This document shows, piece by piece, positions 1 through 64,000 of a stretch of DNA of 64,000 nt. Source of the DNA: Sipunculus nudus (taxonomy: Eukaryota > Annelida > Sipuncula > Golfingiida > Sipunculidae); contig CM049322.1 in the NCBI GenBank assembly GCA_026874595.1, positions 39,033,340 through 39,097,339 of the forward strand. The letters are read 5' to 3'. The notes beneath the pieces were generated by a model, which saw only the letters and a list, made by a program, of their open reading frames with translations, made no database searches and was not told where the DNA came from. Position numbers and translations under genes: made by a program. How positions within the stretch are numbered: the stretch's first letter is position 1; each line of letters starts with the position of its first letter.

Positions 1-273
1 ATTTAAATCATTCAAGCAGTCATTTTAGATTCATATAAAAGTGCACACGTGGAGTATGCCAAAGTTTAAAGTTAGAAATGTATATGTGTCTGTATTTATT
101 GCAGTCACGGATACCGCCTAGTAAAAGCATGCAACTTTATAATTGGCTCATATAAAATCAACAACAAAACTTTGAAACTTTGCTTATTCAGGGAATATAG
201 TAAGATGAACTAACTGTTCTTTTTTCAATTAAGGTTGCTTGAATTATCCATTGGTGAAGGATATGACAGCAAA

Positions 274-294
274 GGGGGGGGGGGGGGGGGGGGG
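274..294. repeat. poly-G run (21 G)
   Basis: An uninterrupted run of G on the + strand. Similar runs of 12 or more occur elsewhere in the window (near 9555, 43270 as C, 46569 as C, 57108 and 57291), so homopolymer G/C tracts are a recurring property of this genome. Length is error-prone in any assembly. Confidence 0.95.
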
Positions 295-364
295 AGGTAA
301 CTTGCCAGTCAACGGCGACTTTTTAATTTCCTGTTCGGAAATAAACTAGCGGATCAGGTGACGT

Positions 365-945
365 GTGAGGTAATCGTATCAGGTCTGAAGAACTTTGTAG
401 GCTAAGAAGTTTTTGGTGACTGATACATGTACGAAAAAGAGGAAGGAAGTGTTTTGCTTAATAAAAAGTAGTAGAGGAAATTACATCTGCAAATGATAAA
501 GGCAAATGTATTAAGCTCACGATAACCCGAGGGCTATGTGCCTCATATGTGTATGAAATCGATTACCATTACCTCTTTAGGTGTTATTATTAAGGATCTC
601 TATGATGGCAATGGAAAGAGTACTGATACGAGGTCTGCCAAGTACAGCTGAGAGCAACAGGCGGTTGTGCATATATATATACATATGATGATCAAAAGTG
701 TAATCACAGAAGTCTATGTAACCGGTGCTTTAATTAAATGTGTGGCACTTCGGTCGATAGTTAATCTAAGATCACACGGGAATATGATTTACCGGTATCT
801 AGAAATTTGCACATGGATAGCGCAGACCTAAGCCATATGGCATTGTAAGACATGCAGCGTTTTTCTTTCTAAAAATTCACGATCCAGATATTGATCCGGA
901 TCTCCCCCAAAATGTAATTATTTGTTCCTTGTTTCAATGACGAGC
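365..945. repeat. diverged segmental duplication, copy 1
   Basis: This block matches 1850-2397 in the same order and orientation. Shared landmarks are an 'aaatgataaaggca' segment, a 'gtactgatac.aggtc.gcc.agtaca' segment, a 'ctcggtcgatagttaa'-like segment and a 'gatccagat.ttgatccgga'-like segment. Identity is patchy, so the duplication is old. No coding potential is seen. It is either a local tandem segmental duplication or two insertions of one repeat family. Confidence 0.7.
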
Positions 946-1849
946 TATCCTGCAAATTTCATCAATATCCGTTCTGCGTAATGTTGCTAACTGTCAGAAA
1001 AACAAACAAACAAACAAACCATCGCAAACAAAAACTTTATTCCGCTTGGCTGGGGCTATGAAGTACCAAGCGAGCTGGAATTTGTTGTATATTGTTGATG
1101 TATATTTTTTTTATATGTATTGTTGATATATATTACTGGATATTTTGTTCCTGAAAATATGTAAATGTTTAATGGTCTCTGGGGCTTTAAATGAGAAGAA
1201 AAACTGTTATGTACTGTACTAATTATGGGGAAGTTTACGGACGTAAAACATGAAGTACTTATGGTGATATTACTCACAGGATTTTGATACTGCCAAGTGA
1301 AGTACCATGGTAATTTGTGTAATTTAGTCAAAAGAAATACGAAACATACTAAAATAGTTGAACCTCAATCTATTTAAACGAGAGTAGCACCCACATTCTT
1401 AGATTTAAGAGAACGGGACAACTTAGGAGTAGTACAAAAGGTACTTTTTTAAATGTTGTTTTATAAGTAACACCAATTGTATTCGAGTGGACAAACACAT
1501 CATGACTGTTATTTCTTGTACACATAAAGAAATATTGATGACGTTATAGTGCCCATGAATATTATTATAGACGTTGATTTGCAGTCGCTTTCATGACTTC
1601 AACAGCCAGCCATTGGGAAATGCCAAAGGATTCTGGCTCATGGCTTAGGGTCAAACTTGTCCCCTGTACAATGTTGGTAAATGGTGTGACAACTTCTTAC
1701 AGGCTGCAAAAAAATGGGTACTCTGATCCATCCTGATGTAGGTCCAAAGTCGAAATGTTTTCCAGGGATTGGCGCTGTATAAAAGAAAAGATTCGAATTC
1801 AAATCAAACTTTTGAGAATAATAAGACAGATAAGGGTCAATGTGATTTA

Positions 1850-2397
1850 TAAGAAATTAAGGTGAAGTCTTTGAATCGCTTCAGAAGTTTGTGGTGATTG
1901 ACACAAATAAGAAGAGAAACAGAATGAGACCTATTTACTGTAGAGCGGCCAAAGAAATCAGTTCCCAATATGAGAATGCCAAATGATAAAGGCACACAAT
2001 AACGTGGGGGCGATGCGTTTGGTATATATATAAATTAAATCGACTTTAGATTTTATTATGAAGGGTGCCTTTCATGGTAATGAAAAGTGTACTGATACAA
2101 GGTCCGCCGAGTACACTGGCGACCCTAAGGCGGTGGTGCATACATACACACACACGCACATATATTATCATAAAACGGATTGCATTTAAAATTATCTTTT
2201 ATTGTGAACACTGACGTGTGTTCAAAAGCGCGTTTGTTTAAGCTTTGGCTGCTCGGTCGATAGTTAAGTTAAGATTCCATGGAAAAAAATAATTTTTAAT
2301 CAGAGAGAACAGACTTTTTCCTTTCAAAAATTGCTAGATCCAGATGGTGAACCGGATTACCCCAAAAGTTAAAACAGTTCTTTCTGTCTCACAATAG
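1850..2397. repeat. diverged segmental duplication, copy 2
   Basis: Second copy of the block at 365-945, about 1.45 kb downstream, with the same landmarks in the same order plus small indels and a (CA)n-like stretch near 2148-2160. No gene is recognised in it. Confidence 0.7.
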
Positions 2398-3215
2398 TCA
2401 TTTCTCACAAGTGTAGTTTAAATGGTTTATTTAGGTTTTACTATTACTGAAATTACAATGCAACTGACACAACAAAAACACGCGACGTGACGTGGTCACA
2501 CTGTACGCGGTACATTCAAAGCATCAAAATTTACACCTAAATGCATTGAAATTCGCCTTTTTTAACCTGTGAAAATAATTTAAATTATTAATATCAATTA
2601 AAGGATTTCAAAACTTTTTCGTTTACACATTGACCTAAATCTAGGTAGTACTGCACATACGGCTGAAAACAGATCATAATTCAACCCGGTCCTATATCCA
2701 TTTCGCTTCGCAATCGCATATGAACATAGCCCAAACACCATTATATTAGCAACGTGTTAGTGTAAATGTATTTTAGTTAGATAATCAGTTTATCTTTTTC
2801 CATTACATCATTGCCACCGTTCTTTTTACACTGAACAAATGCTTGTTTTCGAGATGTTACTCATTTCATTAAGTTCATACTAAAAAATTTCATGTGCATG
2901 TAATTTGCCTTGAAACAAGGTTGATCAAACATGTTTGGATGTTTATAAACTAAGCCCTCCAATACATTTATGTCAACAATACTGAATTTAGAAGATCCAG
3001 TGCGTTTTGTGGAAATGGGTGGGGCTTTACAGTCCTCCGCCTACCGGACCTGAAAATCATTATATTTGATCAATAGTGCATCAGATGTTTCTGTTTAAAT
3101 GTTCATATTCATTACTGGACCATATAGTATGTTGCTAAGAGGTCCGTTTTCGTATGGTGATTGGAGCGTCTTTGTCAGGTATGTAAATGATAGCATTGAT
3201 TGATGAATAAAGTTA
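2398..3215. other. intergenic, nothing recognised
   Basis: AT-rich sequence upstream of the GPCR gene. No open frame, RNA gene or repeat is recognisable by eye; it may contain distal regulatory sequence for the gene at 3296. Confidence 0.5.
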
Positions 3216-3218
3216 AGG

Positions 3219-3232
3219 GGATATATATGACC
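3219..3232 (+). promoter_or_regulatory. TATA-like element of GPCR gene
   Basis: A 'ggatatatatgacc' sequence lies about 65-75 bases before the start codon at 3296, a plausible distance for a short 5' UTR. This is inferred from position and composition only; in an AT-rich genome such matches are frequent. Confidence 0.35.
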
Positions 3233-3295
3233 GATTCACAACCATAAACAGACAAGCACTAAGAGCGTCTACTCCGGTGATCTGACTGATATATC

Positions 3296-6014
3296 ATGGA
3301 TTCGTCTACATTGAGTAGGTAAGGTCTTATTCTTTTTAAATCGCTTTTTCCCACATTGTATATTTCTTTTTTCAGGTGTTTTAGTTTTTATTTTAATCAG
3401 TTTTGTTTTAACAAAATGGCACAAGTGTAAATTGTGCTGTTTTTATGCTCATGCAATTGCTTTTGGGCATGGGTTGTATAAATCGCTCAAAATAAAGATT
3501 TCAAATTTTATTTGGACTAAAGTCCTTTCGTTTTTATGTCCATCAAACGATAATTAGATTTCATTCATTGAGTTATAATTGTTTTTTAAATATTGAATGT
3601 AATTTAATTGAATTAATTTAAAAGAACTAAATAGATTGCTGACTCTGGTATGTTGCATGTTGAATTTCTCGTTGGATATTGTGTGAATCAAGAAAGTATC
3701 TTAATAATTAGGTTACTTGTGTTCTGAATTTCATTGAAATGCACCCATAACATTTTGGAACTTTCAAACTTATACATGTAAAAAAAAGAACTTCAACATG
3801 TATTTCGATAGAGTTTAAATCAAAACTGTAACAAATCCTTCAACAAAGGGTCACAAGTCCAACTATTTCAGCTGATCAAAACAGCTGGTGCTGTTAATAA
3901 CTATAACAGATTTTCGACTCATCTAAAACAATTTTACAATTTTCATTTATTTGATGTTTTTGATCAAATGTGTTCCAGCAATACAGGTAACATTCACTTC
4001 AATAATTATCCTGTACTAGAATGTTGTGCATAAAAAAAATAAATGTATTTTGCTGTTAACGCGGTCCCACTACAGCTGAAGTTACTATTGGCGCTAGATG
4101 CTGAATGGTCCCAACAATTAAGTCCGCCAGAAAAGTAAATATTAATAACTTGACTTTGAGGTTATCAGATGAATATAACGTAGCAGATTATTAGATATTC
4201 GAAATGTATCAAGCATTTCTAAACTGCCAAGTAATGCTTATCCTCTACAGTAAAAAATGACAAAATATAGCATTTACTGTTATGAGGACCAAAAAGGGAA
4301 TTTTATAAAATTATGTTATATGCGTTTTATAAGAAATAAAATTTACCTTTCATGATTTAAAGCTTTTCCGGGCATGAAAGCTGTCTAATAATGTTTATAA
4401 TTCTTAAAAAAAATAACAAAATATAACATGTACTTTAATCAGGTATAAAAAGTTTTCTTTTTATTCACGTATCTGTCTGAAATTAAAAATACAATTATTC
4501 TGCATGAAATAGATATATCGCCCAAGTCGAGCTTATTATGCTAAAGTGATACCCAATAAACTTTCTTATTGTAAATGAAGTAGTGAACAGCCCGGTAGTA
4601 TAAATAAATTGTATGATTGGCATTTGTGTATTACCGCGTAGTCCGGTCCTTATTTTGCCAAACTTGTCAAAACTTTCATACCTCTTTTTTATATTCATAG
4701 CTGTACGTATATATCTTTGTATAATTTTTTGGTTATATATTTGTACATCTAGGGTCCGCATAAGTGCATTGTATTTGACTATACCATAAACTTAAAAAAA
4801 AATGTTAAACATGATTAATTTTTCTGCTCACAGTATCCAGTGATTGGACGTAGGAAGAAGGATTAATACATATTACTATGGTTAAGTTGATGAACAGCCT
4901 CATGATGTAACATTTAAAACAAAACCATATTCATATTACTGTTTTCTAATATTAGTTAAAGGTATAATATGAATACAAATTCCTCTTCAGGGGCCTTCTA
5001 AGCAGTGATGCCTTGGAATATGTTGGTGTCAATGAAAGTTTTACAATAAATCCAAGGACCATCGAGCATGATACGCAAACCAAACAAACCAATATTGTTA
5101 CTCATGGAGGCACAGGGGGCGCTTTTGATGTTCCACCGTCAATCTTTCCTGGCGACCATGGCACAAAGATAGAGGACGTTTTACAAATCGTAACAACAAC
5201 CTTCAGGTCGGCTTCGCTTCCCCTAAACCTACTGGCCATATTAGTGATATGTAAAACAAGCATGATCTCAAAAGCCGTATCAATATACTATATTGCTTTG
5301 TCTGTGTGTCTGATTTTACGCAGCGCTGCCCAACTGGTTTTAATTCATTATGGCTATGTTTTTACCCAACCAGGACATATTTGCCCCTGGTTTATGTTTA
5401 CAACTGCATTTTGCCATGACTGCATCCACTTTCTTATCTCGGCAATAGCATGTATGCAACTTGGAGGAATGGCTCTGCCATTTTCGGCAGCTAGACTCTG
5501 GTCACATAAGAAAATTGCGATTTCTACCGCTTTTATCATTACTTTTAATCTAATTGTCTGTGCCGTCCCTCTTACACTAAATGATTACAAGAGTGAGAAG
5601 TGTTCACCCTTTGCTGTACGTGTAGCTACGGTTATCACTATCGCTATTTATTTTATAAGTATGGCAATCTTGATAGCTTGTAACATTGCAATTCTGTCAT
5701 ATCTTGTCAAAGCTAAAAAAGCAAGGCCGGGGCAGTCAGGTAATAACGATTGGGAAAGCGTCATTTCCCGATTTAGATTAACATCCTTCGTTACTACTAC
5801 TATGTTTATTCTGTGCCATGTTCCCATGGCGGTGGGTCGATTTGTTAGTATAGTTTTTCAAGATTTTATTCAGTCTCGGGGGATACTTATGGTGTTAGAA
5901 ACGTTATTGTCATTTTATGATATAAGCCCGTTGTTCATATACCTATTAACAAACCGCAAAACCAGGGAGGAATTCTATCAAAGACTGAAATGTAACGGTC
6001 ATTCTTCAAATTGA
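3296..6014 (+). CDS. rhodopsin-like (class A) GPCR, two exons
   Basis: Predicted seven-helix plasma-membrane receptor of about 348 aa; ligand unknown. Coding exon 1 (3296-3318) encodes only MDSSTLS plus two bases of the next codon and ends at a gtaagg donor. Exon 2 (4991-6014) follows a tcctcttcag acceptor, and the phase-2 junction gives Arg and keeps the frame. Approximate helices: TM1 73-96, TM2 103-127, TM3 139-165, TM4 182-205, TM5 216-246, TM6 270-297, TM7 305-327. Cys139 and Cys212 suit the conserved TM3-ECL2 disulfide, and N22 sits in an N-glycosylation sequon. Class A motifs are modified: AAR for DRY, CHVP for CWxP, SPLFIY for NPxxY, followed by a helix-8-like basic segment. The N-terminal tail is about 70 residues. 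I cannot assign a subfamily; it could be a lineage-expanded orphan or chemosensory-type receptor. Confidence 0.85.
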
Positions 6015-6737
6015 TTTTCTATTTTATCAATGTGATTGTTTATTTTCATGAATGAACGTTTGTACCGTGTTACTTTTAGTTTAATATTAGTCATTGAATA
6101 TGTTTAACTGAATATAGACGATAAGTGTATACGTATGCCGTGCACTTTATATATGTTTTGATAAAGCCAGAGTCACTCTGTCGATTCATAATTGTTTATA
6201 GATGTAAAGTATAAGAGGTCAATGCAATTAACTGCTTATGTAAACATATATAAACGTGATATTTCTGCAGTTCATATCGTTACTCTTTTTTTCTTTGGTA
6301 TATGAATTTTTACTCTGTACAAAATGCCGATAGATTTCCTTGATCATATGTTACTGAAATGACTGTAATGGCCAGTACGGTAAAAACTTGTTTGAAAGAT
6401 AGGATACTAAGCTTGTCGGCTTATCTACTTGAATATATATTTCACTTTACAAATTTCCTATCGGTCTTGAAGTTGTATATAATAAATAGAAAACATACGA
6501 ATGCTTAATGCTTGAGGAATAACATCGATTGTAATTTACATGAATTGTAGAGGGGTTTAACTGATATGTGCACAGAATTAAAACAATTATTTATAAACTA
6601 CCTGGAAGATTACCGAAGGTTTAATTGTGATGATGATTAATTCAAGTCAGAATTGTACGTACTGCTGTCCTTTTACACAGCATTTACACATGTGTACTAT
6701 AATAGTGAAATATGTGCTAATAAAACAAGTGATACAC

Positions 6738-6743
6738 AATAAA
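6738..6743 (+). terminator. poly(A) signal of GPCR gene
   Basis: AATAAA here, with another at 6719-6724, is followed by a G/T-rich stretch at about 6758-6775, as expected of a metazoan cleavage and polyadenylation site. It lies about 720 bases past the GPCR stop codon. Confidence 0.5.
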
Positions 6744-6799
6744 ATGATATGATTTCAGTGTTTGTTTTGCAAAAGAAGGCATAATAGATCCCTGTGCGT

Positions 6800-7670
6800 T
6801 GAATTTATCGGGACCCATTGGTCTCCACGCTCAGCTGAGCTATAAGGATATTTCTATGATCCTTTTTTACAATGGGGGTCCTGTAACCATCCCCCTTGAC
6901 ATAGTAGGCGAATAATCTGAGAAATGACAAAATTTTCATCAAAATCCATCCACTATTTATTGACATAATTAGACCACTGATAGGTTAGTAATGCCTTCAA
7001 TATGCCAGTGTTGGCTGAGTGATGACTGGATAATTATATCTGATGTATTATAATGTGATGATAAATTTTGCTTTAAATGCATCAACACTCTTTAAAAGAA
7101 AGTGGACCCTGTGACCTTAAACTTTGACCTCAAACTCCAAAATCAAAAGAATTTTTTTCTTTATTGATGTTTTATATATAATTCAAGTATGAAACCAATT
7201 TAGTAATCCAGACTGGAGTTTTCATCTGGAGCAAATTCGAAGACAGATGGCTCCTGTGACATTGACGTTTGACCTTGTGATTCCAATACCAAAAAAGGGT
7301 TTTTTCCCTGTTGACATGTCAGCTATAAAGGTAAAAAGGAAGGATTGGGGTGAAAAAAATTGCTTAAAGGCAATCACAATCTTTTAAAGACGCGGTTATG
7401 TGACCTCGACCTTTGACCTCGTGACCCGAAAATCAAACCGATATGTCAATCCAATATATCAATCCGAAATGGATTCATCAATAAGAAACAATTTTGTGAC
7501 CTAACATCAGGTTTCCGAGCAGATTTTTATTATAACTTCCCGGATGATCACTTAGAAGTTTCTTGGGTCAGCGATTACGTTTTGTGTCCCTTGAATGGAT
7601 GGACAGAGGGCAGGACAATGCGACATTCCCATACATTCCGTCAGCTGAACTATTTACGGATTATATAAAG
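6800..7670. repeat. dispersed intergenic repeat, 'gtgacct' type
   Basis: The segment contains 'cacgctcagctgagct', repeated 'tgtgacctt..ctttgacct' phrases and a closing 'ggatggacagagggcagg' stretch. The same ingredients occur in the repeats at 46655-47290 and 51385-51715. I know this style of sequence as high-copy intergenic DNA in bivalves. No coding frame is supported. Confidence 0.55.
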
Positions 7671-7674
7671 AGGA

Positions 7675-8356
7675 AGGGTTAATCATCTATCTTATATAAA
7701 TATAACAACATTGGGCATGGACCCTGAAACTCGGCTGAGTTTGACATAGACCGCCGTTTTACCAAATGCCGAGTTTCCAAAAATTCTTTTTTTTCAGAAA
7801 TTTAAAATCGGGAACTGAAAATGTATTCGTATATATGAAAACTCTTTTCAGCATGTATATATCTCAAATGATATTTGTTCGTAATTACGACCCACAGGGG
7901 CCTGTAACCAGGTGTTTTAGGCCCAGTGGTTACCTTAGTCAATCAGTTCTGGGCCAATGTTGTCGCCGGGGAAAGGTGTAAAAACTACAACAAGTCGTGC
8001 AACGTTGAGTTCCCTATACCCTCTGAAAGCGGCTGAGCAGTTTCACCGAAAGCACGTGTGTTATCAACTATATCTCGCTTGTACTCAAGCAAGTATAATT
8101 CATTTGGAAGGCAAACCAATAACCGAGCAGTTTACTCGCATGTATATTGGTGAGGTATTACAACGCTTTTGCTCGAACAGGTTTATGTGGAAGGCCAAAA
8201 AAAATACGGGTCTGGCCATACAAATGATCAGTTCATTTCCTAAGAGCAATTTGTGTCATCTTTTTGAACGTGCTGTTATTCAGTTTATTCTTCATTTCAC
8301 TTCACTGCCAAGAATAACACAACTCAAACACGATCGTCTTGCTGTCACTTATCAGT
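7675..8356. other. no supported gene; unrecognised open frame
   Basis: An open frame of 133 codons (7957-8358, +) has no recognisable domain and no convincing start context or splice sites. It abuts the pogo-like relic that follows and may be flanking transposon sequence. Confidence 0.3.
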
Positions 8357-8545
8357 GATATACAGCCAAAGAAGAGAAAACCGACGGCGTTATGCTTTGA
8401 TGAAAAGCTGATAATCCTTGAGGGGCTCGACCGTGGTGACAAGCCTGCCATCATCCAGATTTTAAACAATTGAGAGAACATTCTTATAAAACGGAGTCAG
8501 GAAGTAAAATATGCGACGTCGGTCAAGGTATTCAATGAGTTTTAA
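8357..8545 (+). pseudogene. pogo/Tigger-type transposase HTH relic
   Basis: Read from 8357 the frame begins DIQPKKRKPTALCFDEKL and continues with IILEGLDRGDKPAIIQ, then ILNN, a stop and ENILIKR. This matches the first part of the CENP-B/Psq-type N-terminal helix-turn-helix of pogo-superfamily transposases (basic KKRK, 'EKL.IL...DRGDK.A.I'). About a dozen residues expected between 'AIIQ' and 'ILNN' are missing, the next codon is TGA, and no DDE domain follows. It is a dead fragment. Family assignment rests on motif memory. Confidence 0.6.
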
Positions 8546-8549
8546 CCTA

Positions 8550-10640
8550 CGTTAGATCTGTAAATTAAAAATAGGTTCTATTACCGTTCAAAAACTTTCA
8601 TTCTCTTGCATTTCACTCGTTTGCGTGTGCCACTTTGGCTCCCCTGAGGGCAGTTTAAGAAACTAACCAAGCTTTACCAACGGCATTGTCATCTGACCCT
8701 CTCTTCCGGTGAATCTGTTCGAAAAGGTCACGCACGTATCTAAAAACAAATAAGACTCATCTTGAACAATCAAGCTACGCATTAAATCCATTTTTTTTTC
8801 TGTCAATTACGTAGGTCGAAAAGAAACATGGTTTCCTCTCAGTAAAATGGCGTTAAATTATTCATTAACTGTCGTACGAGTTGACGCTTGATCTCTGACC
8901 TATTTTTTGAAAATAATATTTTCCGAAAGAATAGCACGTCCCTCTACGATTTCGGAAAAACGGCGATCTACTGTTATATCTTAAACCATGTTTATTATGA
9001 AAGTTAATTACAGGTAAAAGGGGAGGATATGGTAGAGGGTGTCCACTTCCCACACTGAGAGAATTTTTAAAGTCAAGAGAAAATTTAGAAGCACCTTTAC
9101 AAAAAATAGGGGTATTTTTTGTCCTCGACTATTTTTCTCTTTAATGACTTTGCATAACGTAGTCAGACCTCATAGGGTGAGGTTTTCATTTATAGTGTGT
9201 AAATTTCTTCAGATTCAGATATTAACTGGAAAGTCCTAACATTCAATCGTTTTTAAGATGTCGATACGTTTATGGTGAAAATGGGGATCTACTTTATCTT
9301 ATATTTGCAAAATACCATAGTTCAAATGTATTTCTCCTAGTAATATAATTTTTGTAGGTTCACTTTGTATGTTAAATTTTGCATTTTATCGGCTTCTGTC
9401 GGCCCGGCAGTGCAAAAACCCAACTGAGCACAGATCGTGAGTTTGATTATCAGCCGATGAAACGTGAGATTTTTCACGGTCGACTTAGCCCAAGCTGATT
9501 TCCGTAGTTTAATAAGAAGGCCTTGCCTCACTCGTAGGCGAATGTGTAACGGATGGGGGGGGGGGGGGGATTCTTGGTGTTATGGCCGAGCAAACTGTAA
9601 TAAGGAAAAGGTCCCTCCCTCAGTATAGACACCTTTGGATGTTTTTAGCATCCACAGCTTATGAATCAGGATGACATAAACTGTGGATAAATTAATAATT
9701 CAATTGCTAGGAAGTAAAATTTTATGATAATAATAATATTGTGCCCGATTCATATAAAGAAACGGGACTGCCCAGGACAATTGTACAGTTTTAATTAATA
9801 ACACAGTAACATTTTTGTTACTATTACATATGTCTTTTTCAGAAATTGTGATATTGAAATTCATTAACTTTTTTATTGGCCAAGTTAATCCATATCATAG
9901 ATTTTCAAAATGTTTAATATAATTATGGTAATTTTTATAAAGAAAATTGTGTATTTAATATTGTATTTTATCAACGGTTATGATATTTATGTAATTAAAT
10001 CCAAATCTAGTAATTAATTAATTTTAACAAACGTGTCATTAATTTCAACCGATAATATCTTATCCATATATATTTTTTCAGTATTTTATTAATTTGTTAT
10101 AAAAATTCTGATAATATTGTAGGAATAATCTATTCACCGTATGTTTATTTCTAAATTTTCTTATGAAATGTAAATAAAAATAAATCATTTATGCACTTTA
10201 AATAATTTATGGTTAAACATAAACTCTGATTAAAATCATTTATTGTTTGTTTATATCACACGTTATTGTGTGGAACAGCCCAATCCACTACCACCACTAA
10301 ACCAAGCTCTCTTTTGCTAACACGTCAGCCAATTAGTCACAGAGAGTAACCCACCCTATTTCCTGCCTAATTAGCCCTGCTCTATCCTGCATTTTCTATC
10401 CAGCCTGCAGGTCACAAGAAATGGAACTAACCCTGAACACGCTTGTTTGCCTGCTCTCTAAGAAATTAAAAGCCAATTTTCACTTTGTATTTAAGTTTAT
10501 TTTAAATTTAAAAAGTAATTAAACTTGCATAGTGTGACCTTTTACCTGATGCTATTTAATTTAATTTTTTTTTTGGTGATTTTTTTATGCATCTAGGTAT
10601 GTCAACCCCCATAATCCGATTTCTTTTAGTTTCACTATCT
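8550..10640. other. AT-rich intergenic DNA, no gene seen
   Basis: Contains a 15-G run (9555-9569), a strongly AT-rich stretch (about 9680-10255) and then an abrupt, more GC-rich block (about 10258-10450) of unknown nature. No domain-bearing frame is visible. Confidence 0.5.
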
Positions 10641-11139
10641 GCTGAGAGATGGCGCTACAATTTGGAATTTCCAATACTCGGCCACAGTTGTTTGACCTAA
10701 ATAAACAAAGCAATGGAGTCACAGGACCTGTGTTTGTATTTTCACGAGTGTTCGGCTCGTCGCTTTGGATAAAACATTTTGTTTACATGGCTATTTTATA
10801 TAACCATTGTAATTTTACGTATTTACAGAAGGTGAAATAACCATGAGTGAACACAAGCCGAGTTGTCAATGATGATTTCAAGTCATACTCTCTATTTACC
10901 CGTTTCTTTATGTCATGATACAATTAGTGGTGACCCTAGAGAAAAGGCACGACAACCGTTCTTATAAGAAAATCGGGTTAAATCCTTTCAGCAGTATGAC
11001 TAGCTCATTCAGTGTCACACCTGTTCTACGCCCTTTTTTCGCTCCAAATTACGCTTGCTAAAAGAACAAATATAAATAAAAAAAGGAGTCCTTACTAAGG
11101 TGATAGGATTATATATGACAATACTGATTTATCTTCCAC

Positions 11140-11141
<2 letters not shown>

Positions 11142-11198
<57 letters not shown>
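11142..11198. repeat. compound (CT)n(TA)n microsatellite
   Basis: About 12 CT units pass directly into about 17 TA units. It forms the tail of the SINE-like unit that runs leftward from 11460. Confidence 0.95.
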
Positions 11199-11199
<1 letters not shown>

Positions 11200-11200
<1 letters not shown>

Positions 11201-11460
11201 TGTATGAATAGCCATGCTGGTTCATTGTTTTATAGATGGAAAGGGTATACACAGAAAAGTGGTTCACTGCCAGTGGGATTCGAACCCACGATCTTCCGAT
11301 TTCCGGTGCAGCTGCCTTATTCCACTTGGCCATGACAGATCCCCAACCCCTCTGTGTATTTGTACACTTTTATAGGAACCAGCAGCGAAGTGACGTCATG
11401 GTAGTGACGTCATAGTCTCACCGACTACACGTGTCGGCACGGCGACTTTTGCATGCAATG
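11200..11460 (-). mobile_element. tRNA-derived SINE-like element, minus strand
   Basis: On the minus strand a tRNA-like head has an A-box-like TGGCCAAGTGG (11322-11332) and a B box GGGTTCGAATCCC (11275-11287), followed by a shared body and a (TA)n tail. The whole unit, including an upstream segment with 'gccgacacgt', TGACGTCA and 'ggttcctataaaagtgt', is closely matched on the plus strand at 27590-27835. Internal RNA polymerase III boxes plus two dispersed copies support a SINE. It is not a functional tRNA, as no complete acceptor stem or cloverleaf is seen. Confidence 0.7.
11391..11412. promoter_or_regulatory. two CRE-type TGACGTCA palindromes
   Basis: Perfect TGACGTCA octamers at 11391-11398 and 11405-11412, 14 bases apart, lie in the SINE-like body. 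The second SINE copy has one (about 27640). This is the consensus CREB/ATF site in animals; binding here is inference. Confidence 0.5.
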
Positions 11461-11524
11461 CGATTTCCGGTGAGGCTGCCTTAGCCCACTTGGCCATGAC
11501 AGATCCCCAACCCCTCTGTGTATT

Positions 11525-11575
<51 letters not shown>

Positions 11576-11580
11576 CAACG
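11461..11580 (-). mobile_element. partial second SINE head with (TA)n
   Basis: A second, truncated tRNA-like head (sharing 'cttggccatgacagatcc' and 'aacccctctgtgtattt' with 11328-11363) lies in the same orientation and abuts a (TA)n tract at about 11529-11573. With the preceding element it makes a head-body-head arrangement, a partial tandem dimer. Confidence 0.6.
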
Positions 11581-11584
11581 TATT

Positions 11585-12765
11585 TATCTTTATTTCAAGA
11601 TAAGGGTTATTTTTCGGTATTGTTACCTATTTGAATTTGACCATCTAAACGTATAAAAAACTAACTGGTAACTAACTGGCGTTAAAGCCACGCATAAATC
11701 ACTGAAACTGATGTGTATATTTAAAGATATTTATTAATATATCACCGACTTCACTTCGGGAACAATCACCTTTAAATGAGGTAAAACACAGTGTCAGACG
11801 CAACGCGGTTTGAGAGAATATTGAGTACAAATGATCATCTAAATATTAGAGAAGTACGCCAGAACCGTGTTTCGTATTTGTTCCTAATCAGACATTTAAG
11901 CTCAAGTGGTTCCTCCTGACCTTCGTATCTCCGGTAGTCTGGGTCTTTAATATCTAAGCCACATAGGTGCTCCTCGTTGTCTAGTCGAAGAACACCTGCA
12001 TCTGAGTAGAATACCAGGCCGAAAGGCTTCAGTGAGTGCAGGAGACCTGAGTAATATCATTAAGTTGTATTCTTTGTGTGGGTTTGCGGGTCGTTGCACA
12101 AGGACGTCGAGCGGCCCCACGTACGTCTAAAGCACGTCTCATACACGTTTCTCGTGCTTTTATGCCATTCGCCACTGCACCCTTTCAAACAGAAATCAAG
12201 CCATTTCGCCTGAGAAGTGTAACTTACAAAAATCAAATTAAATGGAGGAAACAGAGAGTATTCTTCGTCCACGTCCATTCCATATATAACCAACAAAAGT
12301 TATTTGTCCGTGAACATATTCTATACCTTGATAAACCTGTCGATCTATTTTTTGGTGTAATATCCATGATGCGAATATATAAACAAAAACGGATGCACGT
12401 GCTTCCTTGGATAGATCACGTAACACCACTATTTCCAGAATTGTTAAATAGGATAAAAAAAATGGACGGTGATATATTTTAGGTCTTTTGAACATGATGC
12501 AAAAGGGTGACCTGCATAAATAGGGATTAACTATTATTTCATGTGGACACGGGTGCTAAGAGATCGAATGTCATATGTTGTTGACATTTACTGATCATAC
12601 AAGTGAGACAGTAACTGGGTCAAATGTCCGGTCAAACCTGCTTTAGTCCCTCACTGCAAGTAGAGGATTATTTTTTGAAAACCGTATTCCTTGATGGTTT
12701 TTGCTTTTATGCATAATGATGTGTAAAAGAAACTACACTTCCATTTTATGTTTCCCCCCAAGGAG
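11585..12765. other. no supported gene
   Basis: Open frames on both strands (for example 12078-12482, +) overlap each other and show no recognisable domain. No RNA gene or clear repeat is visible. Confidence 0.4.
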
Positions 12766-12769
12766 TCCG

Positions 12770-13310
12770 CTATGATAATTGCATTCAGTCATGCTTTAGG
12801 ACGGAAGAACATAGTAGAACCGACCACGTCACGCCGCTGCTTTAAAAGCTCCATTGGCTTCCTGTGAAGTACCGCACACAATACAAAATTGCTGTTCTAT
12901 GTTTATCGCGATATCGCCGTTTCGATATCTCACTTCCATCATATTTGCCTGGAAAAATAATAATAACCTATCGGCTTTGGTGGAAATTTTCTTAAAGTAC
13001 AAAAGTGTAATATGAAACAAACTCGATAAACGTTCCTTCCGTTTATTAGCCCCAAGAGTTTGGTATTCACATCCCATATCACTTAGAAAATCTCCAACTA
13101 TTGTATCATTTAGAAATAATTTAACAATGTATCACTTTTGGCAACTTTATGGTAATTAATATGCATATTTTTTTTCTTAGGTCAAGCACAGGGAGTAAAT
13201 TTCCATGGAATTGTATGTGGGTATGTGTGTCTGTGTGAATTGCGCTGTGAGTCCGATCATCGGAGAATTGGCGCCATATGAATAATATATTATTATTATT
13301 ATAATTAACA
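12770..13310 (+). pseudogene. LINE reverse-transcriptase 3' end, degenerate
   Basis: Plus-strand translation around 12815 gives DHVTPLL, a stop, then KLHWLPVKYRTQYKIAVL, the hallmark C-terminal end of CR1/Jockey-type LINE reverse transcriptases ('HVTPLL..LHWLPV..RI.YKI..L'). Further on, 'IPYHLENLQLLYHLEI' resembles the usual 'LPYHLRN...FK..LK' tail. The element ends in a 3' UTR reading 'ttggcgccatatgaataat' followed by short ATT repeats, as in many invertebrate LINEs. Several stops and frame changes show it is dead, and 5' truncation is typical of LINE insertions. Confidence 0.75.
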
Positions 13311-13319
13311 TATGGAACT

Positions 13320-14312
13320 ACATAAAGAGGAAAGGGGACATGGCCAAGGTGCAAACATCGTTACATCTGAGTTATCTATAGGAACACGCAGATTGTGACC
13401 TAGTCCTACCTGAAGTGATAGATCTAGAGATCACAGACAAATATACTGTCCTAGTTTAGGTTAAATATCTGTCCATAAACGGGGGAATATTGAACAAACT
13501 AACATTGAAATCACGTGATGAGAGACATCTCCATCTGCTTCAACATTTAAACGCTCTAGCATTATCATGGCTCAAGTTGTCGGGTGGGATGTATGGTTTA
13601 CCTTGCTCTGTGGATACACAATACAAGAACTTGACGACGTCATCCTCACAAACTTCCCGCTAAAAACACTGCAAGAATGGAGGTTAAACCGCAATACTGA
13701 ATCTGGACAGAAAATCGTAACGTATAATAATGATGGCAAAGACAATGATGATGACACTTCTCCTGACATGTTGGATGAAATCAGAGCAAATCCGTCGGAT
13801 TCAAACCTGGAGCTGTTAGAGTTTGCTCGAACACCTTTGACCAGCGTCGCTGTCCATAAATTTGCACAGTGAAAGTCTAGCACACCTGTAACAACACTGG
13901 CAAACAGAACTTGTTTGGTCACATCACAAAAAGTTCTGGCCAGTGGTGAACTGACTACCAGACTGTCATAAATGCATCCATCTTGAGGTACAAAATAATG
14001 ACCTGGATTACAACATGGGGGAAAAATTAAGCAACGCAGAAAAACTTGCTGGTATCAAAAATTTGGATATGTCACGTCTGTCGTCTACCGTATATTTGCC
14101 GGTGAGACGGAGAAAGTAAAACAAACGCTGACAATAAAGTGTCCAAATCTTGGCCTGAAGATATAAACACCATTTCCACTAGTTCGTATAAAATAATTGT
14201 TATACTGAAATGCTGATCATATTTTTATAGAACCTTCTGTGGGGTCAAGGAGCCCTTGGTCCGCGATCCTTTTATTGCTGCCTGGTGCCACTGCATCAGT
14301 CCCTTTAAACAT

Positions 14313-14315
<3 letters not shown>
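13320..14315. other. no confident gene; unrecognised frame
   Basis: A plus-strand frame of 101 codons (13567-13872) with an acidic NDGKDNDDD stretch has no domain I recognise and overlaps a minus-strand frame of similar length. It may be part of an unidentified transposon. The remaining sequence shows nothing. Confidence 0.3.

Positions 14316-14317
<2 letters not shown>

Positions 14318-14361
<44 letters not shown>
14318..14361. repeat. (TA)n microsatellite
   Basis: About 22 TA units without interruption. Confidence 0.95.
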
Positions 14362-14365
<4 letters not shown>

Positions 14366-15040
14366 CCAATGGAAAAGTTTTATACAAAAAGGTGTCAAAC
14401 AACTGTTTTTAACATCATTTATTTCTGCTTCATCCCAATATTTTAGTTTTCCTCAAGCCAGCTGAAAAAGTCAAACTTAGTTTGACTCGAAAGGATAAAT
14501 TTAAAAAAAAGGAAAAATACTTTTTGCAACCGAATCTAGTAAAACAATTATTCAGTTTGCCTGGATATTTCCTTATATTGCTATTGCAGAACTGTTCAAA
14601 TAGTAGTCCACTATAGTCTTGGATACATAATCAATGTTGACATAAAGAAAGCAGGAATTAAATTAACGGTCTAGTATCATGCACATGTTATAATATCTGT
14701 AAAACTGATTGGACATATCCATGAAGGTTCATTCAGCGGGAGATAGATTCATGTGTCACTTCCCGATATGAGACGTATTGCAACTCTTCCCTCATGATAC
14801 GAAACGTAATACGGTACATGAACCTTTATTTAAACCCTTTGTTGGAGTGATTGAGGCAATGCTACCAAACAGAAAATGCTGGCAATTGCACTCTACTGAA
14901 TTCACTCAGGTAAATATAAAAGTTGCAAAATGTTACAAACCAGTTTAGTAGGACTCAAGAATAAATTAAACATACAAAATTTGAAATTGGGATCTTGAAC
15001 AATTTCTGGGTAATACTATTCTAAAGAATGATAAATATAA

Positions 15041-15042
<2 letters not shown>

Positions 15043-15079
<37 letters not shown>
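15043..15079. repeat. (AAT)n microsatellite
   Basis: Twelve AAT units in a row. Confidence 0.95.
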
Positions 15080-15081
<2 letters not shown>

Positions 15082-16074
15082 TATGAACAAAAATAAATGC
15101 AATGATTATAACTATGATACATCTAGTTATAATACCTGCAAATAACCAATTAGAAATCAATTCTTACTGCAGCAGCTACTACTATATAACTTCTACTTCT
15201 TAGTCTGATTAAAATTATTGTTCCTTTATCAGCGCCTGGTGATGAAACTAGACAAATATCCTAAATAAGGCAGTGGTTAAACAGATGTCGATGTAAAGGG
15301 AATATTATATAGAGCCATTGCGTCAAAAATTTATGTATTCCTTGTGCGCTGTTATAATGAGTTTCCATGTAATTGAAACACTGAGAGCCTTATTAATACC
15401 TTGCCGAGTTTGCATTGTAGCAAACAAAACACCGGCAAACACAGGAAGAACAATCCGATACTTAATTACATCTGATTTGTCTACAAAGTTACATAACTAT
15501 GTTCAATTATACCTAAATAATATCAAGCTAGTAGTTTATTTTGACTGAATAAAGAGACTTTGCAGCAAAGGTTTTCGAGGATTCACTATTTCCTATTCAC
15601 ATGTTCATCCGTGTTATGGTTCCAAGTGAGTAAACACAGTCCATGCCCATGATTATCCAGACAAAACCACTGGTCCGATCTTGCGTAAGCGGGAGAAACT
15701 ATTAGAAGAAACAAAGAAATAGCAATGATTTAAAGCCTTAAAATTCTTTAATTTGACGTTGAGCATGAAAAGAACCATATACGCTCATATGCAGGAGTAG
15801 AGCAAACAGGTTTGAAAGAAATATTATCAGTAACCAATATGTAAAATTTAAACACTAAAGTTAGCCTATATGTAACCTGACTGGTAAGCAGATAGATCAT
15901 TAGCACCGTATTCGCTTACCGTCGAGAACTAATCCCGATAAATAGCCTCATTGTCATTTTCCATCAATTCCGCGGATCCGTCATCATATTGTTGGCAAAC
16001 ATAAAAAATGATTTTACGCCTAGGCGTACCCTGCAATCAACTGGTCTTGTATTAATGTAATATATATATATACC
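15080..16074. other. nothing recognised
   Basis: AT-rich, with short frames that have no domain and no splice context worth reporting; a short TA run lies near 16060. Confidence 0.4.
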
Positions 16075-16165
16075 GTAGATTCAGAAATATAAGTTGGGAT
16101 TTTTATTCTCGCGGTTTTCGTAGCTCAAAGTTATCCACGAATTCTCGAATCCAAAGAAAAAACAC
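16075..16165 (+). repeat. dispersed repeat, 'gattcagaaatat' family
   Basis: 'attcagaaatataagttggg' and the following 'gttttcgtagctcaaag', 'tatccacgaattc' phrases match, in reverse complement, the segment at 40795-40905. A short interspersed repeat with two copies here. Confidence 0.65.
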
Positions 16166-16169
16166 ACAT

Positions 16170-17155
16170 CAATCCTTGACGTCACTTAGAAATTTTTTTT
16201 CGGTAGCTGGTGGTTGACATCTTCTATACAAATAATCGCTTGCTGATGAGTCTTCAGTGAAGTACATGATATTGTTTATTACATTCAATAAGGAAATTCA
16301 GCAAATGCGCTGAATTACTTTCCCTGTACATTGCTAGTAGTATCAGGTAATTTATAAATACAATATCCCTAATACCACTACGGCGTCAGTCACAGATACC
16401 AAGAAAAAAAAATGGTTTATACAGCAATATCTAGCCTTAATGTTAACTAAACACATTTCCCTAAATCAACTTTGTTTCTCAACATTTTGGATGATAACGC
16501 ATTTATATCGCGCAAAGTACTGTTATGACTCAACAAGTACTCCAAACACGTTCCTATATTCGTAACCACGGTTACCGTGGCACGGCTTTTCATCTGTTTA
16601 AGACACAAGGACTTTGTTCACTTTGTAAATCCTGGACACCTTGGTACCCGTGTGACAGCTTGCAGATGTCGCCCGGGAACCAGTTTGATATGAAGAACAC
16701 TTTTTCCAAATATTCCATGAATAAGACTCGCCTTACTTCTTGGAATATTGTCGACAGACAGTTGTTTATAAATTTGAGACGGAAGCAAACGTTAGAGAAT
16801 ACAAGCGTGTAAAATATGCCCGGCTAATTTTTAGATTAGTGAAATTCATGTCTGTTCGGCCCTTTAAGCCGATTAAAAAATAAGAAAAAAAAATATCGAC
16901 TGTTTGGCAGAGTAATTGCCAAACTTACATCTAGCCCAAAGGCCCCATCGGCGATTTGCAGGCGCTCTATACATGTTACTACCGCTGTAAACTTGATAAA
17001 AAATTCAAATTGTTGACTGTCTCGTTTAATTTTTCCTTTGATCGTGTGAATGTTCCGTTTACTGTAAACGTGTAGTGGTGTGTCTGTTATGGCTAAATAA
17101 TCCCCTTTTGGGCCTGGTCAGGCTTGATTGCTAAACGCGGATACGATTGACGGCG
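16170..17155. other. nothing recognised
   Basis: A 95-codon frame at 16525-16812 has no identifiable domain. No RNA gene, no clear repeat. Confidence 0.35.
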
Positions 17156-17159
17156 GTGC

Positions 17160-17840
17160 CGAGGGACCGTGCACATCTCAGCCGAGCAACCGGTGTCTAA
17201 CCTAAGTATATGTTCTCGTTTTCATCGCGTATATACAGATATCAATAAACCACGAATTGCTAACATTTGCATTCCCTTTCTACGAATTCAAATACCCCAC
17301 AAAAGTCATTTAAAACATATAATCCAGGTGAACAGTTCACGTAAATCTTCTCAGGGAATAATAGCTCAATGTAATCCCGAAAACAAACTGTTGTAATCAA
17401 AAAGAGAAGTTCTGGTAATATTCCAAAAGGCAAACTGACGACTGTATAAAACCTGTTACAAAATTTCGAAGAAGATTTGCAATTCTGCAATTATCGGAAA
17501 GGTCTACAAATTGAATCACACTCTTCCGTGTCCGCTGGAATTTTTCGGCTCTAAACACAGCCCCTAATTTATAACGTCTAACCTCCTCAACAATCCAAAA
17601 TAGACAACAATACGTAATACACACGCGCCCAAAGAACAATACAAGACGCGCTAAAAGAGAGCATACCGCCCAGAAAATTCCAGAGTAGCACGAGCGCTGT
17701 GTCTTTACACGCCAGAGTTCATCCAGTACGGATTACACCGAGCCCTGCTTTTCTAAACGCCATAGCAATTGACACCCAGGGCTTGAGCCTAACACGAAAC
17801 AGAATGTCAACAGCGCACACTGAAAGAGACACCTGTAACA
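17160..17840 (-). mobile_element. gypsy LTR, minus strand
   Basis: On the minus strand a polypurine-like tract (complement of 17841-17856, with a ggggtgtg core) is followed at 17840 by TGTTACAGG, a typical LTR start, directly downstream of the RNase H relic at 17949-18074. The LTR body is more GC-rich than its surroundings. Its inner end cannot be fixed by eye; about 17160 is a guess from the change in composition. No second LTR is seen in the window, so the element is truncated on its 5' side. Confidence 0.5.
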
Positions 17841-17948
17841 CACACCCCTAAAAAAACTTTCTTTTCGCGATCACAATCAATTTTTTACAATATTTCAAAA
17901 ATCATCTTATTTACACCATTACATGAACATCTCGTTTAAAACATATAA

Positions 17949-18074
17949 TTAACATCTCGATAAGCAATCAGCAAGTACATTGTCTTTCCCTTTTGAGTGT
18001 CTGATTTCAAGATTGTAATCCTTTAAAAACAAACTCCATCTCGACAATCTTTGATTTTTACACTTCATCTTGTT
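17949..18074 (-). pseudogene. Ty3/gypsy RNase H C-terminus
   Basis: The minus-strand frame NKMKCKNQRLSRWSLFLKDY continues NLEIRHSKGKDNVLADCLSRC and then TAA. The 'N.RL.RW.L.L.....I.H.KGKDN..AD.LSR' pattern is the universal end of the gypsy RNase H domain. In canonical gypsy elements an integrase follows in frame; here the frame stops and the LTR begins about 110 bases on. That suggests integrase lay upstream, as in the element at 28981-35130. Upstream pol is missing. Confidence 0.7.
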
Positions 18075-18079
18075 AACGA

Positions 18080-19040
18080 CCTTTAATGTTTACTTTAAAT
18101 AGTAATCATTTTACTTTTTAACCTTTAATTGTAGAAAGGTAACTCCCTTACCTGTGTTTATTATGACATAGAAGTCTATATTGGATTGTGAGATATTAAG
18201 GCCTTGTTAAATTATGAATTTATTGTTTTAACAATATTTCTCACCATTTTAGTGTAATATACATAACACATTGAAAAGCGTGTAAACAGATGCCAATTGA
18301 TATTAATTATTTTTATTATTGTTGAATAATGATTGTTTCCTGTTAATTCCTCATTAATATTCATTAATACTTACTGGCTGTTATAATGTCACATGTTATT
18401 AAAATTTTTAAATAAAAAAAAACATATTTTACCAATTATTTCATATACATATGATTCACAGTAAAATGTTAACAACAAAATTGACAAAGTTGTTTAATAC
18501 TTATTACAAGTTATTAAAGAACAATATGTTTTTCCGTCACTTTCTGCACAAGTACCCCATAAAAAATTATTATTTTTCTTTATATTATAATCATCAAACA
18601 AAGTAATCATTTAGTGTAATAAGATTAATAGTCATTTCAATGACAGGCATGGTAAATGAGTATTTTTAGTACTTTTCATTTTGACAATATTTCATATTAT
18701 GATATAAAATGTCAATATTACCACCAACCAGACTAGCAGGTGATAAATTAACACCATCACACGATTTCTGTGACATGTAGACATGTTCACGTAATCTCGA
18801 CTTGTACACGTATTTACATGTATTTCTATAAAAGAACAGCTCCATTATTAAAGAATGTAGCTTTTAATGTCTTTCGGTATATTTTAAATGAAATTTGGTA
18901 TTTTTGTCATGGGAATATCCATATCGACCACCCGAACGTGACTTTCTTAAACCCGACATTTCTGTAACTGATACCGGAACGGCGGTATTGTGGTATTTTC
19001 CACATGGTTACGATAAAAAAATAGTTATACAATTAACTTT
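18080..19040. other. AT-rich intergenic DNA, nothing recognised
   Basis: No coding frame with a domain, no RNA gene and no obvious repeat. Confidence 0.45.
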
Positions 19041-19045
19041 GAAGG

Positions 19046-19205
19046 TACTCCCCAGCTCCTGAAATGTTATTTCCCTCTAGGAGAAGGATCAGGATTCCTG
19101 GAACATGATGAAGATATGACAGGACACATTGTGATGACCTGATCAGTGGTCAGTGAGGTATTTTAAAGATAAAAATGCCAGATTAGTGTGACCCACGATA
19201 GGGTC
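19046..19205 (-). pseudogene. LRR relic, paralogue of the 22 kb NLR
   Basis: The segment aligns with 22415-22565, part of the LRR region of the neighbouring NLR. Shared pieces include 'agctcc.gaaatgt.att', 'agga..cctggaaca.gatga', 'tgtgatga.ctga' and 'tcagtgaggtatttt'. On the minus strand fragments such as HTNLAFLSLK can still be read, but stops and frame changes interrupt it. A dead copy about 3.3 kb away in the same orientation implies tandem duplication of the NLR. Confidence 0.65.
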
Positions 19206-19497
19206 TAGGGTACTAGTGCTAACCAGTGGAACATTTTGCTTGATGTTTAGTCTCGTTTGGTTTGCTGGTTTTGGTAGCTTTACTCATTCAAATGATTTTA
19301 ATAACATTTGCGCACAGTTAAATTATTACCGAAAAAAAATATTCTTAAATATAATAAATTGGAGGTAATTTGGATCGCTGTGATATGCTTTTTCGAGTTC
19401 AGTCTGATTCTTTTAGTTTTCTTTTTCTCACAATTCGTATGCCTTGTGTTTAATTTCTAATAAAAAATAAAAATAATCTATTAGCTCAAATTGAAAA

Positions 19498-19793
19498 AAA
19501 ACATACAACAAATCAGTTTCGAACAATTGTGATTAAAAGATACAGAACTGTCAGCTGAGAACACTAGAGGGCGCTGATGAAGTAACTTAATTATCTAGAA
19601 AACACTCAGAGAGGGCACATCTGTCCCAAAGCCTCGGTCCGTATCAATAATCGTCAGACAACTCACCGATCCCTCTCAAAATTAAACAAAAATGTATTTC
19701 ATAAATTATTACACTTCCAATACTGCATTTTATGCTATAAATACATACGGGAAAAAATATAACAAATTAGTTTAGAACAATTGTGATTAAAAG
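19498..19793. repeat. short direct duplication
   Basis: 'aacaaatcagtttcgaacaa' with 'ttgtgattaaaag' (19507-19542) recurs as 'aacaaattagtttagaacaa' with 'ttgtgattaaaag' (19760-19793). Origin unknown. Confidence 0.6.
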
Positions 19794-19799
19794 CTGTTA

Positions 19800-21335
19800 T
19801 CCCAGTTAAACTCTCTGTTTTTATATTGTAACTCGCTTGTCAGTTTCGCTTCAAGTCAACCCAACAATACCTCTGGCAGGAGGTATAATGTATTTAGCAT
19901 CGTTAGCTGGTTAACTGGCTTATTGGTTTATTGGTAGGTGGTTTGTCTGTTTGGATCTTCCCTTTAAAAGAAATGAACAAAAACGATCACTATTCATTAA
20001 ATTTTAGAGACACCGTTGATCACCGAAATACGTTATTAAGGATACTTGAAAGGTGGGGCCGGTATCTGAGTCAAGGGTTATTCAGTACTATTCGGGGTCG
20101 TCTTTTTCATCTTTGATACAACGAAGAAGCTGATTAAACGTGATATACATTGTTTCTGTAAACGAGACAAGGTATGATTATGGATCTGGTCTCTGACCAC
20201 TTTTCTAGTTATTATACAAGGTCAGTCTTAAGACATGACCTCGGCCACGTCATTTGTTATAACATTACATGACATTGCTCCTTTGATAAGGCAGAGTTGA
20301 ATAGAGTAAATGATGGTCATTATGTTGTCGTAGCTCTTCCAGGGAAAACAACTACATGTATACAATACATTTCAGCTTCCAGGATTCAGGGTGGTGGAGC
20401 GCCGCCTTGTGTCTCTCCAGAGAACATGTGTAACTTCTCTAAGAGAGAAATGGTCGTAATTTTATATTGAATGTTTCGTATAATTGATTTTATGAAAACC
20501 TGTCTATATCACGCGCCTTTTTCAAATTGTTTCTGACAGAAAATAAATCTCTCGATATATACATGTATGTTATATGATGGTTACTCCAATTGTACATAAG
20601 ACGAGGTGTCTGGAAAATGGAACCAGGCAATGATTAGACATGTCATTTAGCACACTAGAACGAATGTTTTTGTAAATCCTAATTAACATTTTTCATTTAC
20701 CTGAGGTATTCACTCTCACTAACATAACACGAATGCCGAGATCATGGACGGAGAAAGCCAGCCGGATTCAGACTGAAGAGCAAATTGGATAATCTTTCGT
20801 TAAATGACCAGACTGGTATAAGTGGAAAGACTAGGAACTAGCGACATCGGTGTGGCTTTGTCAAAGGTGCTTTGATACAAGGGCGGGGGTTTTAGCAAGG
20901 GGTCGTGGGATCAAACACTTAGATTTATACACTTAAAATAAAACATATCATTAATTGCAATGATAGACTTGGGTACATTTCAACCTCTCTGTTTTATGGA
21001 TCAGCATAAACAGATAAGGGATTCATTATAGTAAATTACCTCAGGCATACTTTTTATTGTACTTTACATTTTTAAAGGGGCGATTTACCAAATCAGCTGG
21101 TACAAACAACTGCATGCAGTCTGCTGTGTGTTTAACAGCTTATCTTTTTTCCGCTTTATGACAGAAGCCTGTCATTATACGAGACCAACGAGACTCTGGA
21201 TTTACAAACGAACACGTTATTAGTTAAAACGATATGCAGCGCCACCCCTAAAATCTTGTTATATTAGAAACACAATATGACAAATCATCCTTTTTGTAAG
21301 TTCAAATTGTACGTTCTCTCTTTCCGTATTTTTTC
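19800..21335. other. nothing recognised
   Basis: Intergenic DNA between the LRR relic and the NLR exon; no domain-bearing frame, RNA gene or clear repeat. Confidence 0.4.
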
Positions 21336-21336
21336 T

Positions 21337-21337
<1 letters not shown>

Positions 21338-21374
<37 letters not shown>
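21338..21374. repeat. (CT)n microsatellite
   Basis: About 18 CT units. Confidence 0.95.
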
Positions 21375-21482
21375 GAATGACACGTATGAATGTATATAAA
21401 TGACAAATAATTTAATGAAACGTTTAATAAGAATCATGAATCCGTGTGATGTTTATTTACATTTACATTCTCAAAGACCGTA

Positions 21483-21608
21483 ATCAGTTTCAAAATAATA
21501 AAAACTACTCACTTTAATTAATATTCTGTTTATTTCTATGTAACTTCAGTTTCGTAATAATAAAAACTACTCGTTTTGATTAATATTCTGTTTAGTTCTA
21601 TCCAACTT
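21483..21608. repeat. tandem duplication, ~62-bp unit
   Basis: Two adjacent copies share 'aataataaaaactactc', 'ttaatattctgttta' and 'ttctat..aacttc' at the same spacing. Only a few mismatches separate them. Confidence 0.85.
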
Positions 21609-22057
21609 CTTCGCCGTTTTCTTTCATAAAGTAATTTCATTAGAAAGACTATAGTATTGAACATTTACTGATAAAGCGTAGACGTCGAGAAACCTGTTAC
21701 AAGGCAGTACATGGGTTAATCAGCCCCCACAACTATAGGGGAGATGTTAAAGCACACGGTGTTCATTATAAATGGGAGTAAAAGTATAATTGAAGGTAAC
21801 GCTGCGTCATGACCACTTAATAGAAACAATAATTATACATAATTTGTTTGGTCATTAATGAATAACTGCGAATATACAAACAATGAACATGTTTGCAATA
21901 TAGATATTTCTACTCAATATAAATATGCTTGGATTTGTACAAACGTTTCATAAATATAGCAAGCACTGAATTATGAATCAAGGGTTATTTTTCATCGGCT
22001 CATTTTCTTAAGTGATTTTTCGGTGATGGTCTAAGTCTATCTAGACTCTATCTGTCT

Positions 22058-24629
22058 TTATAAGTTAATGCACATATCGACTAACTTCTGATAGAAATCA
22101 TGATTGGTTTCGTTGTCGTTCATGAATTCCAGATTAGGGTGACGAGTCTTGCACACGTCCACAAGTTCAAACCATTCTGATTCTGGTACGTCTGTGTCAT
22201 ACAATATCAGCATCTTCATGTTCTTGAGTAGGTGTGGATTTTGGGTGATGTATGACACATCTTCAATCGGGTTTCCATTTATCAACAGTAAGAACAGTGA
22301 TTCCGGGGTGTTTTGTATGATATGTTGCAGACCCTGCGATGTCATGTTACATTCAGTTAACGATAACATAGTTAAAGGAGTGAGCCTGGACACGGCTTTA
22401 CTGATGGACTCAGCAGCTCCCGAAATGTCATTACCATCAAGCTGGAAGGCCAGGAGCCTGGAACACGATGAGGGCATTGCAGCACATAATGTGATGATCT
22501 GACCCGTAGTCAATGAGGTATTTTCTAAACATAAGGTTGCCAGGTTATTATGAGCCACGAATGATCTGATCCCATCACCGATCAAAGATCGATGTCTTTC
22601 AAAGACATTTCAACAAGGCAAGGTAACTGATTCATATATGACGTCAAAATTTCTCTGCACTTTACAATATCTAGTCTACGTAAATTCAGTTTTCTCCCTT
22701 TTTTACAATCGAGTAAGGATACCAAGAGGCGTTCACTGTCGTCAGGTGACATTCTGTCCATCCTTATCTCAATTTCACGTAGTCCCGTCATTTGACTTAT
22801 GTATTTACCAAGTAGTCCTATGTCTTCAGCAGCTACACATAAAAGACACAAAGCTGAAACATTTTGCAATTCCAAAATAGAAAATATTCTCTTTGATCTC
22901 TCCACAGGCAGCATTTCTGCAGTGATTGCAACATCCATGACCTCCTGCTGTGATTAAACATGGTCACATAAAAGCAGAAGACTCTCAGCCTGCTGAGTCC
23001 CAAGGTCAAACGTTACATAGAGTGGCAAAGGAATATCGATGAGCTCTGCGTCCTTATATTCAAGAATGCAATGATGCAAAACATAGCTGATATCATTACA
23101 GGGCAATGACAATTCCGGAATATCGATTTCGTCATCAAAATTATCATCATCTCCATCAGCACCTTCTTTTTCTTCTCCATAAACTTCATTATCTTCGACG
23201 TCTTCACAATAATTTAGTTCTTTGATACATTTTTCCGTATTAAAATATGGACATTGTCCGCTTGATGGAAATTCCGTTGTTTCCTTTACCACATAAATAC
23301 AATGACTTAAGACAATATTGGCGCATGACAAGCTATAAAGATAATTACACCAGGCCCCAGAACCCCTTCAGCCCAGGAAGTCAATGATCTGTTGATGATA
23401 GTGGTCTTTCCTGATCCTGGCCGACCTTGGATAAATACAAGTTTTCCCTTTTCCTTTAAGAAAGAAACATTTATATATATATATATATATATATAATATT
23501 GGCGCATGACTCCGACAGACCAGCTATAAAGATAATTACATTCCGGGAGTCATGTATCCGAATAATTGTGTTGAGATGTTCCAGCAATGTGTTAAAATAT
23601 TTCGGCGAGTGCACGACAGCATAGGCCGCTAGGAGTTCTTGGAGGAAAAGATGGGAAAATGTAAATTTATTGTCAGTTTCAAATCCTTCAGTAACAGTTC
23701 TTATCATTAACCCTAATTCATGGGCTTTCATAAGTATTTGGTCTTGATTTGACGCGCCTTCGCCCGTGGTAAATGTAAATCTGTTAATTTCGCCCATAAG
23801 ACTCAATAGTGCCAAGATGCCACAACTCAGAATGATCTCGTGATCTTCAGCTAAATTAAGTAAATCTGCCACAGGCGGTGGCTTGACTTTGTGTTTGTAC
23901 ATATCCAATGTAAACTTGAGAACTCTGATATTTGGTTCTGTTTTAGAGCGGCCAAGACCTCTCCCAGCCTCCCAGACTATGCATACCAGGTTCATGTGTA
24001 GCGGAACACTGCACAAGCTCTGCCGATTCTTCTTTTCAATTTCTGTTTGTAACGCGGATGCAGTTTCTTCCAAGACTGCAGGCTGTAATGATGTCATATG
24101 AAACCTGAATTTTCCACTTGAATTTGCGAAGTATTTGCGTATGTACAATGCAATGTTTTTCATCGAAGCCTTGAATCTCGAAAAAGGTTGTATAGTATTT
24201 GACCAGTTTGTAAGATTCACTGCCGGCCTGTGTGTGGCGCGAAGTTACCACTCTCGAGACATCCGGGTATCGTTGACATTTGATTATTGATGTGATGACG
24301 GGTGACGTGGACGGGTCACACTCATCTAACCCATCCAGAATCACGGTCACATCTTCTGGATTATCCTCAAGAAATGTAAATACCTTTTCAACATCTTCAT
24401 CGTACTGCCAGTAAAGCTGTCCACGAATAACGTCAATGAATGTTTCCCCGGGCTTGACATCACGAAGCCAAATATGTAGCATGATGGCATATTGTTCATC
24501 CCTGATTATGGCAGCATCTTCTGCATCAGGCCCCAGAACCCCTTCAGCCCAGGAAGTCAATGATCTGTTGATGAAAGTGGTCTTTCCTGATCCTGGCCGA
24601 CCTTGGATAAATACAAGTTTTCCCTTTTC
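22058..24629 (-). pseudogene. NACHT-LRR (NLR-type) large exon, disrupted
   Basis: NLR proteins are cytosolic STAND ATPases of innate immunity. On the minus strand the exon starts after a polypyrimidine-AAAG acceptor at 24629. Walker A GRPGSGKTT lies at about 24573-24600 and the Walker B-like VTVILDGLDECD at about 24314-24350; helical NACHT-associated sequence ('GFDE..IALYIRKYF', 'PLHMNLVCIVWE', 'FTFSHLFLQELLAAYAV') follows. An acidic linker at about 23110-23200 precedes leucine-rich repeats to 22058 ('NLATLCLENTSL', 'LLAFQLDGNDISG', 'LTMLSLTECNMT'). Lesions: frameshift at an A5/T5 run near 24155-24160; a roughly 175-bp insertion at 23345-23500; stop TAA at 22954-22956; frameshift near 22575. 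Each is small and flanked by good homology, so this is a young pseudogene or an uncorrected assembly. Upstream exons were not identified. Confidence 0.8.
23313..23540 (-). repeat. internal duplication of the NLR P-loop segment
   Basis: 23351-23477 repeats 24527-24653 with about two mismatches in 127 bases. It includes the last intron bases, the exon start and the Walker A codons. The copy is dropped into the same exon, joined by a (TA)n tract (23473-23495), and flanked by two copies of the sequence encoding VIIFIA..SCANI (23315-23348 and 23495-23537; the outer copy has lost about 10 bases). Removing it restores homology but not the other lesions. Confidence 0.85.
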
Positions 24630-24659
24630 CTTTAAAAAAGAAACATTTATATTACAACA

Positions 24660-26235
24660 AGCAACTTATTTATCGGGAAGGAAAATACTACGAACGTACT
24701 GAAATTAATCAGTTTACGTAATTAGTAACACTTGTGTACATAACGTAAATAATAGGGCATTTTCAATTAAAAGGTTATTTTTTATAATACAATTCCTTTT
24801 AATATGACCGCACACCTTATGAAATATCTGTCACGGTGTGTTTGGTCTTTATATTGAAACAATTCCCCGACATGCAAAGTTGACCAATATCGACATCGTG
24901 TTGTCCTCGACCGTACGGCCACCTTGGAATTCTTCCTTATGATCTATGGTAATAAGTCGCAATTCTTTTGCGCAATCGGGTCAACTCCTCGTCATGTGTT
25001 TTCGTGTGAGGAGTGGTATTCTCATCTGTAGATATTTATGAAAGGTTAAGAATAACAATAAAGGAAAACGACGTTTCCCTCTACTCAATTAAACAATCTA
25101 AAATTTGTTAGGCTACAATATAATTTTGTATCAAATAATAATACCAACAAAATATTTGATGACAGCTATTTCTAACAACAATTACAGTTTCTTACAACAC
25201 TTTCTAATGCAACCGTTCCAATGACGCCAAACGTGCATACGTGATGTTACAGCGTGCACCTTTTTCATGGGCATAATTAAAATTTGTTTTGTTATAAAGG
25301 TTCATAAACTAGTATAAAGGTTACCAACATATATATAATGGGTTTCATATTTATTTAAGCATGGTGCTAGGAATATTAAAGAAGTACTGTTTAAATCCAA
25401 AGTGTGTATGTTCTCAAAGTTAGATAAACTCCTACTTCAGAACTCAGAATCAAATCGAAAATGTTATATATTGAGAGTTAAAATATTAGTCAGAGAGTTT
25501 ATAAATCTGTTCACATGATCAGTTGTGGATTTAACATGATGTAACAGATGGTTTGTAGCATCACATAAAGGGAAGTAATGTAACCTCTTCATTATTTAAT
25601 AATTATTCATTTATTACTGTTAAGTATAATCCTTCTTTAAAAAGCTCATACTTGGCAAATGAGATATTGTGGATGGTTTGTTCGAACACACTCCATTGCA
25701 AAGACACAAGAATCGGGTAATGAACGTAAACGTTTGACCTTATATAACAATGGGGTGCTTTGATCTCTTTGTAACCTTATCCATTAGTTAATCCTTTAGT
25801 TAAGACAAGAGGGGGAAGGCGTGATACCAGCGTTAGGAATATGCAGGATCTATTTCTAGCTTTTTTATAGTTATGAGCAGTGTACTGTATTGTTATTTTT
25901 TACATATTTTAAATTCTTTTATTTAGTTATTTGCAATAAAAATCGAACTTTTTCATAAAATATTTATAAGTTATGGAAATAAACTGTTTGGTACTGTGTA
26001 TGTTGCTACACGTATTAAATGAGTTTCTTTAATAATGTCTGGGAATGAAAAAAGAAATACTTGTAACTTAAACTTGAAAATTATTTCTGCACAACAATTG
26101 AAGCGTGCGGGTTATATTTTAGGCAATAATACAGGCGACAAGAGAATTATGTTAAATGAATGATTAGGATAGTTGCTCGGCTACATAAAATACAGTGTGC
26201 TTTTTTAAATGAGCATTGATTTACTCCCTTGTATA
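24660..26235. other. spacer between NLR and CARD, no exon confirmed
   Basis: The 5' end of the NLR transcript should lie here on the minus strand, and any first exon of the CARD gene on the plus strand, but no exon was identified with confidence. A minus-strand open segment near 24890-24990 (about 35 codons) is a weak candidate. Confidence 0.35.
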
Positions 26236-26238
26236 CAG

Positions 26239-26683
26239 AGGACGGGCCACAGAGGAAACAAGAACAGCACCGCTGCTATGTGAGGTGAGGAAGAAGAGGT
26301 TAGAAAAACTTCGACCAGAGCTAGTCCAGCGTATCCACTTTTCTGAAACATTACTCTGGTCCGAACTCATGTCAAGTGGAGTCGTATCAAGAATTGATAC
26401 TGAGACCCACGTCAGTCACACCTATTACTGAAGAACTATAACTTACTCAGCTAATTTAAAATAATTATTTTGCAAAATGAAGGTAAGTGGTGGCAAACCG
26501 TGATTTTTCTGTGAATTGAAATAAAAAAATGGTATTTATTATATCTGTATGATTTTATAATTCTAGAATATGGATCCCAACCACAAACAGGCTGAGTGGC
26601 TTTTGGATCATATAAGCCGGCGTACGGACCTGGATTACGAGAATCTCTGTAAGCGTTTGACAAGACAGGGCAGGGACATTTAG
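26239..26683 (+). CDS. CARD domain, two exons (partial gene)
   Basis: CARD is a death-fold adaptor domain used by NLRs, caspases and apoptosis regulators. Exon A (26239-26410) follows acceptor 'cccttgtatacag' and encodes helices 1-3 (KKRLEKLRPELVQRIHFSET, LLWSELMSSGVVSRIDTETH), ending at a gtcagt donor in phase 0. Exon B (26567-26683) follows 'ttataattctag' and continues in phase 0 with NMDPNHKQAEWLLDHISRRT and DLDYENLCKRLTRQGRDI, i.e. helices 4-6 with the family 'LLd.l.rrg...fc..L...G' pattern. The frame then stops (TAG 26681-26683). A one-base shift would read AKLLRIK, the usual CARD end, so a single-base deletion is likely. It diverges from the NLR 1.6 kb away. No start exon was found. This is either a CARD-only protein or a broken piece of a larger gene. 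Confidence 0.65.
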
Positions 26684-26699
26684 CAAAGCTTCTTCGCAT

Positions 26700-27585
26700 T
26701 AAAGGTTATATTATCAATGTTAATAATGTAACTATATATATTGATACATAAGATATGAATATCACAACAATTTCATGATTTCTCTGTTGTTATGTCTCTG
26801 TTTCATTCGCAACCTATTATTATAAAAACAGTCTGCTTTTTGTCGTAATCTCAACATGGAGAAAAGTAATAAGACACTGAATAAGGAAAGTACTGAGACA
26901 CTCTTTAAAATTATGCATCAACATAAAAAGTCAAAACTTTAATAAAAGATTTTTGCATGCTATAATTATTTTATCTCATCAGAATATGCTGAGGCACAGA
27001 GTTGATAATTCCGCTAATCATAATGTGGAAAGAATCGTCCGCCCAAATTTAGCCTCTCTAACACAAGAACATTTACGGAATTATTCCGCCAAGCAAAACA
27101 AAGTGATATTCCTAAATTATAAAATTATAAAAATAACTTCTTTTTATTTTCAGGTATGTCTGGTGGTATCATCCTTATCTCCCAAAGAGCCATACCATAT
27201 TAGCACTGCACAAATAAAAAAAAACAGATTTTTTTTCTCGTGTCATGGGCGAATCCCGATGATTGCGTAACGAAAAGGTATTCAGGGGCCATGATGCGCA
27301 ACTGCCTGCCCGGCTCTTCAAGTAAATTATATTATTATACTATAAACTTCAAATAAAATTATATAAAGTACTACATCGATGCAATACAGTTAAACAATGG
27401 AAAATAAAACATGCAGTTTACTGTCTCCCAATATTTTTGTGACAATTCATTAAACAAATGTGACAGTTGTTAGTAAACGAGATGTTAATTGGGTCAATTA
27501 ATTGAAGGTAGAGCCAACTATAAAAGTTGTGATCGCTTGTGTCAAATAGAAAACTAAACCATATAAGGCACACCATATAAGGCCA
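26700..27585. other. possible further exon, otherwise nothing
   Basis: A plus-strand segment from 26983, after acceptor 'ttttatctcatcag', is open for about 45 codons (NMLRHRVDNSANHNVERIVR and onward) and could be a further exon of the CARD gene, but no domain is recognised and the phase does not obviously match. Confidence 0.25.
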
Positions 27586-27589
27586 TCAA

Positions 27590-27835
27590 CTCTACCTGCT
27601 GCATGCAAAGTCGTTGTGCCGACACGTAATGGGTGCGACTCTGACGTCACGGTTGTTGGTTCCTACAAAAGTGTGCAAAAACACAGAGGTGTTAGGGATC
27701 TCTCGTAGCCTAGTGGCTAATGCAGCTGACCGGAAATCGGAAGATCATAGGTTCGATTGCCATCGGCAGTCCGACTATTCTGTGTATACCTTTTCCATCT
27801 CTATACAATGAACCAGCATGGCTATTCATATATAT
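27590..27835 (+). mobile_element. tRNA-derived SINE-like element, plus strand
   Basis: A-box-like TAGCCTAGTGG (27706-27716) and B-box-like GGTTCGATTGC (27750-27760) stand about 44 bases apart, as in tRNA genes. The body matches the minus-strand copy at 11200-11460, including 'accggaaatcggaagatc', 'tctgtgtatacc' and 'aaccagcatggctattcata'. It has one TGACGTCA (about 27640) and an upstream 'gtgccgacacgt'. The tail is (TA)n to about 27866. Confidence 0.7.
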
Positions 27836-27899
27836 ATATATATATATAGTATACATATATATATATGTCTGAAAGAAGGTTCAATATATATGTGTGTGT

Positions 27900-28975
27900 G
27901 TGATCAATGTCAACATTTTGATCTTGTACCCTATCTGTACCAGACTGCACCAGTCGTGTCATGAATAATGTGAATGTTAACATTTATTAACCTCTGTATA
28001 TGAACAAAATGAACAAAAATCAAGGCAATCGTGTCTTTATACATCCATCAGTAAGAGTACATTTACGTCCACAAGTAATGTATTGGAATCTCACTTGAAA
28101 TGATACCGGTGCATTCATTCTATCATGCAGAACCTCCTTTCTGTCTACATATATGTACGGTAGGTATGTTAAATTATTTGACAACCAACCCTTTCTTCTT
28201 TTTCTTAATTCCTAACTTACATTTTCTTACCTGATAAATCTGATTACCTAACATCCTTTGATCTTAACATCAGGTCTATCTTCAGTGTAGTAGAGTTAGG
28301 TTAGAATAATTCTGTGAGACCATTGCATGCAAGTGTGTTGGTTTAAAGAATCTCCTTGGAAAGCTGAAATGAGATCCCTGTGGCATATATTCTGTGAGTT
28401 AAAAGGGGTGTTTGTGATCCCCGGAAAAATGTAAAATACATAAAAATGGCCAGATATTTGGCGTTTTTCAATTGTTTTCAAATCGGGTTGCTTGGATTTG
28501 GATAGTTTTTCTTGTACAGAAGACTAGTGGCGCCACCTACGATCTCTAATTATGCCGTTCAATATCCTTATAACTGCCACTTGATAATTGTGCTAGTTCT
28601 CAGATTTGAAGACTGGTGACATGGACCGTAATCTTCAATGTCAATTAAATAACCTTAAAAGTACTGCATATGTTTTCCTCAATTTTGGTACACCTATTGT
28701 GTCTTGGAGTAGTTCTAAAACTAATGAATATGAATTTGATCTTAAAACTTAAGGTCCGATCAATGGAAATCTTTGAAGCCTATATGTTTTGAAATACTGG
28801 CCAAACACTAAATGACACAACTATTATCTTTTAGAAACACCTGACTTCTTGAAAGAGAACGAAACCTGAAGATGTTGAGTTCAAATTGACAAAGATCAAG
28901 ATCATAGGGTCCGCTGCTTTAGAATGATTCTTTCATGCATTTGATGAAAAAAAGTTTCATACGAAATCTTTTATC
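27900..28975. other. nothing recognised
   Basis: AT-rich flank of the LTR retrotransposon; no coding frame with a domain. Confidence 0.45.
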
Positions 28976-28980
28976 TTTGA

Positions 28981-29245
28981 TGTATGTCACCAGAGATTAG
29001 TTACCTAATTTATTCAACGAATATTATTGGATGTTAACGTAGTTGTAGGGAACCCAAGTGTCATGTTTTGGGTTTAGGCCAGTGCAGTTTTGAGTCAGTA
29101 AAAACTGTCTTATCTGGACCGGTTCCTGTAGCCTTAGAGACAGCTAACCTGTATGCTTGACTTTTGGTACATTTGTCTCTGTAGGGGTGTCCAGTTGTTT
29201 TGTATTCATATGATCGAACGATGGGCCAAGGACGGTTGCTGAGAG
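28981..29245 (+). repeat. left LTR (partial)
   Basis: Begins TGTATGTCACC and aligns with the right LTR to 'gatcgaacgatgggccaagg' at about 29230. Beyond that similarity fades, so either the LTR interior diverged or a rearrangement removed its end. 29280-29920 is more GC-rich leader-like sequence without a clear primer-binding site. Confidence 0.7.
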
Positions 29246-29929
29246 GCGTTGATTTCTGTGCGTAGAAGGTCAGTGTCAAAGATCTTCAACGGGAAACTCA
29301 TTAACGGACTTGAGCGTGGAAGCGACTACGGGGATCTCTCTGTATAGGACTACAGAGTGGATATCGAAATTACCAACGGACTGGTAACCCGTCGATGTGG
29401 TTTTACCGTTGCGAAGTCCGGCAGACAAGGAAAAATCTATACGCTATCCGTGGGTGGTACTGGATCCGTCAGTAGTTAGCTGTACGGCAAGGGACACTTT
29501 GACGCGTGTACTATGGTGACTCAATTGAATTGTATCGGGCGCCTGTTGAGTGTACCATAGTGAATCCAGGAAACCCGATCGTGCGTGACGGCTATGTGAT
29601 AATCAGCCAAGGGACCCGGGAGCTCTAGTAAATTTACAGTGGGTTGACTCTGTGGTATTGTTATTGTATAATACGGACTCAGTGTCATGTGTCTGGAATG
29701 TGGAAGGCCTCTCCAGAGGAGGGTACGTTTATCATGATTTTATTTGCTTTGATTTGGTAGCACTTGTTTTTCTCATCTTCTGTGTGAATGTGCAAGTTCA
29801 GCCAGTTTGGTCCACTTTTTTAACGAAACCTGGAGTGTCCCCCCCTGGGGTTGTGATAATATGGCAAGCGTTAATGTGGGAATTTCGCATTTAATGACGA
29901 GCATTGGTTTGGCCTTTTAAGTGCTGGGT

Positions 29930-32135
29930 TGCAACCACTGTTGTAATAACGTTCACTATTGAATTATTTATTACAATAATGGTTGATAAGGGCCAGTGTG
30001 TGCCAACCACTTTTGTAATACCGGTCACTATTGTAATAATAATTACGAAAGTGGTTGCAGTTAACAATTTATTACAATTAAAATACATTGTAATAATTAT
30101 CGTTATTGATATAAATTATCACACAAGGAAAGCATTTCAAGATGAACGATGAGAGGAATTGCAGCTGAAGTGGTCAGATAGAAGTGGTCGCTAGGTTTTG
30201 ATACATTAGTGGCTTTTATTGTGCAAACTTCCTCGGAACGGGAGACATTGATTTGGGTTCGTCTGTCTGTCTGTCTGTCTGCTCTTACAGGAAGTAAAAT
30301 ATGAGGTCAGTTACAGGTAGACAATGTACTTGTGGGGTTTATTTGTACACTGTGGGGTTAACCTATCAAAGAAGGTTTCTCAAAGTAGGAAAAGGTATTT
30401 CGGGTGTTTTTGTGTGGCTTTGGGAAAAAAATACCCCACAATGTTTTGTCTGTATGTCTATAAGCCATTTGTAAGTTGTGAAAAGTGTCTGCACACCATC
30501 TTAGCACCGTATGGTGTTGCCACCGACATACGATCTTGTGGACCTAAGAGTAAGACTCGTACTCTGCGCTATTACGACCCGCTGCTCTTTGCCAAGCATG
30601 TGATTTAAAAGTTCAGCAGTGACTATATATTTTTTGTATATTTGTAGTTGTCTGTGCTTAAGATGGGTTGAAAAAAACCCAGGATGATAGACCATTAACA
30701 CCATATGTACAGACTGAAATTCCTCATTTGATCCACGGTACAAAAATTAAAGCTGTCTCCACTATGTAGCATTTTTTTTTTCTTATTTATGTCACCTTAT
30801 AATGGACAGACAAAAAACTGCACAGTGTAGCAACTGTGCGTATGTCTGTCTGTCCGTCCTTCATGTTTTTGTTTCCGTGCGATAACTTTCCTAAATATTA
30901 TCAGATTTCATTAAGATTTAGGTAAGTGGTTGCTCTTATTCGTATCTTGCAGTGTCTGTCTGAAAATTTATTCTCTACAGCCCAAACAACTAAAAATATT
31001 GTTTCCAAGTCACAACTAAATAATATAACACGTGGAGACTTCATCAGGGGCAAAGAAACCTAAGAACCTACCACTTTGAAATGTGGAGACAAATTCTGGC
31101 GAAAATAAAAACTATACATTGATAGGGCAAACAAGAAGAACAACATGAGGCAGATTTCGACGAATTTGCTTGTTACAATAATGGTTGATCTACCCGGTCA
31201 ATAGACAGTAGTGTAATAACGTTAATTATTGTAATAAATATAATTATTGATATATATTATCACACAAGGATGGAATTTCGACATTTTAAAAGTCCATAGT
31301 ATTTTACACTTGAACACAAATATATAAATTATATACAAATTATCACGTAAGGATGGATTGCAACGTTTAAGAATACTATAAATCCCCAGTATTAAACACT
31401 TTTAGAAGTGTCCCCTAGTATTTATTACACTTAAGGGACCGCTTACAATACGGTTGCTCGGCGCGATCACTATGGATAATAAAAGTTACTATTGTAAAAA
31501 AATGCCGTTATTTGTATAAATAATGGCTTAAGGATGGAATGCTACGTTGTAGATCAATAAAAATCACCAGTATTTTAATACTGAATACATATATATGAAA
31601 TTAGTGGCATTTCAAGATGAACGATGAGAGGAATTACTTCTTACGTCGTCAGATAAAGTGGCCCCCCGTTTTTATTACAATGGTGGTTGTTCAACGGGGT
31701 CACTATTTAAAAAAAATGTTGTCGTTGATATAAATAATGACGTAAGGAAGGATTGTTACATATTAATAAAAATAAAAGTCCCTAAATAGTATACAATAAA
31801 ACACAAATATATAAACATTTAAATTTAAGAAAAAAACAGATTAGACACCTGGAGCAGAGAAACTAGGGGCCGCTGGTTATTATTACAATAATATTGTCAA
31901 AAAAGTCACCAGTATAATGTTTCAAAATACAAATAAGTGCTTTTGTCGGAAAAGTTACGGTGAATTGTGTTTTTTTTTCAGGGAATGGCATTTGTTTGGA
32001 AGAATCTCAACGAAACTGAGAACATTTTCCGCAAATAAAATCAACCATAATTTTTACAATAGGTCCCGTTATTAAAACTGGCCCTTACCAACCACTATTG
32101 TAATTATTATTACAATAGTGAACGTTATTATAAAA
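29930..32135. mobile_element. palindrome-rich insertion with inverted ends
   Basis: Left end 29937-29998 is an inverted match of 32075-32135 ('taataacgttcactattg' through 'taagggccagt'). Multiple hairpins share the arm 'caaccactnttgtaata' (29930-29990, 30002-30060, 32093-32120). A perfect one has 12-base arms CACTATTGTAAT/ATTACAATAGTG and a 4-base loop (32093-32120). Internal diverged repeats of a 'gatataaattatcacacaag' unit occur at about 30105, 31240, 31335, 31515 and 31718, and 'catttcaagatgaacgatga' occurs at 30133 and 31610. No transposase is visible, so it looks like one or more nested non-autonomous elements. A (TCTG)n run lies at 30261-30281. Confidence 0.6.
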
Positions 32136-32639
32136 GTCTTTCAACAGGAATGATATCCTTTCAGGATTTTTATTGCCTGTGCATTTGGTCAATTTTTCAT
32201 ATAGATTAGTGATATAACTTCTTTGGATTGTTTAATGGTTTGTAGCAACCTATTTTGAAATCGAATCAGTGCTGAGACTTGACGAATGCACATTTCATAT
32301 CAGTTCATTTCAGGTTAATATTTTGACATAGTGAACCACGGTTATGTGCTTAATATTTATAAGGCTAGAGTAGAGATTAGACAGAGCTATTTAGGTTGAT
32401 AAAATATCTGAGGTTTGTGAGGATTTGTTGAGTGAGGTCACACAAAAGGTGTTTCCTTTTGAAAAGATATAAATGACACATACTTGGTGTTTATCCGTTT
32501 GTCCGTGCGTCTTTTGATTTTCGGTGCAACCCACTTATGATTGTAGGGATACCACCGGCTCGCTTTATCAGCGTTTTCTGTTTGCGTATGCGGATCCTTT
32601 GAATATGGTACGCGTTTCATTTGTGTAATTGGTCAGTTT

Positions 32640-33255
32640 AACCGTAAACATGGAGTCTTTGAAATCCATTGTCGAGGTTACTAAGACGTTGCTCTACAAA
32701 AACAAGTTTTTTTTAACAAGTGTTGAGGCGTTAGAAGCCAAGCTGCTGGGGGAGTGGGGGGGTGGGGGTGGGGGGAGGCTCTATGAGAGGGCTAGGCAGC
32801 GAGAGATAGAACACGAACAGAGAGAGAGACAGAAAGGGAACGTGAAGCAGCAGAGCGGGAATGCGTAGAACGCGAAACTGAGAGAGCTCACGGGTTAGGA
32901 ATACTGAAATTAAAATCAGCATTCAGCGATAGTGAGGGCGATGGTTAACAGATGAGGAGTAAGGAATCAGTCCCGAAGCTCAAGCTCTCTCCGTTTGACG
33001 ATCAGCACGATAAACTAGATGCGTTTCTCGAGCGATATGAACGGTTAGCGTTTTGTCAAAAGTACGATCGAGAGAGCTGGGCTTTGTACTTAATCCTTTG
33101 TTGCGTGGTAGCGCTCTTGTTAGCGATGCCATAAATTGCGAAAAGCTAAAGTTAGCCCTTTTAAGCGTTTCCAGATGACTGAGGAGTGTTATCGTAGCAA
33201 GTTTCGTACTTGAAGGTCAGAGCGAGGCGAAACCAACAGTCAGTTCGCGGTGCGT
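32640..33255 (+). pseudogene. retrotransposon gag relic
   Basis: Frames read a leader with MESLKSIVEVTKTLL, a charged Arg/Glu-rich coiled stretch (REIEHEQRERQK), then PKLKLSPFDDQHDKLDAFLE with RYERLAFCQKY and, after a break, FQMTEECYRSKFRT and QFAVRL. This follows the usual gag outline 'KLP.F....D..D.YL.RFERYA...W' and 'TE..YR..FR'. Frameshifts and a stop (about 33211) break it. 'QFAVRLM' runs directly into integrase sequence, so the gag 3' end, protease and integrase front half are deleted. A G-rich run (32746-32778) interrupts the frame. Confidence 0.65.
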
Positions 33256-33259
33256 CTCA

Positions 33260-33850
33260 TGCGTGAAAGGGATGGTGGAAAGATTCAAAGGCACACTGAA
33301 ACAGATGTTAAAGCGTAAGTTCGCGGAGAGTCCACGGGTTTGGGATCGATACTTGAGCGCGGTACTCTTTGCATATAAAAGGACACCACATGAGGTCACA
33401 GGTTTATTTCCTTTTGAGTTGCTCTACGGGCGAGTTGTGAGAGGTCCCATGCGCCTTTTACGCTCTCTGTGGACCAAACGCCAAGCGGATGCGGAAATTA
33501 AGACTACGTATCAGTACATTCTCTATCTCTAGGACAAGCTGAGCGATACGTGCGCGCTACCTCGCGAAGCTTTGAGGAAATCCGCGGATGGATACAAACA
33601 GTTCTATGTCCTGGGCAAACGCACCCGCCAATTTTAGATAGGGGATGTATGTCTTTTACTCCTCTCGATGGACCGTAACAAACTGCTTCCAGTGGAAGGG
33701 CCCCTACACCGTTGTATCTGGAGTAGCTGACCTAGACTATCGGGTTAAGGTCGACATCAAGTTAAAAAGTTTTCATGTGAAAATGCTGAAACGGTATCAG
33801 ACCAAAGCTGATCCTCAGCATGTGTTAGAGGCGGTCACCTTGTGTACGAC
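33260..33850 (+). pseudogene. integrase C-terminal half with GPY/F domain
   Basis: The frame from 33269 reads GMVERFKGTLKQMLKRKFAE with ESPRVWDRYLSAVLFAYK and TPHEVTGLFPFELLYGRVVR. This is the standard gypsy integrase core end that contains the catalytic Glu of 'VERF'. A stop at 33530-33532 and frame changes follow. From about 33690 'WKGPYTVVSGVADLDYRVKV' is the GPY/F module with 'KSFHVKMLKRY'. The front part of the DDE core and the zinc-binding HHCC region are absent. Confidence 0.75.
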
Positions 33851-33899
33851 GAAACCGTACGAGAACCGAAATTGTGAAATCTACCTTAGTCGGAGAACT

Positions 33900-34760
33900 A
33901 AACCTCGAGGGAGTTTATGAAGCCTGCCATGTTTCTTTATTGTCGAAGGTGCGTAGCCAAACTGAACTTGACGTTTATATTAAAGCCGAGCTAGGAAAGC
34001 GACAACAGCGCGAGATACGTGACCTGCTAAACCAGTCTGGAGAAGTATTTACAGATGTCCCCAAACTCACCTATGTCATCGAATGCAATAACCGACTCAA
34101 GTCCCCCAGTAAAGTCGAAACCTATCGTGTTCCGTTCGAGTAAAGAGAGATAATGCAATCGGAAATCAGCAAGATGCTAAAGTTGTGCAGCGACATATCG
34201 AACGTGGTGTGCTATATAGACGACGTGCAGGTACACGTAGAGTCGTGAGAGGAGCACGTAGGCACACTCAGAGAAGTGCTAGCTAGACTAGAGCGCGCCA
34301 ACGTTGCGGCTAAACCAGCGAAAGCATTCGTAGGTTATCGGAGTCTTGATTTTTTTTTGCCACCTTGTGGGCACCGAAAACTTAGCTACAAATCCGTCGC
34401 TCCTTAAGAAAATCCAGATCGCGGAAAGACCGAAAACAAAGAAATCCTTGCAAGCCTTTCTATGCCTATCCAGTTACTGCCGAAAGTTTTTGTTTCTGCG
34501 TGTAAAGCAATTGTCAGGTAGTTCAACATTTGAGGAGCACTTGTCGTGTAGACCGTTCACGATCAAAAAACTTCTTAAGCCTCTCAAGTGTATTAGCAAA
34601 GCTAAATACCTAAACATGAGAAAAATGTATAGGCTTTAGAGTTACAAGCGTTTATATTTGAGATACAGGCTGTTTCTGGCAAACTCAATCATGGGCCAGA
34701 CATTTGAAGTAGATTGCCAGAGTGTTGAACTAAAATTGATATTAGGAATCATGTTTAAGA
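33900..34760 (+). pseudogene. reverse transcriptase and RNase H remnants
   Basis: After the integrase end, the frame to 34143 contains 'IRDLLNQSGEVFTDVPKLTY' and 'YRVPFE', the usual gypsy RT N-terminal linker. Most of the RT palm is deleted, then the active-site box YIDD appears at 34213-34224 ('VVCYIDDVQVHVES'), followed by 'LARLERANVAAKPAKAF'. The RNase H end is recognisable near 34635-34715 ('ALELQAFIFEIQAVSGKLNH', then 'SRLPE'). Many stops are present. The order after integrase is what assigns the element to the Gmr1-like layout. Confidence 0.7.
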
Positions 34761-34848
34761 CAGACAAGGTATATAGATATGAGCTGATATATTGTATAAT
34801 GTTTTCATATAACTTGTAATAGATCGGGAGAATACTATGTATTTTCTT

Positions 34849-34860
34849 TTAAAGGGGGAG
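34849..34860 (+). other. polypurine tract
   Basis: 'ttaaagggggag' immediately precedes the TGATGTCACC start of the right LTR, the position expected for the plus-strand priming site. Confidence 0.7.
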
Positions 34861-35130
34861 TGATGTCACCAGAGAATTGTGACTTATTTTGTTTATGAAT
34901 ATTATTTATATCAGATAGATGCTAACGGAGGTGTAGGGAACCCAAGTGTCATGTTTCGGGTTTAGGCCAGTGCAGTTTTAAGTCCGTTAGAATTGTCTTA
35001 TCTATACCGGTCCCTATAGACTTTCATACGGTGGCCTTAGTGACAGCACACCTGTATCCTTGATTTTTCGTACTTTTGTCTCTGGAGGCGTGTCCAGTTG
35101 TTTTGTATTCATATGATCGAACGATTGGCC
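34861..35130 (+). repeat. right LTR
   Basis: Starts TGATGTCACC directly after the polypurine tract and aligns with 28981-29245. Differences include a short segment around 35025 absent from the left copy. The LTR may continue to about 35270, where the left copy no longer aligns. Confidence 0.75.
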
Positions 35131-35554
35131 AATTACGGTTAGGAGGTGTGAAGTCAGCACCGATATTGACTGGAAGCAAGAAATTGAGGGCAGAAACTCT
35201 TGGGTCAGCGCGATTTATATGGTGTAGTCTGCCGCTGTGTAGCTGCAGTGGTACCAAGACTAGGTGCTAATTACCCGATAAGAAAGTGTGACTTTGGGCA
35301 CTGTGCCAAATGACCTATAGTAGTCAAAGCATGACTCGGCGGACTGGTCTCATAGCGTCTACATTGACACAAGCATATAGCTAACAACTAGTTCAAATAA
35401 AGATCTATATTTATTGTAAATGATGAACGAATTGAAAATGTGTATGTTGGCGTGAATGATGAATTGGGAAGAGTCAAATGACTGAAAGGCACTGACGTAT
35501 ATAGGCCTATGTCTAATCAAAATAAATTTACTGAAATAAAATTGTCTGAAAGCA

Positions 35555-35656
35555 GAGCCAGAATGGGGCAGTGATTAAAACAGGTGGATCGCATGTGTAG
35601 CACGGCTTACCGCGTGACTTCGAACCTGCCTGCTGTTTTTTATTTTTTTTTTTTTA
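35555..35656 (+). mobile_element. possible SINE fragment with poly-T end
   Basis: 'gaatggggcagtgattaaaa' and a later 'cttcgaacctgcc' resemble degenerate tRNA-like A and B boxes, followed by a T-rich tail (35637-35656). Only one copy here and poor boxes; weakly supported. Confidence 0.3.
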
Positions 35657-35659
35657 CAA

Positions 35660-36930
35660 TCTTTATCTTAAAACTATCTTTTTTACAAATATGTAGTTTT
35701 AGTACTCAAACATACATTTTACAGTATCATAACGAACACAGCGATTCTACCGATCGATATATTTATAAATAATAATTATCATTTTTCATTACACATGTCA
35801 TTTTTCAAACATAGTCATACACTGTTTATATATACCGACATGCTTGAAGTTGAGTGTTGACGCAATTGACCTCGTCATTGTTACAGTCAAACGAAACACG
35901 GAGATTATTTCATTTTTGCAATTAACGAGCACTTGTTTGTGAAGTTACTAATATATGCATATATCTATATATATAAGTAAATAAGGGATAAGAAATAAGC
36001 CGAAAGAATCATTTGCAGCCGCGTTCTGATTACCCTGCCGAACTGTGTGTCAGGCATGTTGCACGCGCCCTATTGTTGCTGATAGCGCAATACCCTGTCC
36101 TCGGGGGCAATAAACCTAGACGACCTCACGCCTCGCTATCTTGAGTTCACACCGAAGGTGCGATCTATCACACGTCAGTCTCCCTACCGGGTCTGTCGTA
36201 AATAAGTGGCCAAAACATGCTCGCTTTCGTTTGATTCAAAGTAGTATTCTTACAAAGAATCGACTTCAGACTAAAGCGCGTCGTAAAGTTATTTCACGGC
36301 AATGGACCGGAGCCGTGGATTTTGTCACCATCTTTTCTGCTTTCGAATGATGCAGCGCACTGTTGAATAACAAATAAATTCATTTTCATATCTAACAGTG
36401 TGAAGGTCTGCCCGCTGACGGCACCTCCTGTCACGTGATCTGATCAACACTTCAGCCAAGATGACATGTGCCAAGGTGAATGCTCTGACACATTAGCACA
36501 TTAAGGTACTCCGCCGTGTTGAGTCTTAGACCATCTATTGTTTGTTTTTTTTTTGTTTTTTTTTTTCTTTTTATTGATATGATTTATTTACATCCATTTC
36601 CGTATGGAAATTTCTTTTAACACTATCAACAAACGAATTATTTCCATGGCAATGTAATTCCTTGGTCAGAGCCGGAATGTGTTTATTTTATTCCCATTTG
36701 AGGATATCAAAAATTGCTCCCTCTACTGGCATTTGTTCAATTCTCTTTGTAAGCTTTTCTGGAATATTGGCCTAATGACAATCAAGCTACTTTGTTAAAC
36801 TACTGTTCCAATATGACGAAGTCAGATAATGTTACTATAAATGACGGTTATTATTCTTTCGTGGTTATTCCAGGTGAGAATGCATGTATGAGAATACATA
36901 TAGTTACGAAGACAAATTGCTCAGGGGAAA
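35660..36930. other. nothing recognised
   Basis: Intergenic; includes a T-rich tract (36540-36572). No frame with a domain. Confidence 0.4.
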
Positions 36931-36934
36931 ACAT

Positions 36935-37030
36935 TGGGCCGATCCCGGATTCGAACCAATGTGGGTGGCGCACAAGTCCGGCGTACCAACCGGTTTGCTA
37001 GTAAAGCATGCTTCACTAGCGAGACAGTTC
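36935..37030 (-). mobile_element. tRNA-derived SINE-like fragment
   Basis: On the minus strand 'actagcaaaccggttggta' (A-box-like) is followed by the B box GGTTCGAATCC (complement of 36947-36957). It differs in sequence from the 11/27 kb family. No complete tRNA cloverleaf is apparent. Confidence 0.5.
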
Positions 37031-37144
37031 GGACCGCTTTATCTCATCCCGTAACAATATATGTGTATGCTACCTGGGGCTGCCCTCCTATTAACAGGTT
37101 CCAAAAACAGAGTACCGGAGCGCCAGTATGTCTATTACGATAAC

Positions 37145-40100
37145 TAAATCTCATTATATATAAGATATGATCATAAGTTCAGACACGTTTTAAATGAGTC
37201 CTTATATATAATAGATTTATTACAGTCATATATGAGTGTACAGTTAAATATGATTTTATGTTCAGTGCCAACTCTTAAATTCTCCATAATGTTTCGTAAG
37301 TAATTTTGAAATGTAGTCTTTGCTTCCCAGATGCTCCATTTCAAATTTTAACACATCTGAAATATAGATAAGATTTCTTTTCATAGGACTGTTCATTTAA
37401 AATTAAGAGTTGATAAAACAAAATATATAATTTATGGAATATTTTATATTAAAAAAACAGTTGTGTTACCTCGATGTGACATAAATTGTGCACTCACTAT
37501 GCATTAACATGATTGATCAATTACACGCTCTTGTTAAATGCCCTACATAATTTCAATCGGATACCATTTAACTTATGCTGGCCTGTACATTTCACGATTC
37601 TAATCGTGGAATCATATATGATGAGAAAACGGGCATGGAATATCCTCAAACATTTTGCGGTATGGAACCATTCAGAAAGTGTTACAACGATAATTATGTT
37701 GCACAGTAAGTGTCATTAACATATTCATGAATGTGTGTATACGTAAAAAACTACTGGTGTAATGAAATTGCTTATATAATGTTTTATGCCATGCCAGTAT
37801 TTATATATTGTAAATTTTATTATTTGCCTTGTGCTGGTTATATGGTTTTAAATGGCATGTGTTCAGTTATGTTATTATGGAGCCAGAAGGTTCAAAACTG
37901 AGAGCACATCCTTGTATATAATATATTATATAACGCGTATGGTTTCAAGTAAAATACATATTTATAATTGACACTCAAGAGCATATTTTTGATGTAGTTT
38001 ACCGGGATAAAACTTGCCTTCAGGGCATTTTTACATATTGTGAGACGAAAGATTGTTGAGATCACATATAATCAATTGGTATGAACACATATAGGAAAAT
38101 TGCACTTAAAAGTGTTGTGAATGCAAAAAGTCGATAGCAAAAATATTACATTTTCAATCCTTAAGTAGTGTCTTCATTTTAAGGCTCTCTCTGAAAACTG
38201 CTGCGCTCATCAGGGAGCAATTGAATTCCAAAGGCTTGCACAAACACATGTACATATATCTAATGTTGTTTTCTTATCATTATATGTAAAACATTATGTA
38301 CATCTATCTGTATATGAAATTAAGCCGGTTTATAAGCCACGCATATATTTGTGGACAACGAACATTTAAACATGTTGAATTTAGTTGTAAGTACCGTACA
38401 TGAGCATTTACAGTTTAGCGTCAGCCTATAAATTATACATATAGTGTGGTCTGTCAACTTTACTCTTTGTATAGTACATCCTATATCAATCATTAGATAG
38501 AAGAAGCACAATATCGAAATGTTGGTTACAGACGTTTATCGTGAGGCCCAGTAAGCACCGGCACAGAGAAAAAGAAATCTAATAGGTTGATTGGTTGGCT
38601 TAATATTTTGTTTTTGATAATATTAAGTGGAGGCCGGTTATAACGAAGAAATATCGTATTTTTTTAATAATATGATTTTGTTTAAACGTTTCTCTAACAA
38701 AAGAAAATAGGGCAGTCGAGAGGCAATCTAACTATTTATCAATTTACCTGTGTATCTATTTATCAACTGATACATTTTTTCATTAAATATTACACATTAT
38801 ACAACATTCATTCTAGCTTGACTATAAATGTGTGATGTTAAGGTTGCCCCAACGATGGTCATAAACATAAATGTCCTATCATAAATGTCAAGCCATAAAT
38901 GTGAACGCACAAATAGATTATTCAATTCAAACAGATGATGCTATCGAGAGTTTAAGCCACTTGATTGATGTTATTATATTTTTTTTTCATATTTTGAGTC
39001 ATCAGGGTAAGAAAGACCAAATTCTTGTAAGGGCATATTATATTGCAATGGTCTGAAGTTGCTATCTTATCTAGGTGAAATGGTTAGTTAAGTTTGAGAG
39101 ATTAATTTTGACATCGTTGCGTTTGATTAGTATAAACACACAATAAAACTCATTTCCATACAGAAGATACCTTGAACAATGACATGTGCATTTACTTTAT
39201 TTTGTATAATGTACATCTTACGTGGTGGTGTAATCGTAATAGGGGTTATTGTCCCTGTAGTTATTGGTGTGGAGTAATTGTGTGTGTGTGTTTGTGTCTT
39301 GGGGGGGCAATATTCGGGGTACTTTTCCGAGATTTACTGTCTTGTTGCCAATGCAGACCACAGTAGGTAAATCAAAAATTGATTGCACAACGTAAATATC
39401 ACAATGCAGTATAGGTTTCCAGTTTACAAACAAAATATATATAGTTATAACTCCGACAGGTTTTCTATGTATGAGTGTATGTATACTGTAGGTTCAGATA
39501 ATACCGTGGGCTTAAAAATTCATGGTTTTTTGTACAAAATGCATTTCGAGGGGTTTTTGAATTCGTGGAAAGACAATGAAAAAAATTAGAAAATCATGGT
39601 TCTTAATATCTCCATGAGCGCAAAGAAGACGAGAACATATGTACACAGGTAGTACACCGAAGGCTCGACTTACATGCTTATCACACGGTGCGCCTGTACC
39701 GTGGTTAATCGGGTCAGTGTTGAGCACACAAGCTTAGCCCGGCTCGGGCCTAACAAAGGAATTAATCAGCCATGACCAACACGTGCCGGACGATACATCG
39801 GCTTGTAAGTTGTAAAACCTATACATCGGCTATTAGTTATAACACCTGATCACACCATGTTCATAGAAAACATAAATCCTCACTTGATCGGAGGAAAAAT
39901 GAAATGGGACCGTCCACATGAAGGTTTTTAACTTTTATTTAATCATGGCGGTAGTCACATGAGGCGCCTGTTAATCCCGAATGGGGCGGGTGGGACAAGT
40001 GACAAGTTTCGTTCGACATACAACGTGTCAACTCTTTGGTGATTAAAAAATAGAAACCAGCTTGATGGGTTGACCAGACAGGAATTTTACTCATCTGAAA

Positions 40101-40790
40101 GTTAGCTAGGCATAATTTGCATACAAGTATTCTGCGACGCTTACTTACGCTAACATGTTACATACAACTTTTATATCGGCAGAATTCGGAAGACGTACCG
40201 CCTGTCTTATTAATGGATAACTGTTATGCAAGCAACTGAAGTCAGCAATATTCGGAAGTGGTGCTCTTTACATTCGCATCCCGCAGAAATGCAAATGAGT
40301 TTACAGGGCCTTTCCATTTGAGCCAATAATGAGCGCAAGTCTCGTTTTATCTCTATAAAAAAGGTAGAAAAGACCGGTACCCAAAAAGCCGTGCCTCGGT
40401 TACGGTGATTACGAACATTGGAACATGTGTACCGTTCTTGTCATGTCAGAACTACCGCTTTGCGCGATAGAAATGCGGTATTTTCTTGAATATTTCAACA
40501 GAAATGTTGAAAAGAGGAAATGTGCGGATATGTCTTCAGTTTAAAGTAAAGTGTGATATCATTTTATTGTAAACATTTCAGGGGGCCGCGTTTGTGCGAT
40601 ATTAGGAGGATTGATTGAATTAACAACAGAATATTTATAAATATTTTTATAGTAATTCACAGAAAGATTAACTCAGTTCATTTATAATATGTAACAATGG
40701 CAATCATAAAATAGTTATAAACATTTTTTTGTACCTTTATTGAACATTCGGCCAGCGATAATAACTATATATAGAGTCGAACACCAGCTG
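37145..40790. other. long intergenic stretch, no gene seen
   Basis: Short frames only, with no recognisable domain or exon structure. A (GT)n-like run lies at about 39281-39292. A segment at about 39505-39590 faintly resembles the 16075/40795 repeat. Confidence 0.4.
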
Positions 40791-40794
40791 CCTT

Positions 40795-40905
40795 CAAGAT
40801 ATCTCTGACCTTGTGATTTTTTTTATCTCCGGAATCATGAATTCGTGGATTACCTTGATCTACGAAAACCACGAAAATAAAATCCCAACTAATATTTCTG
40901 AATCA
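40795..40905 (-). repeat. dispersed repeat, second copy of 16075 family
   Basis: Its reverse complement carries 'ttcagaaatattagttggga', 'cgtggttttcgtag' and 'taatccacgaattc', matching 16075-16165. Confidence 0.65.
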
Positions 40906-40910
40906 GCAGA

Positions 40911-40923
40911 GTATATATATATT

Positions 40924-40990
<67 letters not shown>
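40911..40990. repeat. (TA)n microsatellite
   Basis: About 80 bases of TA with one short interruption (ttgta near 40921). Confidence 0.95.
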
Positions 40991-40994
<4 letters not shown>

Positions 40995-41689
40995 GGTGTA
41001 TGAGTGCGTCTTTATTATATAGCTACTACCTTGTTGCTGCATCTGAAAGTGAGATTATGAAGCTGAACACAAAAGCAAATGTACAGTATTTTTTTAAATG
41101 TATGTTTATATAACATAAACAACTTTACATAACATGGTTATAATAGGCTAATTTTTCTTCTGAATCTCTTCTAAAAATGACATAAAGCACATTCATTCTT
41201 AACAATTTCGCATGTATTTGAATGAAATTATTGAGAATACGCACGCACACACATATATATATATAATGTAACATGTAGGAATCCACAATCGCATTTAAAA
41301 TATAAAATTATTGAGATTCCTTCCCATAGTCCTTCAATATAGACACTAATTGGCACTAATAAAAAAAAAAGCTATAACACATCATGTATAGTGTTATATC
41401 ATATAACCAGCTCCGAGGCTGATCTCCAGGTTTAGCAACTGATTCCCTTTATCCTTGTTTGTGAATTGCTCACTGTAAATGTACCAGGGTTAGTAGATAG
41501 TAGATTTTATGTAGATTGTAGGTACCTGATAAGAAAGGTCTTTATTTTCCCTTGCTGATTAATGGTTAGACTAGCAGTACATCTCAGTATCAAATTCGGC
41601 CCCCCTGAGGCGAGGCAATGTCCCTTGTCCGTTCTCTAATGGTACGTACCTCGAAAAGCTGCCCAACAAGAAATAAGGACTGTTACGGC

Positions 41690-41945
41690 ACAAATTGTCG
41701 CCCTGCACAAATTGTCGCCGGCACAGATTTGTGCAGGGCCTGTCGGCACAAATTGTCGCCGGCACAATTTGTCGCCGGCACAGATTGTCGTCCTTAGGTG
41801 GCGACAACTTGTGAAGGCATTGACGGCACAAATTGTCGCCGGCACAAATTGTCGTCCTTAGGTGGCGACAAACTGTGTAGGCATTGTCGGCACAATTTGT
41901 CGCCCTGCACAAATTGTCGCCAGCTACGATAATGAATACAATAAC
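41690..41945. repeat. array of quasi-palindromic 13-mers
   Basis: About 12 copies of gcacaaattgtcg or its complement cgacaatttgtgc lie end to end, some reversed, with 'ccttaggtggcgacaa' spacers used twice. The motif is nearly its own reverse complement around AATT. The same array with the same flank ('attatcgtagctggcg') occurs inverted at 51785-51905, so it belongs to a mobile or dispersed element. The Cys-rich open frames across it are by-products of the repeat. Confidence 0.85.
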
Positions 41946-41949
41946 TTGT

Positions 41950-42765
41950 GTGCGTACATTCAAATGAAGGCTTTGTTAGCAAAAGAAAATAAATCCAGTC
42001 CGACAAGTCACCCATTTGAATGAATGCGCCACCCTGCTGCTTCAGCCTAGTTATCACTGACAAAATCCATTCAATTTAAATGAGTCACTTGTCGGTGTGG
42101 ATTTATCTGCTTTTGCAAATAAACTAATTAATGTTACATAAATTAATTAATGTTCGTGCAACTTACTTTTTCAGTCGTTCATAGAATTATAAATGTGACT
42201 ATTATCACAAATATGTTGGAAAAGATGAGAAAGATGGACAATTTATCCACTCAAGAATGCAACTTTGGCTGGTCGCAAGCAAAGAACTATGAAATGGACA
42301 TCATGGCAGATGTTGGCTGTGCGTGTTTCTTTCACCAAACACAGCAGTTTAAACGGTCACGCTGCTGCTCTATGCTATTTGGGTTAATTAACTAAAAGAA
42401 AGAGGCAAGCATTATAATTTTGTGTGGAAAAATTATGGACAGTTTGATCAAGTAAGTGCTGCATTTGGAATATTTCTATCTTCTATGCAGTGTTTTACTA
42501 GGCAATGGTGGAGGGAGTGAACCCCAGAAACAGACTGCGGCTGAAATGAACAAATTGGTTCTCTGCCCACAGAAATAACACATGCTAGGACAACACAGCT
42601 GTATTTTTATTATTGTTTAATGTGTTCCTATGTTTCAACTCATCCATTTCTAAATTGCGTATAGGTACTAAGTCTCGTTTTATAAATTTTAAATTTAAAT
42701 TTGTTTAAAAAATAACAATATTCCTGTTTTTATGACAATAGAATGTTTTAAGAGCTTTTTTATTG
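41950..42765. other. nothing recognised
   Basis: Short frames without domains; no RNA gene. Confidence 0.4.
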
Positions 42766-42769
42766 CATC

Positions 42770-43035
42770 GGCGATGTATTCACGATGCAAATTATATCGC
42801 GAATGCATCGAAGAGATTTCCCTTGGAAAGGACTCGCGAACGATGTGTTCGCGAAGCATTCGCTGTGTCTTGGTGATGCCCTCGCGAAGAAGATTTTCCT
42901 TGGAAAGGCATTAAGAAGGATTAAAAAGTATCGCGAGGAGTTCAAAAATGTTAATGCAGCATTAAAATTCTCGCAATGCACTCACGATGTCGGGGCAAAG
43001 CATTCGAAATGCATCGATGTCAACGCTAAAAATCC
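42770..43035. repeat. cluster rich in tcgcga/gcatcg motifs
   Basis: Recurrent 'tcgcgaa', 'gcattcg' and 'catcga' words, including 'atttcccttggaaaggactc' and 'attttccttggaaaggcatt' as a direct near-repeat (42820 and 42891), in an otherwise AT-rich area. A 95-codon frame passes through it but looks like a by-product of the repeat. Unknown element. Confidence 0.5.
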
Positions 43036-43039
43036 CAGT

Positions 43040-43605
43040 TTTCTAGCAGTGGCACATGACGTGATAAAATAAAAATGCATATTCATTTATATTAAAATTT
43101 AATAATAATTACATCACTGTAATAAATATGGGAACCTTATCATAAAATAAGGGCACAATGGCAATAAAAAACAAGATGTACTATCACATTTTTAATAAAA
43201 TTCGAATGAACATCAAAAACGCAGGAACATCAATGAATCTACACACATACACCCAACCCCAATCCCCCGCCCCCCCCCCCCCCCCAAAATGAAAAAAAAG
43301 TACACATTCAAAGCAATATCGTCATTTTCGTGATCTTGTTTTTTTAGCAATTACTCTCAGAAAATAGACATCAGTTTCTTTCTTTTTGTGTTTTAAATGA
43401 AGTAGAGAGGTCAACTGGACCAGATTTAAGAAAGAAAAGTTTTAAAAGCCGTAAATATTAAATTTGCCGTTTTGGGGGCCATTTTTTGTATAATTTTCAG
43501 AAAATTAAAATTTTGAATATCTTAACAAAATTACTATTAACAAAGTCATCATAATCCAATCCAACCCTTGGCCTATGCGTAACACATATAGGCCTATGCA
43601 TTATT
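43040..43605. other. flank of Ginger-like element; C run
   Basis: Contains a C run at about 43270-43285. Nothing else recognised; the end of the transposon should lie here but no terminal inverted repeat was found by eye. Confidence 0.4.
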
Positions 43606-43610
43606 TACAT

Positions 43611-46133
43611 TTATTTAGTTTTTTTTTTCCAGAATACCGATGTTATTCTATACCACCCATCGTGCCTGGATACTACACGCCCTATTTTTACCCAAGCATG
43701 CCACCATGTTTTGGGGTGATACTTTTTTAGATGATTTCTGATCCGTTGACTCAGTCCTGAGCCAGGTCCTACTGTTGTGAATAGTTTTCTCACGGAGATA
43801 ACACTTCCATTTGATTCATTTATGTTGAGTTCCTCTGCCAGATAAGACCTGATGTAGAATGTATTTGTAAATCGTTCAAACCTCTCTGGATTTTGCTCCA
43901 GGTAATTTCTGGTGAAATGGTAAAATCTTGAGCATACTTGACTAATACTTCCGACCATAGCTATGTCAATGTCCTGGTCCGGCATATCCACCCTCTCATA
44001 CTGCATCTGCTGACTGTTCTCTCCGTCCGATTTCTCTACTTCCTCCACATCTTCTCGCTGCTGGTCCTGCATATCCACCCACTCATACTTCATCTGCTGA
44101 CTGTTCTCTCCGTCCGATGTCTCTACTTCCTCCACATCTTCTCGCTGCTGGTCCGGCATATCCACCCACTCATACTTTATCTGCTGACTGTTCTCTCCGT
44201 CCGATGTCTCTACTTTCTCCACATCTTCTCGCTCCTGGTCCGGCATATCCACCCACTCATACTGCATCTGCTGACTGTTCTCTCCGTCCGATGTCTCTGC
44301 TTCCTCCATACCTTCATGCTGCATATTATTTTCCTATTCATGCTGTCTCTCATGTAGTGTAGCTAAGAAATCTCTTAGCATTTCCTTCGCTATGCCAACA
44401 CTGACGTAGTGCTCTCTTTTCCCATCAGGGAAGTATCCAAGTGTAAGAGTGAATATAGTGCTGCTGTGCTGCCCATCTGGTGAAACTAGGGTTGTAAAGT
44501 CTGTACCATCTGCTGATGCGATGAGAAATTGGACGTTATATGCCCTTGCCAAGGCCAGAAGTGTAACGTGGTCACCGTATGTTGTTTTCCTGAGCATATT
44601 ATTAATGTAGGTGTTAAAATTACCAACAATGAATCGCGCGTAATGCGCCTCGTTGTCTCTAATGTGACAGACGGCTTCCTCTCGAAGAGAAGCTGCGGTG
44701 CGGTGTATCCCAAAAAGAGACAGCTGGTGACCCACCGCTTCAAATTGAAAGCTTCCCACGGTTTCTCGGCATTCGTTAAGCACTTTAATATTTCTTTGAT
44801 TCAGATTGTTGACCTTTCTTTATGTGACAGCACTATATAGTATATCTTCTTGTGCTGTTGTTTTTTCCATTCATCTGTTGTGCTTCTCTTGTTGGCGTTC
44901 TTTTCTTTGCTGGCTGCTGCCGCCGTTAAATCAGTCACTGATACCCATTGGGTGTTGATGGTTCCATCGGGCAGCTTAATCGTCACCAAATATTTATGCT
45001 TGAACAGATCTCTATCAACAACAATTCCTTTACAGGCATACCGACGTCTCGGGATTTTCTGGCTTCCTCTGCCACTTGGAGGATACCGAACAAACACCCT
45101 CTCGCTCTCTCGGTAAATTGCTGTTTTCTTGGTGCCCTTTTTGACCATGCGTGTACTGGCCTGCCTTGATGAATTCTTCACTCTTTTGCGCATACCAACG
45201 TTTCCTCGATCGGAAAATCTTCACTCGGTGTCATGTTGTTAAGGACCTCTTTAGGAACGTCGTTAAGGGCTTCTTGGACTTCATGGAGGCTCTTTGCCCA
45301 ATTAAAGCCCTTGTGACTTTGAAGCTGATTTTATTCCTCAATTCCCGGTGCGAGCGCTCGCATTTGCCTTGAGACTCCGGGTGGTATGGGCTTCTTCTTA
45401 TTACTTTGATTCCCTTCGCTTTTAAAAGGGCCTCCACTTCACCCTTAAACTCATTTCCCTGGTCACACTGGATAATTTGGGGAGTCCCGTGCTCTGCAAA
45501 GACTCTTCTGAGTGTTTTGGCGACATGTGCACTCTTCTTCGATGTCAGGGGTCGGAGACGCAGAAAGCGGGAGAATGTGTCGATAATCGACAGTATGTAT
45601 TTGTGCGATTTTTCCTTGAAGCTGACTGCATCGGCCTGCATGTTTAGCAGGTCAATTTGCCAACGCTCGTTTACTCTGTTCGATGTGACTGGTTTAGGTG
45701 GCACTTTGTTCTGGAAACGTGGATGTTGTTGTCGGTATGTTTGAGACTTGTTGAGGACACCTTTTACATTGCGATACGTAACACCGGCTTGTGATCTTTT
45801 GATTTGTCGCCAGGTAGATCTGCCTCCGCTGCCTAGATTTATTTTCAGTGTTTTCTTGACATCACCGGATACCTGGCAGGTAGGAACAACTTTCTTCCCC
45901 TTGAAGTATAGGACCCCAGACACAACACTGAAATCTGCTCTTCGTCGCTGATATTGTCGTACCGCATTTCTTTGAATGTTTGTTCGCTTTGATTTTGGTA
46001 CTTTGAAACTTCCATTTGCTAGCCCAAGTAGAACTCTGTACTTATTGGCGCTGAGTTGATGTAGAAAGGAGTCCTTGGACTTCCCTTCATTACGTGAAGT
46101 CATGCTGAATCTGAGAGAGAGAGAAAGAAACAA
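43611..46133 (-). pseudogene. Ginger-like transposase with OTU domain, disrupted
   Basis: On the minus strand the coding relic runs from about 46103 (MTSRNEGKSKD) to 43611. Domains in order: an N-terminal region; an rve/DDE core with Asp in 'NERWQIDLLNM', Asp in 'QIIQCDQGNEF' and Glu in 'HPESQGKCERSH', the last two about 35 residues apart; a GPY-like domain ('RVFVRYPPSGRGSQKIPRR', 'TQWVSVTDL'); an OTU deubiquitinase-like domain ('RTAASLREEA', 'YGDHVTLLALARAYNVQFL', 'EHYVSVG'); four 29-aa repeats; and a basic C-terminal region. Lesions: frameshifts near 45318, 45185 and 44818 and TAG at 44334-44336. The OTU nucleophile region reads GSFQF, so the usual Cys is Phe (44748-44750). Ginger DNA transposons use integrase-like transposases, some reported with protease domains; a domesticated relative is possible but unlikely given the breaks. 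Confidence 0.7.
43975..44320 (-). repeat. 87-bp coding minisatellite (29-aa repeat)
   Basis: Four copies with starts at 44011, 44098, 44185 and 44272 (period exactly 87) encode 'ETSDGENSQQMKYEWVDM' followed by 'PDQQREDVEEV'. The unit is acidic and Gln-rich. The exact multiple of three and the low divergence mean it expanded in frame, probably as a disordered linker between the OTU domain and the C-terminal domain. Confidence 0.9.
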
Positions 46134-46139
46134 AGAGAA

Positions 46140-46650
46140 ACGTTAGCTGAGAAGTCTAAATTGATATAAAATAATAATACCTATATACACAACAAGTTCC
46201 AAACATGACATATGTTAAGCATAAAAGAACACAGTTTAAATATTAATTAAACTAAAGGGGCCCTCAAAGTCCCCGTGTTCCGCCTTGGTGAAAACTTAAG
46301 AACTTGTTCCTTGACCGTGATTGAATATAATAACAGATACAATGACATTATTGGCGCCAATTTGGGTATTGCTTTCCAATTTGTTTCTTTTAATCAGATA
46401 ATTAGCGCTAAAATCGCGCAAATTTTCCCCGAAAATTGCGATTTTGATAAATTTGACTCAAATTTCGGTGATTTGATACATGGATGGGTCCCTTTTTTTT
46501 AAAGTTGGCATTTGTATGAGTGGCACTTCAAATTTTTCAGCGGCACATCCCTACCAAAACCAAAGTTGAGTACACCCCCCCCCCCCCGCCCCCGGGCCCT
46601 AAGGTGTACTGAATATACGGGTGACGAATATAGGTGGTCATTTTAAAGGA
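46140..46650. other. upstream flank of Ginger-like element
   Basis: AT-rich with repeated 'aatttcg/aaaattgcg' words at 46340-46480 and a C-rich run at about 46569-46590. The terminal repeat of the transposon was not found. Confidence 0.4.
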
Positions 46651-46654
46651 AATG

Positions 46655-47290
46655 TGTAAAGAAACAAGTGGCCTAAGGGCCTTGATGCTCAGCTGAACTT
46701 GAAAATACAAAAGGTGAAATTGCATTATTCTGAGGGGGAGGTCGGAGCCCCATAACTCGAAGACGTTACAGTTTCAGGTTTCCACAGAGAACTTTAATTG
46801 AATTTCCTATATCTAAAGTTAAAGGTTTCTAGGTATTTCGGTTACGATTTGTGCCCTGTTAACCGTTGCAAAAACGTTCAAAGTCTCAAAAATAGAGACA
46901 AAAATTCGAAAAAAATAGAAAAAATACAGGTGGAGCCACCAGTATGCAGAAAATGATGCAACACTCCAAGATCAATATCTATGCCAAAAATCATGGTGAT
47001 CAATGCATTAGTTGTTCAGATACTTGAGCTTTTGTATTAAAATATGCATTATTCTGCGGGGTACTTTTGAGCCCCATACCACAGAGAATATAGGTCACAG
47101 TTACCTAATTTCAGGCTTCCTTTTATGAACCTCCCTGTATGTAAAGTTAAAGGTTTATTGGTATCACGGTTACGATTTGTGCCCTGTTAACATACAGACG
47201 GCCAGCCGGACGGAGGGGCGAGGGACAAAGGGTGATCGTTATAGCTCAGATGTATTACAGTCAGCTGAGCCGAAAACGAGGGACAACTGA
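46655..47290. repeat. dispersed repeat with internal duplication
   Basis: Starts 'aaacaagtggcctaagggcc' with 'gctcagctgaa', as does 51387. It contains two related sub-blocks (46735-46865 and 47045-47190), each with 'taaagttaaaggttt' and 'cggttacgatttgtgccctg', and ends in 'cagacggccagccggacgga'. Non-coding. Confidence 0.75.
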
Positions 47291-47294
47291 TAAA

Positions 47295-47870
47295 GCTGTG
47301 TACTATAAATCTGAGGTTTGTGACTTACAATGAAAACTATGTTATAAAATGAGAGACTGTGCTTTTGTAAAATCTGTGGGTGTAGATGGTGGAAGAACCA
47401 TAAGGAGTGGGGCGTGAAAAATGCCAATTTAATCTCATGTCGAATTTTTGACAAACCGCATTGGAAAATTTTACTTAAACTGTGTGTTGGGGTGTACTGT
47501 GAATCCCTTAATCAGATTAATAATTGGGTGACCCCAGGACCTGATTCGGGCATTGGCCGGCACCAACACATGGCCTAGGGATTTACGACACGAAAAGCAT
47601 AGACCTATAGTGCACACCTATAAGCTTATATCATTAAAGTTGATAAACCTACATGTAAGGTCTTTACCTGGGAACTAGGCGGATTCGTTAATCATAAATC
47701 ACGGATTCTCTTCGAGGATGATTGTTCCTGAGTTGGCATCTGCTGCACAACGTGTCCGAATGTGTGCCGCAGGATGTGACGGTGCGATCTCGATTGAAGT
47801 CGCAGCTGATGCGCTGATATTGTGAAGAACCAAGTGCCGGAAACCATGACGTCACATGGATCTCCAGGCC
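47295..47870. other. nothing recognised
   Basis: No frame with a domain; leads into the inverted repeat at 47874. Confidence 0.4.
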
Positions 47871-47873
47871 TAG

Positions 47874-48265
47874 GCATAGACTGGTACCCTGCGCTCAGCC
47901 AATCATAGAGACAGGTGTGGAACGCCATCTTCAATACTCCAAGTTTCACCTACTGACATTCCGGTAGACTGGATCCGCCTCGAATACATACGCTGATGCC
48001 GTCGTAATGGACGTTTACGCTTTCCTGGTTGATAATACGCAGTTCTTGTAATATAATTTTCTTTTGTCATTTATCGTGTAAACATATGCAAGAGGGAGCT
48101 GTTGCGCAAAAATTGAATGATAAATGTGTATATTGGAGTTGGAACTATAGCAACTACAGGAAGATCATGACTTGCAACATTGTGTCCTGAAGAAAGCGTT
48201 CCACACACGTCTCTATGATTGGTTGAGCGCAGCGGGTCATAATAGAGCAGGGTACCAGTCTAGGC
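47874..48265. repeat. inverted repeat with ~280-bp spacer
   Basis: The left arm (47874-47925: 'agactggtaccctgcgctca', 'ccaatcatagagac', 'gtgtggaacgc') recurs in reverse complement at about 48200-48265, where the right arm has a 15-17 base insertion after 'ggtaccctg'. No coding frame. Could be a MITE or the footprint of an inverted duplication. Confidence 0.75.
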
Positions 48266-48544
48266 AGACTTGTGACTAAGGTAGCGGCATCCGACGAAGC
48301 AGTGGCGTACGTAACTAGGCCTTCAGTATTGAGTGGCCAAGCATTATGTATTTCCCCCAACTGAAACTTTTTTATTTCTGTAAGAATGAAAAATGCTTGT
48401 ATTTAGGTTAACCTTAAAACAAACTACATTTTTACCATTCGGCAAGTCCTTTAATATATTAAAGAAACTGGATGTACTGTGATGAGTATGTTTAATTGGT
48501 TTATCTTGGTAGAACTATGTCATGTTTTCTTATATATACACCCA

Positions 48545-48894
48545 CATCTCTCTTTCTTCCCTCAACTTTCTTTTCTTACGCTGGGTCAGCATTGCTTCCC
48601 TTTCTCTTCTACCTCTCTTCTTATTCTGCAATATTTCCCCATTTTCAATAGTTCCCTTTCTATTTTCACCTTTTGCGGACAGGAGAAAAGGTCCATTTTT
48701 CCTTTTCCCCTTAAACATTTACTTGACCCGACTGTCTAGATTCTCGCCATACCTTCTCCTTTTCATCATTTCCCCTTTCTATTTCTTACATTGTTTCTTT
48801 CGCTTCTTTCCTATTCCTTTTTCCTTTCTTTCCTTTTCTCACCTTTTTTTCTTTCGGTTCTTTCCAATTCCCTCTCCTTTGTTTTTTTTTACTT

Positions 48895-48945
<51 letters not shown>

Positions 48946-49255
48946 TTCTCTTCGCTCTCCTTCCCTTTCCTTCCCACTTTCGCCACTTTTACTTTTCATT
49001 ATTCACTCTCCCTTTTTTTGCCTTTTCTTTTTTTTCATTTTTTTTCTTTCTTCCTCTCTTTTCTTTTCACCCTTCTCTCATCTCAAGGCCCTCTTCCTTC
49101 CTCTCTTTTCCTCCTATTTCTTTTTCTTTTCATTTCTTTCCCCCTCAATTCCTTCCCTCTTTTCCCTTTTTTTCTTTCGTTTCCATGTTTCCCTCCCTTC
49201 TCTTTCTTCTTTTCCTTTCTTTCCTCCCCCATATTTTTCTGTCCCTCTCTAAATT
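48545..49255. repeat. long polypyrimidine tract with (CT)n core
   Basis: About 700 bases overwhelmingly C and T on the + strand, containing a pure (CT)n run (about 48897-48942). Frames read as Phe/Ser/Leu- or Glu/Arg/Lys-only proteins are by-products of composition. Confidence 0.9.
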
Positions 49256-49425
49256 GTCTGAGGCTGGACTTATCGCCTAACCTGCCCACCCCTATATACG
49301 CCAATCCACTCTGTAAAAATGTTATCTTGGCGTCAAAGGGTAATGATAAATAAATAATAAATAATCTTGTCTTCACCAATAGAAATAATTATAAAAGAAA
49401 CTGAAAACGGATAAAACACCTTCTA

Positions 49426-49646
49426 TGACATGTCTCGATTCAGTCACGTTTGTGGTGTCTTCAAATTGACACAAATCATGTATTTATACAAGACATTTCA
49501 CAAGAAGACAAGTCTCTATGCAAGACACTTACATTCGGTAGGACGCGTCTCATGTAATCAGTTAGGAGACATGTCTTTAAAAGGACACAAGTCATGTCTT
49601 CCGTCTTGCATAAAAACATGACTTTTGTCTTATAGCAGGCATGTCT
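49426..49646. repeat. cluster of 'gacatgtct' decamers
   Basis: Decamers TGACATGTCT (49426), AGACAAGTCT (49506), AGACATGTCT (49567) and AGGCATGTCT (49637) lie among other 'caagac' and 'catgtct' words. Three fit the p53-family half-site RRRCWWGYYY. Spacing of 60-80 bases also suggests a degenerate tandem repeat. Confidence 0.5.
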
Positions 49647-49659
49647 CATAATGTGTCTT

Positions 49660-51380
49660 GTAATTTTGTGTTTTATAATGTTCTCATTTCCTTGTTATTT
49701 AGGTATTCAAACATGTTACAGAGTTGTTCATCACCGAACAACAACGATGCAGCCGCGTATTTTTACAACTGCTGACATGGCGGCTAAAATATTTTTCCGG
49801 GTAGAAAAAGTGAGAAAGTCATCATCGCATCTTATCATGTGTCCGTGTTGGCGGTTAAATGAGAACAGAATCCTCTGCAAATAATTACGGATTACATAAT
49901 CCTTGTTATACGGAGCGATTTTGACAAACATATTATAGGAGGGGGTGTTGCAACCCCCTTATCTTTTTTATAACGAACCCCCGATATCCCGTATGTGGTA
50001 CCAATGGATAGGTATCAGTCCCCTCTTTCCATTTATACCAAAATATAAAAGTCACTATGATGTCATATTAACCGATAACCGAAAAATCGACATTCATTTC
50101 GGAAAATATAGGAAAAATCAAAATGTCGTAGAAATCACAGGAAAATCTAATTTTCATGGGGTATTTTTGCAAAATAATAAAGAAAACTACATGCACTAGT
50201 TTTAACTGAAAACTAACTTCATAATTGATATATATTTATTAATAGCTAAATGTGCATTTACACCTACCCCTAACCTCACACCTTAAAACAGTCACAGTAT
50301 ACCTGGGAAGGTGGTAGGTTTGATCTGCTTGCACCAGAATGAGGCCGAAGAATCAACCTGACGGTCGTTGAGCGATATATCTGAGGAATGTTTAACGGCA
50401 GGAAAAAAATCGTTAGGGTTTTTTGTCAACCCCCCCCCCCCCCTCCCCACCTTCGTTGAACTAGAGTTAAATAAACGATAAGCAGATTTTCCAACTTATG
50501 TTGACAAACTTTTTCATGACAGACGATGAAATTGAAATTTATTTCATTCAGTCCTGCGAATCTTTCGTGTGAACATCAAAGAAAAATACCAGAACGATTA
50601 TTTATTGTATAACATTAACCAATAGAGAGATCATAAACTGGGCAGTCCGTCGAGGGCGCAAAATCGAGTCAGTCTGATGACAGAGTAAAAGGGCCCTAGT
50701 CCACCAGAGAAAAATGTTTGCCTTCCATAGAAAAATATTGTTGTGTGTAGTGATGACTGCCTTTACGGTAGAGCCCGGACTAATATTACAGGTACTTTTA
50801 TTCCTACTACACCTGCATAACTCTCGTCTACCTGAGCCATTTTTTGTAACATTAATTATGACTGAAGAGAGGATGGTAACCACCCCCTCAAGGATTTTTA
50901 AATTGACGCACATAAAGTACTAGTGTTTACTGAGATTGTATAATGTCTCCTCTATCTAGGTAAACAAAGATCATGACAATCGGCCACGGTGTTACGTAAT
51001 AATGACGTCATAAAATTGACCGACCCGAAAATTTTGATAATTTGGCTGATACTGGGAAAAATATACTATGTAAGTTTCAGCTCCGTACCAATAATTTTTA
51101 AATGGCGACTTACAAATGTCCGCAGTGGCAACCACCATTTTTTACCCCGAGATTTTTTTTATCATAATTACCGCAAAGGACGAACTTACAGTTATTTTAA
51201 TGCCTAGGTTGGATTCTCTTTGCGTTTTATGCAGTGAAAAAAAAATCTCGAGAGGGACCACACCTTTCGGTGGACGATCTCGATTATAGTGTATTAAACG
51301 TGATGCTAGCCGATATTAAACATCTCCAGTTATATATAAATGGAGGGTCGAAAGTAAATTCAGGAAACCAGTGTATCAGC
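49660..51380. other. nothing recognised
   Basis: Short open frames on both strands without domains; a C run near 50430-50443. Confidence 0.4.
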
Positions 51381-51384
51381 AACT

Positions 51385-51715
51385 AAACAAGTGGCCTATG
51401 GGCCATGACGCTCAGCTGTATTCAGGGTAACATTGTTCTAAGGTTATAGGTCACAGTGACCTAATTTCATGTTTCCATGAATAACTTTTATGGACCTCCC
51501 TGGATGTATAATAAGAAGTTTCTTGTCTAAACAGTTAAAATTTGTGCTTTTAACAGATGACCACATTTTTAAAGGTTTTGAAAATAGAGAAAGGCCTCCG
51601 TAAAATTAAGAAAAATATAGGTGGCGCCACCAAACTGCAGAATCTGAAGGAACACTCCATGATCCAAAATCAGGCAAAGAATCATGATGATCAATGCGTT
51701 TGTTATTCATATATA
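51385..51715. repeat. dispersed repeat, copy of 46655 family
   Basis: 'aaacaagtggcctatgggcc', 'acgctcagctg', 'aaaaatataggtggcgccac' and 'aatcatgatgatcaatgcg' match 46657-47025 in order. At 51448-51462 it holds a perfect AGGTCAcagTGACCT palindrome. Confidence 0.75.
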
Positions 51716-51784
51716 TAAGATTAAGATAATGAGACAATTGCACCCAGATATGTATAAGAGTAAGTGTATGCATTATCGTTGAGA

Positions 51785-51905
51785 ATTGCTGTATTCATTA
51801 TCGTAGCTGGCGACAATTTGTGCAGGGCGACAAATTGTGCTGACAATGCCTACACAGTTTGTCGCCCCCTAAGGACGACAATTTGTGCCGGCGACAAATT
51901 GTGCC
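51785..51905. repeat. inverted second copy of cgacaatttgtgc array
   Basis: Reverse-complement match of 41820-41945, including the shared flank 'attcattatcgtagctggcg' and the 'acacagtttgtcgcc' variant. Contains about six motif copies. Confidence 0.85.
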
Positions 51906-52281
51906 CCGGTTTACACATTGTATCATATGCCACTTGAATTCAATTCAACTAGCGTGTTTGGATACATGATACACAGCAACACTACCCGAATTCGAACTTG
52001 ACTGACCTATACACCTTGGACAATGCTTTTCGAAACTAAGTACGAATCTGGCGCCGGTAACAGGAAAAGAGCTAGGACTTATTGTCAACAAGGGCAAAAA
52101 AGTAGGTTTTCCTTTTTCTTAGCATGTCTGATCGAATTTTGGCAGATCTTAAATTGAAACTGTTCTATTCTGGTTAACCTGTTCTGGAGATCTGAAAACA
52201 GTAAATCAGCGGAGTTGCCGCACTTTGATGGTCTACCTGGGTGTATCTCTCCTACATGCTCAAGTAGGACAATTGAAATCG

Positions 52282-52322
52282 GGAAGGTGGGGGAGCGGGG
52301 GGGAGGATGTGGGGGGAAGGGA
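52282..52322 (+). other. G-quadruplex candidate
   Basis: G runs of 5, 7, 6 and 3 separated by 2-8 bases on the plus strand satisfy the common four-run rule. No gene is adjacent. Confidence 0.5.
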
Positions 52323-52754
52323 ACAGAACATACCGTTAATAAGGGAAAAGTTCCAAACATTATTCAACTTCAAGGTTTGATCAAATTCTCTGATCTAAAT
52401 TTTACAATCTCCAGTTAAATAACAATTCTTCATTTCTGTTTGCAAGGCAAATATGTCTGCTCCAGGAGAGCATACTGCTCAGGTGCTGCTGAAGAACTGC
52501 TTAATATCGCTTCTGTTATGCATATAGGCCTGTTCCACTTGAGCACTGAATTAAATAATTGGAACCGCTTAATTTACTGAAAAAATATATATATGCACAA
52601 TTGTTTGTGTTGTGGGATTTAGACTACTCATGTCATGTTAGCTGTGCATGCTCTTGTATTTAATGCGGTACTGCTGACAGATTCACTGGACGGCTACTTA
52701 TTGACTGATTTTAGCTATTTTCGGCATGAATGGACACACTGAGTTTATGTAATA

Positions 52755-53105
52755 TCTGACAAGCCTTGTGCCTAGATCTATTTCAGAGGGTACATAGCTG
52801 ACCCAACCTTGTGCCTAGAGCTAAGTCAGAGGATACATATCTGGCCTTACTTTGTGCCTAGATCTAGTTCAGGGTATACACATCTTTCCTTTCCTTGTAC
52901 ATTGACCTAATTCAGGGTATACACATCTGACCTTAGCTTGCGACTACATCAGGTTTACAGGATACCCATCTTGCCAGATCTAGTGTCAAGACCTAAGTCA
53001 GAAGATACACATCTGGCCTTACCATGTGTCAGACCAAGTTCAGAGGATACAAAATGGCCACATCTATTGCTAAGGATTAAATAACAGAGTACATACCTAG
53101 CCATA
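52755..53105. repeat. diverged minisatellite, ~48-bp unit
   Basis: About seven imperfect copies of a unit built from 'ccttgtgcctagatctaag' and 'tcagaggatacacatctgg'. Non-coding. Confidence 0.8.
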
Positions 53106-53109
53106 CATA

Positions 53110-53764
53110 TAAATTTTATTTTTAGTCAGTTTTATCACAGGGGTCATACAATAAAGATCTTATGGTAGAACGTTAAAATATATTTATCCCTATCCTTTCT
53201 CCTAATATGACCATGGGAAAGAAATATTTAGCAATATCAACATAATATGGCATATAATGTTTTTTTGGACCAAAAAGAAATTGAAAAAAAATATACTCAA
53301 CAAACACTACTAAGACAAAAAAAAGGAGGAATTTGAAAGCTCAAGAAACTAGCGGTCTGAATAAAATTGGACAAGAAAAATGTTTATAAACATTTTAATA
53401 AAAAATATACATTTGTACATTGTCATAAAATATATATTATGAACGTTTTATAATAACACTATAGTTGAGTGATAACAAAAATGAGCATGTGGCATTTTTA
53501 TTCCCATAATTAGTGCAAATGCTGTATGGTGCAGGTGCGAAACGAATCTCTCGAAAAAAACAGCTTAAACGAAAAACCGCCAAATTTCAGCCTGGCGGAA
53601 TGTAAAGCCAAATACAATATATATTATATATATATACATATAGCATACAAAATATCAAGTGTACAAGAGACAGTGCATCGTTATGATGGAGTCTTGGAAA
53701 TGAAACCCTCTCGAAACGTCTAAAAATGAAGAAATGTTTAGCAGCCCCCATGGAATGCAAAGAC

Positions 53765-53770
<6 letters not shown>
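53110..53770. other. nothing recognised
   Basis: AT-rich. 53560-53650 and 53745-53850 share 'aatgyaaag.caa' next to TA runs, possibly a small duplicated unit. Confidence 0.4.

Positions 53771-53773
<3 letters not shown>

Positions 53774-53831
<58 letters not shown>
53774..53831. repeat. (TA)n microsatellite
   Basis: About 29 TA units. Confidence 0.95.
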
Positions 53832-53834
<3 letters not shown>

Positions 53835-54194
53835 AAATACAAAATTTAACAACTATACAAAAAAGGCAGTGCAACCGCATAGATAATTATTAACAATTAC
53901 AAGACAAAAAATAGGTATAAAACTGTACCAAAATATACCATCTATATATTAAGTAGAAGATCAGTGTCCTGAGGTCCTAGGGACGGGAAATATACCGGAT
54001 TTTATTCCTGGGGCAACACTAATACTTCACTTGCAAAGAAATATCAGAAAACTCAAAAGTTACCTCATCAAAATGGTCATTTCAAATTGCGAAATCACTA
54101 TACGAAAGGATGTCTGTAAAAATATCGCAAGTTACTGTATCAAATTAATTTATTACGCAAATTCAGGCTACTTTGCTCCAGTCTTGATTTCAAA

Positions 54195-54200
54195 TTTATT
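54195..54200 (-). terminator. poly(A) signal of serine-protease gene
   Basis: TTTATT on the plus strand (AATAAA on minus) lies about 75 bases past the stop codon at 54275-54277; another is at 54149-54154. Confidence 0.5.
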
Positions 54201-54274
54201 TCAACTTGGTCCCATAGTTCAATTACTGCCAGCGTAACTGTAACACTGTAACAAAAGCTGTAGGAATTAAATTT

Positions 54275-55983
54275 TCACCGAACTGGCTGGCAGCTTGAAA
54301 AGTAATCCGCTATTGCTGGTATGTGAGAAAAATTATCTTTTGCGTGAATCATTATAGCTTTAATGGTTGTCCCACACTGGAACTGATGCAGCCTTCCGCT
54401 CTCACAGTTATCCCAACTCCCATTTTGATGGAGCGCTATGGCCTCACACTGCCTGTTAAATACGGGGGATCCACTGCTGCCTTCGTACATTTTGCAATAA
54501 TAGTAAAGTATGTCATCCTGAAGTTGGCTATCGATATTAAGTTCACAGTCTATGTTGAAGACAGTATTATGGTCATCAGGAAATCCAATAATGTGAACTG
54601 CGTTCCCTAAATTAATTGGAGAATTCATTCGAATTTTATGCAACGGGGCCTCTTTTGCGCCTGGTACTTCAACAAAGGCATAGTCATATTCCTTACTATA
54701 AGCGAGGACATTAGGTATTTTGAACATCAGGGTTGGCAGGTGATCGCCAAGGAAGAATTTCGCCTCTGCTGACAGTGTAACAATCCCAGTCGATGGCCGA
54801 AACTGTCTTTCGAATGACCCTTCCATGACATGGTGACAGGTTAAAACTAGATTGCTGCCAATATAAAATCCTCTTCCGCTTCCAGTTTGGGTCTTGATGG
54901 AGCATATTCCTGTGGAAATAGTTTTCATCCGATCATCGACATCTTCTCTTGTGCAAACAATACCTGAAATGGGAATTGGCAACAAATGATGAACTTTAGT
55001 AGATTAAACAAAATGTTCTCTCTAAATTTTCTAAATTACTTCCAACAGTATAAGCAAACGTTTATTTAACCCATATTAAGGGGTATCAATGCAGTGAAAT
55101 TTCCCACTTTTTAGCAAGGGGGGGGGGCAATGTGATCATCATTACCCCCACCCCCACCCCTGATATTCAGAAAATAAAATTTATATATTGGAAGTGGTTT
55201 GTTTATTTATTAGAATAATAGACTTTGGGTTTTATTTCTGAGTTTTCTTTCATAATATTACATATTTAAACCTGTAGCATATACTGGAAACAAATCTTAT
55301 TTTCAAACCTCTTACTTAATAGTAATATATTCGAAATGTGCCCATATGGAAACCATTCGAAAAACATGAAAAGCCATAGCTGGTCATATAAGATTCTGAG
55401 CTACGGATGAACCTTACATTATACATGACGGAAAGAAAAACCAGAAAAAGACGTTAACCAATCTATATTTCAAGCATAATTATTACATAATAAATGATCA
55501 ATGCCATATTGCATCTATATCTGTACCCAAGTAGGTTGTTGCTATCCATATCACCATTGAATCTTTTCCTTAAAATTGGTTACAAAGTTATATAAATGTA
55601 CTGACAATTAAGAAACCGTGCATATGGAAACTTAAATGATATTCACTTTATCAATGATTTCGAAATTTAGAAAAAAATTTAAATTGGTACCTGAGGCAGG
55701 GTGATGGATATCTCTGCTTGCATTGCAAAAACAATTGACAATGAACTTGTTTCGAAAATGATGCAAACCTGCAATGAGTAAAACTATTCCTGAAGCGAGT
55801 CATTGAAATCTAGTAGAAAAAGAGGTATATTCACACCGTAATATGTCTTGGTTATTGCATAGATATTGTTTCTGTGATTAACCAATACACATGTTCAAAC
55901 TACTTGAAAAAATAGCACTATATTAGCAAAATTGACAAGAATATACTGTTGATTGTATTCTAGAATTTTTTAATATAAACAGT

Positions 55984-56020
<37 letters not shown>

Positions 56021-56040
56021 AAGAAAGAGAGAGAGAGAGA

Positions 56041-56078
<38 letters not shown>

Positions 56079-56142
56079 CAGATTTACCACCAGTTCTCAG
56101 TAGATCGACTATAGGCTGTCGCTTGTAATAAAGCTCAGCCAT
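54275..56142 (-). CDS. trypsin-fold serine protease, FAM111-like
   Basis: Predicted intracellular serine peptidase without signal peptide or membrane segment. Exon 1 (56142-56088) starts at a good Kozak ATG (gtcaaaATGG) and encodes MAELYYKRQPIVDLLRTG, ending at a gtaaat donor in phase 1. The last exon (54963-54275) follows 'cccatttcag', also phase 1, giving a 247-aa product. Catalytic triad: His63 (LTCHHV), Asp112 (YDYAFVEV), Ser182 (GSSGSPVF). The GSSGSP box and tandem CHH resemble FAM111-type proteases more than secreted trypsins. A 78-base candidate exon (55768-55691; acceptor 'actcattgcag', donor CAG|gtacc) is phase 1 at both ends and open, and would add 26 residues (273 aa). An acceptor just upstream of the ATG (about 56170) suggests a 5' UTR exon. 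Coding sequence is intact, unlike most frames in this window. Confidence 0.8.
55986..56076. repeat. compound (TA)n and (GA)n microsatellite
   Basis: A TA tract (to about 56020) is followed by a GA tract (to about 56076). It lies in the intron right behind the exon-1 donor of the protease gene (56087), within about 10 bases of the splice site. Confidence 0.9.
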
Positions 56143-56174
56143 TTTGACCTCAGACGTCCACCAGAGCAAAACTG

Positions 56175-56745
56175 AAAAAATACCTCACCGTGTTATTTTT
56201 TATTGTTAAAATTTTCTGGATTAATGCGTATCGGGCAGATGAAGGGAAGAGATATTTAAAATGTTGTTACAGATTTTAACAGCTGTGTGTTGTGACTGTC
56301 TACTATTCTTGGACATTATTAAGAATATAAGTAAAAAAATCGTTCAACATTCTGGATTTAGCCGTCTTGTGCCCGCTCGGTTTCTCTCATAAGACCCCGT
56401 CTTTTTACTCTCGCACCGTCCTTCATGTCTTTAGAACCTTTTCTTTGGAAGTAAAAATACACCTAGGACAAGGATAAGGATAAATGCTGTTGATGGCACT
56501 GTGAATTCATATATGATAAATATAAAAAAACAATGATTTATTATTTATATTATTAATTTATTAATTAACCATATTATATTTTTACATAATATTTATCGAA
56601 AGTTAATCGAGGGTTTGACGGTTTATGGGTATTTTACCATATTGACAGTGAGGCCTTAATGGAAACATTCAGCTACGGGCCCAACGACCTAACCATATTT
56701 CTACATCGCACGAATACAGCAGTTGTTAAAAATAGCTATATATGA
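56175..56745. other. upstream region of protease gene
   Basis: AT-rich; holds the expected promoter of the minus-strand protease, but no specific element is recognised. Confidence 0.4.
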
Positions 56746-56747
56746 TT

Positions 56748-58135
56748 ACCGTATTTCCTTGATCTGACGCCCGGGCGTTATTTTTTCAGACCCTGCTTTG
56801 TCGTGGCGTCTAAACAAGGCCAGCTTCTATTTAAGGCCGGCGTTTAATTAAAATGTACATTTCAGGCTCGACAGACAAAACTAAAAAAAGTAACACGTAG
56901 GAACAATTACAACACCGGTCACTACTTAAGGACACAGTTGAAAACATCGCAGGTAAACCGATTTTGTTAACGCAAATTCCTTAGATGGCTGTTCCTGTGG
57001 CTGTTCCATTTATTTTACACTGCGTGCAGTTGATAGCATTGTTGTCAAGTGGTGAATACGAGCTGGCTCATCACGTACAACTGGTAACATTGGTCCCATA
57101 GAAATGCGGGGGGGGGGGGGGGGTACTTATAAAGACAGAGCGTAATTTTCATGACAGTCCCGTCTTTTAACTGGTTCAGCTCGACAGAGCGTATTCGAGC
57201 TTTTCCAACCTGGTATGTACTGAACACAGGGTGGCTCTTCCATTAACTATGTACATTGTACCACTGGTAATAATGGTTTCATCAAAATACTGGGGGGGGG
57301 GGGGGTCGTATAACAGCACTGCGTGCTTCGTTTACATGACACTTTCCTTTCGACTGTCAACTAAACCAGATTGACACAGCGTAGTCAAGCGTTTCCAACC
57401 TAGTAAATATAGGTATGTGACATTTACTGCCGAGAATTTCCAACTGAATGTATAGTTTTCGAGAGTAAAGACATTTCTTACTCTAAAGATTATCTCAAAG
57501 GCGTTGTTTGTTTAATAATGGACCCGCTTAAAAGCGCTTAAAAAATAATATCAATTGGCGAAATTTTGCTTGACATTAGCTACAAATTGTACCGCTTGAC
57601 ACAATCATTTGGTTTCCTCATGCTACACTAGCAATATGTGCCCAACCGTAATTGAACAGTTCTGTTCAATCATCCGTGTGGTAGACTCTCATTTAGTTGT
57701 ACCGCTTGTGTAAGGGTACTTTTTTTACCTAACTTGACAGCAATGATAATGTTTGCCTTCTCGCTGATGAGGCATTTGTATAGCGTTTATTAGAATCGGT
57801 GACCGGCGTATCCACAATGGACGAATCGAAAATATTTGGTGTCCCTTATGGAAACAGGCATGCACGTAAGAAAAAAAAAGATTCATAGAGGAATTGAACA
57901 TATTATTAAGACAACCCGAAATTTATACAACAATCTCCGGTTAATTAGACCCGTAAAAGTAGCAATTATATTGACGGGAAAAGCCATCTGGTGGCAAACA
58001 TGGCAACCACTCTAACACCAGGCCTCTGAACAAGATCGATGTCTATTTAAGGCCAGCGTTTATTTTTCTGGGACATTGTTTTGATTGAGGCAGGCGACTA
58101 TTTGTGGCCTGGCGTCTGATGAAGGAAAAGACGGT
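56748..58135. mobile_element. 1.39-kb non-autonomous TIR element
   Basis: The left end ACCGTATTTCCTTGATCTGA (56748) continuing into CGCC matches the complement of the right end, ACCGTCTTTTCCTTCATCAG continuing into ACGCC (58135 inward). Inside both ends are related 'aaggccagcttctatttaa' / 'gtctatttaaggccagcgt' segments. No transposase frame is present. Ends of this ACCGTATTT-type are widespread in mollusc genomes as far as I recall. No clear target duplication was seen. Confidence 0.75.
57060..57410. repeat. tandem duplication with poly-G runs
   Basis: Two ~185-bp copies inside the TIR element share 'gtac.actggtaa.a.tggt', a poly-G run (57108-57122 and 57291-57305), 'cgacagagcgta.tc.agc' and 'tttccaacct'. 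Divergence is moderate. Confidence 0.75.
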
Positions 58136-58139
58136 TTTA

Positions 58140-60005
58140 TTTCAAAAAGATACTCATACTAATCATGAATTATATTTATTCCATAGGATACATACCGCCT
58201 GATGCTGAAACCGAGGTTGTCCAGGAAGAGCATCTATGTACCTCCAACCATCCTACATGACCAGCAAGTCAAATAGAAATGCCAGTAATTTATAAGTTTA
58301 TTAATTTGTATTATAATATACATTATTCATTCTTTTTATCTAAACAGGAATTACTAACACATAATGTAGCCTCTGAATGCGTATTTCGTTATAAATAATT
58401 CGATTAAATAATAATATATTGATAATATTAAACCAACAAGTTTTTTAACAACATTATGATTGACAAATATCAAATTAAACCCCTTTTATTATTTTAAACG
58501 GCAACCCACGTGTGTTACAGAAAGGACGATTTAAAAATATCAGAACATTGATCAAACCTTCAACAATTCCTCAATACATTCGTGTGTAGCTAAACCCTTA
58601 TCTCGTTTGTAAGCAAATGTATGAGTTAGTTAGTTGCCGTCAAACTCTGAAAAGACAGTACTTTTACGGCTTTCTCACGGTTTATTTTTTTATAAACACG
58701 AAAGGCCAGCATATCATTAACATGTAACACTAAACTGGTAACACGGACAACATAGAAAGGGAATTGCTGCACTTTAATGTGTAAATCTGAGGGGAGGGGA
58801 CACCGATTTTGGTTACAGGCAATAACGCATATCTGACTTGGCGCTTATTATGCTGCTATCTACAGGGTTCTGGTTCTGGTAAACCTATTCTAAAGTATGA
58901 ATTCTTTTCTACTAACGGTAACTGAAAAAAATCTTGTTTTACCAAACCTAACAAATGTGATTTACTGACTAAATATGTATTTATTTTTGTAAAATACCGG
59001 TTCTTCAGAGGAAATTTAATTGAATCGGGACATTTGGGATGACTTTTTTCACATGACTCATCATGTGAGAAAACGGGACATGGTGAAAGGGGAGACGGGA
59101 CAGAAGCTTGCACACAATTGGAACTGACTGGGGTGTTTTCAATAGTATTTAACACATTTTAACCTTTTTTTTTGTTGTTTGAGGTAACCCTCATTTTTTT
59201 TGTAATTTAATTCCGTTCTGGTTTCGGAACCCGTGACATCACGCTTCCTCTCATTTTTTTATTCTGCTATTAACCAGGCCCTTGACTACTGCACCTACGG
59301 GACCTGGGTGTGTATTCGTCCCTACTCATGGGTCATAACACTGAGGAACCCCGAAAGGCGCATTCGTTTGTGAGTGAAATACAGCCGTTGGGCACGGCCT
59401 TAACTTAATGCCTGCAGAGCACTCAATCTGGTTGGCGGCCGACCGTGAAAAAAAATCCCACCGCCACTTTGAGTCCTGTGCTCAACCCCTCAGCCATAGA
59501 AGCCTGTATTTAACACATTCTGGCGTACACATCTTTATTAATAATACAGGATACAATCGACGTCCATGCTCAAAGAGCATTAAATGAAACACTGACTAGT
59601 TTATCCAGACCTCTCATTAAATGTTGTCGCTGGATGAAAAAAAAAAACAAAAACAAAAACAAAAAAGCAGGCGAGCATACTGAACCTGTTACATTCATTC
59701 CATAGATAGGAACAAGACAACTTACATATCTGAGCTTATATGTTACAAAGCAACACGAAAGGTGTGCCTTTTTAAGTTTGCGTACAGTTATGCAAAACAT
59801 GGTGTCCTAATTCAGAGCATGCGTTACAATATATAATCCAATCTAAACCGTATGGTGTCCTTTAAATTTAAAAATTGCTTAAACAAATATAACAGATAGC
59901 AAACCATATTGCTTCAGGAATATTCTTAAGAAATCCTCATAGAAATTTCAAAGGAATTCATCTCAGATCCCAAATGGCAATGAAGCAACGAAGCGAAAAC
60001 ATTTA
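58140..60005. other. nothing recognised
   Basis: A 99-codon minus frame (58856-59155) has no domain. 59280-59500 is more GC-rich ('ctcaatctggttggcggccg') and may be an unidentified repeat. Otherwise AT-rich. Confidence 0.4.
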
Positions 60006-60014
60006 TTGAAAAAC

Positions 60015-62995
60015 ATGTGGCGCTAAAGAGAGGAACCAGCATAAAATTGATACTATGTAGCGCTGAATGGTACAAACGCAATAGCATGGATACTAGGTAG
60101 CGCTTAATGGTTTAAACAGGACAAAATTGACACTAGGTAGCGCTAAACAGTGCAAACAGCATAAAATGGATGCTAGGTTGTGCTGAATGGTGTTAGCAGT
60201 ATAAAATGGATACTAGGTAGCAGTTAAAGGAGTAAATAGCATAAAATGGATACTTAGTAACGTTAAATAGAGTAAACAGCATAAAACTGATACTAAGTAG
60301 CGCTGGATGATGCAAAAGACATACAATGGATACTAGGTAGCGCTAAATGGTGCAAACAGCATTAAATGGATGTTAGTAGCGCTAAACGATGCAAACAGCG
60401 TAAAATTGACATTAGGTAGCGCTTAACGGTAGAGACAGCATAAAATGATTGCTAGGTAGCGCGAAATGATGTAAACAGGACAATATTGACATTATGTGGC
60501 GCTAAACGGTGCAAACGACATAAAATGGATATTAAGTAACGCATAATAGAGTAAACAGCATAAAACTGATACTAAGTAGCGCTGAACGATACAAACAGCA
60601 CAAAACATATACTAGGTAGCGCTGAATTATGTAAACAGAATGAAAAGGATACTAGGTAGCGCTAAATAGTGTAAAAAAACCATAAAATTGGATACCAGGT
60701 GGTGCCAATTGGTATAAACAGTATAAAATGGACACTAGTCAGTGAAAATACGTGTAAACAATATAAACTGGATACTAGGTAGCGCTTTATGGTACATACA
60801 TCATAAAATGGATACATGGTACTGAATGGTGCAAACAGCAAAAATGTATACTTGGTAGCGCTAAATGGTGTAAACAACATATATTGTGGTTACCAGGTGG
60901 TGCTAAATGCTGTGCACAGTATAGAATGGACACAAGTCAATGAAAATATGTGTAAACAATATAAAATGGATATTAGGTAGCGCTAAATGGTACATACATG
61001 ATCAAATTGATACTTGATGGAGCCAAATCGTGTAAACAGAATTAAATGGATATTAGGTAGCGCTTAATGGTATATATGTTACAGTCAATGTGTAAAATCT
61101 GTTCGAAATTAGCAAGGTTAACCATATTATAATACATTTATGTTATAATAATAATCTATTTTAAATAAATGACTTGTCTTACACCAATTCAAAATTTCAG
61201 TCAATCCGTCAAATTATTGGACTGATTTTTTTCAGTCATTGTGTAAAATGCCTGAATGAATCAGACTACTTGTAAATTGACTGAAAGTTTCAGGCAATTT
61301 ACAAAATGACTGATTTTGCACGTTGATTGTACCATAAAATGGATACTAGGTAGCGCTGAATATGTTGCAAACAGCATAACATGGAAACAAGGTAGTGTTA
61401 AATGGTGCATACAGCATAACATGCATACTAAGTAGCGCTTAATGTTGAAAACAGTATGGAATGGAAACAAGGGAGCACTAAAAGGTGTATGCAGCATAAA
61501 ATACAAACTGGGCAGCGCTTAATGGAGTAACAGCATAAAATTGATACAAAGTAGCGCTGAATGGAACAAACAGCATAAAATAGAAACGAAGTAGCGCTAA
61601 ATGTATAACCAGCACAAAATGGATACTAGGTAGCGCGAAACGGTGGAAACAGCATAAAATGGATACCAAGCAGCGCTAAATGATGTAAACAGCATAATAT
61701 GCATACTAAGTAGCGTTAAATGTTGAAAACAGTATGGAATGGAAACTAGGTAGCACTATAAGGTGTTAACAGCATAAAATGTAAACTAGTCAGCGCTTAA
61801 TGGAGTAACAGCATGCAATGGATACTAGGTAGCAAAAAACGGTGGAAATAGCATAAAATGGATACCAGGCAGCGCTAAATGATGTTAACAGCATAAAATG
61901 GATACTAGGTAGCGCTAAACGGTGTATACAGCATGAAAAAAGATACTAGGTAGCACATAATTGTACAAACAGCATAAAATTGGACATAAGGGTATACCTA
62001 AATGATGTAAACAGTATAAAATGGATACTAGGTAGTACAAAATGGTGCAAACAACATAAAATCGATACCAGCTGGTGCTTAATGGTCTAAACAGCATACT
62101 CGGACACTAGGTACCGCGAAATGTTACTAAAAGCATAACATGGATACAATTCAGGGTTAAATAGGGTAAATAGTATAAATGAATAACAGGTAGCACTAAA
62201 AGATGTAACCAGCATAAAATGGATACTAGATAGCGCTAAATAGAGTAAAGAGCATAAAATGGATATAACATAATGTTGATAGGTGAAATCAGCATACAAT
62301 AGATACTTGTCAGTGCTAAATTGTGCAATAAACATAAAGTGGATATTAGGTAGTGCTAAATGGTGTAAACAGCATACAATGGATACTAGGTAGTGCTATA
62401 TGTAGTAAACAGCGTAAAAAATATATAAGGAAGCGCTGAATTGTGCAAACAGTATTTAATGGATACTAAGCAGCAATAATTGGTGCAACCAACATAAAAT
62501 AGATACTAGTTATAGCGCTTAATGATGTAAACAGCATTAAATGGATAATAGGCATTGCTAAATGGTGCAATAAACACAAAAATGGATACTAGGTGGCGTT
62601 AATTTGTGTAAACAGCATGAAAATGATACAAGGTAGTGCTAAATGGTGTAAACAGCATAAAATGGACACTAGGTCGTGCTAAATGGTATAAACAGCATGA
62701 AATGGATACGGCAGCGCTAAATATACTAAACGGTATATATATATATGGATATTAGATAGCGCTGAATTGTACAAACAGTATGTAATGGATACTAGGCAGC
62801 ACTAACTGGTGCACACAATAAAAATGGATTCTAGTTATAGCGCTAAATGGTGTAAATAGCATTAAATGGATTCTAGGTATTGCTAAATGGTGCAATAAAT
62901 ATAAAAACATGAATTAAGTAAACAGCATTAAAATGATACTAGGTAGTGCTAAATGGTGTAAACAGCATAAAATAGATAAAAAGTAATGCTAAATT
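60015..62995. repeat. satellite, ~40-bp unit, about 65 copies
   Basis: Consensus approximates 'gtgtaaacagcataaaatg' followed by 'gatactaggtagcgctaaatg'. The unit carries the palindrome TAGCGCTA. Copies diverge by roughly 10-25% with single-base length changes, and the period is not a multiple of three, so the Phe/Tyr/Ala-rich minus-strand frames across it are by-products. It is split by a small MITE (61082-61329). Confidence 0.95.
61082..61329. mobile_element. 248-bp mariner-like MITE in the satellite
   Basis: The left end CAGTCAATGTGTAAAATCTG and the complement of the right end CAATCAACGTGCAAAATCAG match at 16 of 20 positions, and TA flanks both ends (61080-61081 and 61330-61331), as for Tc1/mariner insertions. 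Inside is a second inverted pair, 'cagtcattgtgtaaaatgcc' (61234) against the complement of 61290-61313. No coding capacity. Confidence 0.8.
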
Positions 62996-62999
62996 ATGA

Positions 63000-63568
63000 G
63001 CAGAGCAACACAACAAGATAAATTTAATTTTACTGTATATTTTGTACACATAAAATGATAGATAGAATGAATTAATGGTATGTTGCTTCAAAAATGCTAC
63101 TGATTTCTTTACGAGTTTTTAATCCAATATATGCACACAATACTGTACAAGGTGTTTAGAATCAGGATTCAGGATTAGTTAAACTCAGAGGATACTGCAA
63201 ATGTGAGTCTCTATAAATGACCCGACCGGTAAATATTCACAGATGAGAAAGCCTGCTCAAAATCAAGTTAAACAAACAAAGAATACGCACATTATTCGAA
63301 CAAACTTTAATTGCCTAATTTCTCTGTACTAAGATATGATCAGAACACTGCTTTCGAATATATACTGCCATGTATATAAGTAGTTTTAGCTGGATATTAG
63401 TTGAGGATGCTAGAATGCTGTAGTAACACTTAGAGCGATCTTAGACTAAAAATTTAAAATTAGGTACTCCTGTAAAGGTGTTATTCCATTGAAGAATGTT
63501 TGGGACCACACAAATAGACAAGGGCGTTCATTGGCCGCATCAAATTACTGCCAAATGTCTGCCAACTC

Positions 63569-63623
<55 letters not shown>

Positions 63624-64000
63624 CCGTGAAGTCCGTTACTCCAGTTGACACGCAAATGTGCCTGCACAATATTGGCATTAACTTCCTCGCCAAACCGGTG
63701 TATATTCCAACCACGCTCCGTTACACACTCGTTTATACACATGACATTACATAAATATTCAATTGAATCGGTCCAACATTATTTAGATAATACATGTTTA
63801 TCAATAATGTACTATGTAGCAGTATGTGGTATGTAGGAGGTTACAAAAATGTGACCTTCAAGATACTCTTTGCACAGGCATTGATAAGCATACATTATGG
63901 AGACTCCTCCAAATATCGCCGGGAAATTCCAAGGTGGGACCGTGTCTATATAAAAAAAAACATGATGCTACTTACCCATATATGAATGTGGCAGACCCGT
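63000..64000. other. unique flank with (TA)n at 63573-63621
   Basis: AT-rich; a (TA)n tract of about 24 units near 63573-63621; no domain-bearing frame. Confidence 0.5.

Follow-up and report, generated by a model that had tools for sequence, protein, structure and literature searches.

A probable dead NLR locus in Sipunculus nudus, with a broken NACHT gene head to head with a CARD-like fragment

Invertebrate NLRC genes, which join CARD, NACHT and LRR domains, are described from molluscs, brachiopods and annelids in the available portion of PMC11508797. Expanded NACHT families are reported from bivalves, with more than 200 genes in Pinctada fucata and 99 in Corbicula fluminea, in the available portions of PMC9646362 and PMC8298618. 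We analysed a 64,000-nucleotide stretch of the Sipunculus nudus genome (the window), in which NACHT and CARD-like parts lie head to head about 1.6 kb apart (Table 1). We consider it likely that this is a dead NLR locus, comprising a NACHT-LRR pseudogene on the minus strand, a disabled CARD-like fragment on the plus strand, and a short LRR relic left by a second related copy once nearby. Neither half, as read, now codes for a working protein. The preliminary description of this DNA had spoken of a decaying NLR cluster, and this characterization is supported: as read, each half is disabled, and the short relic of a second LRR copy is found 2.9 kb from the NACHT gene on the same strand.

Table 1. 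Features of the locus, in positions of the window.
Feature	Position	Strand	Evidence
NACHT, N-terminal part	24156..24629	-	Pfam NACHT E 1.1e-14; tblastn coordinates; junction sequence
NACHT module, C-terminal part, in a different frame	23495..24157	-	Frames; read-through Pfam NACHT
Insertion of 181 nt: TA run, copy of a 129-nt P-loop segment, second target copy	23314..23494	-	Repeat search and blastn
Second copy of the P-loop region, with the final bases of the upstream intron and its acceptor AG	23348..23476	-	3 mismatches in 129 nt
Acidic linker-like continuation past the insertion, closing at the in-frame stop 22951-22953	22954..23322	-	Frame 2 translation
LRR-like segment, by position only	22585..22953	-	No family match
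LRR-like segment and C-terminal end, beyond the frame change near 22583	22058..22609	-	PDB phmmer E 0.007-0.0077; low-confidence model
LRR paralogue relic, broken frame	19046..19205	-	blastn and alignment
CARD-like exon 1, AG acceptor in front, no ATG ahead of the domain	26237..26410	+	Translation, Pfam, junction sequence
Phase-0 intron (proposed earlier), GT...AG	26411..26566	+	Junction sequence; CARD found only with the exons joined in this order
CARD-like exon 2	26567..26683	+	Stop inside the last helix; rest of the helix in another frame

The NACHT domain proposed for the minus strand was recovered by profile search. Its single open frame (24036-24665) matches PF05729 with an E-value of 1.1e-14 (55 bits, cut-off 26.7), and the match rises to 5.2e-16, reaching model position 166 of 167, when the frames are read through. 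Walker A (24576-24602) and a Walker B-like motif (24321-24350) were located by eye within this domain, giving the combination looked for in an NLR. The exon starts just ahead of the P-loop and is preceded by a polypyrimidine tract and AG. The C-terminal part of the module is less distinct, its frame alone matching neither NACHT in Pfam nor any NLR in the PDB. In a PDB comparison bearing on the winged-helix and helical domains, an alignment to NLRP5 covers query residues 6-343, but at an E-value of 0.19. This part also holds, by eye, an F-x-F-x-H-x3-Q-E-x2-A-A-like stretch at 23621-23665, which we take to resemble the winged-helix motif of NLRs. A collection of viral contigs searched with the NACHT frame yielded no relatives, as expected for an animal gene.

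The preliminary description had presented NACHT and LRR as one exon. The NACHT part of that claim stands, the LRR part is weak, and the single open exon does not survive: the gene falls into five segments and its reading frame is interrupted by two frame changes (near 24157 and near 22583), the insertion and an in-frame stop. These lesions, and the stop in the CARD reading, had been overlooked. In our estimation it is improbable that the animal carries intact genes and that the frame changes arose as errors of assembly. Runs of identical bases are sites of long-read assembly error, and the three frame changes, one of them in the CARD, sit at such runs, of five bases in one case and three in the other two, with the in-frame stop adjoining another run of three; runs of three are, however, common. 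An insertion whose copied segment has diverged by 2.3%, together with an in-frame stop, would be unusual kinds of error, although a mixture of haplotypes in the assembly could be imagined. Frames of 348 and 242 codons elsewhere in the window are intact; were lesions equally frequent there, about 3.2 of them would be expected, and the chance of none is 0.04, a rough figure that takes both frames as genes.

The insertion counts in favour of a pseudogene. The copied segment matches 24524-24652 at 97.7% identity over 129 nt (repeat search and blastn), and the direct repeats flanking the insertion, 23495-23540 and 23314-23349, agree at 76.1% over 46 columns (blastn). In it, a 129-nt piece of P-loop sequence from the gene itself, splice acceptor included, has been copied about 1.2 kb downstream into the junction between NACHT and LRR, beside a TA run and a duplicated target; template-switching repair is the mechanism we infer.

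Evidence for leucine-rich repeats in the tail comes from sequence comparison and a structure model. The frame at 22058-22609 has as its top PDB sequence matches (phmmer) the leucine-rich repeat protein 9y6s (E 0.007) and a ribonuclease inhibitor (E 0.0077), and no Pfam LRR family exceeds its cut-off either in this frame (LRR_4, E 0.11) or in the read-through. Its model, at a low-confidence pLDDT of 57, alternates strands and helices, with strands beginning at residues 14, 23, 53, 82 and 106. Among the best 50 of 1151 Foldseek matches to this model, chains of the SCF-SKP2 complex, the LRR domain of NLRP1 and ANP32A occur amid unrelated folds; the best E-value is 0.016 and none of the 1151 reaches 0.001. 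The preceding segment (22585-22953) gave no Pfam LRR and no convincing PDB match, and 22954-23367 no Pfam family. The LRR identity of the tail is weakly supported. The pseudogene was probably once of the kind that joins an N-terminal effector domain to NACHT and LRR. If its ancestor functioned in the manner of known NLRs, the NACHT ATPase would have been held closed by the LRRs; ligand binding would then have led to ATP binding and oligomerisation, and the effector domain would have recruited partners, a sequence of events taken from the family.

The LRR paralogue fragment noted earlier was recovered by blastn at 74.7% identity over 154 nt (E 2.3e-21), and its local score of 152 exceeds the highest value, 48, obtained from 300 base shuffles. 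Its substitutions fall 14, 11 and 20 at codon positions one, two and three, with no clear sign of past constraint. The relic is confirmed. "Tandem relics", as the preliminary description had it, is a strong term for a single fragment of about 150 nt with no adjoining NACHT. We considered, and rejected, an inverted duplication that would have left another NACHT gene past the CARD on the plus strand: apart from the gene itself, tblastn of the read-through proteins over the whole window (E up to 1) returned nothing but the P-loop copy, the LRR relic and a chance-like match of 36 residues at 10606-10713 (E 0.54). Elsewhere in the window, Rfam gave one match, tRNA-like, at 11265-11339, and ARAGORN none. 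A trypsin-like gene lies at 54 kb, and we discarded the idea that it is linked to death-domain systems; in the available portion of PMC8195603, trypsin is mentioned only for bacterial systems.

On the plus strand, the proposed CARD split by a phase-0 intron was upheld as to its GT...AG junction (26410/26567), and the CARD profile emerges only on splicing, short of the curated cut-off. The joined exons (26237-26410 and 26567-26680) match PF00619 at E 0.0096, neither exon alone giving a CARD match in Pfam, and addition of the out-of-frame tail improves this to 0.0024 and 0.0015, the match then extending over positions 2-83 of the 85 in the model. The three versions score 16.4, 18.3 and 18.9 bits, all below the 23.9 required for a six-helix death-fold domain of this family, but CARD is the best family, end to end. 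None of eight decoys of the untailed form (six shuffles, one reversal, one exon swap) gave a CARD in Pfam; two matched unrelated families at E 0.054 and 0.076, and the margin is hence modest. A PDB search with the untailed form returned three matches, BCL10 first (E 0.14), and the tailed form nothing up to E 10. On these profile matches it is plausible that the exons are a CARD, below the curated cut-off. Exon 1 scores 7.6 bits in codon usage, a value that shuffled sequences also reach (top 9.1), and exon 2 scores -0.2.

How the two halves came to face each other admits several readings. A working divergent pair, with one promoter region serving both a short CARD adaptor and a NACHT-LRR sensor, was one of the arrangements suggested earlier, and the head-to-head placement at this distance would suit it; we nevertheless regard it as very improbable and do not retain it. 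Both sides are disabled as read, with no ATG before the CARD in its exon, a stop inside its last helix and four lesions in the NACHT gene, and partial scans revealed neither a further exon nor a coding signal between the two. Between 24665 and 32700, no other stretch exceeds 9 bits of codon usage on either strand, and Pfam families up to E 1 were absent from the stop-free pieces scanned (12 of 31 plus, 14 of 38 minus). The codon-usage scan was trained on four frames, two of them mobile-element-like, and missed the frames at 22061-23367, and can therefore overlook real exons.

Within the reading of a dead locus, the two fragments may never have been one gene, the CARD being left from a neighbouring gene and placed head to head by chance. 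We hold this to be possible, though tentatively. CARDs occur in many kinds of gene, and a CARD adaptor, a caspase, a RIG-I-like receptor or a second NLR are candidate sources. The acceptor, rather than a start, ahead of the CARD exon makes it an internal exon of some gene, and the top, weak PDB match is to an adaptor. Against this, the plus strand showed no additional exon of such a gene in partial scans, and two members of cell-death families within 1.6 kb by chance would require clustering. As regards RIG-I-like receptors, intron phase is not mentioned in PMC8998645.

Nearly as likely, in our judgement, is that a small inversion broke one CARD-NACHT-LRR gene by turning its CARD exons in place, both pieces then decaying. 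CARD, NACHT and LRR stand in the order expected of a minus-strand gene with the CARD piece alone turned, at compatible distances. The NACHT exon begins at the P-loop, and Pfam found no N-terminal effector domain upstream in 14 of 38 stop-free minus-strand pieces (24717-26366), nor did codon usage to 32.7 kb, by a scan able to miss exons. Genes of this architecture are reported from lingula, oyster, abalone and tubeworm in the available portion of PMC11508797. Yet the CARD may come from another kind of gene. Four inverted pairs were seen in a repeat search: three of them join TA runs (23466-23499 with 27823-27881), and the fourth, weak and AT-rich (26444-26468 with 26962-26986, 76%), brackets CARD exon 2 only. 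In blastn there was no duplicated flank; the matches were the P-loop copy and its flanking repeats, the relic, simple and tandem repeats, a SINE with flank, and a stretch at 14302-14349 that matches at 83% over 48 columns and lies on the TA run. Should relatives show the CARD exons flipped out of a CARD-NACHT-LRR gene, the locus would gain in importance, since domain loss by inversion would have been caught. Very improbable is a further scenario of an NLR gene dismantled and re-used: its CARD exons would have been turned out to give a short transcript of their own, and a P-loop cassette, complete with splice acceptor, would have been copied inside the gene. Provided that it is still transcribed, the CARD piece could serve as a truncated decoy in CARD signalling.

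Taken as a dead NLR locus, the region by itself alters no view of NLR biology, and dead NLR copies are commonplace remains in a gene family that changes fast. What the locus contributes to the picture of fast gain and loss of NLR copies is one clear NACHT pseudogene that bears a datable self-templated insertion. With isolated-CARD adaptors of the BCL10 type the locus shares a lone CARD that has no NACHT in the same reading, and that gave the top, weak PDB match; this CARD, however, is intron-split and truncated, no adaptor tail was found, and the E-value is 0.14 only. As far as the available portion of PMC11508797 describes invertebrate NLRC genes, they have in common with the locus a NACHT domain, an LRR-like C-terminus and a CARD-like domain close by. 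Unlike them, its parts lie on two strands and are broken, with CARD and LRR below curated cut-offs. The bivalve NACHT families, in the available portions of PMC9646362 and PMC8298618, comprise multiple copies with varying accompanying domains, rearranged in Pinctada between haplotypes, whereas these 64 kb contain one NACHT pseudogene and one short LRR relic.

We regard a decayed NLR locus as the simplest account of this region. Profile searches bore out the NACHT domain named in the preliminary description: in Pfam, the single open frame at 24036-24665 (minus strand) matched PF05729 with an E-value of 1.1e-14, and the translation read through the first frame change matched at 5.2e-16, spanning model positions 2-166 of 167. 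In the translation of this NACHT gene, Walker A can be recognised, as can a Walker B-like stretch, and a stretch farther along resembles the winged-helix motif of NLRs. Ten PDB sequences were matched, all weakly; NLRP9 ranked first (E 0.019), and the others included an 830-residue chain labelled just 'uncharacterized protein' (E 0.035), NLRP5 (E 0.19) and unrelated ATPases.

Features of the NACHT gene and of its LRR-like paralogue fragment
Feature	Position	Strand	Basis or content
NACHT gene	24629-22058	-	NACHT domain, then LRR-like part
Frame change	near 24157	-	
Insertion	23314-23494	-	
In-frame stop	22951-22953	-	
Frame change	near 22583	-	
LRR relic	19046-19205	-	blastn E 2.3e-21 and alignment

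The LRR-like character of the remainder of the gene stands on weaker grounds. Its last frame (22058-22609) matched a leucine-rich repeat protein (E 0.007) and ribonuclease inhibitor (E 0.0077) in the PDB and, in Pfam, LRR_4 at E 0.11 only; the frame at 22585-22953 yielded no convincing match in search. Strands and helices alternate in a single-sequence AlphaFold2 model of the last frame (mean pLDDT 56.8). None of the 1151 Foldseek matches to this model reached E 0.001, and in the 50 listed, alpha/beta folds of no relation stood beside SCF-SKP2 complex chains, ANP32A and the LRR domain of NLRP1. The paralogous LRR relic reported earlier is real, with a length of just ~150 nt; its substitutions at codon positions 1, 2 and 3 (14/64, 11/66 and 20/64) do not clearly point to past constraint.

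The NACHT gene is broken. Its insertion contains a 129-nt copy, with 3 mismatches, of 24524-24652, a template made up of the upstream intron's last bases with their acceptor and of the P-loop codons. This P-loop segment, splice acceptor included, was copied 1.2 kb downstream and is joined to a TA run; insertion and duplicated target together span 23314-23540, and two target copies bound the insertion (23495-23540 versus 23314-23349, 76.1% over 46 columns). We infer a self-templated insertion, in which a nearby template was copied during repair; the divergence of the P-loop copy suggests an event of some age. Assembly errors may account for some of the lesions, since the three frame changes sit at homopolymer runs (of five, three and three bases) and a three-base run adjoins the in-frame stop. 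The insertion, however, is a different kind of change from such errors, although a mix of haplotypes may lie behind it. Elsewhere in the window, two more long frames, of 348 and 242 codons, are both intact; with lesions at the same rate one would expect ~3.2 across the pair (P(none) = 0.04), a control made rough by the 348-codon frame (4968-6011, plus strand; seven-helix receptor-like by eye), which has no Pfam match up to E 1. The 242-codon frame (54278-55003, minus strand) encodes a trypsin-like peptidase (PF13365, E 6.4e-15) and lies 28 kb from the CARD-like exons.

These exons, at 26237-26410 and 26567-26680 on the plus strand, join in phase 0 across a GT...AG intron, as first described. 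A profile search of the joined exons found the proposed CARD (PF00619, E 0.0096), but its 16.4 bits fall short of the Pfam cut-off of 23.9, as did the score of every form tried; neither exon matched by itself. Attaching, behind an X, the other-frame sequence that follows the stop at 26681-26683 extended the match to model positions 2-83 of 85 (E 0.0024; 0.0015 when trimmed). Eight untailed decoys (six shuffled sequences, a reversal and a swap of the exons) yielded no CARD, but the margin is modest because two of the eight matched families of no relation (E 0.054 and E 0.076). The PDB returned BCL10 (E 0.14) and then two unrelated proteins for the exons, whereas the tailed form had no match there even with E values as high as 10 allowed; the codon usage of both exons was not separable from shuffled DNA. 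They are probably a fragment of a CARD whose last helix carries the disabling lesion. With no ATG ahead of the domain in its exon, that exon was an internal one.

A tblastn search of the whole window (E up to 1) revealed no further NLR exon, and the viral contigs scanned held no relative. With the NACHT frame and CARD-like exons scanned separately, 12 of 31 plus-strand (24823-27705) and 14 of 38 minus-strand (24717-26366) stop-free pieces of at least 38 codons had no Pfam match with an E-value of 1 or less. A codon-usage scan of 24665-32700, for which two of the four training frames were mobile-element-like, gave no stretch above 9 bits; it is not sensitive, since it also missed the NACHT gene frames at 22061-23367. 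Mobile-element-like sequence at 43614-46142 (minus) matches an integrase core (E 7.3e-16) and an OTU protease (E 1.5e-5), includes a tandem repeat within coding sequence (four units of 87 bp, 43974-44322) and resembles Ginger-type DNA transposons. Pieces at 33179-34636 (plus) resemble retrotransposon integrase and reverse transcriptase by eye; the three frames tested there had no Pfam match to either. Two tRNA-derived SINE-like elements with TA-rich tails (27690-27870, plus; 11168-11347, minus, the latter with an Rfam tRNA match) are 84.5% alike. Oppositely directed copies of a dispersed repeat (17122-17311 and 39537-39733; 69.2% over 198 columns, E 1e-14) and a minisatellite at 60020-62892 (40-bp unit, ~71 copies, 65% matches; overlapping periods 80, 119, 198 and 278) were also present.

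A working pair of CARD adaptor and sensor, as once proposed for this head-to-head arrangement, is unlikely. The CARD piece may have been split from the NACHT gene by a small inversion, or it may derive from another gene. The domains, introns and repeats of the window point to animal DNA. CARD-NACHT-LRR genes occur in lingula, oyster, abalone and tubeworm, according to PMC11508797; PMC8298618 and PMC4346834 describe, respectively, 99 NACHT genes in a clam and, in the Pacific oyster, expanded immune families together with nine Toll-like receptor pseudogenes. Dead members of NLR families are a known kind of locus.
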